The notes under the pieces: generated by a model
Seen by the model: only the letters and a program-made list of their open reading frames with translations
Database searches by the model: none
What the model was told of the DNA's origin: nothing
Shown here: piece by piece, positions 1 to 57,228 of the stretch
How positions within the stretch are numbered: the first letter of the stretch is position 1
How the letters are laid out: each line of letters starts with the position of its first letter
Assembly: GCA_947444925.1 (NCBI GenBank)
Contig: CANFBW010000017.1
Coordinates: 1 to 57,228, forward strand
DNA from: Flavobacteriales bacterium
GTDB taxonomy: Bacteria; Bacteroidota; Bacteroidia; Flavobacteriales_C; GCA-002722245
Length of the DNA stretch: 57,228 bases
Direction of reading: 5' to 3'
Translations under genes and position numbers: made by a program

Positions 1-41
1 AATTTAAGAAATTAACTACAATTACTTTAATAATGTTTCTC

Positions 42-167
42 CTATTTTTCTACTTCAACGGATGATGCACCGTGAGGTGGTTTGACACCTGTTCCTGGTA
101 ACCGATACCGAAAGTCCAAATGGCTTTCACCCCATCCCCCGCCCCCTAATAAAGTTTGGTTACTCAT
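42..167 (-). other. Short open frame at window edge, unassigned
   Basis: The first 254 bases hold no gene I recognise. The minus strand has an ATG-started frame of 41 codons (begins MSNQTLLGGGGWGESH, ends SVEVEK), and the same frame is open for about 27 codons further upstream. Amino-acid use looks protein-like and the frame lies just downstream of an immunity gene, so it could be the 3' remnant of another toxin or immunity cassette. No family is recognised and it may be chance. Confidence 0.2.
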
Positions 168-254
168 AACAACCTCTGCAGGACACACCGAATATTCGTA
201 CTGTTTTATCTTGATTCTCCGTGGAATCCGAGCGTGAGAGCATGCAACCCTTTA

Positions 255-641
255 TTACAGCTTCCCTTTTCTATGTAAAGCCAACACAAAAAATACAATT
301 AAAGAAACTGCAAAATAAATTGACAGAATCAAATTCCCTCTTTTGATTTTCTTCTCATCATACTTTAATCCTTTTATTTCCTCTTCTTTAAGAAAAATTC
401 GACAAAGTATATACCCTGGAACTAAAGCCCCCAAAATTATATACAAATATCTTTGAATTTTGTCATCGGGCAATTGGATATAATTCAGAACACTAAAATT
501 GAAAAAAAAGAAGATGTCGATTAAGCTGAAAAATATTATTACCAAGAAAAGTCCAACAGCGCTGATATATGCAATATCCTTGCTTTTACTACCTTCTTTG
601 CTGTAATATTTATACATCAAAAAGAAAATAAATTTAATCAT
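255..641 (-). CDS. Putative membrane immunity protein of Rhs cassette 1
   Basis: A 128-residue protein with three clear hydrophobic segments (about residues 24-45, 66-82 and 103-122) separated by lysine-rich loops. It should be an inner-membrane protein. It starts 6 bp after the end of the upstream Rhs toxin-tip gene on the same strand, which is the standard place for the cognate immunity gene of a polymorphic toxin. I recognise no named family, so the immunity role rests on position, size and pairing. A polytopic membrane immunity protein usually accompanies a toxin that attacks the cytoplasmic membrane, which fits the hydrophobic C-terminus of the partner. Confidence 0.6.
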   Translation of the reverse strand: MIKFIFFLMYKYYSKEGSKSKDIAYISAVGLFLVIIFFSLIDIFFFFNFSVLNYIQLPDDKIQRYLYIILGALVPGYILCRIFLKEEEIKGLKYDEKKIKRGNLILSIYFAVSLIVFFVLALHRKGKL

Positions 642-647
642 AATTCT

Positions 648-1730
648 TTACCTTAATATATTTGTTACTCCCTGAAAAACTTTATCTGTTACTCCTGTCA
701 CGTCTAAAATCCCTGTCACTATCCCTACAGCTGGGTTAATTTTATTCGACAACAATGAGACACTATACCCAACTTTCAACATATTACCTAGAGATGGATT
801 ATCCCATGCTTTTGCACCTGCATCATAAACTCCCATAACACCAACAATTTTGCCAGCTAACTTAGCTCCTTTAATGAGATTATCAACCATATCCATGTTG
901 GAGGCATCTGCCGTTGCCTTAGCCATGGTAAATATAGTTTCTTTGGTGGCGGCAACAATCGCCATGCCCGCAAGCATTTTATTAGTATGTTCTAATTGGT
1001 TGTTCGTACTTGTATTTTGTTTAGTGGATGAAGCACGGGCATTCTGTCCAGTATTCGCTGTCGGCTTTGTTGTAGTCCCTGTCGTTGATGCGGCTACAGC
1101 AGTCTGTTCCTTTTTAGTTTTTCCTGCCGAAGCACCAGAAGTACCTGCTGATTTCTTGACTAACTTCTCCGAAGAACCCTGATTACTTTGAGTAGATTTA
1201 CTTTGACTAGCATGTTCAGCAGGCATGCCTGACGAAGTCTGATTGTCAGGTGTTGTAATCGTTGCTGTTTTTTGCTCTGTGATTTGTTCTGAAGGAGATA
1301 CTGGTTCTAACTTAGAATAAATAGGAACTCCTCCTTCGTAACCACTAATAGCATATGTATTTCCCTTACCATCATCATGAACTCTAACTTTTTTAGTGTC
1401 ATCTGTTTTTGTAAACTTATCATGAAACAGGTTAAGGCCTTTACTTTCTTTAGCAGTTAATTTTTTTTGCTTGTATTCTTTTTTACCTACAGTAACATTT
1501 TCTCCCGTTAACCCTTCAATATCTGTTTTATTTATAGGGTTATTGTCCATACTCGTATACGGACTCTGCCAAGGTTGGAATATCGGGTCAACACTAAACC
1601 ATCTTCCCAATCGTGGGTCAAGCTGTCTGAACTCTGTTGTGTAAGAAGTACCATCTGCTGAATTGACCTCATTATCCTTCTCTGAACCTTGGTAGCCGTA
1701 TTTGCCCCTCTTAGATGGCTTTAATATCAG
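648..1730 (-). CDS. Rhs C-terminal toxin cassette 1, 5'-truncated
   Basis: This is the 3' part of an Rhs/YD-repeat polymorphic toxin gene. It begins in the conserved core segment (KYGYQGSEKDNEV, then FRQLDPRLGRWFSVDP), the hallmark before the variable toxin tip. After DNNPINKTDIEGL comes a long Thr/Ser/Lys/Ala-rich linker and then a C-terminal domain of about 100 residues rich in Gly, Ala and hydrophobic residues (GAKLAGKIVGVMGVYDAGAK). The frame opens after a TAA at 1731-1733 with no ATG in the core part; the first usual alternative start is the TTG of LGRW at 1610. It is therefore a displaced tip without its N-terminal export part, probably silent unless recombined into a full-length rhs gene outside the window. 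The tip family is not recognised; a membrane-active toxin is my inference. Confidence 0.7.
   Translation of the reverse strand: MILKPSKRGKYGYQGSEKDNEVNSADGTSYTTEFRQLDPRLGRWFSVDPIFQPWQSPYTSMDNNPINKTDIEGLTGENVTVGKKEYKQKKLTAKESKGLNLFHDKFTKTDDTKKVRVHDDGKGNTYAISGYEGGVPIYSKLEPVSPSEQITEQKTATITTPDNQTSSGMPAEHASQSKSTQSNQGSSEKLVKKSAGTSGASAGKTKKEQTAVAASTTGTTTKPTANTGQNARASSTKQNTSTNNQLEHTNKMLAGMAIVAATKETIFTMAKATADASNMDMVDNLIKGAKLAGKIVGVMGVYDAGAKAWDNPSLGNMLKVGYSVSLLSNKINPAVGIVTGILDVTGVTDKVFQGVTNILR
1585..1704 (-). repeat. Direct repeat of Rhs core, copy 1
   Basis: A 120-bp segment encoding the Rhs core from KYGYQG to RWFSVDP. It is roughly 90% identical by eye to the copy at 3050-3169. The identity starts abruptly at the codons for KYGYQG, which marks the cassette junction and a likely site for homologous exchange. 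Confidence 0.85.
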
Positions 1731-1871
1731 TTATTTCAATGAACTATGCTGTGTCTTTCCGCCGATGAAAACAAAAAACACCAGCCATAGCCAGTGTCTT
1801 TTTAATCTCATTCAGTTCCCCACCAATATAAACCGCCTGTTCTATTTCGCTATGGAAGATGAAGCGATGGG

Positions 1872-2144
1872 TTACTTGGGGTTGATGGCGGGGTCATTCC
1901 CTTGACAATTAACTCTTTTAGTGTTTATATAATATCTTGCTTCGTCATAAAGTTCGAAAATTGCTGTGAACATATCACCAATATCTTCAGAGATATTTAA
2001 TTGCTCCTCGTCATTATCCCATTCTATTCTGAAAATATCGTTAGGCTCTAAGTAAAACCATTGGCCAAAAGGCTCTAACCTAATTATCTTTTGATTATCT
2101 CCATTTTTATAGTCAAATGAGTTCATGATTTTATTTTTTTTCAA
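1872..2144 (-). CDS. Putative immunity protein of Rhs cassette 2
   Basis: A small acidic soluble protein of 90 residues (83-84 if the internal ATG at 2126 is used) with no signal peptide or membrane segment. Its first ATG overlaps the 3' end of the upstream Rhs toxin-tip gene by 14 bp, implying translational coupling; the ATG at 2126 would lie just after it. Acidic residues cluster in the middle (EWDNDEEQLNISEDIGDMF), fitting a protein that masks a basic toxin. The toxin tip ends in a Lys-rich domain, so the pair is electrostatically complementary. No known immunity family is recognised. The role is inferred from position, size and charge. Confidence 0.55.
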   Translation of the reverse strand: MKKNKIMNSFDYKNGDNQKIIRLEPFGQWFYLEPNDIFRIEWDNDEEQLNISEDIGDMFTAIFELYDEARYYINTKRVNCQGNDPAINPK

Positions 2145-3204
2145 TTTTAGTCCAAATTTTCATGATATTATCAATAGTTCTTATTCTTTCTTGATAAAGT
2201 TTTTCAAATCCTTTCGAGGGTTTTCCTTCAGCAGCTTTTTTTGCAATATCAGATATTTTTTTCTCATAAAGTCTTTTGTCAGCAGCTAATTGGTCATATC
2301 GATACCCTCTCTTTTTCAAATTATCCACAAACTTTTTATCTATTTTATCTCCTATTGCCTTTTGTGCTGAAATAGCTCCCTCAAGCCCCCCTGTTTCTTT
2401 GCTTGTTGGTGGGAAAATCTCACTTGTTAAATCCCTATTTTCTCTAACAGGCGGTGTTTCTTTCGATGCTTTTTCAGTATTATCTTTAACAACAGCTTCT
2501 TCTTTATCCGCTTTAATAGCTTTCGGGTCGGCTGCTTCAACAACCTTCTCTTCAGCTTTCGCAACAGTTTCTTTAGCTTCTTTCTTTAACCCACCTTGGT
2601 CACCTAAATTTTTCTTTTGCCCAATAGTTTCTTTCGCTGCAGTCGCAAGACTTTTTAGCTTAGCAGTGGCTTTATTGAGAGCCTTCTTGACTGCTGGAGC
2701 GACAGCTTCTGCCGTTTTAACCGCTACGGCTGCAACAACTTTACCTGCCTTTACAATCGCTCTAACGACAACTTTAGCAACTATATGCCCAACAACTATA
2801 CCTGCTGCTGCGTAAACTATATGTTCTTGCGCAGCTTTCATGTCTCCCTTTGACGCATAGTACGTAGCGTGAATAATATCAACCATCGCACCTGCTGGAC
2901 CAGGAAGAACCGTTGCAGCCGATTCTAAAGCAGCATGAATAGTCAAATCAAGAACCTCCCAAAAACCAGGGTCATTACCCCTAACGTCAGTTAATTTAAT
3001 TGGGTCATTGTTCATTGATGTGTATGGAGACATTGTGAAGTCCATTTCAGGGTCAACACTAAACCATCTTCCTAATCGTGGGTCAAGCTGTCTGAACTCG
3101 GTTGTATAACTTGTTCCATCCGCTGAATTAACCTCGTTATCCTTCTCTGAACCTTGGTAGCCGTATTTGTATGAACCGCTAAATCCACGTCCAGCCATCT
3201 CCAT
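2131..3204 (-). CDS. Rhs C-terminal toxin cassette 2, 5'-truncated
   Basis: The 3' fragment of a second Rhs polymorphic toxin gene. Residues 1-50 are the end of the Rhs core (FGMEMAGR, KYGYQGSEKDNEV, PRLGRWFSVDP). They are followed by SPYTSMNNDPIKLTDVRGNDP, a hydrophobic Ala/Val-rich stretch (about residues 75-165) that may help translocation, a Lys/Glu/Ala-rich linker, and a basic C-terminal domain (about residues 265-357) rich in Lys and Arg. The frame opens 16 codons upstream of the ATG chosen here, and those codons (YRDYHEFG) still match Rhs core, so the gene is a displaced tip. It overlaps its immunity-like gene by 14 bp. The tip matches no toxin family I know; a nuclease is possible given its charge but no catalytic motif is evident. 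Confidence 0.7.
   Translation of the reverse strand: MEMAGRGFSGSYKYGYQGSEKDNEVNSADGTSYTTEFRQLDPRLGRWFSVDPEMDFTMSPYTSMNNDPIKLTDVRGNDPGFWEVLDLTIHAALESAATVLPGPAGAMVDIIHATYYASKGDMKAAQEHIVYAAAGIVVGHIVAKVVVRAIVKAGKVVAAVAVKTAEAVAPAVKKALNKATAKLKSLATAAKETIGQKKNLGDQGGLKKEAKETVAKAEEKVVEAADPKAIKADKEEAVVKDNTEKASKETPPVRENRDLTSEIFPPTSKETGGLEGAISAQKAIGDKIDKKFVDNLKKRGYRYDQLAADKRLYEKKISDIAKKAAEGKPSKGFEKLYQERIRTIDNIMKIWTKIEKK
3050..3169 (-). repeat. Direct repeat of Rhs core, copy 2
   Basis: Second copy of the 120-bp Rhs core segment, matching 1585-1704. Most differences are synonymous third-position changes, so the copies are diverging under protein-level constraint or came from two related rhs genes. Confidence 0.85.
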
Positions 3205-3309
3205 ACCGAACTCATGGTAGTCGCGATAGTAGAAACACAGAAGAGTCAGTGTTTACTAAACCAACTCAGTGCCGCACTATTTAATAGCAGCACTAAAGGC
3301 ATAAACACA

Positions 3310-3341
3310 AAAAAGCCCTCTCCGTGTGGAGAGGGCTTTTT
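3310..3341 (-). terminator. Intrinsic terminator after the T9SS gene
   Basis: A perfect 14-bp inverted repeat (AAAAAGCCCTCTCC, loop GTGT, then its complement) with A and T tracts on either side. It sits 20 bp downstream of the stop codon of the minus-strand gene ending at 3362. The symmetric A/T flanks allow it to work in both directions. Confidence 0.9.
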
Positions 3342-3361
3342 CAATTTCAGTGATTAGCTAA

Positions 3362-4399
3362 CTATTTAACCAATACTTTTTCTGTGTGTTGACCAGCAGC
3401 ACCAGTGAAAGTTACAAAGTACATACCTTCAGAGAAAGTAGCAACATTGAATTTCAAATTTTGAGAACCTGCAGAAACATTTTGAGAAAGAACAACTCTT
3501 CCTGTAATGTCAGTCAAAGCAACACTTACGTTTTCTTGTGCTTCAAAGTTAACGTTCAATACATCGTTAGCTGGTGAAGGAAAAATTTTGAATTTAGACA
3601 CTGTAGTCAATTCACTAACTGCATCTGAATTGCTAACACATGATTTTCCTCCTTTAATAGAGTGAACAGTAACTGTTTGATCAACCAATGCAAGTGGCTC
3701 CCAGTTTGTTTCAAGAGAAGCCAAACCAACTACAGTTATGCCCAAACCACTTAATTTTGTTACATCAAATCCAGCATTGTAAAGACATTTACCACCTGAG
3801 TAAGAACCATTTGTTTTAGCCAAACAAACTTGTTCAGACAAAGCCCAAGAAGTTCTGATTGCAGAAGACAAATCTAAAGTGTATGTTCTGCTTTCATTAG
3901 CAGTCAATGCACCTGTACCTAAACCAGTACCATTTGCATCAGCATTTACCATTTCAGCATCAACACCAGCTGTTCCGTTACTTTGGAAATCAAAAAATAC
4001 TTCAACACTAGATCCAGATCCGTTTGTCAACATAATTTCAACTTTGTTTGAAAGCGGCGCCCCAGCATTCGTCAAGTTCACAAACGAAACTTTACTTCCA
4101 ATTGAAGCTCCTGTTGGCGTCCAGTTATTTCGTGCACGGTTAACTTTCAATACTAAATCACCGTTTCCTGTTCTTGTTCTTTCAACACCTGAAGCGACAC
4201 ATTTCGCTTCTGAATCACAAGCGTTTGCTGTGTCAGTGCCATGGTCTTGTTTACCCCACCACCAAATACCATAGTCATTAGCTCCAACAGTTGCGCTGGC
4301 ACCAGCGAAATCTTCAGAGAAGCCATTTGGACAAATAAGGTCTTGTGCATTTACGCTAAGCGTAGCTACGGCCAAAGCCGAGAGTAGAATTTTTTTCAT
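3362..4399 (-). CDS. Exported T9SS cargo protein, function unknown
   Basis: A 345-residue exported protein. Residues 1-18 are a signal peptide (MKKILLSALAVATLSVNA). The middle is Asn/Gly/Ser-rich with predicted beta structure, several aromatic residues (YGIWWWGKQ) and at least six Cys that could form disulphides outside the cell. The last 75 residues are a type A T9SS sorting domain (FKIFPSPANDVLNV ... GMYFVTFTGAAGQHTEKVLVK). The middle resembles a carbohydrate-binding jelly roll but I recognise no catalytic motif or family. It stands alone between the Rhs block and a non-coding stretch, with its own terminator and a likely promoter. Confidence 0.8.
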   Translation of the reverse strand: MKKILLSALAVATLSVNAQDLICPNGFSEDFAGASATVGANDYGIWWWGKQDHGTDTANACDSEAKCVASGVERTRTGNGDLVLKVNRARNNWTPTGASIGSKVSFVNLTNAGAPLSNKVEIMLTNGSGSSVEVFFDFQSNGTAGVDAEMVNADANGTGLGTGALTANESRTYTLDLSSAIRTSWALSEQVCLAKTNGSYSGGKCLYNAGFDVTKLSGLGITVVGLASLETNWEPLALVDQTVTVHSIKGGKSCVSNSDAVSELTTVSKFKIFPSPANDVLNVNFEAQENVSVALTDITGRVVLSQNVSAGSQNLKFNVATFSEGMYFVTFTGAAGQHTEKVLVK

Positions 4400-4437
4400 T
4401 AATAGTAGTTTTTAAAATTAGTATAAACAGTAGTGGG

Positions 4438-4469
4438 GTAAATTACGGAATAATATTTTTAAAAGTCAA
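4438..4469 (-). promoter_or_regulatory. Possible promoter of the T9SS gene
   Basis: On the minus strand TTGAC (4469-4465) is followed after about 20 nt by TAATTTAC (4445-4438), a near match to the Bacteroidota pattern TTTG-N19-TAnnTTTG. It lies about 40 nt upstream of the ATG at 4399. The match is imperfect. Confidence 0.35.
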
Positions 4470-5030
4470 GAAAAAATTTCAACTGATTTTTCACAATTAA
4501 TATTCACAAGGATATTCGCCGGAAATATATCGAAGTGTCGCAGCATATTTTCAGCAGCCAAAAGCAACCGCCCAACAATGCAATCAACCACTTTTTTTAA
4601 GGAATAGCACTATCAATAAAAAAGCATAGACATGATTTTTACCGAGATCTATGTGCTTGCGATCAACATATATGCGCCGATACCAAACACAAATGTGATC
4701 TTGAATGCAAGCAAACAATGTATATTGAAATGATGATGCGCTATTGTACCCCTTTGTTCCACACGTGGCGCTAGATCCTTCGTAGTACCTCAGGAAGACA
4801 GATGTGACCGATTCCCAATAAACTTGTTTTGAATATGCTTGTCCTCCTGATTGTTGAGATGAAGAGGAGAAACGAAGTTTCGGTCTTTGAAGAATCTATT
4901 ACGTTACACTTTAAATTACAGGTACGATTGCGCACAATCATATATTGAATATAAAAACAGCATTTGTTCGATAACTGCGAACGCATATATCTGTCAGGTA
5001 GATAAATTTTAAAAAATCAAAAAAAAAAAA
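4470..5030. other. Gene-free stretch
   Basis: About 560 bases in which I see no convincing gene, RNA, repeat or mobile element. Short open frames have poor amino-acid composition. Base composition is AT-rich with no obvious stem-loops. Confidence 0.5.
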
Positions 5031-5222
5031 TCACTTAGACAACGAACAAACAGCGGTCATGTAGCGCAATACTCGTGGCATAGATAAAAAATTAATCCGG
5101 ATTCCTCCCGCTGTGAAAAGCATCCGTTTCAACGTCCGTAGGGTTCGGCCCCCATCTGTTGACTCAATTTCATCTACGATCAGTTCTGGCTTTGCCCAAA
5201 TCTTCTTTTCTTGCTTATTCAT
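5031..5222 (-). CDS. KPEL-type small peptide, probably frameshifted
   Basis: From the ATG at 5222 the frame begins MNKQEKKIWAKPEL and continues IVDEIESTDGG. This matches the layout of small Bacteroidota peptides, including RiPP-precursor-like leaders, that carry a K-x-W-x-KPEL motif and a T-x-GG step. After GG the annotated frame turns into basic, Cys-containing residues unlike such peptides. Adding one G to the G5 tract (5149-5153) gives the tail PNPTDVETDAFHSGRNPD and a TAA at 5092-5094, a 43-residue product of the expected length and acidity. I therefore think the intact gene is 5092-5222 with a real or technical one-base deletion. No maturation enzyme lies nearby, so its role is unknown. 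Confidence 0.5.
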   Translation of the reverse strand: MNKQEKKIWAKPELIVDEIESTDGGRTLRTLKRMLFTAGGIRINFLSMPRVLRYMTAVCSLSK

Positions 5223-5407
5223 ATTCATTTGTATTTTAAATGTTCTGCTTGCAAAGTGCAAGTAATTAAAAAAAGAAGAGTACCTCGAGAAATTGGCTTT
5301 CACCTAGCGTTTTTCTTTTAATTGCACATCGCTAGCCTTCCACCTCTTAAAACTGCAGCCACCCCATATTGCAATCATCAAATTTCACAACGAGCAGCCA
5401 ACAACCT

Positions 5408-8400
5408 CTATTCCCCTTCCATTTTCATTAAAAACAACTTCAACTTTCTATCGGTAGAGAGCGTAAAGGTGTATGGATCTTCGTCTTTCTTGCCCTTGAA
5501 TTCTTTCTTATCAGGTTTAAGCGAAGTAATGATATTATTGAAAGCTTCAACCGACGATAAACAAGCCATTACCCCTTTTGAGTAGGTAAAGAAATACCAG
5601 GTTTTCTCATCAATTTTGAGATACATACTGTACTCTTCTCCGGTGCGTTTTCTTTCAATTTGCACGTAGCCATCCACATATTTATTGAGTTGCTTATTGT
5701 CCATTGACCCAATACCGATGGGGCCTTGCGACACAAAACTACTTTTGCCTTTGTTCCAAACCATTTTCAAATCATTAAACACCAAGTTGTGTTTTAATTC
5801 ATCAGGAAAGCGCTTGAAGGCCCCATACAATGCCAAATCAGAAATCAACTTATCGGCCTTCTCCTTGCCAATCATATCACGCAAGGCATGCTCATAAACC
5901 GGTCGATTGTTGTATACCGGCAGCAAGCCTGGATTGCCCTCAATGTTTTCAACCATCTGTTTCCACATACCAGCATCAAGTATAAAATCGAGCGTCATTA
6001 CTACATCAAGGTGCGTAGTATCTTCTTTACTACCAGCGATGTTACCCGCAACACCAATAGCCAATTGTCCGCTTTTAAAAGCCAATTGCATTTTACCTTC
6101 GGCTTCCGACTTACATGTTTCGGTATTCATACTTACATAATTGCCAGGAAAATTTCTCTCACGCAATTTATCTTTATTGGATATTTGATATTCTTTAGTA
6201 TCACTGTCGTATTTCAAGAAACCCGATGCAGCAATCACATTATCGTCGCTGTATATTTTTTTAGATCCCATGAACACTGGGTAAACACCCGTTGAATCAT
6301 TGGTGATATTGAAACCATTGAAGATTCGTATTCGTGCATCACCAAAAACACTCACACTGGTGTCAACTGGTATCATGACATTAGCAGGATCAATTTCACT
6401 TTTAAATGCAATCCACGGCTTGTCTTTACTGCAATCGTGTTTCAACTTAGTACCCCCTTCAAACAAAATTCCTTTTTTATTGGCTGCTATACTGGCTTTC
6501 CCTTTGTAGGCAAATTGAGGACTTAAAGTAAAAATCTGCGCTTCTTCTACTACACCACTGGCAATGGTTTGGTAAGTAGTGTCCACCCGTATGTTGGCAA
6601 AATGAATGATTTGCTTTCCACCATCTACGTCAACATAATCGTAGTCACCCGACGCATCGTAGTCTCGTTTGGCGTGAATGTCAACATGAGAATTCAAAAT
6701 GGTGTGGTATTGCGTTAAGTTGTTGGCCACAATTTTAGCCGAATCCAATGAACGCATCTTCGCCGCTTTCTCAACTACCACTTCACCGTCGGAAGGGTAA
6801 ACACGCGCATCGGCAACATTGATGTACTTCACCTCGTGCGCCTTAATGACGTAATTTCGAATATCGAAATTTGCTTTAGGCGAGATGAATTTTAATGAAT
6901 CTTGCTTTGGATGCGTGGAAATAAACTCAGAACCCGACAAATCTAAATCGTTTGCTCCCGCTGCAGATTCACCCGTTTTAGCTTCCCCTTTACTCGTGCT
7001 AAGTTCAAGTTCGTACTTGTCCATAAACCATTTAAATTGATCCATGTAACACACGTACTGATTTACCGGAAAGTCAACAAATGAAGCACCACCATTGGCA
7101 ATGAATTCACCTTCTCTTTTGTCGAAATCAATTTTCGAATTCACGTTTTTTGTAGCAAAAGCAATACCGCCGTCGGTGGTCTCTGCAGCTTTTAATTTAA
7201 AGTCGGAAGTATCGGCTTGAAAAATTCGATTTTTAAAATTAAAATCCTTGGAACTGAGCTCGGCATTTTCAAAATCAACAACGCCGTAGCCCCCCAACTT
7301 TTGAGGACCATAAATCAGAGTTCCGTTTAATTTTGCTTGCTTACCATACATCTCTATTGCTTTGTCAATCTTACTGGAAAGCATCTTGTCTTTATACGGT
7401 TCAAAATGAATGCGGTCGTTCTCACCCTTTGCCGATGGATATTCAGTACCTTCCTTTTGTTCACGAATTTCAAAACTTTGCGCAACGGCATTCACAGAGT
7501 CGACGTAAAAAATAAAGTCTTTAGAGTACGTAGTCGATGTTAAATAATCCAACTTACCATCACCTCGAATACCGCGGTTACTAACGTTGATGTCCATAAA
7601 ATAAGTTGCTTTACCACCGTAAATCGGCACGCCCTCTTTAGGCGCGGGATGCGTAAAACCAAAGGAATGGTCGGCCATCACTTTCAACTTCTCATCAAAA
7701 TCAGGAAAAATTCCACCAGAGGAGAAAGATCCTTCCAGCTCAATACTTTCACGCGACAAAGTATTGATACTGTCGAGCGTAAAAGGCAGTACGTGAAAAA
7801 ATACTTTTGATCTATCATAAACAGGCCCCAACTCATTTCGCTTGTCGAAATACACGTAAGAATCCGTAGTACTATTGAAAATAGGAAACTGCGGGAAAGA
7901 ATCTGTTTTGAGACCAGATTTATTATTTGGCTTGTCAATTAAAATATTTCCGTTCACGTGCTCAATGGTACTTTTAACCCTTTCCATTTTTATTTGTCCC
8001 GACTCCTTGTCCTGCTCTTTCAAAGGCGCAAAAAATCGAATGGAATCTGCATTCACCACATCAATTCTAAAATCATCGTATTTAAAGTCGAAGCTCTTGC
8101 CAAAACACTCCATCATCCCCGATTTCACAGCACCCCCGAAAGTAATATCGCGATTTTGATGCAACACCAATTCGCCATGAGAAGGATAAATAAACACTTT
8201 TCTACTGGCACTCAACGTCACTTTTCCCACCCCACGCACCACCATATCGTGGTCTAACAAACTCAGGGTAGCATTTGGTTTTTCGGCAATATCAGAATGG
8301 ATAGAAATATTGTCGTAATCCACTTTTTTTGATTTTGAATAGAGATAGTGGAACAGACGAGGTTGTACCGTTATTTTTCCACCTGTAACGTCGTATATCA

Positions 8401-10003
8401 AGAAACCCGCAGTTGCTAAATTGATAAGCATAATCTGCACATCGGTATTTTCCATGTGCACAAAGTCGGCAAAACCTTCAAAATAAAACACGTTGTTTTT
8501 GTTGTTGCGCGTGTCAACATAACGCTTAACAATGTACAGCGGGTGTTGCTCAGCCATCCCTTGCAAGGCCATGAATTTTTCTTCATCATATAGATTAGAC
8601 GATTCCAAATGCATCTCGTGCGTACTTGACCCGATAATAGCACTCATTTGAATTTCAGGTTCATTGATTTTCCAGCGCATCCACTCCACATCTATGTCAA
8701 CATCGTGGTAAGAATCGTAATAAGGCGACAAAGACAATCCTTTTTTATCGCGAAACAAAGTGATTTCGTTGTTTTCTTTGAGGTATTTAAATTGCAATGT
8801 AGGGTGAAAAATAGTGTCGTTTTTTAAAAAAATATAAATCGCGGCATCTCCCGAAACCATTCGATCGTCGCTGATAGAGAAGTTTTCTGAACTGACCTCC
8901 ATCGTTTTTTTATTGTTGTACTTGAACACCAGTTTTGCACGCTCTTCGGCAGTACCTTGACCAATAAACTTCGCGCCTTTGATGAAGAATCCTCCATCAA
9001 AATCGATATTGGGCATGATACTTTCAATTTTAACTCTTTTACTGTACGAGCGGAAACGCGGATAACCCGCATTATTCGTATCAATGTCGGCTTGTAACTT
9101 CTCTTCCAGTTTACCTTTTAATGCATAATCAAAATATTTACTATTGAAATAAGTTACCGAATCAGCTTCGTAATGCGACGACTGTAAGTGTATAGAATAC
9201 TTGTTCAGCAAAGCGTAAGACTGCTTTTCAGGCACGCCTGCACGGAGCCAATTGACCTTGCCACCTACTCCATAAAAGCGATTGCTCTTAGGGTAAAAAA
9301 CACCTTTGGTTTCATAGATAAACGCTGTATCTCGTTTGGAAATACAATACAATGTCATCGGATTGGCAAACACAATTTTGGGTAATGAATCGTAGTCAAA
9401 AGTGAAGTTTTTTGAAGTACCGGTCCACGTCGTTCCCTTCGACACATATATAGATCCGTACAAGAACAAATTGTTTGACGTCGCTAAAAAAGAGCCGAAA
9501 CTCTTGCGATTTCCACTCATCAATTTATTGAGTGTAGCATTCCACGCATCAAAAGAATCTTCATTTTGATCGCTAATAATCAATCCCAAAAGTGCAGTAA
9601 TGTAATCGCGAAAATCGGGCATCGCCTTCATTCGTTTAAGCAGCATGAGATCACACATATTGAAAATCTCAGCTGTTTGATATTCACTGAATTTTCGTGT
9701 TACATTAGAATACACAAATGAACTTTGAATTTCCAGCGCCTTTGTTCTGCTGTGAAATGCATCGTTAGCCTTCTTATACATCTTCTCTTCCTTCTTCGGA
9801 TCCATCGGCGGAAAAGGCCATGCAGCATTAAATTCCGCCATTAAACCATCGGCCTCATCAGGATTGGCAAGCATCATGAAGTCGTAAAGTTCTGTGAAAA
9901 ACTTTTCATTTTCATGGGTAAACGACTTCAATTGCGTGTTTTGAGCCGACAGCGAAACAGCGCCCAGCAGCACTATTAAAAGAAGAGAAAACTTTTTTAC
10001 CAT
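5408..10003 (-). CDS. Very large exported protein of unknown function
   Basis: A 1531-residue protein with a signal peptide (MVKKFSLLLIVLLGAVSLSAQ). There are no further membrane segments, no T9SS sorting domain and no lipobox, so it is probably periplasmic or associated with the inner face of the outer membrane. The first 200 residues look helical; most of the rest is repetitive beta structure with recurring patterns such as F-K-Y-D-D-F-R-I-D and NADSIRFF, and several stretches that pair 'object' and 'line' strands like a beta-solenoid or bridge protein. I recognise no enzyme motif. It is the last gene of the DUF1599-DoxX-tpiA-prmA operon, 14 bp after prmA. An envelope-building or lipid/LPS-bridge role is possible but unproven. 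Confidence 0.75.
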   Translation of the reverse strand: MVKKFSLLLIVLLGAVSLSAQNTQLKSFTHENEKFFTELYDFMMLANPDEADGLMAEFNAAWPFPPMDPKKEEKMYKKANDAFHSRTKALEIQSSFVYSNVTRKFSEYQTAEIFNMCDLMLLKRMKAMPDFRDYITALLGLIISDQNEDSFDAWNATLNKLMSGNRKSFGSFLATSNNLFLYGSIYVSKGTTWTGTSKNFTFDYDSLPKIVFANPMTLYCISKRDTAFIYETKGVFYPKSNRFYGVGGKVNWLRAGVPEKQSYALLNKYSIHLQSSHYEADSVTYFNSKYFDYALKGKLEEKLQADIDTNNAGYPRFRSYSKRVKIESIMPNIDFDGGFFIKGAKFIGQGTAEERAKLVFKYNNKKTMEVSSENFSISDDRMVSGDAAIYIFLKNDTIFHPTLQFKYLKENNEITLFRDKKGLSLSPYYDSYHDVDIDVEWMRWKINEPEIQMSAIIGSSTHEMHLESSNLYDEEKFMALQGMAEQHPLYIVKRYVDTRNNKNNVFYFEGFADFVHMENTDVQIMLINLATAGFLIYDVTGGKITVQPRLFHYLYSKSKKVDYDNISIHSDIAEKPNATLSLLDHDMVVRGVGKVTLSASRKVFIYPSHGELVLHQNRDITFGGAVKSGMMECFGKSFDFKYDDFRIDVVNADSIRFFAPLKEQDKESGQIKMERVKSTIEHVNGNILIDKPNNKSGLKTDSFPQFPIFNSTTDSYVYFDKRNELGPVYDRSKVFFHVLPFTLDSINTLSRESIELEGSFSSGGIFPDFDEKLKVMADHSFGFTHPAPKEGVPIYGGKATYFMDINVSNRGIRGDGKLDYLTSTTYSKDFIFYVDSVNAVAQSFEIREQKEGTEYPSAKGENDRIHFEPYKDKMLSSKIDKAIEMYGKQAKLNGTLIYGPQKLGGYGVVDFENAELSSKDFNFKNRIFQADTSDFKLKAAETTDGGIAFATKNVNSKIDFDKREGEFIANGGASFVDFPVNQYVCYMDQFKWFMDKYELELSTSKGEAKTGESAAGANDLDLSGSEFISTHPKQDSLKFISPKANFDIRNYVIKAHEVKYINVADARVYPSDGEVVVEKAAKMRSLDSAKIVANNLTQYHTILNSHVDIHAKRDYDASGDYDYVDVDGGKQIIHFANIRVDTTYQTIASGVVEEAQIFTLSPQFAYKGKASIAANKKGILFEGGTKLKHDCSKDKPWIAFKSEIDPANVMIPVDTSVSVFGDARIRIFNGFNITNDSTGVYPVFMGSKKIYSDDNVIAASGFLKYDSDTKEYQISNKDKLRERNFPGNYVSMNTETCKSEAEGKMQLAFKSGQLAIGVAGNIAGSKEDTTHLDVVMTLDFILDAGMWKQMVENIEGNPGLLPVYNNRPVYEHALRDMIGKEKADKLISDLALYGAFKRFPDELKHNLVFNDLKMVWNKGKSSFVSQGPIGIGSMDNKQLNKYVDGYVQIERKRTGEEYSMYLKIDEKTWYFFTYSKGVMACLSSVEAFNNIITSLKPDKKEFKGKKDEDPYTFTLSTDRKLKLFLMKMEGE

Positions 10004-10017
10004 AGTGCGTTTTGTTT

Positions 10018-10854
10018 TTATTTAAAACATTTGATCAATGCAAAATTTCCAGTGCTGTTCGACTGCATTTTGTCAAAGATTAAGCCAAGACTTGCGATTT
10101 TATCTTTCAACACATCAACATCCTGTTCTAGAAAGCCACTCAACAGCAAAACAGCTCCTGAATCCATTGCCGCGGTGTAGCGCTGCATGTCGGCCAGCAA
10201 AATATTTCTATTGATATTTGCCAGCACCACTGCAAACCCTTTGTTGTCAATCAATGCAGCATCACCCAACAAAGTAGTAATGTGATGACAATTGTTGCGC
10301 TCCACATTTTCAATGCAATTTTCATAAGCCCATTGATCGTTGTCAATGGCAATAAGGTCAATAGCGCCCAATTTTTCGGCAAGAATAGCCAAAATACCGG
10401 TACCACTGCCCATGTCTAAAACACGTTTACCCTTCCATTCAATGCTCTTCATCTCCTCCATCATCAGCATAGTTGTTTGATGATGCCCAGTGCCAAAAGA
10501 CATTTTAGGTTCAATCACAATTTCAACCTCAAACTTTTTGTCGATTAGGTGAAAAGGCGCGCGCACCAAGCACCACGTTCCAATTTCAATGGGTTGAAAA
10601 GAACTCTCCCAATTGGCATTCCAATTGGTAGCAGGAATCACACTGTACTCATAGCTTGCTTCTACTTCAGCAATGTGTTCGGCCAATAGTTCTTGAATGA
10701 CATTTTCTTTAAAATCCTTTTTTTTGATGTAGGCTTTAAAACCTTTGTCAAACTCTTCAAAGGTATCGTAATCCAATTCCACCAAGGTCGACATAAAAAT
10801 GTCAGACCATGGTGCAACAGGATGGAGCGCAATGCGCACTTCTATGTATTCCAC
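10018..10854 (-). CDS. prmA: Ribosomal protein L11 methyltransferase
   Basis: A 278-residue protein that should trimethylate ribosomal protein L11 in the cytoplasm with S-adenosylmethionine as donor. The N-terminal half (about 1-110) is the L11-recognition domain. The C-terminal half is a Rossmann methyltransferase with motif I VLDMGSGTGILAILAEKLGA, the acidic motif LIAIDNDQWAYENC and the ANINRNIL motif that stands where other enzymes have NPPF. F-G-T-G-H-H-Q-T-T just before motif I is also typical of PrmA. Length is slightly below the usual 290-300. It lies 9 bp after tpiA in one operon, an arrangement common in Bacteroidota. Confidence 0.93.
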   Translation of the reverse strand: MEYIEVRIALHPVAPWSDIFMSTLVELDYDTFEEFDKGFKAYIKKKDFKENVIQELLAEHIAEVEASYEYSVIPATNWNANWESSFQPIEIGTWCLVRAPFHLIDKKFEVEIVIEPKMSFGTGHHQTTMLMMEEMKSIEWKGKRVLDMGSGTGILAILAEKLGAIDLIAIDNDQWAYENCIENVERNNCHHITTLLGDAALIDNKGFAVVLANINRNILLADMQRYTAAMDSGAVLLLSGFLEQDVDVLKDKIASLGLIFDKMQSNSTGNFALIKCFK

Positions 10855-10863
10855 TTTTTTAAA

Positions 10864-11622
10864 TTAAAAAGAAGCAACCAATGCCAAGAAATCTTCTGCT
10901 TTTAATGCAGCGCCACCAATCAAGCCGCCGTCAACATCTTTTTTACCAAAGATCTCCACTGCATTGTCAGGTTTACAACTACCGCCATACAAAATACTAA
11001 TTTCTTCAGCCACTGCAGCACTGTATTTGTCGCTTAACAATTTGCGAATGAAAGCGTGAATTTCTTGTGCTTGATCAGGAGAAGCGGTTAAGCCCGTACC
11101 TATCGCCCAAACTGGTTCATATGCAATCACCACTTTTTTCACTTCTTCAGCCGACAAGTGAAACAACTCGTCGTTCATTTGACGCTGCACCACTTCAAAA
11201 TGTTTGCCTGCTTCTCTTTCTTCCTTCACTTCACCATTGCAATAAATTGGTTTCAATCCTTTTGCCAATGATGCATTTATTTTTTTGGCAATGCTTGCAC
11301 TGCTTTCATTAAAATATTGACGGCGCTCAGAGTGACCAATAATTACGTACTCAACACCAATCGCCTGAATCATTCCCGTTGAAATTTCACCTGTATAAGC
11401 ACCATTTTCTTCTTGGTGACAGTTTTGTGCCGATATTTTAACAGCACTTCCAGCCGCAGCCTTCACCGCTTCTGTTAATGTAACATAAGACGGAGCAACA
11501 ATCACTTCTACTCCTGCGCCCTGACCATTTGCCAAGCCAGCTTTAATTGACTCAATCAGACTCAATCCTTCCGAAAGATTTTTGTTCATCTTCCAATTTC
11601 CTGCAACGATTTTTTTTCTCAT
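10864..11622 (-). CDS. tpiA: Triosephosphate isomerase
   Basis: A 252-residue cytoplasmic enzyme that interconverts dihydroxyacetone phosphate and glyceraldehyde 3-phosphate. It is a complete TIM barrel: catalytic Lys in VAGNWKMNKN near the N-terminus, catalytic His in YVIIGHSERR, catalytic Glu in VIAYEPVWAIGTG followed by loop 6, and the phosphate-binding YGGSCKPDNA and GGLIGGAAL near the end. Its ATG overlaps the stop of the upstream DoxX-family gene by 4 bp (ATGA), so translation is probably coupled. Length and motifs are normal. Confidence 0.98.
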   Translation of the reverse strand: MRKKIVAGNWKMNKNLSEGLSLIESIKAGLANGQGAGVEVIVAPSYVTLTEAVKAAAGSAVKISAQNCHQEENGAYTGEISTGMIQAIGVEYVIIGHSERRQYFNESSASIAKKINASLAKGLKPIYCNGEVKEEREAGKHFEVVQRQMNDELFHLSAEEVKKVVIAYEPVWAIGTGLTASPDQAQEIHAFIRKLLSDKYSAAVAEEISILYGGSCKPDNAVEIFGKKDVDGGLIGGAALKAEDFLALVASF

Positions 11623-12872
11623 AACTCTTTAGCGTAATTTATATTTAGTTTTTCCATTAAATCTTCAAAATCAGGGAAGTCATTGATGTGCCACTGTCCG
11701 CGCACCACGCCACCTTCAATCAATACCAATCCGGGATTTGAGCGAATGATGGTTTTCAACACCGTGCCATCACTGCTGTAAAAAGGATATGCTGTTTGCA
11801 ATTGATGGCGAAAAGCGCCAATCATATCGGTACCCGAAGCGGTAAGGCCATAAAAATGCATTCCTTCTTTTTCGGCAAATTTTGCAAATTCGTTGATTTG
11901 TACAAACTCTTCGGCAGTTGATGTAGAGGGTTTAAATCCAACGGCAACCTGTCCTTCCTTTTGAAAGTCACCCAACTCACCAAGGTCGTGCATCACCAAT
12001 AAAAAAGTATAACCTGAATCGTTCAAAATAGCAGGCAACAGGTCGGCGCCATCTTCATCAAAAATCACAAAGTCACTTATTTTCGGCTCTATGCCAGGTT
12101 TGATGACCTCTTGACGAATACTCACGTATTTCCATGTTTCTGCATCCATCGGATATTCTAAAAATTCTTGTTCGGCACCCGTTTTCAAATTTTTCATGAC
12201 ATAGTAATTCTTCATCACAGGATCTATCCGCACCATTTGTTCCTTTAAATTTTCACCAATGGCGTAAGCTCTAAAGTCAATGAGCGGCAAATGGCGATAG
12301 GTATAAATCACAAAAAGTGTTGAACACAGCAACGATACACCAAAAGTCATTCTGTCGCCAGCCTGTTCAAAAAGAGAAAAAATTGAATTTCGGTAAATAA
12401 ACAAAACAACTATAAACACCAGTAAAATTAAATCTTTAATAAAAGACTCAAACGGTGTCAGCTTAATAGCGTCACCAAAACAACCACAACCAGTAACAAT
12501 TTTAAACTTCCACGACACAAAGGTGAGGAAGGTAAAAAACACAATCATGCCCAACATAGCGGTAGACACCCATTTCATTTTGGTACCTGTAATGGTACAA
12601 ACACCCAGCACAATTTCAAAAATCACAATAAACATCGCGAGCGGAAGTGCTATATCGTGCAACAATTGAAACTTCCAAACCAATAGATCGAGCAACCAAT
12701 CAGGCAACCACGAAGTGTGCGTATCCAAACGAAATTGCATTTTATCACCAAACACCTCAAAATATTCTTGCAATTTATAGGAGAAACCCACGGTGTCGTT
12801 GGCCTTTATAAAGCCTGAAAAGATGAAGAGGCCACCTACCAATATTCTAGAAATCCAAATAATGATTTTCAT
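11619..12872 (-). CDS. DoxX / BT_3928-family membrane protein
   Basis: A 417-residue inner-membrane protein. The first 200 residues form about five membrane segments of the DoxX type (ISRILVGGLFIFSGFIKANDTVGF near the start, and a GCGCFGDAIKLTP motif with paired Cys in a loop). The C-terminal 200 residues form a soluble domain resembling a thioredoxin/AhpC fold without an evident CxxC. This two-part layout beside tpiA matches the Bacteroidota family named after BT_3928. The exact function is not known; DoxX proteins are linked to redox and sulfur handling. It follows the DUF1599 gene by 12 bp. Confidence 0.85.
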   Translation of the reverse strand: MKIIIWISRILVGGLFIFSGFIKANDTVGFSYKLQEYFEVFGDKMQFRLDTHTSWLPDWLLDLLVWKFQLLHDIALPLAMFIVIFEIVLGVCTITGTKMKWVSTAMLGMIVFFTFLTFVSWKFKIVTGCGCFGDAIKLTPFESFIKDLILLVFIVVLFIYRNSIFSLFEQAGDRMTFGVSLLCSTLFVIYTYRHLPLIDFRAYAIGENLKEQMVRIDPVMKNYYVMKNLKTGAEQEFLEYPMDAETWKYVSIRQEVIKPGIEPKISDFVIFDEDGADLLPAILNDSGYTFLLVMHDLGELGDFQKEGQVAVGFKPSTSTAEEFVQINEFAKFAEKEGMHFYGLTASGTDMIGAFRHQLQTAYPFYSSDGTVLKTIIRSNPGLVLIEGGVVRGQWHINDFPDFEDLMEKLNINYAKEL

Positions 12873-12884
12873 AACGACTAATTT

Positions 12885-13421
12885 TTAGTTCAAACGAATG
12901 AGTGCAAACACGCTGTAATTGATCATATCTAAGTAATTCGCATCAATGCCTTCCGACACGATGGTAGCGCCTTTATTGTCTTCTATTTGCTTCACGCGCA
13001 AAATTTTCATGAGTATCAAATCAGTCAGCGAACTCACGCGCATATCTCTCCACGCCTCGCCGTAATCATGGTTTTTATTGAGCATTAAATCTTTTGCTTT
13101 TTCTAAAAAAGAGCGGTGCAATTTTTCAATTTCGTCGTGCGATAAGGTATCGTTCATCTCTACGCCTTTTTCGAGCTGAATCAAAGCCATTGCGCAATAG
13201 TTAATGATGCCAATATACTCTGAAACCACTCCCTCATCAACTTTTGAAAAACCTTTGTCTTCAATCGTTCTGATGCGCTGCGCCTTAATAAATATTTGAT
13301 CGGTGAGCGACGTTGTCCGCAAGATGCGCCATGCAGTGCCATAGTCTTTCATCTTCTTTACAAATAGATTGCAACAATCGTTAACGATTTTATTAAACTC
13401 TTGCTCTGTATTGGTGCTCAT
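12885..13421 (-). CDS. DUF1599 family protein
   Basis: A 178-residue soluble protein made of two similar halves, each with a W-R-(I/D)-(L/M)-R motif followed by SLTD and a conserved LRVKQIED or QRIRTIED segment (LNKNHDYGEAWRDMRVSSL in the second half, KKMKDYGTAWRILRTTSL in the first). This duplicated layout defines DUF1599, also called nucleotide-modification-associated domain 1. Its substrate is not established. It is the first gene of the operon leading to tpiA and prmA and is transcribed divergently from folP with only 16 bp between them, so each promoter must lie partly inside the other gene. Confidence 0.88.
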   Translation of the reverse strand: MSTNTEQEFNKIVNDCCNLFVKKMKDYGTAWRILRTTSLTDQIFIKAQRIRTIEDKGFSKVDEGVVSEYIGIINYCAMALIQLEKGVEMNDTLSHDEIEKLHRSFLEKAKDLMLNKNHDYGEAWRDMRVSSLTDLILMKILRVKQIEDNKGATIVSEGIDANYLDMINYSVFALIRLN

Positions 13422-13437
13422 TGATTAATTTAGCTAA

Positions 13438-14283
13438 ATGAATTTTTCAGTCGTCCAAGATAGCACTTTTCACCATAAATTCAGTCTGAATTGCAGGGGA
13501 AAAATTATCCCTTTATCTACACCGGTGGTGATGGGGATTATCAATTGCACCCCCGACTCGTTTCACAGCGATAGTCGAGCACAAACAACGGACGCCGCAC
13601 TTGTAATGGCAGAGCGGCACTTAGCAGAGGGCGCAACCCTACTCGACATCGGTGCTTGCTCCACCCGTCCAGGCGCTCCCGCAATTTCAATAAACGAAGA
13701 AATCGCACGCATTGTGCCTGTCGTAAAAGCCCTTCGTCAAAATTTTCCCAACGCTTTACTCAGCATTGACACCTTTCAAAGCGAAGTAGTCGCTGCACTG
13801 CTGCCTTTTGGAGTGGATATGATCAATGATGTAAGTGCCGCTGCCGACGAAAAATTATTGGCACTGATTAGCAGACAAAATATTCCTTACGTCTTGATGC
13901 ACAATCAAGATCAACCAAATTACAACAACATTAACGCCGATATTTATCAGTTTTTTCTGCATAAAATGGACGTACTGAAAAAGTATGACATCAAAGATGT
14001 AGTAATAGATTTGGGCTTTGGTTTTGCCAAAGACTTGGCCCAAAACTATCAGGTACTTTCAGCACTGCCCTTTTATAGCAACTTGCACTTACCTATACTC
14101 ATTGGGGTATCGCGAAAATCGATGGTATACAAACTCCTCGATGTTTCGCCTGCCGACGCACTCAATGGCAGCACGGCAATTCACGCGATGGCACTTCTGC
14201 AGGGCGCAAACATCCTGAGGGTGCACGATGTCAAAGAAGCCAAACAGGTGGTCGATATTTTCATGCAATCAAAAGCGCTGTGA
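13438..14283 (+). CDS. folP: Dihydropteroate synthase
   Basis: A 281-residue cytoplasmic TIM-barrel enzyme of folate synthesis that joins 6-hydroxymethyl-dihydropterin pyrophosphate with p-aminobenzoate. Family signatures are present in order: MGIINCTPDSFHSDSR (residues about 30-45, pyrophosphate-binding loop), LLDIGACSTRPGA, ALLSIDTF, MINDVSA, VLMHNQD, a DVVIDLGFGFAKD pterin-site motif and LPILIGVSRKSM. The final motif RVHDVKEAKQ is also typical. It overlaps the following cysteine-cluster gene by 4 bp (GTGA). Confidence 0.96.
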   Translation: MNFSVVQDSTFHHKFSLNCRGKIIPLSTPVVMGIINCTPDSFHSDSRAQTTDAALVMAERHLAEGATLLDIGACSTRPGAPAISINEEIARIVPVVKALRQNFPNALLSIDTFQSEVVAALLPFGVDMINDVSAAADEKLLALISRQNIPYVLMHNQDQPNYNNINADIYQFFLHKMDVLKKYDIKDVVIDLGFGFAKDLAQNYQVLSALPFYSNLHLPILIGVSRKSMVYKLLDVSPADALNGSTAIHAMALLQGANILRVHDVKEAKQVVDIFMQSKAL

Positions 14284-14729
14284 AAAAGCCCAATCAAAAA
14301 CTGATACAGCAGCTGCAAAAGAAAAACCACCGCGATGTGGACGCGATGTTTCACACAGCGCACAACGAGGTTTTCGCATGCACCGACTGCCTTTCCTGCG
14401 CCAATTGCTGCAAAACCACTGGTCCGCTATTCACCAACAAAGACATTGAGCGCATCGCCAAGCACCTGAGAATCACAGCACAAAAATTCATTGAAAATTA
14501 TTTGCGCATCGACGAAGAAAAGGACTATGTATTGCAGAAAGTTCCCTGCTTATTTTTAGATGCCAACAACTACTGCGGTATTTATGAGGTTCGACCAAAA
14601 GCCTGTCGCGAATATCCGCACACCGACAGAGTCAACCAGCAACAACTGCTGTCGCTCACAGCAAAAAACGCGAGTATTTGTCCGGCTGTACAAGACATTT
14701 TAAACAGTATTCAAAAAAAAATAAAATGA
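14280..14729 (+). CDS. YkgJ-family cysteine-cluster protein
   Basis: A 149-residue cytoplasmic protein with the CxxC(8Cys) zinc/iron-chelating pattern of the YkgJ family: CTDCLSCANCCK (about residues 36-47), then VPCLFLDANNYCGIYEVRPKACREYP. The spaced Cys residues probably bind a metal or Fe-S cluster. The specific role is unknown. The start is a GTG overlapping the stop of folP, chosen because it keeps the frame and gives a normal N-terminus. It ends 4 bp from the convergent glycosyltransferase gene, with no obvious terminator between. Confidence 0.88.
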   Translation: MKKPNQKLIQQLQKKNHRDVDAMFHTAHNEVFACTDCLSCANCCKTTGPLFTNKDIERIAKHLRITAQKFIENYLRIDEEKDYVLQKVPCLFLDANNYCGIYEVRPKACREYPHTDRVNQQQLLSLTAKNASICPAVQDILNSIQKKIK

Positions 14730-14733
14730 AAAA

Positions 14734-16182
14734 TTAGCGCTTCGGCACTTTGTTGATTTCATACACCTTCCAAATTGGTGTGCGATCCACCCAACCAGTG
14801 ATATTGATGTTTTTCACCCAATCAGGCAAAGACGTATATACTTCAACATTCTGATGACGCACTGCTGCTTGCACCTCAACTCTGCTTGTCGCAAGAAGGC
14901 AAATCGTATCAGCTGACTGTCGCATTTGCTGCACACTATCTATTTTTTGCACAAGTATATTTGGGCGACGGTAATAGTGAATTTCTAACGCTCTTTCGTA
15001 AGGATTTGGATATGTATAATAAAGCACGGCAGGTTTTTCATATTTATTATACACCAACTCATACAGAGGCACCATGGAATCGGCCGATTTAAAAGCAATG
15101 AGTGCTATAAAAATACCGTTGTATACCCAAAATAGAATAGTAATAAATTTAAAGAATTTAGCCCGCAGCAAGAGGGGCCATTTTTCATTTGCAATTTCTC
15201 CTGCTTGCACTGCCAACAGCGGAACAAAGCCTACCAAGGGAAATAAAAAACGCAATTCCTTATGCCCTATATAACAATGCACCAAAACAAAAGGAACGAT
15301 GGTCCACACCAAAATATCCTTCGGACGCAAGAAAACCAATAAAACAAAAGGCACAATATACAACAAACTAAAGGGCGGAATACCCACGTTAAAGACGTGC
15401 ACGATGTAAAAATACCAAGGAGCGGTGCCGAATCCCGACATTTTATCGAGCAATATATTTTCTTCAAAGTATTTCCAAATACTCAATACCCATTCACCAT
15501 ACAACCAACGATCCATCAATACTCCAACGCCAAACATCACTAAAATACCCAATCCAATTACAAGAACGTTGCTGAATTTATTTTTTTGAATAAAAAGCAT
15601 CCAAGCCAAAAAACCAGCTATCAAAAACATATTTTGATAGCGAAACAAAAACGACAAACCCAACAACAAACCAATGGCAAAATAATGTTTGGCTTTTGCA
15701 TTTTGCCAAATCGCAAACAAGGCAAAAGCAATAACAAAAATGCGTCCAGCCAAATTCTCCGATGAAAAACGAACACTGTTGTATATTGAAAACCAAAGTA
15801 AAAACGACAGCAATACAAAAGTCAACTTGAGTTTTTCTCCTTGTACTTTATCAATGTAAGCCCGAATCAGCAAATGAATGCTCAAAAAAGACAACAGCGC
15901 TGAAAACAAACGCAGTGCAAAATCAACAGTAAAAGGATTGGCTTCGCCGAAAAGTAAAAAAAAGCGATGGGTAACATACACCATAAAAGGCTGAATAGCA
16001 GGACGCATTTGACTTTTAAATTCCCAAGCCAAGTTTGCTTTTTCAGTAAGACCAAGTTTAAGTGCTGCAAATTCCAATACTTGAGCATGTTCATCAGGAT
16101 GAAAAAAACCCTGCGAAAAATATGCTGTCACAACAAACAGTAACGCACCGAGTACATATATCTTATTGTATGAAGAGCGCAT
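14734..16182 (-). CDS. GT22-like membrane glycosyltransferase
   Basis: A 482-residue integral membrane protein with about ten hydrophobic segments. After the first segment it carries FFHPDEHAQVLEFA, the HPDE motif in the first extracytoplasmic loop of the GT22 (Alg9 / PIG-B type) mannosyltransferases, which use polyprenyl-phosphate sugars. A conserved MRPAIQPF and a late GHKELRFLFPLVGF, also typical of the family, support this. In bacteria such proteins probably add a sugar to an exported lipid or glycan. The exact donor and acceptor cannot be read from sequence. It lies downstream of amtB, 32 bp away. Confidence 0.82.
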   Translation of the reverse strand: MRSSYNKIYVLGALLFVVTAYFSQGFFHPDEHAQVLEFAALKLGLTEKANLAWEFKSQMRPAIQPFMVYVTHRFFLLFGEANPFTVDFALRLFSALLSFLSIHLLIRAYIDKVQGEKLKLTFVLLSFLLWFSIYNSVRFSSENLAGRIFVIAFALFAIWQNAKAKHYFAIGLLLGLSFLFRYQNMFLIAGFLAWMLFIQKNKFSNVLVIGLGILVMFGVGVLMDRWLYGEWVLSIWKYFEENILLDKMSGFGTAPWYFYIVHVFNVGIPPFSLLYIVPFVLLVFLRPKDILVWTIVPFVLVHCYIGHKELRFLFPLVGFVPLLAVQAGEIANEKWPLLLRAKFFKFITILFWVYNGIFIALIAFKSADSMVPLYELVYNKYEKPAVLYYTYPNPYERALEIHYYRRPNILVQKIDSVQQMRQSADTICLLATSRVEVQAAVRHQNVEVYTSLPDWVKNINITGWVDRTPIWKVYEINKVPKR

Positions 16183-16214
16183 AATGTATTGCGTTAAACC
16201 CGCCGGCTTAAAAA

Positions 16215-17558
16215 TTACATTTTACCCATATCGAGCGATTCGTCGTGTTGTGACAAATCCAAACCAATTTGTTCCGATTCTTCGGTAACACGCAAAGGAA
16301 TGATCATGTTTGTGAATTTATACAAAATAAAAGCACCTCCAAAAGTAAAAGCCGACACGATCAGCAAAGCCATCATCGACAATGAAAAGTCTTCGAACCC
16401 GCCATAGATCAAACCCGATTTGTGCCCTTCCGCATTGGGAACTCCAGCAAAAATAGCTGTCAAAATCATTCCCATAATACCACCAACACCATGACAGGCA
16501 AATACATCTAAGGTATCATCCATTTTTTTCATCACCTTCCAATTCACCAGCACATTCGATACAATTGCAGATATAAAGCCAAAAAACAAGGCCTGAGGAA
16601 TGGTCACATAACCTGCAGCAGGCGTGATTGCCACCATACCTACCACGGCACCAATGCAAGCACCCATTGCCGATACCTTTCGGCCATTTACCCTGTCGAA
16701 GAAAATCCAAGTCAGCATGGCCATTGCCGAAGCCGAATTGGTGGTAGCAAAAGCCAAAGCGGCACTTTCATTGGCCGCCAAAGCAGAACCAGCATTGAAA
16801 CCAAACCAGCCAAACCACAACATTCCAGTACCCAACAAAACAAAGGGGATGTTGGTAGGCGTATGTTCTTTTTTGTTTCTCTTTCCTAAAACAAGAGCGC
16901 CTGCTAAGGCAGCAAAACCTGCCGACATGTGCACCACTGTCCCCCCTGCGTAATCCAGCACATGGAAAGTGTTTTTCAACAAGCCATTGGGGTGCCAAAT
17001 CATGTGACAAAGCGGTGTGTATATCAATAATGAAAACAAACAAACAAATAGCAAATAAGAAATAAAACGAACACGTTCAGCAAAAGATCCCGTGATTAGG
17101 GCTGGCGTAATAATGGCAAACTTCAATTGAAAAATCGCGAACAACATCAGCGGTATCGTTGGTGCCAAAGTGCTCTCAACACCAGCACCCACATTGTTGA
17201 ACATAAAATAGGTCGTTGGATTTCCAATAAAACCCCATCCACCAACATCTTCACCAAAGGCCAAACTAAAACCAACCGTCATCCACAAAACAGAAATAAC
17301 GCCCAAACACACAAAACTTTGAAGCATGGTAGAAATTGTGTTTTTAGTACCCACCATTCCTCCGTAAAAAAAAGATAGTCCAGGTGTCATCAACAAAACC
17401 AAACAAGAAGAAGTCAATATCCAAGCAACATCTGACCCAACAATGGCGTCGGTATTTTGCGCCAAAGGCGTCACTCCACCTATAAATTCCCAACTAACAG
17501 CAAGGAGTGCAACAAAAACTATCAATGAAAAGGAGATGATCCATCTTTTTTCAACCAT
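16215..17558 (-). CDS. amtB: Ammonium transporter
   Basis: A 447-residue inner-membrane channel for ammonium/ammonia uptake with about 11-12 membrane segments. The Amt signature DYAGGTVVHMSAGFAALAGALVLG is present. The twin pore histidines are in VVHMSAG and FACHGVGGIMG. TPGLSFFYGGMVGTKNT near residue 60 and ITGSFAERVRF also match the family. The N-terminal segment may be a cleaved signal, as in other Amt proteins. The usual partner glnK (PII) is not next to it in this window. A good Bacteroidota promoter lies 40-70 bp upstream. Confidence 0.96.
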   Translation of the reverse strand: MVEKRWIISFSLIVFVALLAVSWEFIGGVTPLAQNTDAIVGSDVAWILTSSCLVLLMTPGLSFFYGGMVGTKNTISTMLQSFVCLGVISVLWMTVGFSLAFGEDVGGWGFIGNPTTYFMFNNVGAGVESTLAPTIPLMLFAIFQLKFAIITPALITGSFAERVRFISYLLFVCLFSLLIYTPLCHMIWHPNGLLKNTFHVLDYAGGTVVHMSAGFAALAGALVLGKRNKKEHTPTNIPFVLLGTGMLWFGWFGFNAGSALAANESAALAFATTNSASAMAMLTWIFFDRVNGRKVSAMGACIGAVVGMVAITPAAGYVTIPQALFFGFISAIVSNVLVNWKVMKKMDDTLDVFACHGVGGIMGMILTAIFAGVPNAEGHKSGLIYGGFEDFSLSMMALLIVSAFTFGGAFILYKFTNMIIPLRVTEESEQIGLDLSQHDESLDMGKM

Positions 17559-17595
17559 GACTATAGGGGTATTAAGTTATTTTGAAAACCTTGCG

Positions 17596-17626
17596 CGAAT
17601 TTACAATGTAATTCTTCTTCCTCAAA
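17596..17626 (-). promoter_or_regulatory. Promoter of amtB
   Basis: On the minus strand TTTG (17626-17623), exactly 19 nt, then TAAATTCG (17603-17596). This matches the Bacteroidota consensus TTTG-N19-TAnnTTTG at all but one fixed position. The -7 box ends about 37 nt upstream of the amtB ATG. Confidence 0.7.
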
Positions 17627-17661
17627 CTAAGAAAGTTCTTTTTTTAAAATACTTTTGAGAC

Positions 17662-18294
17662 ATGTCTAAAAAAATGTTTTTAGTACTTGCAGTATTTTTG
17701 CCGATGTTGGTCGCAAGTACGTTATACATTTTGTTCCGAAACCCAGACCTTGTGGTATTTTCATTGATTTCAAAAATACATGCATTGCCATTTTTAATGA
17801 CCTTACGAGGCTATATAGGCACGCCCTTTCTTCACCATTCATGGATCGTGTTTTCTTTGCCTGGCAGCTTGTGGATGCTCAGCAGCATGAACTTAGTACT
17901 TGCAATCTGGCAATTCAAAATAAGGAAACAAAATCTATTGTGGATTTTCGCTCCTGTTTTATTTGCAATTGTACTGGAGGAATTGCAACGACAGCACCTC
18001 ACCGATGGCACATTTGACCCAACCGACATGCTTTGTTACGTATTGGCAGTATTGGCTTTTATTGGAATTTACCTTCGCTTTCAAGAACCAAAGACAAACA
18101 ATGATGCAGCAATAAAAAAACAACATTTTCAATCTTTCATTTGCGTGTTAGGCTTAACAGCGCTGGTGTACTGCTCTGATAAAATCACTTACGGGGCAAG
18201 AGATACAGATCCATCCGGCACAAGCAGGGCGGCGCACCACAATGTAAACACACATAAGCCATCTCAATACTTTCCTTCTTCCAATATTCATTAA
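17662..18294 (+). CDS. VanZ-like small membrane protein
   Basis: A 210-residue membrane protein with about five hydrophobic segments over residues 1-175. The piece FAIVLEELQRQHLTDGTFDPTDMLCYVLAV resembles the E-x-x-Q ... G-T-F-D-x-x-D core of VanZ-like proteins, whose roles are poorly defined. The last 35 residues are polar, His/Asn/Ser-rich and lie inside the 3' end of the convergent gene, with which this frame shares 110 bp. That tail does not look like membrane-protein sequence and may be read-through after loss of an earlier stop. The family call is tentative. Confidence 0.6.
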   Translation: MSKKMFLVLAVFLPMLVASTLYILFRNPDLVVFSLISKIHALPFLMTLRGYIGTPFLHHSWIVFSLPGSLWMLSSMNLVLAIWQFKIRKQNLLWIFAPVLFAIVLEELQRQHLTDGTFDPTDMLCYVLAVLAFIGIYLRFQEPKTNNDAAIKKQHFQSFICVLGLTALVYCSDKITYGARDTDPSGTSRAAHHNVNTHKPSQYFPSSNIH

Positions 18295-18670
18295 AAGACG
18301 CAAGCAGGCGCCCCTCTTTCTTCTGTATCCAATGCTGTAAATTCGTGCTCCCTTCATAGTACCAAAGCGGAATCAAAATGTCGCAATGCCCTGAAAACTG
18401 CTCGTGAAAACCATTGAGTAAAGCGCTTGCTTTTCCGGTATTCTGCAAATTTTTCTGCACTGCTGCCACATTCAAAACAAGCGCATTTTTGCTGTGCGCA
18501 TAAAATTTAGGATGAAGCTCTACTGGAGAATAGATCAACACAGCACTATCGCTACTCAGTAAATGAAAACCCTCTTTCAATTCGTCATTTTCAAAATAAG
18601 CAGAAGCATAACCATCCCCAAAACGAGAATTGATAAGACTTAACGCAAATTTAAAGGAAGATGGCTTCAT
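18185..18670 (-). CDS. Conserved hypothetical protein
   Basis: A 161-residue soluble protein with no signal peptide. I do not recognise the family. Its C-terminus has a compact Cys/His cluster (YVCLHCGAPPCLC) that could bind a metal. Its ATG overlaps the stop of the upstream DUF5723 gene by 4 bp, so the two are co-translated. The 3' end overlaps the convergent membrane-protein gene. Composition and coupling argue that this frame is real. Confidence 0.65.
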   Translation of the reverse strand: MKPSSFKFALSLINSRFGDGYASAYFENDELKEGFHLLSSDSAVLIYSPVELHPKFYAHSKNALVLNVAAVQKNLQNTGKASALLNGFHEQFSGHCDILIPLWYYEGSTNLQHWIQKKEGRLLASFNEYWKKESIEMAYVCLHCGAPPCLCRMDLYLLPRK

Positions 18671-20091
18671 CGAAATTTTGGACAGAAGGGCGCCACCTTT
18701 CGTTTCGGACTGTTGTCTTCACATTGTGGAGCGGTGAAAAAAGGCATCTTTATCATCAAGAAAAAATCGGCCGAATAAACATCGCCAAACCAAAAAGTAT
18801 TCAGTCGATCGGTACCAATGGTAACAAAACCAGCGCGCATCATAAAACCGACGCGTACATCTTGAAAATTAATGGTCGAAATAGGTAACGACACTTCAAA
18901 AAATCTACGTTCATATCTCGGCACCAAAGCCAATTGAAAAGGGCGCTGAGGACCCAACATAAAAAAGCTAGGAATGCCAATAACCGTATTCGCTCCTGCA
19001 TAAAATCCTGAACCCAAGTTAAAGTCAACGCCACCCGTAATCGCAGTTGGCAAACCCATAGTAAAAGAATTTGACTTACTACTTTCAACTGTTCCACCCG
19101 CCATCATTTGATCAAAAAAAGAAGTAACGTCTTGCACTGAACTGGCCGTCGTATGCGAGTAGTTTTGCCAAAGACCTGAACCACTTTCATAATTTAGTAA
19201 AGTGGCATCCTTTGTAAATTTAATATTTCCTAAATCAATAATGGCAGCGCTAATTTTAAAGCGATAAGGCATTCGATTGCAGGAGGTGCGCGCGTCATTG
19301 GGACGATAATGGTTCGTCCATTTGTAAAACTTTTTATACGTCAACCCAAGATCAGCACTCCACCCATTGCCACTGCCAAAACCTGTGGCGCTGGCAACAG
19401 TAGCTTTGAAATCGTCGATGAGCATTTTTTGTTTATCAAGCGTGGTGTAACTCCATTTGTCGATCTGCGCGGCAAATGCCGACAAGCCCCATAATTTCTT
19501 CACTGAAACACCAAAGGTGAAAACATCTTCATCAAAAGAATAGGCAAAAGTTCCATAAGTCAACCCCGCTTCCATCCACGAAAGCTGATTGATCTTGATA
19601 TTTGAAGCATCAATTTTTTGATTGAAATACTCTGGCAAATTGGCAAAACCCTGATACAAACCTCGAGTAACAGCTGTTGGAAAACCGTTCAAATCCAATA
19701 CTGTGCGCATGGTCGCTGCCAGCGCGCCGCTGTGACGCCCCACCACCAAAGCAGCCGACGGCAAAGGAACTGTGAGATCAACAAACATGTTCTTATTAAA
19801 CAATGTAGAAGTGTTTTCACTTGGCAAATGGTCAAAACCAAACTTAAATTGAAAACGGTCGGCAATGCTGAGCTTGCTGCCATCCATATACAAATAGTTG
19901 TTGCTTACCGAGAGCGAAGCGCCAATTAAATTAATGTCCAACCAAGTATACGAATCAACGATAGACGACGGATTATTGAGCAAGGTGGTCACAGGCATGT
20001 AATTGCTATTGGCCAAGCCCAATCGATCCTGCGCGCACAATGTAGACGAAAACAGAAGCCCCGTCAATAAAACAACGAAGAATATTTTCAT
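18667..20091 (-). CDS. DUF5723 family outer-membrane-type protein
   Basis: A 474-residue exported protein. I start it at the ATG before KIFFVVLLTGLLFSSTLCAQ, which gives a clean signal peptide; an ATG ten codons upstream adds a polar stretch before it. Alternating beta-strand patterns and many Tyr/Phe/Asn residues suggest an outer-membrane beta barrel, as proposed for DUF5723 proteins of Bacteroidota, which resemble the PorV/FadL-type. N-terminal LGLANSNYMPVTTLLNNPSSIVDS is typical. The function is not known. It overlaps the downstream hypothetical gene by 4 bp. Confidence 0.78.
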   Translation of the reverse strand: MKIFFVVLLTGLLFSSTLCAQDRLGLANSNYMPVTTLLNNPSSIVDSYTWLDINLIGASLSVSNNYLYMDGSKLSIADRFQFKFGFDHLPSENTSTLFNKNMFVDLTVPLPSAALVVGRHSGALAATMRTVLDLNGFPTAVTRGLYQGFANLPEYFNQKIDASNIKINQLSWMEAGLTYGTFAYSFDEDVFTFGVSVKKLWGLSAFAAQIDKWSYTTLDKQKMLIDDFKATVASATGFGSGNGWSADLGLTYKKFYKWTNHYRPNDARTSCNRMPYRFKISAAIIDLGNIKFTKDATLLNYESGSGLWQNYSHTTASSVQDVTSFFDQMMAGGTVESSKSNSFTMGLPTAITGGVDFNLGSGFYAGANTVIGIPSFFMLGPQRPFQLALVPRYERRFFEVSLPISTINFQDVRVGFMMRAGFVTIGTDRLNTFWFGDVYSADFFLMIKMPFFTAPQCEDNSPKRKVAPFCPKFR

Positions 20092-20126
20092 TACAATAGA
20101 ATTGTCCGCGGTATATTTCAAGTCAA

Positions 20127-23075
20127 CTATTTTAGTAAAGCCTCAAATAAAATCTCAGCAGTATGTTTTGCATTTCTGCCTGTTCCGTCTTTAATTTGGT
20201 GGCGACAGCTTGTTCCTGGCGCTACAATCTCCACTTCAGCACCTTGTTTGCGCACGGTTGGAAACAAAACCAACTCCCCTATTTTCATTGAGATGTCGTA
20301 ATGTTCTTTTTCATAACCAAAAGACCCCGCCATACCGCAGCACCCAGAAGGAATCATGTGCACGCTGTAATTTTTTGGCAATGACAACATGCGCTTGGTG
20401 AAGGTCAATGAAGACAAAGATTTTTGGTGACAATGTCCGTGCACCTTCAATACTTTTTCTTCAGCAGTAAATTGTGCCGAAGTAATGTTTCCTTTTTGAA
20501 CTTCGTTGGAAATAAATTCATCCACCAAGAAGGTATTGGCCGCGATATTTTTTGCAGCAGCCAATAGTTCAGGCCCCACTAAATCAAGATATTCATCGCG
20601 CAAAGTCAAAATTGCCGATGGCTCAACACCTATGATTGGCGCATCTTTGCCAACAACATCTTTCAGTAAATTCACATTTTTAATTGCGATTTCTTTCGCT
20701 TGTTGCAACATTCCTTTGGAGATGTATGTTCTTCCGCTTGCCTCGTGCTTCGGTATCACCACATCATAACCCAGGTGCGTCAATAGTAAAATGGTTTTTT
20801 CTCCGATGGCAACGTCCAAATGATTGGTAAACTCATCGTTAAAGAAAATCACTTTTCCTTTAGACGCTTTTGTTTTAACGCCAAAATTATTCGACTTGTT
20901 CTTTTGGTACCATTTATCCAAGGTGTATTTGTACAATTTTGGCAAAGGACGCTCTTGCGCCATGCCCAATACTCCTTTGACAACATTAGAAATCAAAGGC
21001 GCCGTATTGCCGAAATTGTACAACCAAGGCACGGCAGAAAACACGGCGTTAATCTTCACACTATCGCCTATCATGCGCGAGCGAAAAGGCACTCCGTGCA
21101 CCTTATAGTATTGGTAAGACGCTTCAGATTTCAATTTTGCAATATCCACATTCGATGGACATTCCGATTTACAGCCCTTGCAGCTCAAGCACAAATCCAT
21201 CACCTCTTTCACCGCCTCTGAATCAAACTTGTTTATTTTATTGACATCGGAATATGTAATCGCCTCTCTCAAAATATTCGCGCGTGCGCGGGTAGTATCT
21301 TTTTCATTGCGCGTGGCCATATAACTTGGACACATTGTACCGCCCGACAATTCTGTTTTGCGACAATCTGCTGAGCCATTGCAAGCCTCCGCTGCTTTTA
21401 AAATTCCTTCAGGATAAGAAAAAACAGTATTTAGTTTTTCATCTTTTTGACCTGGCGCATAACGCAAAAAAGTGTTCATGGGCGGGGTATCGACAATCTT
21501 TCCGGGATTGAAAATATTGTTTGGATCCCATGCCGCTTTCACCGTTTTCAATAGTCCGTAATTTTTTTCACCCAGCATGAACTTGATGAATTCCCCTCGC
21601 AAACGACCATCGCCGTGCTCACCACTCAAAGATCCTTTGTATTTTTTAACCAGGGTCGCGATGTCTTGTGCCACCGTTCGGAACATTTCGTTGCCTTCCT
21701 TTGTTTTCAAATTCAATATCGGACGCAAATGCAATTCACCCGAACCAGCGTGAGCGTAGTGCACACAGTACAATCCGCGCTCGGCCAAAGTTTTATTGAA
21801 CTCAGCAATGTATTGCGGTAGGTCATCGGTATCAACAGCGGTATCTTCAATCACGGGTACTGCTTTGGCATCGCCTGGTATATTTGACAAAAGTCCCAAT
21901 CCCGCTTTACGCAAAGTCAATGCCTTTTTAATTTCATCGCCCAGCAACACCGGAAAATAATATCCAAATCCAGCAGCACGCATCTCTTTTTCCATATCAG
22001 CCACCAAAGCACTCACCTGTTCCATGGATTCACCGTGCATCTCCACCATCAAAATTGCCTGTGGATTTCCTTGCACCCATTCTCCATTTTTGCGCTGCTC
22101 AATATTTTCACGTACACAGTCGACCACATAATGGTCAATCAACTCCACTGACGACGGCTTGTATTTCAGCGCAATGATATTGGCTTTCAACGAGTCGTCG
22201 ATAGAATTAAAGTGACCACACATCATGGCCGTATACTTTGGCAACACAGGCACACAGCCCAATTTAATTTCGGTAATAAAACACAAAGTACCTTCTGATC
22301 CGGCAATCAGCTTGCAAAAATTAAATTGCGCACCACCATCAACAAAAGGCTCACTGTCTTTCAACATATCAATCGCATAACCTGTATTTCTGCGGGGAAT
22401 GCTTGGTTTTGGAAATTCTTTTTCGATCTCCGCTCTGTTCGCAGGATCACTCAATATGCTTTTTATGTTTTGGTAAATTTGCTGTTCTAAAACACTCACC
22501 ACTCCTTTACCTGCGCACTTGTCTTCAAACTCCTGCTTGCTCATTGCCTTGAACACGGCTTCATTGCCGTCGCTCAATATTGCCTTAATTTCCAACAAGT
22601 GTTCGCGCGTACTTCCGTAAATCACCGAGCGCGCTCCGCAAGAGTTGTTCCCCACCATTCCACCCGTCATGCAACGATTGGATGTTGATGTTTCGGGACC
22701 AAAAAACAATCCGAAATTCGCCAAGTGCATATTCAACTCATCACGAATCACACCCGTTTCAACACGCACCCACTTTTCTTCTTTATTGACTTCCAATATC
22801 TTGGTGAAATTCACCGAAATATCAACCACCAAACCATTGCCCACCACTTGTCCCGCCAAAGAGGTGCCTGCAGCACGGGGAATGATGGCCAGTTTTTCAT
22901 TTTTAGCAAAAGTGACTATCTTTTTTAAATCATCGTACGTCTTTGGAATCGCAACCCCCATGGGCATTTCACGATAGGCCGACGCATCCGTGGCATAAAG
23001 CGTGCGCATTGTTTCATCGAAATAAAGTTCTCCATCGAGCACTTTAGCCAAACTTTCAAATTGGTGATTTTCCAT
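20127..23075 (-). CDS. FAD- and Fe-S-dependent D-2-hydroxyacid dehydrogenase
   Basis: A 982-residue enzyme joining a GlcD-like flavoprotein to a GlpC-like Fe-S part, as in D-lactate or D-2-hydroxyglutarate dehydrogenases (Dld-II / YdiJ type). Order: FAD-binding type 4 domain (PRAAGTSLAGQ, GNNSCGARSVIYG, GSEGTLCFITE), FAD-linked oxidase C-domain (HAGSGELHLRPIL, SGEHGDGRLRGEF), 4Fe-4S segment (LCLSCKGCKSECPSNVDI) and a cysteine-rich CCG domain (HGHCHQKSL, PSGCCGMAGSFGYE). I use the ATG at 23075, not one 26 codons upstream, because GAGGAG precedes it by 3 nt and the upstream residues are unlike the family. It should feed electrons from a 2-hydroxyacid to the respiratory chain. The substrate cannot be fixed from sequence. 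Confidence 0.88.
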   Translation of the reverse strand: MENHQFESLAKVLDGELYFDETMRTLYATDASAYREMPMGVAIPKTYDDLKKIVTFAKNEKLAIIPRAAGTSLAGQVVGNGLVVDISVNFTKILEVNKEEKWVRVETGVIRDELNMHLANFGLFFGPETSTSNRCMTGGMVGNNSCGARSVIYGSTREHLLEIKAILSDGNEAVFKAMSKQEFEDKCAGKGVVSVLEQQIYQNIKSILSDPANRAEIEKEFPKPSIPRRNTGYAIDMLKDSEPFVDGGAQFNFCKLIAGSEGTLCFITEIKLGCVPVLPKYTAMMCGHFNSIDDSLKANIIALKYKPSSVELIDHYVVDCVRENIEQRKNGEWVQGNPQAILMVEMHGESMEQVSALVADMEKEMRAAGFGYYFPVLLGDEIKKALTLRKAGLGLLSNIPGDAKAVPVIEDTAVDTDDLPQYIAEFNKTLAERGLYCVHYAHAGSGELHLRPILNLKTKEGNEMFRTVAQDIATLVKKYKGSLSGEHGDGRLRGEFIKFMLGEKNYGLLKTVKAAWDPNNIFNPGKIVDTPPMNTFLRYAPGQKDEKLNTVFSYPEGILKAAEACNGSADCRKTELSGGTMCPSYMATRNEKDTTRARANILREAITYSDVNKINKFDSEAVKEVMDLCLSCKGCKSECPSNVDIAKLKSEASYQYYKVHGVPFRSRMIGDSVKINAVFSAVPWLYNFGNTAPLISNVVKGVLGMAQERPLPKLYKYTLDKWYQKNKSNNFGVKTKASKGKVIFFNDEFTNHLDVAIGEKTILLLTHLGYDVVIPKHEASGRTYISKGMLQQAKEIAIKNVNLLKDVVGKDAPIIGVEPSAILTLRDEYLDLVGPELLAAAKNIAANTFLVDEFISNEVQKGNITSAQFTAEEKVLKVHGHCHQKSLSSLTFTKRMLSLPKNYSVHMIPSGCCGMAGSFGYEKEHYDISMKIGELVLFPTVRKQGAEVEIVAPGTSCRHQIKDGTGRNAKHTAEILFEALLK

Positions 23076-23098
23076 AGTCTCCTCAAATATCTTGGCTG

Positions 23099-23106
23099 CA
23101 AATTTA
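23099..23106 (-). promoter_or_regulatory. -7 box of the dehydrogenase gene
   Basis: On the minus strand TAAATTTG is a perfect TAnnTTTG box, 23 nt upstream of the ATG at 23075. A matching -33 TTTG at the right distance is absent, so the element is only moderately supported. Confidence 0.4.
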
Positions 23107-23222
23107 CGAAAAGAGGATGTAAAATTTTTGATTTTCAAAGGGGTTTTATCCACAGCGATCTGTTCTTTGAACTTTTACAGATTGTACTCAATTTAAAAGA
23201 AGATTCGCTAATTTCGACCTCT

Positions 23223-23507
23223 ATGATCAATCACCTTAAAATTTTGCGCACACTTGCTGTGCTAGAAGGCATTAGCACCTTGGTGCTTTTTGGCATTGCC
23301 ATGCCAATGAAATACCTTTTCAACAACCCTGCAGCAATCCGACCTGTAGGTATGGCGCACGGAATACTTTTTATCGCATATTGTGTGTGGGTGCTCATTG
23401 AAGCCCGGTCGTCAAAATGGCTACTCCCCAAAACAGCGTGGGCGCTCGCCGCATCACTTGTTCCTTTTGGTACATTTGTAGCCGACTATAAATTGTTTAA
23501 AAAATAA
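23223..23507 (+). CDS. DUF3817 family membrane protein
   Basis: A 94-residue protein with three membrane segments. The sequence LRTLAVLEGISTLVLFGIAMPMKYLF and PVGMAHGILFIAYCVWVL are hallmarks of DUF3817, a small integral membrane family of unknown role. I start at the ATG at 23223; the frame stays open upstream but overlaps the divergent dehydrogenase start. It ends 4 bp before the thioesterase gene, so the two are probably one transcript. Confidence 0.88.
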   Translation: MINHLKILRTLAVLEGISTLVLFGIAMPMKYLFNNPAAIRPVGMAHGILFIAYCVWVLIEARSSKWLLPKTAWALAASLVPFGTFVADYKLFKK

Positions 23508-23511
23508 AACG

Positions 23512-24057
23512 ATGGTCCAATCTTATAAGAAAGTAGAAGAATCAGAAGTTATCTTTTCTGAATTGATGCTGCCTTCAAACTCAAACTTCAGCGGTAAAAT
23601 TCACGGAGGATACATTTTGTCATTAATGGACAAAATCGCTTTCGCTTGCGCATCAAAGCACTCCAAGCAATACTGCGTTACAGCATCAGTGGATACAGTA
23701 GATTTCTTAAACCCTATCAATATTGGCGAACTCGTCACCATGAAAGCTTGCATCAATTACGTTGGAAAAAGTTCCATGGTGGTTGGTATTCGAGTAGATT
23801 CTGAAAACATACGAAGTGGCGAAATAAAGCATTGCAACTCTTCTTATTTCACCATGGTTGCAAAAGACGATGAGGGCAAAAATGCAATGGTACCAGGACT
23901 TATTCTTAGCAACGATCAAGAAAAACGCCGCTTTGTAAAAAGTATGCGACGATTAGAACTCCGTAAATTGAGAACCAAAGAGTTCAGCGCAGCCAACTTT
24001 AACGCCGCTCCCTTTGAAGACGAGATTAAAAAACACAATGTAAAATGGCAAGCTTAA
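23512..24057 (+). CDS. Hot-dog fold acyl-CoA thioesterase
   Basis: A 181-residue cytoplasmic thioesterase of the YciA/BACH type that hydrolyses acyl-CoA. The helix motif NFSGKIHGGYILSLMDKIAFACA holds the conserved His-Gly-Gly and the catalytic Asp. The following strand has TASVDTVDFLNPINIGELV, which is also conserved. The last 30 residues, rich in Arg and Lys, are an extension seen in several Bacteroidota members. The chain length of its substrate is unknown. Confidence 0.9.
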   Translation: MVQSYKKVEESEVIFSELMLPSNSNFSGKIHGGYILSLMDKIAFACASKHSKQYCVTASVDTVDFLNPINIGELVTMKACINYVGKSSMVVGIRVDSENIRSGEIKHCNSSYFTMVAKDDEGKNAMVPGLILSNDQEKRRFVKSMRRLELRKLRTKEFSAANFNAAPFEDEIKKHNVKWQA

Positions 24058-24139
24058 AACTGGTTTTATGAATTTTTGGAACAATCATTGTTCTTTAAGC
24101 CCCGAATTATTTTGTATTTTAACAATGTAAATTACGTTT

Positions 24140-24685
24140 ATGAAAAAAATCACCTTCCTCCTTGTTGCTTTATCAACCCTTGCGATCTTCGCATTCACCA
24201 CTCCTAAAAAAACCGAAGGACAGCCACATATTAAATGGCTAAGCATTCAGGAGGCCGAGAAATTGAGTCAAAAAAATCCCAAGAAAATTTTCGTAGATGT
24301 TTATACTTCTTGGTGTGGATGGTGCAAGGAAATGGACAGAACAACCTTCGCTGATCCTAAAGTAGTAGAATATGTTGCCAAAAACTTTTACGCAGTGAAG
24401 TTCGATGCAGAGGGCAAAGACAGCGTTGTTTTCAACAAACAAACCTTCGTCAATCCGGGAGCAGGAGGCAGAACCACACACCAGCTCGCTATGGCCATTG
24501 GCTCGCAAAACGGACGCATAGGCTACCCAACCATTTCATATCTTGACGAAAGCAATAAAGTAATTTCCGTTGTACCCGGCTACCTGCCAGCCGATCAATT
24601 CCTAATGTATTTGAAGTACATCAACGAAGGTGCTTACAAAACACAAAGCATTGATGAATTCATGAACAACCCAAGTAACCAATAA
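24140..24685 (+). CDS. Exported thioredoxin-like protein
   Basis: A 181-residue exported protein. Residues 1-20 form a signal peptide (MKKITFLLVALSTLAIFAF). The thioredoxin fold carries the active-site motif WCGWCKEMD at about residue 54, close to DsbD C-terminal and YyaL/DUF255-type domains, and a late cis-Pro in IGYPTISYLD. It should be a periplasmic thiol reductase or oxidase. It is followed after 1 bp by the DUF983 gene, so they are co-transcribed. Confidence 0.9.
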   Translation: MKKITFLLVALSTLAIFAFTTPKKTEGQPHIKWLSIQEAEKLSQKNPKKIFVDVYTSWCGWCKEMDRTTFADPKVVEYVAKNFYAVKFDAEGKDSVVFNKQTFVNPGAGGRTTHQLAMAIGSQNGRIGYPTISYLDESNKVISVVPGYLPADQFLMYLKYINEGAYKTQSIDEFMNNPSNQ

Positions 24686-24686
24686 C

Positions 24687-25058
24687 ATGCTCACCAAGGG
24701 GAGTAAGGCCTACAGCATTATAAAAATGAAGTGTCCGCGCTGTCATGAAGGAGATGTTTTTTTTGACGCAAACCCCTACCACTTTTCACAGTTCGGAAAA
24801 ATGCACGAACGCTGCCCGCACTGTGATCTAAAGTACGATATGGAACCCGGTTTTTTTCTGGGCGCAATGTATGTGAGTTACGGTATGGCCGTGGCAATAG
24901 CCTTACCCAGCGCACTAATTATTTCAGCTTTGGTCGACGGACTTCGCATTTACCAAACAGTAGGCATTGTGCTCATTGAAATTATTGTCCTAATGCCCAT
25001 TTTGTACTATTTATCTCGGTCGATTTGGCTCAATATTTTCTTCGGGTATAAAAAGTGA
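24687..25058 (+). CDS. DUF983 family protein
   Basis: A 123-residue protein with two CPxC pairs (KCPRCHEGDVFF at about 14 and RCPHCDLKYDMEPGFFLGAMYVSYG at about 44), a zinc-ribbon pattern, followed by two membrane segments. This is the full layout of DUF983, a family of unknown function often found near respiratory genes. Its ATG starts 1 bp after the thioredoxin-like gene. Confidence 0.92.
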   Translation: MLTKGSKAYSIIKMKCPRCHEGDVFFDANPYHFSQFGKMHERCPHCDLKYDMEPGFFLGAMYVSYGMAVAIALPSALIISALVDGLRIYQTVGIVLIEIIVLMPILYYLSRSIWLNIFFGYKK

Positions 25059-25152
25059 ATTTTCGAATTTACATTACTGCAGCCTATTTTTTTAAGAGCA
25101 AAAAATGGTTTCCCTTGGCAAAAAAACCAATGGCATAGCGCCGTCCGTATTG

Positions 25153-25701
25153 CTATTTTCTGCTCGTCCGCACTTTAAACGAAAAAGTACCAGAAACTGG
25201 TTTTACATTTATTTCGTTGCCTACCTCTTTTGTCCACATTGCATATTTACAGCTTACTTTAAACAAACAATAAGCAGCTTCATTACCCAAATATTTAATT
25301 TCGATAACCTCGTTATAACTGCCAACAGAAACACTATCCATGCTAACCAATCGCAAAGCGCTACCATTGTTCAAAGGCAATTTTTGAGAAAATTCAAACG
25401 GCGTATTATTTTCAAAATAATTTCTAATAGCAAATTTTTTTAAATTGGACGGCTTTGCCATTTGAGAACTATCGGATGGAATTGAAAAACAAAATGTTTC
25501 CAATGTTGATGCCGAAGAAGCCGACACATAACTTGTACTATCATTGATGTACAAGGAATACAAATTCAACTGATCACAATTCACTGTTCGGCTCCAATCG
25601 GGAGTCACAAAACTCATATGCAAATCATCTGCTGAATTTACATTCGGTTTAGTGCAAGCTACAATCGTAAAAAGCGCAATAAGGGATAGTGTGTTTTTCA
25701 T
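25153..25701 (-). CDS. Lipoprotein of unknown function
   Basis: A 182-residue lipoprotein. From the ATG at 25701 it has a lipobox signal (MKNTLSLIALFTIVACTKP), so the mature protein begins at Cys16 and is lipid-anchored in the envelope. An ATG eight codons upstream would spoil this signal. The mature part is Ser/Asn-rich with beta-strand patterns and no recognised domain. It stands convergent to DUF983 and downstream of the GH44 gene. Confidence 0.75.
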   Translation of the reverse strand: MKNTLSLIALFTIVACTKPNVNSADDLHMSFVTPDWSRTVNCDQLNLYSLYINDSTSYVSASSASTLETFCFSIPSDSSQMAKPSNLKKFAIRNYFENNTPFEFSQKLPLNNGSALRLVSMDSVSVGSYNEVIEIKYLGNEAAYCLFKVSCKYAMWTKEVGNEINVKPVSGTFSFKVRTSRK

Positions 25702-25875
25702 ATTTAATTTTGATTGCGCCGGCAAAGTGTAACATTAGTGCAAATCGCTTCCAATTCTTTGCTGGTGAAGATAGTGTTAAAGATTTCAGAAAGTGACCTA
25801 AAGAAAAAACGACTGATACAGCCTACTACATCATTTGCGATAAGCGTATTCCCAAAACAGCGTTTTACAGTATTT

Positions 25876-27771
25876 TTATTGCTTCACTATCTTTTTCACC
25901 AATACACCTTCACTGGTGCGCACCTGTACAAAATAATTCCCAGATGCATAGGAAGATAGGTCAAGCTCTTGTTTATTCACAATAGTCCACTCCCCCATTT
26001 TGTGTCCCAACACATCGAAAATAGCCAGCACGCAAGTCCCTTCATGCGCCAACTGCACTTGCAACAAATCGCTACTTGGATTGGGATACATCAGCACTTC
26101 TACAGCACTAACATCCTCTATTCCATAAGGTGTTTTGATTGCTTTTTTCGTTGGAATTTGCAGGATCGTCACCGACAATTTGGGTACCGAACACGTAATC
26201 TTGTTGTTTGATATGGTGTATTGTTTGGACTGCAAAGCGTTGTTTGCCTCAGACAAAAATGTTTCCGTGTTGGGCAAATTGGCAAGCTGATAGCCATTGA
26301 CCGTTGAATCAGAATAAACGAAATTTTGAATATTAAGCACCAATGAAGTACTGTTGTTTTGATCTTTGTTGACAATGGCCACCATGAGCGAATCGCCGTC
26401 AGCAGAAAGCGATGAATAGGCCGACACCACACTTTCGGCACTCGAAGTCGCTGAGGTAGCGTAGGAACCAAAATTTTTACTAAACAAATGCAACACTTCC
26501 CATTGCCCTACATACCAATCCCACGGCGTAAAAAATGCAATCCCTTTGTTTGCAAAAACACCCAAATGAGAAGCATACCAGCAAGCCACCACATTTGGAT
26601 TTTCAGAACCTGAATTTGCTGTTGCGCCATATTCAGAAACCGCAAATTTCACTTGGTGTTGCGCACCCATATATTTTGTGAGCCAAGAATTACAGCGCTC
26701 AAAAAAATACTCTTTGGTATTGCCGTTGTTCCACGAATTAAGGCCATCCACTTTCACGCCGTTGGCACCAGAATAGTCCCAGCCTTGATCGTACCATATG
26801 CGGTGCAATTGCAATGTCAGCGATGGATCTGATGCCGATCCCGGATAAAAATGAACATCAAGCACATCAAGTAAGCGCATTCCACTTTTAGTTTGCTCTT
26901 CAGCAATGCGTTTTACAAAATACTCCATCCACGAATAATATTTATTATCGGCAGCCTTAACCTTTTCATTGTTCCAGGTATACCACTGCCATTCATTGGG
27001 AGAAACAGGGCCTACCAATTTAATATTGGGAAATTTCAAACGCGCAGCCTTCGCCACGGCAATGTATTTTTGAATGTAATCTTCAGCACTAATGCTTGAA
27101 GAGGCGGCATCGTCATGAGTGCCTTGCCAAATTTCGGGCTCATTGTCCATATTCCAATACTGAAGTCGAGAAGCATCGTACTTCAAATCTTTGAACCAAT
27201 GGTCTAAAATACCAACAGTAGAATCTGCCGGCCAATCTTCTAAATATAAAGCGGGATTGCCCACACCATTATTTCCTCCATTCGCTACCGGACCGCCACC
27301 TCCAGCCCAATTGTCATTTGTCCCACCACCAACACTTCCGCCTTGCGACCAGGACCAGTCGTTAAAATTATGTGTTTTAGCACTTGCTACTTTTCCCAAA
27401 AGTTGCAGTGCATAAAGACCTTGCAAGCTGTTCGATTTTGAAAGTAAGGTATTGGCACTGTAATCCCAATCGTGCGTATAAACATTATTGAACCAGTCTG
27501 GATGACTGCTCAACTTTTTCCGCCAATTGTATTTGGTACTATTGTTTCCTCCATTTTCACGGGTAAAACGCAAACCTGCGTCTTGGTAAAATTGCCAGGT
27601 AGCATTGGAAACCGGATTTTTAGCATCGTCGGAAAGACAATTGTTTTTTCCGTAAATCAAAGGTGAAATCTCCGAAATATCCGATGTCGCATTCACTGTC
27701 AACACAGCGCTTGTTTGGGCTTCCGAAGAAAACACAAGTACTGAAAGCAATGGGAAGAGTAATTTTTTCAT
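25876..27771 (-). CDS. GH44 endoglucanase/xyloglucanase with T9SS domain
   Basis: A 631-residue secreted glycoside hydrolase. Residues 1-19 are a signal peptide. Residues 20-540 match the GH44 fold: ISPLIYGKNN near the start, FTRENGGNNSTKYNW, the acid/base Glu211 in WNMDNEPEIWQ and the nucleophile Glu380 in FAVSEYGATANSG. GH44 enzymes cut internal beta-1,4-glucan bonds in cellulose, xyloglucan or glucomannan. Residues 555-631 are a type A T9SS sorting domain (VEVLMYPNPSSDLLQVQL ... GNYFVQVRTSEGVLVKKIVKQ), so it is secreted across the outer membrane. It is divergent from the NUDIX-type regulator, which may control it. Confidence 0.93.
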   Translation of the reverse strand: MKKLLFPLLSVLVFSSEAQTSAVLTVNATSDISEISPLIYGKNNCLSDDAKNPVSNATWQFYQDAGLRFTRENGGNNSTKYNWRKKLSSHPDWFNNVYTHDWDYSANTLLSKSNSLQGLYALQLLGKVASAKTHNFNDWSWSQGGSVGGGTNDNWAGGGGPVANGGNNGVGNPALYLEDWPADSTVGILDHWFKDLKYDASRLQYWNMDNEPEIWQGTHDDAASSSISAEDYIQKYIAVAKAARLKFPNIKLVGPVSPNEWQWYTWNNEKVKAADNKYYSWMEYFVKRIAEEQTKSGMRLLDVLDVHFYPGSASDPSLTLQLHRIWYDQGWDYSGANGVKVDGLNSWNNGNTKEYFFERCNSWLTKYMGAQHQVKFAVSEYGATANSGSENPNVVACWYASHLGVFANKGIAFFTPWDWYVGQWEVLHLFSKNFGSYATSATSSAESVVSAYSSLSADGDSLMVAIVNKDQNNSTSLVLNIQNFVYSDSTVNGYQLANLPNTETFLSEANNALQSKQYTISNNKITCSVPKLSVTILQIPTKKAIKTPYGIEDVSAVEVLMYPNPSSDLLQVQLAHEGTCVLAIFDVLGHKMGEWTIVNKQELDLSSYASGNYFVQVRTSEGVLVKKIVKQ

Positions 27772-27803
27772 ATTTTATTTATAATTATCTCCCCCCTCAG
27801 AGG

Positions 27804-27835
27804 ACAATATACAACATTGAAAAAATTAGTGCAAA
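27804..27835 (-). promoter_or_regulatory. Possible GH44 promoter
   Basis: On the minus strand TTTG (27835-27832), 20 nt, then TATATTGT (27811-27804), a near match to the Bacteroidota promoter pattern, about 33 nt upstream of the GH44 ATG. Confidence 0.35.
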
Positions 27836-27927
27836 AAAATTTCAAAACACAGACTTAAAAGGGCAAAATTTATACATTTCATTTTTTTACCTTAACCTTG
27901 TTCAACATAGTCAATTATAAAGCAGAA

Positions 27928-28614
27928 ATGAAACTACAGTACCAACCTCCCATTGCATCAATCACCGTCGATTGCGTATTGTTTGGCTTTATTGAAGGGC
28001 AAGTGCACGTACTTTTAATCAAACGTGGATCAGAACCTGAAATAGGAAAATGGGCCTTACCCGGTGGTTTTATAGAACAGAAAGAAAGCATCACCGAAGC
28101 AGCAAGCAGGGTTTTAGAACTACTCACCGGCATAACAGGTGTTTATATGGAACAGTTCCACACTTTTGGAGAGACAGAACGCCATCCTTTGGCGCGCGTT
28201 GTAACAGTGGGTTATTACGCACTGATTGATGCTGCGCACCACAATCTAAAACCTTCTTGGCACGCCGAAGAAACAGCGTGGTTCGACATATCAAAAATGC
28301 CAAAACTGGCTTTCGACCACAAAGCAATTTTTCAATTAGCACTCAAAACACTGCAAAAAGAATTGAATATTTCGCCCATCATCTTTGAATTGCTGCCAAC
28401 CAAATTCACGCTTAGTGATTTGCAAAATGTGTTTGAAATTATTTTGGGTAGAACCATGGACCGACGTAATTTTCGCCGTCGATTAAAAACAATGGATATT
28501 TTAATTGAACTTGACGAAGTACGTCCTGGCGCACATGTTGGCGCTACACTCTTTAAATTCGACAAAAAGAAATACAAGACCTTACAAGCTGAAGGCTTCG
28601 ACTTTAGTTTATAA
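27928..28614 (+). CDS. NUDIX-fold transcriptional regulator (NrtR/AraR type)
   Basis: A 228-residue cytoplasmic regulator. Residues 1-140 are a NUDIX domain (VDCVLFGFIEGQVHVLLIKRG), but the NUDIX box reads GGFIEQKESITEAASRVLEL and lacks the R-E-x-x-E-E core, so it should bind rather than cleave its ligand. Residues 150-228 are a winged helix typical of this family (FTLSDLQNVFEIILGRTMDRRNFRRRL). In Bacteroidota such proteins repress sugar genes (for example AraR of Bacteroides) and respond to sugars or sugar phosphates. Its position beside GH44 suggests control of hemicellulose or galactose genes. I start at ATG 27928 because the residues after it are conserved in the family. Confidence 0.85.
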   Translation: MKLQYQPPIASITVDCVLFGFIEGQVHVLLIKRGSEPEIGKWALPGGFIEQKESITEAASRVLELLTGITGVYMEQFHTFGETERHPLARVVTVGYYALIDAAHHNLKPSWHAEETAWFDISKMPKLAFDHKAIFQLALKTLQKELNISPIIFELLPTKFTLSDLQNVFEIILGRTMDRRNFRRRLKTMDILIELDEVRPGAHVGATLFKFDKKKYKTLQAEGFDFSL

Positions 28615-28644
28615 AAAAAAAGTCCCGTGGGACGGGACTTTTTT
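28615..28644 (+). terminator. Intrinsic terminator after the NUDIX regulator
   Basis: Hairpin AAGTCCCGT / ACGGGACTT with a GGG loop, preceded by an A tract and followed by TTTTTT. It begins right after the regulator stop codon. The A tract lets it serve minus-strand transcripts as well. Confidence 0.88.
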
Positions 28645-28657
28645 CGGGTAACCTAAT

Positions 28658-28692
28658 GGCAGAGCATAAAGAACGCACGTATGGGCTCTGCC
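28658..28692. repeat. Inverted repeat GGCAGAGC / GCTCTGCC
   Basis: Perfect 8-bp arms around a 19-nt loop, in the gap between the NUDIX regulator and the deacetylase gene. It lies directly next to two other hairpins. Its role is unknown; a structured 3' end or small RNA is possible. Confidence 0.4.
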
Positions 28693-28700
28693 AAAACTAG

Positions 28701-28731
28701 CTTTAAAGTCCCACGGGAAGGGACTTTAAAG
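28701..28731. repeat. Perfect 12-bp inverted repeat
   Basis: Arms CTTTAAAGTCCC and GGGACTTTAAAG around a 7-nt loop. The arm core AAGTCCC repeats that of the terminator at 28615. It could end transcripts coming from the minus-strand deacetylase operon, but its T run is broken by AAA. Confidence 0.6.
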
Positions 28732-28852
28732 TACAAACACGAGCACAGTATGATGAACCAAATCAACTGCACTCTAATTAACACCGCACAGCTTATGGCT
28801 GTAGCGGTGCACACTTATCAAATACACTCCCCAGTGAAATTCATGAACTTGT

Positions 28853-31225
28853 TTATTGTTTGCATATTTTTGAAAATTGTTTTTGACCCTCTACTGTCAC
28901 CTCAACTAAGTAAATTCCAGCTTGCAAATACTCACCCATTACAATGTTTTCATTGGTAACATTTGTTGCTGATGCGTATACCAAATCACCTATTAAAGAA
29001 TACACTTTCAAATCAATTGTTGCATTTTTTGTGCTGTTGACCTTTATGGTAATCGTTTCATTGAATGGATTGGGATACACTGTGGCACTGCTTGCTGAGT
29101 GAACAAAATCGTCAACACCTGTCACAACAGAAGTCACTGTTTTTGACAAACGAATGTTGTCAAGTCGAATATTTCCTGCAGCTGTGCTGCCTCCATCAAC
29201 AGCAAAACGCAACAATTTTATTTGCGACAAATTGACTCCAGAAAAAGCCGATACCGCAACTTTAGTACTCACATAGTTTGGTGTCAAGGTTAAAAGCACT
29301 GTATTGGATTTCACGTCACCAACCGCAACCAAATTTACGCTCAGCACAGCACCCGGTGTCGCTGGTCCTTTGTACGATAGTTCCAAGCTGTCGAAAGCTG
29401 AAAAATCCATCGCATTTACATCTAACCAATTGCAAATATTAAAATTCACGTCGTCGTATTTTGTTTTGTAATCAAAGGAATAATCTTTCACCCCTTCAAT
29501 GGCACCAAGGTTCAATTGCTCTGCAAGAGTTCCAGTTGTCCAATAACAGCCAACGCAAATCCGCGTGAATGCATCCGTATAGATATCACTATAAGTAAAG
29601 CCTGCTTTGATCAACAAACTTATATTTTGAGTCTTGGTATTTCCAAGATTATCTGTCACTGTGGCAACAATAACTTTTGTACCTGTTGACGTGAATGCAG
29701 GCAATACATAATTTAAGGTGAAATGATGCGCATCGCCACTAGTCATCGCCAGCGCTGCGCCACCCCCAATTGCACTCAAATCCAACTTAACCCCTGACAC
29801 CGATCCATCGTCACTCGCTTGCAAATCAAAAGTCAATTGTTGATCTGAAGTGTTCTCTACCGTAGCAGGATTTACTGTTGCAGCGCTAACAACAATACCT
29901 CCGCTCACTTCAAGATGTAAAGTGTAAGTAAGAGTGTGGGCAGCGTCATCGGTCACTGAAAGTAAAATGGTTTTATCTCCCGAAACCACTCCTGCCGCCA
30001 CATTAAAAGTATAGTCGTAATTGCTGTTACCTAACGTATTCATTGATACTGCGCTGCCCCCGCCAATAGCCGTTAAGTTTAATTTCATTTGCGAAACCAC
30101 ATGCGGCAATGCAGCAATGGCTGTGCTCGTAAAATGCACGTTGGTCGCCACGTTGTTGTATACTACTATTGGAGTCAGTGCTGCACTTATAGAAATTCCG
30201 GCACTGGCTTTCAACGTAATTGCTCCACCGTCAGGAACAGCGCGAAACATAATGGTATCATTGAAAACTGAATCAATCTGCAATGCTTTGTTGTTTTGAA
30301 ATACTTCATCATAATTGACTCCATTCATTTTCAATTGCAAGCTGAGCTCTTGATTGTATAAGGAATTGTTGTACAAAGTATCCGTTAAATTCACCACCCA
30401 CTGTAAACCATTCGGAGCTGCAAGTTCCGTGAGTGAGGCGCATTTTCTTTCTCTGTGATATTTCAGTGCTTTTTCAAATGTTGTGATCCACACTTTGCTT
30501 TTATAAGAAGATAAAGCATCTAGCTGAGTCGAAAACTCAGAAACAGTAAGTGCGGAATATGTAGCGTCGGCAATGGTTGGACTACTCACACTGTGATACA
30601 TGTATGTTAGTAATCCGCCGCCTGCAATAACATTATTTATTTCGGCACTGAAAGCATTCAGCGATAAAGCCGAGCTAACAGTGGTCGTTGTTACTTTATA
30701 ATAATCGTCTAAACTACTCACGAAGTCGTAAGAATAGTGCCCTGTTGATGGCGCAACTTCACGTGCACCTATATATCCATTGGCGCGCAAAAAAGCGAAC
30801 GACGCCGAACTAAATTGTCCGAGAGGATAAGCGAAAGTACAAACCTTTGTTCCCGGAACATTTGATTCAATGGCTGCTTTAGCGCCATTAATTGCACTTG
30901 CATTCGGACTCGCTTGTCCGCTATGATCCGTAGTATGGTTAGATATTTCATTGCCATTGGCAGCAGTAATTAATACTGTACTCCAATTGTTCGCCACCCA
31001 CGATTCTCCTAAAAAATTGGTAATGAGAAAAAATGTTGCAGGAATATTTCTCTTTTTCAATTCGGGAACAGCCAATGGATATTGACCCGCTGTCCAGTCG
31101 TCAAAGGTGAGCACCACCGCGCATTTCTTGTTATTTTCCCAATTGCAAATCTTACCCACTTGCGCATAACCCTGCTGCGCAAAAAAGAAAACAGAAAGCA
31201 GTAAAGTAAATAAAATACGATTCAT
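28853..31225 (-). CDS. Multidomain polysaccharide deacetylase (CE4-type), T9SS cargo
   Basis: A 790-residue secreted protein. Signal peptide 1-21; then a NodB-like deacetylase domain (about 25-260) with the metal/base motif VLTFDDW (Asp42, Asp43) and the metal-binding His97 and His101 in NHTTDH. Next is a 75-residue domain shared with its two paralogs (ends FRAVPDGGAITL), two Ig-like modules (DLSAIGG..M pattern), a jelly-roll module (YSDIYTD ... DNIRLSK) resembling a carbohydrate-binding domain and a type A T9SS sorting domain (VYPNPFNETITI). It should remove acetyl groups from a polysaccharide outside the cell. It lies 28 bp after a paralog, in one operon. Confidence 0.88.
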   Translation of the reverse strand: MNRILFTLLLSVFFFAQQGYAQVGKICNWENNKKCAVVLTFDDWTAGQYPLAVPELKKRNIPATFFLITNFLGESWVANNWSTVLITAANGNEISNHTTDHSGQASPNASAINGAKAAIESNVPGTKVCTFAYPLGQFSSASFAFLRANGYIGAREVAPSTGHYSYDFVSSLDDYYKVTTTTVSSALSLNAFSAEINNVIAGGGLLTYMYHSVSSPTIADATYSALTVSEFSTQLDALSSYKSKVWITTFEKALKYHRERKCASLTELAAPNGLQWVVNLTDTLYNNSLYNQELSLQLKMNGVNYDEVFQNNKALQIDSVFNDTIMFRAVPDGGAITLKASAGISISAALTPIVVYNNVATNVHFTSTAIAALPHVVSQMKLNLTAIGGGSAVSMNTLGNSNYDYTFNVAAGVVSGDKTILLSVTDDAAHTLTYTLHLEVSGGIVVSAATVNPATVENTSDQQLTFDLQASDDGSVSGVKLDLSAIGGGAALAMTSGDAHHFTLNYVLPAFTSTGTKVIVATVTDNLGNTKTQNISLLIKAGFTYSDIYTDAFTRICVGCYWTTGTLAEQLNLGAIEGVKDYSFDYKTKYDDVNFNICNWLDVNAMDFSAFDSLELSYKGPATPGAVLSVNLVAVGDVKSNTVLLTLTPNYVSTKVAVSAFSGVNLSQIKLLRFAVDGGSTAAGNIRLDNIRLSKTVTSVVTGVDDFVHSASSATVYPNPFNETITIKVNSTKNATIDLKVYSLIGDLVYASATNVTNENIVMGEYLQAGIYLVEVTVEGQKQFSKICKQ

Positions 31226-31253
31226 AGTGGCGATGTTTTAAACAGTTATGAAA

Positions 31254-33296
31254 CTAGTTCTTACAAATTTTAATCACTTGATGTTGTCCACTCACTGTAC
31301 TGTCCACAAAATAAATTCCAGGAGCAAAGTCTTTTCCGAAAGTAATATTTTGGTTGGTGTAGAGCTGTGCTGATGTATACACTACATCTCCTAACATATT
31401 GACAACATTTACCGCCGCCATTTTGTTTTCATCAGAAGAAATAATGAAAGTTACTTCGTTTGCGAAAGGGTTTGGAAAAACACTTGCTGTGTTCGCTATA
31501 GTTTTGAATACTTGAACATCAGTAGTGATGGAAGCGGTTTTTATCAATCTAATATTATCAATTTTCAGTGTTCCTGCACCACTCGCTGCTCCAGTAATGT
31601 CAATAGCAATTTCAGTTACTTTAGTTAAATCAAAAACCCCAAATTCCGAGAGACCAATTTTAGCAGTAGTATACGCCGCCGACAGGGGTAACGATTTCGA
31701 AGTTGACTTTTTTGAAGCAGTACCGATCAACGACACAGCGATACCAGTACCGGCAGATGCAGGACCTTTATATGAAATTTGTAAACTATCATAATCCGAA
31801 AAATCTTTAGCACCACTATCAGCCCAACCGCATATATCTAAACCAGCGCCAGCCCAATAGCTAGAAATTGTATAAGCAAAAACATAGTCCTTCGTGCCTT
31901 CGCTTGCACCACTATTGCTTTGCTCCGTCACTCCGCCCCAAGTACCATTCACCATGGATGATGCATCCGTGTAAATATCCAAGTAAGTAAAACTTGGCAA
32001 TACAGTGAGGGTAATATCGGTGGTGTTGGTTTCGGGACTATTGTCAACCACTGTCACTGTAACAGTTTTTGAACCAGCAGAAATTCCTGCTGCAATAGTA
32101 TAACTGTATTCGTATTTATTGTTCCCCAAAGAAGTCATGTTCACTGCACTTCCACCGCCCACTGAACTTAAGTTGATCTTTACCGAAGTAACGGTAATGC
32201 TTTTAGTAGAAACCACCTCAACCGCAAATTTCACCAAAGTTGCTGCTGTGTTTACAAACGAAGAAGGTGTTGCCGAACCCACCACTGATGTTCCTGAACT
32301 GAGCGACAAAGTAATGTCTCCACCATCAGGAACCGCGCGAAAAGTAATGGTATCATTGACTTTTGAATCAATAGTCAATGTATTTCCATTTTGCATGATC
32401 TTGTCGTAATTCACACCATTCATTTTCATTTTAAGGGTCAATGGATAATCGTAAACAGCATTGTTATATAGTGTATCACTTAATTTCACTATCCATTTAA
32501 TTCCGTCGGGCGCTTGAACCTGCGTCAGAGATGCGCAGTTTTTTTCTCTGTGGTATTTCACGGCATTACTAAAAGTGGTCACCCATACAGCACTTTCATA
32601 AGATTGCAGTGCCGTTAATTGGGCTTGAAGATTTGTTTGTGAAACAGGTTCGTAGTTGTTGTCGACAACCGACTGACTGTTTACACTATGATACAAGTAA
32701 GTCAATAAGCCACCTCCATTAATCACGTTTTGAAGTTGCGTGGTAAACGCAGGTGTAGTGGTTGCCGTGTATACGCTAAATGAAGGGTAATTGTAGTAAT
32801 CAGAAATACTGTAAGAATACTGTCCTCCCCCAGGAGCACCAACACCACGCGCCGCAATGCAGCCCGAAGATTTTAGCAAAGGCAGCACTCCTGCATCAAC
32901 TGTTCCAAAGGGATAGGCAAAAGTAGTCACCTTTTGAGAAGTTACATTGCTTTCAATTACTGTTTTAGCAGCAGCAACTTCAGTGCTGAAATTTGATGTG
33001 TTCACGGCAACGTGTGTTTTTGTGTGGTTGCCAATTTCATTTCCATTTGTTGCAGCAGTCGACACATTTGCCCAAGAACCAATATTACCTGAATTCACAT
33101 AAAATGTAGCTACAAGGTTTCTTGTTTTTAATTCAGGAACAACTATCGCGTTGTGGCCCGCTGACCAGTCGTCGAAAGTCATCACTACCGCCGCCTTTTT
33201 ATTGCCTTCCCAATTGCAAATTTTTCCAACTTGAGCTTGCGCTAAAAATGCGAAACTCAACAAAAACAGAAACAGAATGCTTTGTAGATTTTTCAT
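31254..33296 (-). CDS. Multidomain polysaccharide deacetylase (CE4-type), T9SS cargo
   Basis: A 680-residue secreted paralog of the downstream deacetylase, with one Ig-like module instead of two. Signal peptide 1-22; NodB-like domain with VMTFDDW (Asp42, Asp43) and NHTKTH (His91, His95); the TFAYPFG motif at about 130; the shared post-catalytic domain ending FRAVPDGGDITL; one Ig-like module (INLSSVGGGSAVNM); the jelly-roll module YLDIYTDASS ... DNIRLIK; and a T9SS domain (VFPNPFANEVTFII). It is first in its operon and its promoter carries the shared TGATCAA operator described below. Confidence 0.88.
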   Translation of the reverse strand: MKNLQSILFLFLLSFAFLAQAQVGKICNWEGNKKAAVVMTFDDWSAGHNAIVVPELKTRNLVATFYVNSGNIGSWANVSTAATNGNEIGNHTKTHVAVNTSNFSTEVAAAKTVIESNVTSQKVTTFAYPFGTVDAGVLPLLKSSGCIAARGVGAPGGGQYSYSISDYYNYPSFSVYTATTTPAFTTQLQNVINGGGLLTYLYHSVNSQSVVDNNYEPVSQTNLQAQLTALQSYESAVWVTTFSNAVKYHREKNCASLTQVQAPDGIKWIVKLSDTLYNNAVYDYPLTLKMKMNGVNYDKIMQNGNTLTIDSKVNDTITFRAVPDGGDITLSLSSGTSVVGSATPSSFVNTAATLVKFAVEVVSTKSITVTSVKINLSSVGGGSAVNMTSLGNNKYEYSYTIAAGISAGSKTVTVTVVDNSPETNTTDITLTVLPSFTYLDIYTDASSMVNGTWGGVTEQSNSGASEGTKDYVFAYTISSYWAGAGLDICGWADSGAKDFSDYDSLQISYKGPASAGTGIAVSLIGTASKKSTSKSLPLSAAYTTAKIGLSEFGVFDLTKVTEIAIDITGAASGAGTLKIDNIRLIKTASITTDVQVFKTIANTASVFPNPFANEVTFIISSDENKMAAVNVVNMLGDVVYTSAQLYTNQNITFGKDFAPGIYFVDSTVSGQHQVIKICKN

Positions 33297-33337
33297 AGTT
33301 CATTGTTTAAAGTGTTTTCCCGATGTGTTTGTTGTTA

Positions 33338-33396
33338 GTAAATGTAGGGAATACACCACGGCGATATGAACGGTATACGACTGAATTGATCATTCG
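33338..33396 (-). promoter_or_regulatory. Activator-type promoter, site A
   Basis: On the minus strand CGAATGATCAA (33396-33386), 39 nt, then the -7 box TACATTTA (33346-33339). No -33 TTTG is present at the usual place. The same block with the same 39-nt spacing occurs before two other genes in this cluster, so it is probably an activator site. The box ends about 42 nt upstream of the deacetylase ATG. Confidence 0.65.
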
Positions 33397-33497
33397 ATAC
33401 ATCAATCGTAAATACCTAAAAGACAAAGTGTTACATTACAAATTGATACATCCGCACAGCCAACACCCAACGCAGTTTGAAGGCCATCTCATTTGTA

Positions 33498-36400
33498 TCA
33501 ATGAATAACACTCAAGTGACTGATGCGTTGCATCAAATTCTTTGAGCCATCGGTTTTGCTTTGCGCATAATTCACTTTTACAACATACACATCCTGTTGC
33601 ACAAGAGCACCATGGTACTTGCCATCCCAACCTTCTTGAATGTCAGTGCTGGAATAGAGCAATTCGCCCCAGCGGTCGAAAATCAGCATTTGAAAATCCA
33701 TCACGTTTTCCCCCACGGCGTAAAACACTTCATTTTTATTGTCGCCATTCGGGGTGAAAGTATTCGGCAAGTAAAAAGAAGTGTTGCAAAAATCATAAAA
33801 AGTCACTTCGTCTTTTGAGCTGCAGTCGCCCTTGCTCAGTGTTACACTATAAATGCCTGCAGTCGCCACAGAAATAGCACTCGTTTTTTCGTTGGTGCTC
33901 CATAGATAAGAATACTTTACGCCATCAAGCGGATCTGCCGACAATACCTGTGGCCCCTCTTCAACAAAACAATAAATTGATTTTTGCGGCAGAAAAAGAT
34001 TGTGCAGTACATTTTGAGGCATTGCGCTTTCTTTCACATACACACCGTCGGTGTCAGCACAAGTTCCATTGTGCAAAATAACTTGATACCATCCTTCAAC
34101 AGACACCGAGATACTTTGTGAAAAATTGTTTTTCACATTCCATTCATAGCTTGTCCCCAAGGGCGCTGCACCTGCATCAAGCATCAATACTGCTCCTTCG
34201 CATATGTAGCTTGTATCAAGACCATTCAATAAATTCACAGAAGGCTTAGTGCGGAAATTTGCAAGCAAACTGTCGCGCCCCTCGCAGCCTTGCAAATTGG
34301 TGGCAATCAAAAAATACAAGCCCGACTGATCTACAGTAAGTGTTGCACCTGCAGTGGCTTTGTTCCACAAAAGTGTCCAACTTGGATCTACATTTTGTGC
34401 ACTGAGCACAACGCTAGGTCCGGCGCAGGTGTCAATGTCTTTTCCAATATTCAATACCGGTGCTGCCAAAGCATTCAGTACTATGGTATCTTTAGCAACG
34501 CAGCCATTGGCGTCAATTGCAACAACGCTATATTCGCCAGGACCTTTTAACAAGGTTTGACTGCTGTCCAAACCCGACCACAAATACTTTGTAAAACCAC
34601 TTCCTGCATCAAGTGTGACAGTACTTTGAGGACAAATACTTTGATCTACGCCTAAGTCCACTTTTGTTTTCGGATACCAAGCCAAGAGCATAGAATCACT
34701 GCCTTTACAACCATTGCCATCGTCAACCACCACTCCATATATCCCCGCGGCGGCAACTTTAATGCTTTGCGTGTTCGCACCAGTATTCCAAAGCATGGTA
34801 TAATTGAATTGATCATACCCACTATTGAGCAACAAACTATCACCTTCGCAAATACTTTTGTTATTGAGTGTTAATGTCAAGTTGTTTTTCACCGCAACAT
34901 AAACACTGTCTTTGGCTGTACATCCTTTACTATCGGTGCTTTGCACTCTATAGTAACCCGCTGTAGAGGCATTGAATGTTGCCGCAGTACCCGAAGCCGA
35001 TCCACTCCACAAATACGAATACAAAGGCGTTCCGCCACTGAGCAAAGGCGACAGAACAATGTTTTTACCCGGACAGATTGAAAGCGTATCGGCACCAAAA
35101 TCAATGCTGGTTTTGGCCAAAGTCCAAACAACAATAGTATCAGTTGCAGTACAAGCACCACCATTGTCAACGTTAACAATGTATTGTCCCGCAGCACTAA
35201 TTATTTTAGTAGAAGCATTGCCACCACCCGACCACGAGTAATTTAAAAATCCACTTCCAGCGTTGAGCTCCAAAACTGCTCCAGCACAAATAGCGGTATC
35301 CTTGCCTAAATTTACTTTCAACGCACTCACAAAGCTAATAGTGGCAGTGCCAGTACCCAACGTATCGCAAGTAGAACTGAACACCGAATCAACCTTATAT
35401 GTGCCCATATTTTTTGCGTAGAAAGAGTAGCTATTGGCTGAAATATTGGCCACCGTCCACTTTGTCAAACCATTACTCAACTTCAATTTAAAAGGCATTT
35501 CACCAGTGAGCGCAACCGTGAACAAGGCACTATCACCAGCACAAATAGCTTTAGATCCTGTGATTACTGCCTTAGGCGTTACGCAGGGAGCATTGCATGT
35601 AAAAGGCACCAATACGGTGTCGCTCAGTGTACACTGCGGATTAGCGACACTTGTAGCAACAACCGTATAAGTAGTTGGAATGTTTCCTGCTACCTGCGCG
35701 CTGGGCCCCACAGCAGCACCAGGATTCCAAGCATAAGTATATGACCCCGGCGTGTAGGCGCAATTCACCAAATAATCAAAAGCAACAACATTGGTATATT
35801 GCTCTACTGAATTGGCGGGCACCCGAACACGAAGTACCTCCACGCCTTGCGGATTCACTATCCAAGCATCAACTGCAAAAGGATTTTTATTATAGGGCAC
35901 AGTTCCCAAACACGATCCTGAAGCCACTTGCGTTTCTACTTCAAACTTTATTTTTTCGCCCGAACACAATTTGAAAGTGGTTTTGGTAGGCGCTAAATAA
36001 TTTTTCGCCCTGTCTTTTCGCAAACGAAAACCTTGTCCATTAGAAGGTGTAATGATCACAAAGGTCACGTCACCCCAAGCGCCATTGGGCGTATCAAAAT
36101 ACACGCTCCATTCACACTCGCAATTGTCTTGCGCCAAGCCTGTTTTCAATTGTGCATCACACTTGGTAATACTCAAAATATCGGCCGTTAATTTTTCATT
36201 TACGGCAGTGACGTAACCTACTTCCGCCGATAAATTGAATTTACACGAAGGATTGCCCTTGTCTTGAATAACAATGTTGTAGGCGCCATTGGGAACATCT
36301 GCCAAAGTAATGGAAGAACTTGTTCCACTTACCGTATTTCCAAATGTTGAACATTGATAGCTCACGGTATAATTAGAAGTACCACTAATATTTAAATTTA

Positions 36401-38024
36401 TTTTACCGCCGTGCATGTTCTGACAAGGAGTGTTAACGGTTGTTGCACTCGCCACGATACTGCACGTATTACAGTTGTTAACCACTATTGTTTTAGGACA
36501 ACATGCAGGAAAACATCCTCCAAAATCAGGGGCTGGATTACATACCTTTAGCGTATACACAAACTGACCAACAACCGATGAACTAAGCACCAACTGCTTG
36601 GTATTTCCACCAACAGGCACGCCATCTTTGTACCATGAATAAGTCACAGCAGGACCATCACCGCCATCAATCACTCCTTCTAAAATAATGGCCTGTCCTT
36701 TACAAATCGTGTCGTTGTTGTTTAAGTTTTCAATATGAGAAGCAGGCGCCAATTTACCAATCGGCTTGCGTTCTCCATTGTTGTAGGCTGGTAAACTCGC
36801 ATTGAATACGGTGGACATTACGGGGTTTTCTTTGGGCAAATTCAAAATAATCTCATCAATCACAGGCCCCAATTGTTTAAAAGGAATGGCCGCACCACCA
36901 CCCAATTTATCAAATACTTTTTTTACGTTTTGCGTAATCACTGCCCATTGTGCCAGAGAAAATTCTGAATAAAAATAATTGATCGTTGTTAAGTATTCTT
37001 GCACAATGGCCCATGTGATATCGGCATTGTAATAGCCATAAAAAACATGATTTTGCTGCGGACCGGGAACACTGGTCACCACTGGATTGGTCCATTGATA
37101 ATAACTCGAAGTTGTGTTTTGTTCTAAGGCATTGATACCCCAGCCTGTGATCTCAGGATAGCGATCAGAATTTGAAGTCAGATTCCAATTGTCAGAAGCG
37201 ATTGCCGCAGCTCTACCTGCCGGAGTGTACAAGTTAAATCCTTGTCCGTTGCCCGCAAAACCCGATACATTTTGTTGCACGCCACCTGCCCAGTCGTTCC
37301 ACCCTGAGGCGATTAATTTTTCGTACGCATTGGGATCCTTCGTAGCGTCGATGATAGGCCATATATCAATTCCCCAAGCTGCATCTAGCAAAGAATGGTT
37401 TTCAATACTTCGGTAGGCAAAGCCCAAGGCAGAAATTTCAAAGTGACTACCAGGAATGGAACCCGCAAAACGACCAGGTTTAAATCGCCAAGGCCAAGTT
37501 TGACTCAAGTCGCCGCACCATGCCAATTCCAACATTTGATAACAACCTTCATTTGCAAAGCCACCTTTGTTGCCGCACCATTCATTGTGAAAAAAATCAG
37601 GATGAGCTGGACCTTTCAAAACAGTGTTCTACGGAATACGGTCGGCAGGCCATTCGGCTCCAAAATCGCAACCCCACCCTGTTTCTTCTGCAGGAATCAC
37701 CATCCACAGCGCTATTTTAGGATGATCGACCCGCTGAATAATATTTCTATTGTAGTTCCAAGCATGTGCAATGGCCAAAGCCCACGTTGGCCGATTGGTA
37801 GGAATACTAATATTCATTGGCCTTTCCTCACTCATACCATCAACTCCTCCTTGAGGCAATTGTATTTCACCTTTGGGATAGGCCGTTTTTATGAAGCAAT
37901 TTTTATCAAAAAAACCGTAGGAAGGCATTGCCGGGGTATCAAACAAAACTGGACCTTGCGCTGTGCTGTTTTCTAAAATAGAAAATAACGCAAGTGCTAA
38001 AAGTATGCTATGAAGTTTTTTCAC
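33498..38024 (-). pseudogene. Large T9SS type-B protein interrupted by in-frame TAG
   Basis: An open frame of 1508 codons broken once by TAG at 37629-37631 (codon 132). The start is GTG at 38024, giving the signal peptide VKKLHSILLALALFSILENSTAQ and fitting the promoter just upstream. Residues 25-450 form an unrecognised domain, with PAEETGWGCD just before the stop and EWCGNKGGFANEGCYQMLELAWCGD just after, a pattern that recalls lysozyme-like or other glycan-cleaving folds but is not diagnostic. The rest is a long series of Ig-like beta domains (CAG, SICPG and DAGSGF motifs). The end is a gliding-motility-type C-terminal domain (FYLPNTFTPNGDNKNEVF), the type B T9SS signal. The second part could start at a TTG but would lack export, so the allele looks non-functional unless the stop is an error or is read through. 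Confidence 0.75.
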
Positions 38025-38051
38025 AAGGTGTGCTTTAGGTTGCTTTCCCAC

Positions 38052-38110
38052 TAAAAATAGACGAGATACCAACCAATAACAAAGCACAGTAGACTGAATT
38101 GATCATTTCG
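38052..38110 (-). promoter_or_regulatory. Activator-type promoter, site B
   Basis: On the minus strand CGAAATGATCAA (38110-38099), 39 nt, then TATTTTTA (38059-38052), a TAnnTTTG box with one mismatch. TTCAGTC directly after the core is identical to site A. The box lies 27 nt upstream of the GTG start at 38024. Confidence 0.6.
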
Positions 38111-38115
38111 CACAC

Positions 38116-40551
38116 TTAATCCATCTTCACCACCTTCACCGCTCCGAGTGCAGCACCAGTGCCGTCAAACAATTGAAAGCTGTAAACCCCAACACTGAAA
38201 TCACGCATTGAAAACTTAAAACGGTTTTCTCCAACAATACCAAATATCAATGCCTTGTAAACTTGATCACCTCCTATATTGAAAGCCTTCAAATAATAGG
38301 CGCCTCCCTGTTCCGAGTTAAACTCAAAGCTCACACCATCGCTGCTTGGATTTGGATACATCAACAAATCACTTGCAGACGCTTTATCAAAACTCAGTTC
38401 CACAATTTTTGAGACTTGATGCGCACCATCGAAATCAAATTCGCTCAATTGATAATAGTTCACACCCGACAAGGGTGCCGAGTCGTCGAACCTGTATTTT
38501 AATATCTTAGCACTATTCCCGGCAGCTTTCATCTTCGCAATGGTCTCCCAGCGCATGTCGGTTCCAGCCCGACGCAATTCAAAATAATCGCTATTGATTT
38601 CAGAAGCTGTAGCCCAAGAAATTATAGTACTGGACGCATCTTTTTCAGCACTAAAAGAAAGCAATTCAACAGGCAACGTTGCCGTTGGCACCACCTCACC
38701 AGTAACCGCTGCCAAGGTTTGAGTTGATGTGTAATTTGTGGTATTTGAAGTTCTGTGAAAAAACACTTTTACCAATTGCGCCGCTGTTAGATCTACAGCA
38801 ACGTTATTTCCAGTGCCTATTTTAAGCTTCGGATCTGATCCACCAGCCAAAGTACCATTGTAACCGCCCAACCAATCGCGCACACTCAAGTTTCCTCCCG
38901 ACCAAGTAATGCCGGCACTTGCAGCAAAAGTCAAAGTATGATTTCCAGTGCTTAAATATAAAACAGAATACTTGTCTACTTTCATTGTACCCACCGTTTC
39001 ATCGTAAGGCGCTGAGAGTGAACCTCCATTAAAAACAATTTGAGTACTATTGTCTAAAGTATTTGAAACACCCAAAGTCAAAGTACCAGCAGTAAGCGTG
39101 GTAGAGCCAGTCCAAGTATTTCCAGCTCTTCCTAAATTGAAATTTCCTGTTCCTAATTTCACAAAGGAACCTCCTGTGTAGCTTGCAACGTTAGTTTGAC
39201 CGTCATTCGCTCCGCCACTAGTAATGGATGCATTTCCATCATTAACTGTAATAACACCGCCTGTTCCGGTACCACCACCTGCTCCCGCTGCGCAAGAAAC
39301 GGTATGTTGTGTTTTAACTCCAGTTGGTCCGGTGAAAGAAATGGCACCACCGTTAGCTGTGCTTGTCCCCAAACAAGTACCACCATCGGCAGTAATTGGT
39401 TGAGTAACACTTAATGTAGTAGCGGCAATTAAACTAATAGCTCCACCAGCACCACCACTTCTATTACCAGCAGTTACTCCGCAAGCACCACCTGTTGATG
39501 TTAATGTATGCGTTACGCTAGCAGATCCTGCAGTAGCTGTAAAAGAAATGGCACCACCTGTTCCTCCATTTCCAGTTCCACTACCAGCTCCTCATGCACT
39601 GTTTGACGCAACAGAATTATAATCAATGTTTGTTGCTGCAAGGAAAGTAATGCTACCTCCTGCGCCTCCATTACCGCTGCTTCCTACGCCACCTGTGGAG
39701 GTACAAGCGCGCGAATTGGTAATGGTGGTAGATGTAGCTGTAAGTGAAATATTGCCACCAGCTCCACCAACAGGACCTCCAGTAGAAGCACCCCCAGTTG
39801 AAACCAAATCTCCGGTTGTAACTGAAATACTTGTGCCAGAAAAAGTAATTGCACCTCCAGCGCCTCCCGAACTTGATGCACCATTAGAGGAGCCGCCGTT
39901 GGCTCCAGTGGCAGTAATATTATGAGCACTACTGATTGCCCCACCAGAAGAAGTGAACGTAATTGCTCCAGCCAGTCCACCCACCGCATTTCCTGTAGAA
40001 GCACCTCCTGTAGTTGCTATTGGCTGCGAAGTAGTAACCCCTGTTGCACCACTAAAAACCACATTTGTTCCAGGATATCCTGTTGAAGCATTGGAGGCAG
40101 GAGTTAAAGTTATGCCCTGACTAATTGTTATTGAGCCAGCAGCGGTGATAGTAAAAGTCCGCTGAGTTGCACTGGTTGTTGCTGCCGTGATAGATTGCGA
40201 CATAGTCACATTTCCAGTTTGATTTCCTGACGAAGCAGTGAGTAAAGTAACACTTCCTGCTCCATTGGTAGATGAGTTAAGTGCACTGCTGCCACCAAGC
40301 GCCGTATTACTACCTAACAGGCAAGCTACGATATCAGTGCTAATGACAGTGGAGCTATTGGCTTTAGGCGTCCATGTATATACACCTGCTGAATAAGTCC
40401 ACGCCCCATTCGCCGCTGCATTGCTGATCACCAAATCCGAATTTCCTGCAAACAAAGAAGAGTTCACTGCAAAGGCAAAAAACGCACAAAGCAAAAACGA
40501 TGCATTCGTTAATGTACTTTTATTCAAAAAAATAACAGTTGGTTTTTCCAT
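38116..40551 (-). pseudogene. Glycine-rich beta-repeat T9SS protein interrupted by in-frame TGA
   Basis: An open frame of 811 codons broken once by TGA at 39592-39594 (codon 320). The N-terminus has a signal-like hydrophobic stretch (about residues 15-35). Residues 60-480 are imperfect Gly-rich repeats of the type GGAGGAISFT with Thr/Ser/Ala, likely a right-handed beta-helix. A segment near residue 500 (FNLGRAGNTWTGSTTLTAG) is the autotransporter-associated beta-strand repeat. Then follow a common Bacteroidota module (LPVELLSFSAEKD) and a type A T9SS domain (LLMYPNPSSDGVSFEF). The frame is intact on both sides of the TGA inside a repeat unit, so a single substitution or sequencing error would explain it. 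Probably an adhesin or surface-structure protein. Confidence 0.72.
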
Positions 40552-40628
40552 AAGCCTCTTTACACAAATATTGTTTTCTCATTGCGCTACAATAAAATTT
40601 CAAGTAAAAACATTTGCAATGTAATGAT

Positions 40629-40660
40629 TTTTGATACACAAGAATAAAATTGTATCAAAA
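40629..40660. repeat. Perfect 10-bp inverted repeat
   Basis: TTTTGATACA and TGTATCAAAA around a 12-nt loop, between the deacetylase stop and the Gly-rich gene start. AT-rich arms make it a weak terminator; it might also be an operator for the Gly-rich gene. Confidence 0.4.
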
Positions 40661-40675
40661 TATACAACAACAAAA

Positions 40676-41995
40676 TCACTTAAGCAGCGCAAACTTTTGC
40701 ACCCGTACCGTTTCCCCACTGCTCGCTCTCACAACATACATACCTGCACTCAAAGAAGATACATCCATGCGCACCGCACTCAGCACTGTTTCGTTTTTCA
40801 AGACAAGCACTTCTTGTCCCGAAAGGTCTAAAATTGAAATGTTCGCATTCAACAACGGCTTAAGCGTTTGAATCGTTAGCAGTGATGATGAAGCATCTTG
40901 AAACACACGAATACCTGCGTTATCAGCTACCCCAGGCTCGAAACCCAATGAACCAATTGTCAACACAATCTCTCCCGCATCAGGCACCGCGCGAAACACA
41001 ATAGAATCATGCACCACACCGTCAATCACCAAAGGAAGTCCATTTTGAGTGGCCGTGCTGTAGTTTATTCCATTTCTAAAAATTTTCAAAGACAAGGGTT
41101 GATTGTACAAATCATTGTTTGACAAGGTATCGCTCAAGGTAAAACTCATCGTTGTGCCTGTTGTTCCCGTTTGTGTCAATTGCGCACAATTGCGTTCTTT
41201 GTGATATTTAACGGCCTGTCCAAAAGTAGTGATCCACACCTGATCTTTCAGTGTTACCAAGTGATCCAACTGAGCTTGCAATGCTGTTTGTTTTACCTGA
41301 CAGTACCAAGTATCGCTATAACTGTTGTTGGCATTGTCGATGCTGTGGTACAACACCGTGAGCAAACCACCACCGTTTTTAATTTGAGTTACCTGTCCTT
41401 TGAAATTATCAAGCGTTGTTCCACTGCACATTGGATAGGTCATGATTTTAAAATAATCATCATCGGTAGTTGCGAAATTGTAACCATAATTTCCTACACT
41501 CACTCCACGCGCAGCAATGTGGCCGCTGGCTTTCAGTGAATCTCTAATTTCAATGTCCTTTGATGTATTTCCTGATCCTTCACCAAATGGATATGCAAAA
41601 CTGGTTGCTTTTTGGTTGAGCACATGCCCATCAATAATTGCTCTCGCCGCCCTAATTTCAGTATTCAGCTGCGTTGCATTTTGCGTGAGCAAATGCGGAT
41701 GACTCTTAGTGTGGTTGCCAATCTCATTGCCATCTGCTGCGGTTGTCAACACTGTTGGCCAATCGTGGTTCCAATTTGCAACAAGTGATGTTTCAATAAA
41801 AAAAGTAGCATTTAAATTTCTGCTTTTGAGCTCTCCCGGAACGATGGGTTGTTGACCTGGACTCCAATCATCAAAGGTGAGTACAATTGCAGCTTGCCGG
41901 TCGCTGTCCCACTTGCAAATTTCGCCAACTTGAGCTACAAGCATTTGCATCCCGCAAAATACCGCCAATAAAATACAGATTGTTGATTTTTTCAT
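40676..41995 (-). CDS. Polysaccharide deacetylase (CE4-type), T9SS cargo
   Basis: A 439-residue secreted protein, the shortest of the three paralogs. I start at ATG 41995, which gives a signal peptide (MKKSTICILLAVFCGMQMLVAQ) and lies just downstream of a good promoter. The NodB-like domain has VLTFDDW (Asp42, Asp43), NHTKSHPHL (His95, His99) and TSFAYPFGEGSG. The shared domain ending FRAVPDAGEIVL follows, then directly a T9SS domain (ISILDLSGQEVLVL ... GMYVVRAS). It lacks the Ig-like and jelly-roll modules of its paralogs. It should deacetylate an extracellular polysaccharide. Confidence 0.87.
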   Translation of the reverse strand: MKKSTICILLAVFCGMQMLVAQVGEICKWDSDRQAAIVLTFDDWSPGQQPIVPGELKSRNLNATFFIETSLVANWNHDWPTVLTTAADGNEIGNHTKSHPHLLTQNATQLNTEIRAARAIIDGHVLNQKATSFAYPFGEGSGNTSKDIEIRDSLKASGHIAARGVSVGNYGYNFATTDDDYFKIMTYPMCSGTTLDNFKGQVTQIKNGGGLLTVLYHSIDNANNSYSDTWYCQVKQTALQAQLDHLVTLKDQVWITTFGQAVKYHKERNCAQLTQTGTTGTTMSFTLSDTLSNNDLYNQPLSLKIFRNGINYSTATQNGLPLVIDGVVHDSIVFRAVPDAGEIVLTIGSLGFEPGVADNAGIRVFQDASSSLLTIQTLKPLLNANISILDLSGQEVLVLKNETVLSAVRMDVSSLSAGMYVVRASSGETVRVQKFALLK

Positions 41996-42029
41996 AAATT
42001 CCCGTTTAATGAATTGTGTTTGTATATCA

Positions 42030-42087
42030 CAAATATACGATGCTAAAAAAGTGCTATATTGAAAACAAAGTGCCGTTTGATCATTCG
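42030..42087 (-). promoter_or_regulatory. Activator-type promoter, site C
   Basis: On the minus strand CGAATGATCAA (42087-42077), 39 nt, then TATATTTG (42037-42030), a perfect TAnnTTTG box, 34 nt upstream of the deacetylase ATG. It lies downstream of the TPR-AraC regulator gene, the best local candidate to bind it. Confidence 0.7.
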
Positions 42088-42136
42088 ACACAAAATAACA
42101 ACTATCTAAAAAACAAGTACTTGAAATAAAAATTGA

Positions 42137-43816
42137 TCAATCAGCACTTTGAATCTCCTGCTCTTTCATTTCAATAAACAACGATGGCGTTAAACCTGTC
42201 GTTTTTTTAAATACATGATTGAAAGTCGATTTTGAATTAAAGCCTACCCTCACGGCAATCGCCTCAATGGTAAATACTTTGTTCGCCGGGTCCAACAACA
42301 TATTTTGAGCCTCTCGTACGCGGTACTCGTTAATTAAGTTACTAAAACTATTGTTGAAATGGTCGTTGAGTACTTGTGACAAATACGTGCGGTTGCTATT
42401 CATTTGTTTTGCCAACGTATCAAGACTGAGGTCACTTTGCAAATACACTTTCTGTTCGTTCATCAACCGATTGAAATCTTGCAGCAATGCCTCTTGTTTT
42501 TCATCTCTGAGCGTAGAGCCAACGTACTTTGTTTGTATTTTAATTTCAAGCAATTCTTCTTTGTTTTTCTTGAGTTCGATACCACTGGCGAATAAGTGTT
42601 GATACGACTCTTTCAACCGTCTGTTTTTAAGTACAATCAGCACGAACAATACCAAAAAAACCACCACCACCGCTACCGCCGCCACGATCAAAATATTTTG
42701 TTTGTGAATCAACTCCTCTTGCGCTACTTTGTCTTTGCGCAACAGCTCCAATTCATATTCGCGTTGAATCACCAAGGCATTTTTTGAACGCTCCTGATCT
42801 TGCAGCAAGATGTATTTGCGTTGAGTTTCCAAAACTTTTGCGGTGCTTCCAACAACATTATAATAACCCGTCAATTTTTTGAGAAAGACTTGTTGTTGAA
42901 ATACAATTTCATTGCTATCGGCAACCGACAAAGCCATTTCTGAAAATTTAATTGCTTCGTTTATATTGCCAGAAGCCGCGTAAGCGTCACCAATTTTATC
43001 AAGCACCGCTGCGATGTTCAACTTATCGTTGATTTGATGGTAGCAATTCAAAGCCTTATGATAATACTCCAATCCAACTTCCAATGTACCTTGCCCCAAC
43101 GCCATCAAGCCCAATCCTTTGTAGGCACGCGCCATTCCGTCCTTGTTGTTCGTTCGAACACAAAGATCTGTCAGTTCCGAAAAAATCCGTTCAGCAGCCA
43201 GCAACTCTTTTTTCAGCGCATAGGTCTCCCCTAAATAGGCCAAAGCAATCGCTTGCTGCTTGCTGTCGTTAATCTGCAAACTGATGGATTGTGCCTTTTC
43301 AAAGTATGGAATTGCTTGCTCGTAAGCCTTATTATTTTGATACAATTCACCCTTACAATAATTACAAACCACAACACCCACCAAGTCATTGCTACTGCTA
43401 AAAACCTTTTCCGCCTTTGCATAATAATCGAGGGCTGCTTTGTCGTTGTTTTTTTGATCTCGATAAAGATTCGCAATGTCAAGCAAAACCCAGCCATTCA
43501 AATAGGCATCTCCTATCTTTTCAGCAATAGACAAGGCCGACAAGTAGTTGGTCAGTGCCAAATCATACATTCCCAAACGGCGGTAAACGTAGCCTTTGTG
43601 AAAAAGCACCAGTCCGATTTTACTTTGTTCATTTAATTCATGTGCAATATCCTGCGCCTTTTTCAAATGACTGAGCGCTAAAATCGGATCGCCTTCTCTG
43701 CTTTGGAAATACGACTTAATTGAATTGTCAAAAACAGCAGCACTACCCGCCTCTCGCGCATTAGCAGCAAAAGCCAAAAGCAATACTGCACAAAGCACCA
43801 CCAATTGTTTCTTCAT
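42137..43816 (-). CDS. TPR-AraC hybrid membrane regulator
   Basis: A 559-residue regulator. From ATG 43816 it has a signal peptide (MKKQLVVLCAVLLLAFAANA), a periplasmic region of about six TPR repeats (residues 30-330), one membrane segment (about 375-400, IVAAVAVVVVFLVLFVLIVL) and a cytoplasmic AraC-type helix-turn-helix domain (about 450-550; GFNSKSTFNHVFKKTTGLTPSLF). This layout is common in Bacteroidota and senses envelope signals to control nearby genes. It ends 142 bp upstream of the deacetylase gene that carries operator site C. Confidence 0.9.
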   Translation of the reverse strand: MKKQLVVLCAVLLLAFAANAREAGSAAVFDNSIKSYFQSREGDPILALSHLKKAQDIAHELNEQSKIGLVLFHKGYVYRRLGMYDLALTNYLSALSIAEKIGDAYLNGWVLLDIANLYRDQKNNDKAALDYYAKAEKVFSSSNDLVGVVVCNYCKGELYQNNKAYEQAIPYFEKAQSISLQINDSKQQAIALAYLGETYALKKELLAAERIFSELTDLCVRTNNKDGMARAYKGLGLMALGQGTLEVGLEYYHKALNCYHQINDKLNIAAVLDKIGDAYAASGNINEAIKFSEMALSVADSNEIVFQQQVFLKKLTGYYNVVGSTAKVLETQRKYILLQDQERSKNALVIQREYELELLRKDKVAQEELIHKQNILIVAAVAVVVVFLVLFVLIVLKNRRLKESYQHLFASGIELKKNKEELLEIKIQTKYVGSTLRDEKQEALLQDFNRLMNEQKVYLQSDLSLDTLAKQMNSNRTYLSQVLNDHFNNSFSNLINEYRVREAQNMLLDPANKVFTIEAIAVRVGFNSKSTFNHVFKKTTGLTPSLFIEMKEQEIQSAD

Positions 43817-43874
43817 TGTCTTCAAGATGTATTTTATAAAACTCATCTATTTTGTACAATAAAACAATTCAGCC

Positions 43875-46496
43875 TTAATTTTTTATCACCTTGAGCAGCT
43901 CCGTTTGATTTTTGATTTTAATGAAATACATCCCTTCTGCCAAGCCCTCTATTGAAGTACCTTTCCCGCTCATGATCTGCTGTCCAAAAGAACTGTACAC
44001 CGTCCATTCTACTTCTTTTTGAAAATAAATGAGGTCTTGCGTCGGATTCGGATAAGCGCGCAACACTTGTGCTTCTTGCTCATCATTCACCTCAGTAGTA
44101 ACCTGTTGTGCCTTTGACAAGCGAATGTTGTCAACGCGCAAGGTGCCGCTACCGTTCGCTATACCTGTGATGCCAAAATTTAATGCATTCACTTTAGTTT
44201 GATCTACAGAGGTAAATGAGCTCAAAGGAATTTTTAGGGTGGTGTACGTCGCCGACGCTGGAAGCGCAACTGCAGCCGATTGTGTGTTGGCTCCCGCACT
44301 TATGGTGATCGAACTTGCAGCTCCTTGCGTGGTGGGACCAACATAGGAAATCTCTAGAAAATCATAACCCGAAAAATCTTTAGCGTTCGTCATTTGCAAT
44401 CCATATCCCGCATAATACCCCACAACATTAAATCCAAAACTATAATCCTTAGTGCCTTCAAAAGCACCACCACCATTGAGTTCAGCGAGTACTCCATTTT
44501 GATTCCAAGTATTTGTAATCAAACTTGAAGCATCGGTGTAAATATCAAAATAGGATACCGATGCAACCACCGTTAGGTGCATTTGCACAGTATCTGTATT
44601 GTTAAAGTCATCGGTAACAGTGGCCACCACCGTTTTGCTTCCTAGTGAAATACCAGCAGCAACATTGAAAACCAACGTGTAATTTCCTGACCCTGAACTT
44701 GACATCGCCACAGCCGTACCTCCGCCCAAAGCACTAAGATCTAACTTTACCGACGCAACAGCCCCATTGTCACTCGCCGAAACTGATAAAGTCACAGGCG
44801 TTAGCACATTGTCATTCACTGTTGACGGTGTTAGTCCTGCCGAAGCAATTACAATTCCTGAAGATATTTTTAAAGAAATATTACGTGTGTCCGTATTCGC
44901 TTTATCATCAGTAGCAGTAAGCACAATTTGTTTAGCACCAAGCACGACACCATTTGGAACAGTGTAAGTGTATGTATAATTGTTGTTGCCAATGCTACTC
45001 ATTAATACTTTTGAGCCTCCTACTGACGTAAGATCCAGTTCCATTTTACTTATGCTTCCAGCCAATGAACTTGCTGTTGCTGAAAAAACTATTTGAGTAC
45101 CCGAACCCGCTAATACCGTTGCAGGTGTTACCGCCGCAGCAGATATGCTAGCACCAAGAGTGTTGACCTGAATCAATATACTTGCGCTACCCGACACCGA
45201 CTTCGCCAACGTCACCCAAGCCTCGCTAGTGCTCACATTGAAACTTGCATAATAATCAATGTTCTCCACCAAAACAGTTCCGTTGTAGCGCACTACTTTT
45301 GGCAGTGCCGACAAGCCTTTCACACGAAATAGTGGATTTTTCAAAACTCCCGACGAAACATTCATTGTTACCTCTGCTTGTTCATTGACATTGGCTTGTA
45401 ACCACCAGGCCCTATAATTGTGGTCATATCCTGCTGGCGACAAGGTTTGCGTTGCCGGATTGCTTGTTCCAACCGGACCAGTGGTCACCACCGTTCCTTG
45501 AATAGCCGTAAGCACAACGGATCCACTGTGAATTGCAGCGTTCTCAGTTCTCAATCGATCCACTCCACCTGTCGACAAGGCATCAAACATTACCGATACT
45601 GAATATTGTCCGAAACCACCTTTAGTGCCAGTCGATGCAGCACCTTCCATATACCCATAGGGCATGCCCCAAGTAATTTTCTTCTGCAGGTCGTAATAAT
45701 TCATTTGAAAATCCAAAGCCCACAAATTACTAGGATTTGAAGAACCAGAGGCCGGTATATTAGTGGAACTCCAATCAGGAACACCTGCTTGTTGCTGCGT
45801 AAAACTTTGGGTTTGAACAAAACCCACCTCTCTGCTGTGCGCCCATTCTTGCACAAATGGGATGTCACAAGTACCACCAAAAGTATAAGGTCCATTGAAC
45901 ACTGGCTGACTTAAAATCTTTTGGGCACCCGACTTCAATCCTTCCGCCGCACTATTGTCAATTCCATCCCACATCATCGTACAGTAAGGTCCACGAGAGT
46001 CCAATGTTTTTGATCCCACTGCACACTGCACCGTTTCCGACCATTGAAAATAATCCAATCCGTCTATAAAGGTATAGGTTACCGTTTCTTTTTTGCCGTC
46101 AACCGTTTGCACCAAATCAAAAATCGCGTGATGCGCCCCTTGATAGCGCAAAGATATCGCTGCGTCACCACCTTGATCTACCCATGTACCACCATTGATA
46201 TGATGAACAGTAGCGCCAAAACCACGATTGTGTGCCTCGGCATCATTTGGATTTGGTGAAACAATGTTCACCAAAGAAGCACCATCATAGTACTGTATCA
46301 TTAAGCAAACACCAGGAAAATTACTTTTAGACAAGCACACTTTTCTAGGTTTGGCAACATTATCGAGCCACGACACCACCCATACTGGAGTACTATTATA
46401 AGTTGAATCTTTAATGCTCAGCGCAAATAAAGAACTAGTGCTCAACATTGCCATCATTAAAAACATGGCGCGGAAAAAATTTGAAGAATTTTTCAT
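43875..46496 (-). CDS. Exported T9SS protein with unrecognised N-terminal domain
   Basis: A 873-residue secreted protein. I start at ATG 46496, which gives a signal peptide ending SSLFA. Residues 30-440 form a domain I do not recognise, rich in Trp/Tyr/Gly and His (ATVHHINGGTWVDQGGD, GPYCTMMWDGID, VQEWAHSREVGFVQTQ) and beta-rich, like a polysaccharide lyase or hydrolase but without a diagnostic motif. Two Ig-like modules follow (DLTSVGG, DLSALGG), then the jelly-roll module shared with the deacetylases (YFDIYTDASS ... DNIRLSK) and a T9SS domain (LRAYPNPTQDLIYF). Sharing of modules links it to the same substrate as the deacetylases. Confidence 0.78.
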   Translation of the reverse strand: MKNSSNFFRAMFLMMAMLSTSSLFALSIKDSTYNSTPVWVVSWLDNVAKPRKVCLSKSNFPGVCLMIQYYDGASLVNIVSPNPNDAEAHNRGFGATVHHINGGTWVDQGGDAAISLRYQGAHHAIFDLVQTVDGKKETVTYTFIDGLDYFQWSETVQCAVGSKTLDSRGPYCTMMWDGIDNSAAEGLKSGAQKILSQPVFNGPYTFGGTCDIPFVQEWAHSREVGFVQTQSFTQQQAGVPDWSSTNIPASGSSNPSNLWALDFQMNYYDLQKKITWGMPYGYMEGAASTGTKGGFGQYSVSVMFDALSTGGVDRLRTENAAIHSGSVVLTAIQGTVVTTGPVGTSNPATQTLSPAGYDHNYRAWWLQANVNEQAEVTMNVSSGVLKNPLFRVKGLSALPKVVRYNGTVLVENIDYYASFNVSTSEAWVTLAKSVSGSASILIQVNTLGASISAAAVTPATVLAGSGTQIVFSATASSLAGSISKMELDLTSVGGSKVLMSSIGNNNYTYTYTVPNGVVLGAKQIVLTATDDKANTDTRNISLKISSGIVIASAGLTPSTVNDNVLTPVTLSVSASDNGAVASVKLDLSALGGGTAVAMSSSGSGNYTLVFNVAAGISLGSKTVVATVTDDFNNTDTVQMHLTVVASVSYFDIYTDASSLITNTWNQNGVLAELNGGGAFEGTKDYSFGFNVVGYYAGYGLQMTNAKDFSGYDFLEISYVGPTTQGAASSITISAGANTQSAAVALPASATYTTLKIPLSSFTSVDQTKVNALNFGITGIANGSGTLRVDNIRLSKAQQVTTEVNDEQEAQVLRAYPNPTQDLIYFQKEVEWTVYSSFGQQIMSGKGTSIEGLAEGMYFIKIKNQTELLKVIKN

Positions 46497-46693
46497 TATC
46501 ACTAAAGTGTTTTGGGGTTCTACGTTGAAAATACAAAAGCAACTAAAAAACAAGGTGCTGCTTTTCCAATATTGCTTTACAGAAATAAAAAATGAATTAA
46601 CTTTTTTTGATTTATTCTTTTCATTTTTCTAAAACACCCTAAAACAAAGGACTACAGAGAGTGTCGAAAAACTCAAAAAATCACAGATGCATT

Positions 46694-48784
46694 TTATTCC
46701 ACCACCCACTTTTCTGAACAAACATTTTCATTTGAACAAATTTGAACGAAATATACCCCCTTCGCTAAATAATCCAAAGCACCGACAATACTAATTTCAT
46801 TTAGTTCTTTAGCATTGTAGGTTTGCGTAAAAAGCATTTGTCCCAAAACATCAACAATGCACACTTGTATCAATTTAGAATACAGCACTCCATCAGCATG
46901 AATATACAAAGTGCCGTCATGCGACGGATTTGGATAAAGTGAAAATCTCGACTGTGTTGAACGCACATTCACGGTCTTTGGTGCAAATTCTTCAGAATCA
47001 CCATCATAGTCGGTTTGCTTCAAGCGATAGTAAGAAACACCTGCTAAAGGATATTCATCAACGAATTGATAATCCAATGGCGCACTGCTGTTTCCGCCAC
47101 CGTTGATTTTCGCTATTGGGTAAAAATACACACCGTCTGCCGATCGCTCTATCGTATAGAAATCATTGTTTACTTCGGTCAAAATCACCCAACTAAGTTT
47201 CACCGTTTTAAAAATAACTTTGGCGTCAAAGGTCAATAATTTAATAGGCAATACAGCGCAAGCAGATGGCGTACAAGAACTTGAACCCAAATATGAAAAC
47301 GTACCCAGATAAGATGGCGAGGCGGTACCACCTGTGCCCGCACCATTTCCAGTTGAACTGTTTAAGGAAAACGAAGTAGCACTGATATAGGTAATTGTCC
47401 ACGTTGCATTAGCAGCAGTATTTGTTCCAACACCCGATACCACTACTTTTTGATTGTTTACAAAACCGTGCGCCCCACTGGTTGTAACAACAATAGGCGA
47501 CGCATTGGTAGCTGTAGTGATAGTTACCGTTGCGCCATCGCTACCGGGTGTTGGGCCACAATAGAAAATTTTATCGGCAGCCGTATTCGACAAGCGGTTG
47601 TTGTTGTTTAAAAATGCACCGCCACTTAAATTCACGTAAGCACAACTTCCTGTACCAAATGAAAATACATTGGACGAATTGTTGGTGAGATTGCGACTAA
47701 CCTTAAACACCGAACCCCCATTCATTGTTATAGCACCACTTACACTGCTCAAGTCAACAACATTGATGGTTCCATAATTGTTGATGGGCGCACTGTTTGC
47801 CAAAGAAAGTGTACTATTTGTCCCACTCAGGTTTATGGTGCCATAATTGGTAATTCCGTTGGTGTTTGTGTTTTGCATCGTTAAATTCGCAGTCATGGTG
47901 ACTGTTCCCGAATTGTTAAAACTGAGGTAATTGTCTAACACAACATTGCCAGAATATACAGTCGTTGAACCCAATCTGTTGTAAACACTTGTATATGCAG
48001 TAGAAGTCCCTCCTGAAAAATAAGGTCCAGCCGACCATGTCAAGCCATTGGCCACCGAACTGTTGTTGTATATTGTGGAAGCAGTTGGAACAGTGCCATT
48101 TGTCAAGGTCATCAAACCTGTTGCTTTGTTGTCGATCGTCATCGCCAAATTCCAATTGGTTATGCCAAAAGAAGGAGGAGAACCATAGTTGTTAAATGTA
48201 CCACCACCAGATCCATTGCTCAAGGCGATAGCATTGTCGGCGTAATTGTTCAGTATTTTTCGATTGTCTAAATCATAAGTCCCAGTAATATTATCACAAT
48301 TTGAAAGCGTATTTACGTAGCCAACTGTAGCTGTGCTAGCTCCATACGTACCATTACCCGAAGAACCGTCAAGCGTAAAAGTATTGGCATCCACCACAGT
48401 AACCGTAAAAGTTCCGTTCACCGCCGTATTTCCAGTGCCTCCCGAAATGTACACCGATTGCCCAGTTACATAGGCGTGCGCCGTAGCGGTGCAACTAATA
48501 GGTGAAGCATTCGTTGCCGCGGTAATTGTTTTCGTTGTATTACCAAATGAAATTCTACCCCAATCTACTGTACCCCCTGATTTAACAAGCATTGTACCAC
48601 CATTTAAGGTAATTGTTCCCGAAGAATAATTAACACTTACGCAAACCGTTTCACCAGAATTCACACTGTAATTATTTCCCGACACTGCGGTGTAAGTGCA
48701 AGTGGGACTCGGACAAGTACCTGCCGCCACTCCATTTTTGAACACAGCACAAAATAGGCTGATTACTATAAAAATTTTATACAT
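46694..48784 (-). CDS. Exported T9SS protein with beta-repeats
   Basis: A 696-residue secreted protein. Signal peptide 1-20 (MYKIFIVISLFCAVFKNGVA). The middle is Asn/Thr/Gly-rich with many short strands, likely a beta-helix. It holds two copies of an about 70-residue segment (ITAATNASPI ... GNGTYG and ITTATNASPI ... GNGAG) resembling the FCCH-type fold reported in secreted Bacteroidota proteins. Near the end are the module LPIKLLTFDAKV and a type A T9SS domain (FSLYPNPSHDGTLYI). I see no catalytic motif; a structural or adhesive role is likely. It follows the CE2 esterase by 18 bp. Confidence 0.75.
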   Translation of the reverse strand: MYKIFIVISLFCAVFKNGVAAGTCPSPTCTYTAVSGNNYSVNSGETVCVSVNYSSGTITLNGGTMLVKSGGTVDWGRISFGNTTKTITAATNASPISCTATAHAYVTGQSVYISGGTGNTAVNGTFTVTVVDANTFTLDGSSGNGTYGASTATVGYVNTLSNCDNITGTYDLDNRKILNNYADNAIALSNGSGGGTFNNYGSPPSFGITNWNLAMTIDNKATGLMTLTNGTVPTASTIYNNSSVANGLTWSAGPYFSGGTSTAYTSVYNRLGSTTVYSGNVVLDNYLSFNNSGTVTMTANLTMQNTNTNGITNYGTINLSGTNSTLSLANSAPINNYGTINVVDLSSVSGAITMNGGSVFKVSRNLTNNSSNVFSFGTGSCAYVNLSGGAFLNNNNRLSNTAADKIFYCGPTPGSDGATVTITTATNASPIVVTTSGAHGFVNNQKVVVSGVGTNTAANATWTITYISATSFSLNSSTGNGAGTGGTASPSYLGTFSYLGSSSCTPSACAVLPIKLLTFDAKVIFKTVKLSWVILTEVNNDFYTIERSADGVYFYPIAKINGGGNSSAPLDYQFVDEYPLAGVSYYRLKQTDYDGDSEEFAPKTVNVRSTQSRFSLYPNPSHDGTLYIHADGVLYSKLIQVCIVDVLGQMLFTQTYNAKELNEISIVGALDYLAKGVYFVQICSNENVCSEKWVVE

Positions 48785-48802
48785 CTTGGATTTTTTAACG
48801 GA

Positions 48803-49909
48803 CTACCAGCCCATTGCGCTTTTTATAACAGGACTCAATTGCTCGGCAATGGAAGATTGCGTCACCTTAGTTGGGTGCCAGTCTTCACCATAAGGCGCTT
48901 GCTGTGCGCTCAACTCAAAACTCAACACCTTGCCATCATTGGCAAAGTACGTTTGCACCGCTGCCATATCTTTTTTCCAGCGCGACAGCCAATGCTTTCC
49001 TACAGGATATCCGTCGGTCACTGATCCGCCATAAACCATCAGTATTGTTGAATGCGCATGAAAACTGCGCAATTTTTCTACAAAGGATATATAAGCTGAA
49101 ACATAAGCCATTGAATCCATCACTACACCACCAACCTCTTTAGCAAAGTCATTTGTTCCCAAAAACACCAACAGCAAATCAGCGCTGTTCGATTTTGGAT
49201 TCCACACCTCATTCTTTTGATCGGGATATAACTGTGTGTACAATTCTGGCAACACCCCTTTTGTTGATCCCTCATAATTTGTATACATGCCCCTACCTGA
49301 ATAAGCGGTACACATGTATTGCGTATTGAATTGGCGCGAAAGAAGTGCTCCATAAGCAGCGTAGTTATCTTCATTTTCAGCGTGAAATCCAGGACAACAA
49401 TTTGGGTTAGGATAAGACATTTCATTGCCATAACCACATGACCAAGAGTCGCCAATGATTTCAATTTTCCTCTCTGGCAAGGCATCAGGCAACAAGGCTT
49501 TGCCCTTAAAAACAAAGCCTCCAAAAGTGCTTGTACCTACCATCGCTTCAGTACGTTTAAAAAGCACTACGCTGTGCACTGAGTCAGTCAGATTTGAAGC
49601 CAAAACGTAAACAGTGTCGCTGCGATTGAGTTTCAAAACACCGACTTTACCATCAATGAGCACTGCAAAATAATTACTACTGGCCGCGTGATCCGTTAGT
49701 ATTGCAGACACCTTAGTACCCTTAAATTTAAATTTAACCGAAGTTCCCGGCCAAATAAAAACGGGCGCATATTCGTTTTTAAAATCAATGCGTCCTTGAT
49801 ATTGCAATTTACTATCGTTGGCTTCAATTTTTGATTGACCACTCAAGTCAAAGCCTATGAGTAAGATCAGAAAAACTAAAGTGTGTTGAATAGAGGCTAC
49901 TACTTTCAT
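48803..49909 (-). CDS. CE2-family acetylesterase
   Basis: A 368-residue exported esterase of carbohydrate esterase family 2. Signal peptide 1-24. Residues 30-140 form the CE2 N-terminal jelly roll (YQGRIDF ... WPGTSVKFKFKG). Residues 145-365 are the SGNH hydrolase: Ser155 in IIGDSWSCGYGNE, GTNDF at 251-255, and Asp343/His345 in GEDWHPT. CE2 enzymes remove acetyl groups from xylan, glucomannan or cellobiose units. It has no T9SS domain or lipobox, so it is probably periplasmic and acts on imported oligosaccharides. It heads an operon with the gene at 46694. Confidence 0.9.
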   Translation of the reverse strand: MKVVASIQHTLVFLILLIGFDLSGQSKIEANDSKLQYQGRIDFKNEYAPVFIWPGTSVKFKFKGTKVSAILTDHAASSNYFAVLIDGKVGVLKLNRSDTVYVLASNLTDSVHSVVLFKRTEAMVGTSTFGGFVFKGKALLPDALPERKIEIIGDSWSCGYGNEMSYPNPNCCPGFHAENEDNYAAYGALLSRQFNTQYMCTAYSGRGMYTNYEGSTKGVLPELYTQLYPDQKNEVWNPKSNSADLLLVFLGTNDFAKEVGGVVMDSMAYVSAYISFVEKLRSFHAHSTILMVYGGSVTDGYPVGKHWLSRWKKDMAAVQTYFANDGKVLSFELSAQQAPYGEDWHPTKVTQSSIAEQLSPVIKSAMGW

Positions 49910-50054
49910 AAGTATATAAATATACGTGCAAGATATAACCGCGATAGCACTGACACTAAGCGATTTTTAAATTTCACTTTGCAGATCTATATTTCCACTT
50001 TGCTCTTTTCTAAAAAGACTTTGCATTTTCCTGAAACACCTAATCCTGTAGTCA

Positions 50055-51158
50055 TCACTTAAACTCGCCTGGAGACTTATTGACCAAGTCCTTAAACACT
50101 CTATTGAAACTAGAAGGTGAATTGAAACCGCATTTGTACGCAATTTCTGAAATCGAATAACTTGAATTTTTGATATACAATTTCGCTGCTTCTACTCTTG
50201 TGTGATTCAAAAAAGCTTTAAAACTCATTCCGGTATTTTCTTTCAAAAGATCACTAATTCTATAATCAGGCACTTTCAAATAGGCTGCCAAATCGGCCGA
50301 CTTCAAATCGCTGTTGCCATAATGTTCGGCTATATAATGGCGAATGAGGGCATTGAAGTTTTTGTCGCCATCATTTCCCAATTCAAAATCCTCCTTGTAT
50401 TGTACAGTCAATTGTATGCGCTTATTTTTTTGGTAGCGGTAAAACTGAAAAATCACAAACAACGAAACCACACAAAAACACAACACCAGAATTTGCATTG
50501 CCAAAGCGGAGTAATCACCCACTAAGCGCAGTTCTTTTATACTAAAATTGCGGCGCTCGCCAACGGACGAGGCAGGATCACTGAAAAACGAAAAATGCTT
50601 CACATTGCGTAAATCTGTGCCACGCACTTCACTTTCTTTCAACTTATTTAGGGTATACCACCATTCAGGCGTAATCGTGAAATCATTGAAAGCCAATTCC
50701 AAGCTATTATCTCCCTTTTCTAAACCATAGTTGTTCTGGTACAATCTAAAAGAATTGGTGTTTTTAATGTCACTCAAACCTTCTTGAAAATTAAAAATAC
50801 GCAATGGCAAACGCTCTGCTTTATCAGTGCTAAGCAGTACTTGCAACTTGTAATCTTCTAAATTAAAGAAACTCGCATCTTTCTTTCGCACCAAAACGCC
50901 GGCATAAGGATATTCTTTTTTATTTTTGAGCACGTAACTGTACTCAATCTCGCTGATCGTTTTTTTAGAAATCGCACATTGTGAATTTCCACTCTCCCAC
51001 TGGTCAGAAAAAGCTTCCACCACAAATTCATCAGAAGTCATCAGATTTACCTCCGATTTTCGATGCAACAAAAAAAGCAGCACAATGCTCAAGCCCATCA
51101 CAGACAGAGACAACAACAAATGCCTACGAAACTCCTTGCTAGCAAAAAACTCTTTCAA
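50055..51158 (-). CDS. Membrane-bound AraC-family regulator
   Basis: A 367-residue protein with two membrane segments (about 14-32 and 212-234) that bracket a beta-rich extracytoplasmic sensor region, and an AraC-type DNA-binding domain at residues 262-367 (SISEIAYKCGFNSPSSFNRVFKDLVNKSPGEF). It is a one-component membrane regulator. The ligand is unknown. It lies between the CE2 operon and galE, so it may control either. Confidence 0.85.
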   Translation of the reverse strand: MKEFFASKEFRRHLLLSLSVMGLSIVLLFLLHRKSEVNLMTSDEFVVEAFSDQWESGNSQCAISKKTISEIEYSYVLKNKKEYPYAGVLVRKKDASFFNLEDYKLQVLLSTDKAERLPLRIFNFQEGLSDIKNTNSFRLYQNNYGLEKGDNSLELAFNDFTITPEWWYTLNKLKESEVRGTDLRNVKHFSFFSDPASSVGERRNFSIKELRLVGDYSALAMQILVLCFCVVSLFVIFQFYRYQKNKRIQLTVQYKEDFELGNDGDKNFNALIRHYIAEHYGNSDLKSADLAAYLKVPDYRISDLLKENTGMSFKAFLNHTRVEAAKLYIKNSSYSISEIAYKCGFNSPSSFNRVFKDLVNKSPGEFK

Positions 51159-51298
51159 TTCAATTTCTTTAAAAACAATAATAAGAAATTAAACTAGTGA
51201 ATGTCTGTAAACACAATAGTAAATTTACTTTGAGATCGAAAGATCCTCGTTCAGTGCAATTTCAAACAATCGAATAAAGTAATTACAGAAGGATCATA

Positions 51299-52303
51299 TT
51301 ACACACTTGGATACTTGCCATTATTTTCACCATTGCTCCACTGCCAGGCGCTGCGCACTATGTCATCAAGATTTTGATACTCAGCCTCCCAATGCAACAG
51401 TTCTTTTGCCCGCTGCGGATTCGCCACCAATCGCGAAGGATCGCCGTCACGGCGTTCACCCCAAACAATGTTTATTTTTTGATGAGTCACTTTTTCTACT
51501 GCCGCAATTACTTCTTTTACAGATGCGCCTTTGCCTGTTCCTAAATTGCAAATGAGGGAAGTGCCTTGCTGCAACAATACTTCTACCGCTTTCAAATGCG
51601 CTTTCGCCAAATCCACCACATGAATATAATCGCGAATACAAGTTCCATCGGGGGTATCGTAGTCGCTACCAAAAATAGTGATAGCCGTACGACTGCCCTT
51701 GGCGCATTCTAAAATCAACGGAATCAAATGTGTTTCCGGATCGTGATGCTCTCCAATGCGCGCGTCTTCCCAAGCTCCACAAGCATTGAAATAGCGCAAA
51801 AAAGCATAGTGAAATCCATAAGCACGCTCATAGTCTTTAACGATTTTCTCAAGCATCAATTTACTTTCTCCGTACGGACTGATTGGGTTTTGCGGATGCA
51901 CTTCATCTAATGGCAGGTATTGCGGGTCGCCATAGGTGGCGCAAGTTGAAGAAAACACGAAATTCAAACATTGGTGCTTGCGCATTACGTCAAGTAAAAC
52001 AAGTACGGCTGCTACATTGTTGTGGTAATATTTTGCAGGATCAGTGACCGACTCACCCACATAAGTGGCCGCAGCAAAATGCACCACCGCTTGTATTGAA
52101 TGCTTGGTGAAAATTTCATTCAGCATTGGTTCGTCGGCGACCGATCCGCGGTAAAAAATCACTTCCGAATCCACCAACGCCGCCTCGTGACCGGTGACCA
52201 AATTGTCTAAAACCACCACCTTGTAATTGTTTTGTATAAAATAGCGAACTGAGTGAGAACCAATATATCCGGCTCCTCCAGTAATTAAAATTTCTTTTTT
52301 CAT
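51299..52303 (-). CDS. galE: UDP-glucose 4-epimerase
   Basis: A 334-residue cytoplasmic enzyme interconverting UDP-galactose and UDP-glucose. The NAD-binding motif ITGGAGYIGSHSV is at residues 6-18; the catalytic Ser-Tyr-Lys set is in FSSTCATYGDP and ISPYGESKLMLEK. The motif FRYFNACGAWEDARIGE and the C-terminal ERRDGDPSRL, which binds the nucleotide, are also conserved. Length is normal. It is divergent from galTKM across a palindromic operator. Confidence 0.97.
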   Translation of the reverse strand: MKKEILITGGAGYIGSHSVRYFIQNNYKVVVLDNLVTGHEAALVDSEVIFYRGSVADEPMLNEIFTKHSIQAVVHFAAATYVGESVTDPAKYYHNNVAAVLVLLDVMRKHQCLNFVFSSTCATYGDPQYLPLDEVHPQNPISPYGESKLMLEKIVKDYERAYGFHYAFLRYFNACGAWEDARIGEHHDPETHLIPLILECAKGSRTAITIFGSDYDTPDGTCIRDYIHVVDLAKAHLKAVEVLLQQGTSLICNLGTGKGASVKEVIAAVEKVTHQKINIVWGERRDGDPSRLVANPQRAKELLHWEAEYQNLDDIVRSAWQWSNGENNGKYPSV

Positions 52304-52329
52304 AGCGAATTAAAAATAAGTCTTGACAT

Positions 52330-52337
52330 CAAAAATA
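52330..52337 (-). promoter_or_regulatory. -7 box of galE
   Basis: On the minus strand TATTTTTG is a perfect TAnnTTTG box, 26 nt upstream of the galE ATG. The palindrome at 52350 covers the place where the -33 element would be. Confidence 0.5.
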
Positions 52338-52349
52338 TATTTACCTACT

Positions 52350-52376
52350 TTAGTTGTGTCGTAATGACACAACTAA
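52350..52376. promoter_or_regulatory. Palindromic operator between galE and galT
   Basis: A perfect inverted repeat with 11-bp arms (TTAGTTGTGTC and GACACAACTAA) and a 5-nt spacer. On the galT side it overlaps a likely -7 box (TACTTTAG, 52346-52353) preceded about 20 nt earlier by CTTG (52322-52325). On the galE side it covers the -33 region. It could therefore repress both units. A dimeric sugar repressor such as the NUDIX-type protein at 27928 is a reasonable candidate. Confidence 0.8.
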
Positions 52377-52425
52377 ACAAATGTACATTAATTCAAAGCA
52401 AAAGCAAATTTTAAAATCTAGAAAT

Positions 52426-53403
52426 ATGCCGGAACTCAGATGGAACCCCTTGCTCAAAACATACACGATTGTTGCCGCAAACAGACAGAGCCGTCCGAAT
52501 CTTAATGCAGACTACTGCCCATTTTGTCCTGGCTCAGGAAAAGTACCCGAACAGTACGATGTTCATTTGTACGCCAACGATTTTCCAGCACTTAGCAACA
52601 CCGCAACCCAAGTAGAACAAAGCAACTCCTCTCTCTATCATGCCGCTGAAAACTACGGTGCATGTGAAGTTGTGCTTTATTCACCTGAGCACACAAAAAG
52701 CTTAAGCGAACTGAGTGTTGCTCATTTACTAAAACTCGTTGACTTATGGTCAACGCGCACACAAGTGCTTTCAGCAGATGAAAAAATTAAATATGTTTTT
52801 GTATTCGAAAACCGAGGCACAGAAGTAGGATGCACCATGTCGCACCCCCACGGACAAATTTACGCTTACCCCTTTGTTCCTTTAAAACTGCAAACCGAAC
52901 TCGAAGCGTGTAAAGAATATTTTGAAAATAAGGGCAGCAATTTAATGCTTGACATGAATGCGGAAGAAAAGCGCTACGGCAAAAGAGTGTTGTACGAAAA
53001 CGACAGTTTCATCAGCTTTCTTCCTTATTTCACTGACTATCCTTTCGGACTTTTTATTTCTTGCAAATTGAAAAGAAGCAACTTTTTGGATTTCAACGAC
53101 AAAGAAAAAAACGATCTGGCCGACATCTTAAAAGTATGTACAGGCGGCCTCGATCACTTGTTCAACAAAGCATTTCCCTACATGATGTGCGTGCACCAAG
53201 CACCCTTTAATACTCAGCAGTTCAGCGCTAGTGCCGACTACTTTAATTTTCACATTGAATTTTATCCACCACTGCGCAACGAAAACACGATTAAGTTTTA
53301 CGCCAGTTCAGAAATGGGTGCATGGGCCGCCACCAACACACGCGAAGTAGAAGACAGCGCCATCGATTTAAAAAACGCCATTCAAAAATTTTTAGCACAA
53401 TGA
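52426..53403 (+). CDS. galT: Galactose-1-phosphate uridylyltransferase
   Basis: A 325-residue cytoplasmic enzyme that transfers UMP from UDP-glucose to galactose 1-phosphate. I use ATG 52426 (PELRWNPLLKTYTIVA follows, as in the family); ATGs 15 and 24 codons upstream lie in or near the operator. Zinc Cys31 and Cys34 are in CPFCPGSG; the nucleophile region is HPHGQ (His140, His142) in GCTMSHPHGQIYAYPF. HQAPFN and FHIEFYPPLR near the end match the family. It is slightly shorter than the E. coli enzyme. Its stop overlaps galK by 4 bp. Confidence 0.95.
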   Translation: MPELRWNPLLKTYTIVAANRQSRPNLNADYCPFCPGSGKVPEQYDVHLYANDFPALSNTATQVEQSNSSLYHAAENYGACEVVLYSPEHTKSLSELSVAHLLKLVDLWSTRTQVLSADEKIKYVFVFENRGTEVGCTMSHPHGQIYAYPFVPLKLQTELEACKEYFENKGSNLMLDMNAEEKRYGKRVLYENDSFISFLPYFTDYPFGLFISCKLKRSNFLDFNDKEKNDLADILKVCTGGLDHLFNKAFPYMMCVHQAPFNTQQFSASADYFNFHIEFYPPLRNENTIKFYASSEMGAWAATNTREVEDSAIDLKNAIQKFLAQ

Positions 53404-54566
53404 CAGACGAACAATTGATCCAAAAATTTGAAGAATATTATGGTGAAGGTGAAGCGCCTCGCCTTTTCTTCGCCCCGGGAAGAGTCAACCTAATTGGTGA
53501 ACACATCGACTACAATGGTGGGTGTGTTTTTCCTGCAGCACTCTGCATTGGCATTAGTGCCGTTGTGCGCGCCAACAATACTTCCGCCATTGAAATGCGT
53601 TCGCTCAACGCAGCTGAAATACTCAGCATCGACTTAAACAACCCCATAGTAAGCTGTGGCAATGAATGGACCAACTACCCCAAAGGTGTCATTGTTCATT
53701 TACAAAAGGAGGGCTTTGCGCTGCAGGGCTGCCAGGTTCTTTTTTACAGAAATTTACCGGAAGGCGCTGGACTTTCGTCATCGGCAGCGCTTGAAGTATT
53801 GACTGCACAAATGTTGCTTTCTATCGCCAACGCGTCCATGAAAAAAAGTCACATCGCTGTTTTGTGTCAACGTGTAGAAAACCAATTCATCAACGTCAGC
53901 TGTGGCATTATGGATCAATTCGCCGTGGCAATGGGCAAAAAAAACAACGCACTGCTGCTCAATTGTGAAAATCTAAACTACCAATACTTTCCCATCGATC
54001 TTGGCGAATTCAGTTTGGTCATCATGAACACCAATAAAAAAAGAACGCTCGCCACTTCTAAATACAACGAACGCAAGTCAGAGTGCGACGCAGCAATTGC
54101 CGAACTCAAAAAACATATACCCCTGACAAATCTTTGTGAAGCAACTTTGGCGCAAGTAGAAATGTACCTGCACGATCCCCTGCTCATAAAAAGAGCACGG
54201 CACGCAGTCACTGAAAATGCAAGAGTACACGCTGCGGCAAAAGCTCTAGTCGCAAAAGATTTAGTGCAGTTCGCTGCACTGCTCAGCAGCTCGCACCAAT
54301 CCTTAAAAAACGACTATGAAGTGAGCGGTATCGAACTCGACTGCATAGTTGAAGAATCGCTAAAAACAGATGGATGCATTGGCGCGCGCATGACGGGCGC
54401 AGGTTTTGGGGGCTGCGCCATTGCTATTGTGGAGAGCGCAAAAGTAGCGCTCTTCAAAGAAAAAGTATTGAACAACTATTACCACAAAATAAAAATCACA
54501 CCGTCATTTTACGAAAGTAAAATAGGAGAAGGTGTTCACGAAAAAAAAATATATGTACCTCATTAA
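53400..54566 (+). CDS. galK: Galactokinase
   Basis: A 388-residue GHMP kinase that phosphorylates galactose at C1. Its ATG at 53400 overlaps the galT stop (ATGA). The galactokinase signature GRVNLIGEHIDYNGG is at residues 27-41, the ATP loop LPEGAGLSSSAAL at 119-131 and the C-terminal motif MTGAGFGGCAIA near residue 345. DQFAVAMGK holds the catalytic Asp. Length is normal. It overlaps galM by 14 bp. Confidence 0.97.
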   Translation: MTDEQLIQKFEEYYGEGEAPRLFFAPGRVNLIGEHIDYNGGCVFPAALCIGISAVVRANNTSAIEMRSLNAAEILSIDLNNPIVSCGNEWTNYPKGVIVHLQKEGFALQGCQVLFYRNLPEGAGLSSSAALEVLTAQMLLSIANASMKKSHIAVLCQRVENQFINVSCGIMDQFAVAMGKKNNALLLNCENLNYQYFPIDLGEFSLVIMNTNKKRTLATSKYNERKSECDAAIAELKKHIPLTNLCEATLAQVEMYLHDPLLIKRARHAVTENARVHAAAKALVAKDLVQFAALLSSSHQSLKNDYEVSGIELDCIVEESLKTDGCIGARMTGAGFGGCAIAIVESAKVALFKEKVLNNYYHKIKITPSFYESKIGEGVHEKKIYVPH

Positions 54567-55434
54567 AACACTGCCTTTTGGCGAGACAACCTTACTGCAA
54601 ATTAGCAACAGCACCACCGGTGAATATTTTTCTTGTTTACCCGCTTTCGGCGCTGCCTTAAATCAGTTGCAATTGCAAGGAAACGACAGAATAAACCATC
54701 GATTAATGAGCGAAAACAGCAGCTACGACAACTTGCTCAGCGAAGGACAAGCCATGTACCGTGGCAGCAAACTTTTTCCTTTTCCCAACCGAATTAAAAA
54801 AGGAAAATACACCTACAACAACACGAAGTACCAATTGCACATCAATCACCAATCGGAAGGTCACGCCATACATGGCTTGGTGTACAATGACGCCTTCAAA
54901 GTAATTGAACAAAATACCACTCCCGATTGCGGATTTGTGGTTCTTGAACACATTTACAACGAGAAGAAAGGCTACCCTTTTCACTTCAAATTACAAGTGC
55001 GTTTTGAACTCAACGAAAATGGATTTGAATGCACCACCTCTGTAAAAAACACAGCCAAATACAGTTTACCGATGGGCGATGGATGGCACCCCTACTTCAG
55101 CACAGGCCGACGGGTTGACGGCTTAAATTTACACATTCCAAAAGTGGCGAAAATGCGCATTGGTGAGCGACACTTCGACAAGTGCTACACCCTTCCCGAA
55201 GAAAAAAACAAATCTGTTGTTGAACTGGTTGACGACGAACACAACATTCACCTTAAAATGTGGATGCAAGGCCAAGATTATAAATACTTGCAAATCTATA
55301 CACCTGCCGACAGACAAAGTATTGCGCTTGAACCCATGACTTGCAAACCAAATGTTTTGAATCATAAAAAAGATTTGATCGTACTATCGCCTAATGAAGA
55401 AAAAAAATTGAGCTGGGGACTTCAACTTAAATAA
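54553..55434 (+). CDS. galM: Aldose 1-epimerase (mutarotase)
   Basis: A 293-residue enzyme of the aldose epimerase fold that interconverts alpha- and beta-galactose. I start at ATG 54553, inside galK, because the upstream codons belong to galK's end and the next residues fit the family. HAIHGLVYN carries the expected catalytic His; SLPMGDGWHPYFS and the late IALEPMTCKPN with the catalytic Glu are also present. It has no signal peptide. It is followed after 7 bp by the GH42 gene. Confidence 0.88.
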   Translation: MYLIKTLPFGETTLLQISNSTTGEYFSCLPAFGAALNQLQLQGNDRINHRLMSENSSYDNLLSEGQAMYRGSKLFPFPNRIKKGKYTYNNTKYQLHINHQSEGHAIHGLVYNDAFKVIEQNTTPDCGFVVLEHIYNEKKGYPFHFKLQVRFELNENGFECTTSVKNTAKYSLPMGDGWHPYFSTGRRVDGLNLHIPKVAKMRIGERHFDKCYTLPEEKNKSVVELVDDEHNIHLKMWMQGQDYKYLQIYTPADRQSIALEPMTCKPNVLNHKKDLIVLSPNEEKKLSWGLQLK

Positions 55435-55441
55435 ATCGACG

Positions 55442-57228
55442 ATGAGAAACATATTTTTATTTTGCCTTTTGACGACCTTGATTTCTTGTGCAAATCAAGA
55501 AAACACAGCCGTCAAAAAAACAACACAAACATTTTTCAAAAGTGACTATCCTATCACTGTCGGATGCTACTATTATCCTGAACAGTGGCCAGAAGAAGAA
55601 TGGAATCGGGATTTAAAAAACATGGCTCAACTCGGTTTTGAATTCACGCATTTTGGCGAATTCGCTTGGGCTTTAATGGAACCTGAAGAAGGACATTACG
55701 ACTTTGAATGGCTCGACAAAGCGATTGACTTGGCTGCGAAAAATAATTTAAAAGTCATTTTATGTACCCCTTCTGCTGCCCCCCCAGTGTGGCTGGTGCA
55801 AAAGCATCCCGAAATATTGATGGTCAACGAAGATGGAAAAACAATGCAACACGGCTCACGTCAGCAGGGTTCATGGTCGAGTGAAGTATATAAAAAATAC
55901 ATCTCTAAAATTGTAGAAGCACTTGCATTGCGATACGGCAATGACCCTCGAATTTGGGGTTGGCAACTCGACAACGAACCATCGCACTACGCCTATCCGT
56001 ACGACTATAATGCGGCGGCACAAAAGGCATTTGTACTTTGGCTCAATAACAAATACAAAAACGTAGATTCATTAAACGAGCGTTGGGGAAATAATTTTTG
56101 GAGTCAGCGCTACAGCGATTTCGAACAAATACGTATTCCCAATCCCAAAGAATTGGTGCAGGCAGCCAATCCGCACGCCCTACTCGATTTTCAAGAATTT
56201 ACCAACGTACAACGTGGCGATTTTTTGCGCGCACAGTGCCAAGTTTTACGAAAACACATTGCAAGCTCGCAATTCATAACGAGCAACTACATGATGCAAA
56301 TGCCGCACAGCGACCCTTGGGTGAACAAGAACGACCTCGATTTTGCTTCCTACACCAACTACCCTGTAAACTCTTATTCTGAAGTAGATCCTGACGCATT
56401 GGGTTTCCGCCTAGGCAGTGGTCGTGACCTCGCACTGAGCCACGAATTTCACCAATCCGTCAATGGCATTACTGGCATTATGGAACTACAACCGGGACAA
56501 GTAAATTGGGGGCAATACAACGCACAACCTTTGCCCGGCGCAGTGCGCATGTGGGCATGGCACACCTTTGCGTTGGGCGCCAAATTCATTTGCACTTACC
56601 GCTACCGCCAACCCTTAAGTGGCAATGAACAATACCACCAAGGCATCATGCAAAGCGATGGCACTACCCCTTCTCGCGGTGGAAAGGAATATGCTCAGGC
56701 CATTAAAGAGATGAATGCCATCAAAAAATTGTACAAGGAACAAAAACAAACTCCGCCAAAAGCAGCAATTTATTGGGACCAACGCAGCTTTCTCGACCTG
56801 ATGAATTTCCCGCACAACAACCACTGGAATGCCGTCAGCGAAATGTACCGCTACTATGAATCGATCAAATCTTTTGCGCTCCCGGTCACCTTTTTAAACA
56901 GCGAAAATGAATTAGATCCCAAGCAGTACCCCCTGCTCATTCTTCCATCGGTGCAACTCGTCAGCGATGAAATGATCAACAAATGGCACAACTACGCAGC
57001 AGCAGGAGGAACAATTGTCATCACACCGCGCTGCGCACAAAAAAATAGAGACGGACAACTGTGGAAAATGAAAAATCAAGAAAAGATAAAAAAACTCATC
57101 GGGGCATCTATCGCTTTCAATGACCAACTGCCACCGTCAAAAAAAGCACTCGTTAATTTCAATGAACAAAACTTTGAATGGAACACTTGGGCCGAAATTA
57201 TCGATAGCATCACCGATACAACCAAAAC
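55442..57228 (+). CDS. GH42 beta-galactosidase lipoprotein, cut by window end
   Basis: At least 595 codons with no stop before the window ends. The start MRNIFLFCLLTTLISCANQ is a lipobox signal, so Cys17 is lipid-anchored and the enzyme sits in the envelope. The body is GH42: VGCYYYPEQWPEEEW at the start, acid/base Glu179 in GWQLDNEPSHY, and nucleophile Glu348 in GIMELQPGQVNWG. The start of the trimerisation domain (ILPSVQLVSDEMI) is also present. It should release galactose from oligosaccharides for the gal enzymes just upstream in the same operon. The missing part should be roughly 50-100 codons. Confidence 0.95.
   Translation, partial: MRNIFLFCLLTTLISCANQENTAVKKTTQTFFKSDYPITVGCYYYPEQWPEEEWNRDLKNMAQLGFEFTHFGEFAWALMEPEEGHYDFEWLDKAIDLAAKNNLKVILCTPSAAPPVWLVQKHPEILMVNEDGKTMQHGSRQQGSWSSEVYKKYISKIVEALALRYGNDPRIWGWQLDNEPSHYAYPYDYNAAAQKAFVLWLNNKYKNVDSLNERWGNNFWSQRYSDFEQIRIPNPKELVQAANPHALLDFQEFTNVQRGDFLRAQCQVLRKHIASSQFITSNYMMQMPHSDPWVNKNDLDFASYTNYPVNSYSEVDPDALGFRLGSGRDLALSHEFHQSVNGITGIMELQPGQVNWGQYNAQPLPGAVRMWAWHTFALGAKFICTYRYRQPLSGNEQYHQGIMQSDGTTPSRGGKEYAQAIKEMNAIKKLYKEQKQTPPKAAIYWDQRSFLDLMNFPHNNHWNAVSEMYRYYESIKSFALPVTFLNSENELDPKQYPLLILPSVQLVSDEMINKWHNYAAAGGTIVITPRCAQKNRDGQLWKMKNQEKIKKLIGASIAFNDQLPPSKKALVNFNEQNFEWNTWAEIIDSITDTTK

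Follow-up and report, generated by a model that had tools for sequence, protein, structure and literature searches.

A shared upstream site at three promoters of T9SS-exported proteins in a Flavobacteriales bacterium, with a TPR-AraC protein as candidate activator

Described regulators of polysaccharide genes and the present locus

Several described systems resemble the locus studied here. The carrageenan regulon of Zobellia galactanivorans with CgrA (ZGAL_3145-3159; PMC5698469) likewise has a local AraC-family gene and a polysaccharide-acting cluster without a SusCD pair. RNA-seq showed a complete catabolic pathway and distal SusCD genes for the Zobellia cluster (PMC5698469), whereas in the present locus a motif links exported proteins only.

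The AraC-type HTCS of Bacteroides (PMC3878776, PMC11253607) are also single membrane proteins that pair a sensor in the periplasm with an AraC domain in the cytoplasm, and their sites likewise lie upstream of exported polysaccharide genes. However, these sites are predicted to be tandem direct repeats about 21 bp apart (PMC3878776), whereas a single dyad-symmetric core occurs here, and an HTCS-like direct repeat at 21 bp was searched for in these promoters and not found. The sensor of the TPR-AraC protein differs as well, since it consists of TPR; Pfam shows TPR and HTH only, and no histidine kinase or receiver domain. The present arrangement is thus unlike an HTCS in both protein and site, having neither kinase nor receiver and no tandem direct repeats.

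SusR-like regulators are activators of polysaccharide genes and likewise one-piece membrane proteins, sensing in the periplasm and binding DNA in the cytoplasm, but they are built from domains other than those of TPR-AraC, and each of their predicted sites consists of two boxes separated by 67 or 77 bp (PMC3878776). BtAraR, of the NrtR family, has a semipalindromic site of about 21 bp, which resembles the core described below, and a relative is encoded in the cluster; its GTGT-N7-ACAC operator, on the other hand, is unlike the three sites, and the protein is a repressor released by arabinose (PMC4666351). In the literature searched, we came across no TPR-AraC regulator of Bacteroidetes with a described site, and the symmetric site reported here is unusual and could prove to be a variant.

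The common site, its promoters and the genes behind them

The window, which is the whole stretch of 57,228 nucleotides analysed and the whole of contig C17, belongs to the genome (G000) of an uncultured Bacteroidetes, 3.24 Mb in 123 contigs. A preliminary description had reported CGAA(A)TGATCAA before three secreted-enzyme units. TGATCAA was indeed observed on the minus strand at 33386-33392, 38099-38105 and 42077-42083, before all three units, followed by exactly 39 nt and a TAnnTTT box (TACATTTA, TATTTTTA or TATATTTG) that lies 35 to 50 nt upstream of the start codon in all three genes. The CGAA-containing stretch is present, but CGAA is shifted and the common part is longer, namely a gapless 23-mer, TGTnnnnAATGATCAAnnnnnnC, which is followed by exactly 32 nt to the box. 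The sites, boxes and genes are as follows.

33379..33401, minus strand: core site 1, TGTATCGAATGATCAATTCAGTC, upstream of a two-gene deacetylase operon
33339..33346, minus strand: -7 box TACATTTA of the deacetylase operon, without a -33 box
31254..33296, minus strand: polysaccharide deacetylase with T9SS type A tail, operon gene 1 (PF01522 1.1e-16, PF18962)
28853..31225, minus strand: second polysaccharide deacetylase with T9SS type A tail, 28 nt behind operon gene 1 (PF01522 3.1e-16, PF18962)
38092..38114, minus strand: core site 2, TGTGCGAAATGATCAATTCAGTC, upstream of the large type B protein gene
38052..38059, minus strand: -7 box TATTTTTA of the 38-kb promoter, with TTTG (-33) exactly 20 nt upstream
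33498..38024, minus strand: large T9SS type B protein with Ig-like/PKD-like repeats and a GTG start (CHU_C 4.4e-12, TIGR04131)
42070..42092, minus strand: core site 3, TGTGTCGAATGATCAAACGGCAC, directly downstream of the TPR-AraC gene
42030..42037, minus strand: -7 box TATATTTG of the third deacetylase, without a -33 box at the right distance
40676..41995, minus strand: third polysaccharide deacetylase with T9SS type A tail (PF01522 1.7e-18)

Every unit carries a T9SS sorting domain at the C-terminus (PF18962 in the three deacetylases, CHU_C/TIGR04131 in the large protein), and these tails on all four genes support the proposal of a co-regulated T9SS-exported set with an activator site upstream of the promoter. 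The label of secreted enzymes fits the two deacetylase units, but not the second unit, in which Pfam found no enzyme domain and whose 1508-codon type B gene has an in-frame TAG at codon 132 (37629-37631, minus strand). In our view the set is better described as two deacetylase units plus a protein of the surface or adhesin-like kind, which is perhaps broken in this assembly. The neighbouring 811-codon Gly/Ser/Thr-rich T9SS type A gene has an in-frame TGA at 39592-39594 (minus strand); each of these two T9SS genes contains one such stop and is otherwise open, which indicates either assembly errors or recent inactivation. The earlier proposal of a regulon without SusC/D agrees with the scanned window proteins, among which no SusC/SusD pair was found.

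A fourth site was found in a congener, G003 (MAG JAPLEZ01, isolate LacPavin_0818_WC40_MAG_38_10), and the ungapped alignment of all four reads TGT RYSR AATGATCAA NNN RSW C, 32 nt separating the final C from the box. The view that the sequences between motif and box are largely unrelated is contradicted, for the stretch directly behind TGATCAA, by the 23-mer, which runs past TGATCAA, and by two sites that are identical over TGATCAATTCAGTC; the longest identity is between one deacetylase promoter and the promoter of the unrelated type B gene.

Concerning the promoters, TATATTTG matches the Bacteroidetes sigma-A -7 consensus TAnnTTTG exactly, TACATTTA and TATTTTTA have A for the final G, and the G003 box compared with the same consensus is TAATTTTG. 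A -33 TTTG at 19-21 nt upstream of the box is present at the 38-kb promoter only (20 nt) and absent from the other two window promoters and the G003 promoter, so that the reported lack of a -33 box holds for two of the three units. As Flavobacterium -7 boxes were mapped at -12 to -5 (PMC9723704), the core would lie at about -67 to -45, a position upstream of the promoter that supports the action of an activator.

The core is imperfectly dyad-symmetric around TGATCA; this symmetry was noticed after the fact. In the outer arms, 16 of 32 pairs match where about 8 would be expected, and all of the 257 other centres in these promoters stay below 16 matches. No second core copy on the same strand at a common offset was found. 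TCAATTT, at -52 to -54 in three of the four promoters, was considered as a second element and rejected, being out of register and partly coding.

The genome was scanned with exact patterns. TGATCAA-N39-TAnnTTT gave four matches in 3.24 Mb, namely the three window sites and one inside coding DNA, and thus no further promoter was found with the motif of the preliminary description at its spacing; all matches of CGAATGATCAA and CGAAATGATCAA outside the cluster also fall in coding DNA. When the spacer was varied from N24 to N54, TGATCAA-N-TAnnTTT had 90 genome matches and N39 was not enriched over other spacings; therefore, the heptamer and spacing alone prove little. In a control in which the real boxes were kept and the upstream DNA was dinucleotide-shuffled (1000 runs), any 7-mer was common to at least three promoters at a fixed spacing in 5 runs and a 9-mer in none, whereas three real promoters share AATGATCAA at N39. 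The strength of the case is in the promoter position, the longer core and the conservation in the congener, and on these grounds the earlier claim that the fixed spacing is selected stands, although the composite by itself is not enriched genome-wide. That a common selected site is real is much surer than the assignment of its regulator.

A matrix scan of the window scored the three core sites at about 30 bits and the next non-overlapping match at 14.4. The same scan found no site near the core score for GH44, the 40551 gene, CE2, the T9SS proteins at 43875 and 46694, or TPR-AraC itself, and a wider regulon including these genes was accordingly rejected for the window. The GH44 promoter, conserved in three species, is its own and without the TGATCAA core. 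In three congeners, GH44 promoters (27772-27927 in the window) show a TGTATATTG or similar box, then GGGGG before the start.

Conservation among relatives and the candidate activator

In G003, the TPR-AraC gene is followed by TGTACGAAATGATCAATCTGCAC-N32-TAATTTTG, then a deacetylase gene, then GH44. A matrix built from the three window sites alone ranked the G003 site first in 19 kb (23.3 bits, next 14.2), and with the four-site matrix it was the best in 1.79 Mb of G003 (30.4 versus 18.8 bits). The third deacetylase has orthologues in two congeners, G003 (61% identical) and G002 (63%). The latter genome also has a GH44 orthologue, but neither the composite site nor TPR-AraC was found in it, and its deacetylase gene lies directly behind a subtilase gene, without a site.

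Among 395 genomes of the class, the composite site occurs in G000 (3) and G003 (1) only; since the pattern was built from these four sites, the information lies in its absence elsewhere. TPR-AraC orthologues at E<1e-45 in the same 395 genomes are likewise confined to G000 and G003, and a search of GTDB genomes returned G003 only. The site and TPR-AraC thus co-occur in 2 of the 395 genomes, an argument that rests on two genomes. G003 also has a second TPR-AraC paralogue, which is divided between the ends of two contigs (L037, L042; C132, C66).

42137..43846, minus strand: candidate activator TPR-AraC (Pfam, hydropathy, AlphaFold2 model, G003 orthologue)

The protein comprises a signal/N-terminal helix, a TPR solenoid, one membrane helix (387-405) and a C-terminal AraC HTH_18, an AraC/XylS double helix-turn-helix (PF12833 3.8e-17, PF00165 9e-10). 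The AlphaFold2 model shows the TPR solenoid and a long helix, with low confidence in the AraC domain. From this layout we infer a probable topology, with a sensor in the periplasm that is anchored to a DNA-binding domain in the cytoplasm. Although the protein is 48% identical to its G003 orthologue overall, the HTH domain is 77.5% identical, the recognition helices 83-86% and the TPR part 43%, the pattern to be expected of a protein whose DNA site stays the same and whose signal varies.

Both site-bearing genomes have a site next to the TPR-AraC gene. Because of this adjacency, the co-occurrence and the HTH conservation, TPR-AraC is the best activator candidate, and we hold it with moderate confidence to be the protein that reads the three sites. 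The earlier proposal of an AraC-type activator, with TPR-AraC as the likeliest, gains from these three lines of evidence, whereas the single, dyad-symmetric core counts against it, a dyad being unusual for AraC proteins.

In the mechanism that we propose, the three sites would be operators of one transcription activator, which would occupy 22-23 bp between about -67 and -45 and assist the housekeeping sigma factor in starting at three TAnnTTT promoters, two of them without a -33 box. The activator would most likely be TPR-AraC, acting as a membrane-spanning one-component regulator, its periplasmic TPR part sensing a signal and its cytoplasmic AraC domain binding the site. It would switch on a small local T9SS-exported set, namely the two deacetylase units, which together encode three polysaccharide deacetylases, and the large type B surface protein. 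It is possible, though doubtful, that the kinase-free, single-span TPR-AraC responds directly to a signal in the periplasm and turns on T9SS cargo genes via one dyad-symmetric site 32 nt upstream of the -7 box, a recognition mode undescribed for Bacteroidetes AraC proteins.

Other possible readers of the site and biological meaning

The symmetric core is unlike the tandem repeats that AraC-type HTCS are predicted to read, and may thus belong to a symmetric dimer from a different regulator family. If a classical two-fold symmetric dimer of this sort, with its gene at some other place in the genome, binds the core, the TPR-AraC gene would be a mere neighbour; the dyad core and the absence of a direct repeat would suit such a regulator, and the comparison covered only part of the regulators of both genomes. 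We consider this reading unlikely, however, because in both genomes the site is next to the TPR-AraC gene, and among 395 genomes it is missing where the gene is missing.

A semipalindrome-binding dimer is also encoded within the cluster.

27928-28614, plus strand: NUDIX-winged-HTH regulator of the NrtR/AraR kind, related to BtAraR (5bs6)

The dyad-symmetric core would suit such a dimer, a 79.6% identical orthologue adjoins the TPR-AraC gene in G003, and the closest solved relative is BtAraR (5bs6, E 3.6e-54), whose operator is a 21-bp semipalindrome (PMC4666351). Nevertheless, the base-contact stretch DKRNFRKR of BtAraR, whose operators are GTGT-N7-ACAC, is kept as DRRNFRRR in the NUDIX protein, whereas the three core sites have no ACAC half; in addition, AraR-type proteins are described as repressors, and the core lies instead upstream of the promoter. 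Within the window, GTGT-N7-ACAC occurs just once, in the divergent galE/galT promoter, where a perfect 27-bp palindrome, TTAGTTGTGTCGTAATGACACAACTAA, at 52350-52376 overlaps the end of a TACTTTAG box and is nearly unchanged upstream of galT in G003 (L079; TTAGTTGCGTCATTATGACACAACTAA). This palindrome fits a BtAraR-type operator, and since it is the only such match in the window and is conserved in G003, the NUDIX protein more likely governs the galactose genes, probably as their repressor. With its case as the core-site binder weakened in this way, we judge that role improbable.

Chance similarity, or a remnant of promoter duplication among paralogous deacetylases, is strongly disfavoured. Two units do encode paralogous deacetylases (45-48% identical) and the heptamer composite is not enriched genome-wide, but the 9-mer never arose in the shuffles, the longest identity joins a deacetylase promoter to that of an unrelated type B gene, and the core and spacing are kept in another species. 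The second AraC protein (50055-51158) is of the same family and is encoded at a distance of 8 kb within the secreted-enzyme region, but we hold it highly improbable that it reads the sites. G003 bears the site, yet its best match to this protein is 30% identical, at the level of paralogues in all congeners, and is thus no clear orthologue; moreover, the CE2 esterase beside the protein is without a site. The second AraC protein has a predicted periplasmic part between two membrane helices. The adjoining gene encodes a CE2-type acetyl esterase (48803-51158 in the window for both), and the two may possibly form a separate regulator-target pair.

The assignment of the three sites to TPR-AraC would provide a concrete DNA site and spacing for a candidate TPR-AraC regulator in Bacteroidetes. 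Otherwise, the set would be a small local regulon of a familiar sort. If the assignment is true, the expression of T9SS cargo would be linked to a membrane-spanning sensor in a cluster that, within the window, is without SusC/D, and TPR-AraC would be a membrane-tethered regulator of surface and secreted proteins.
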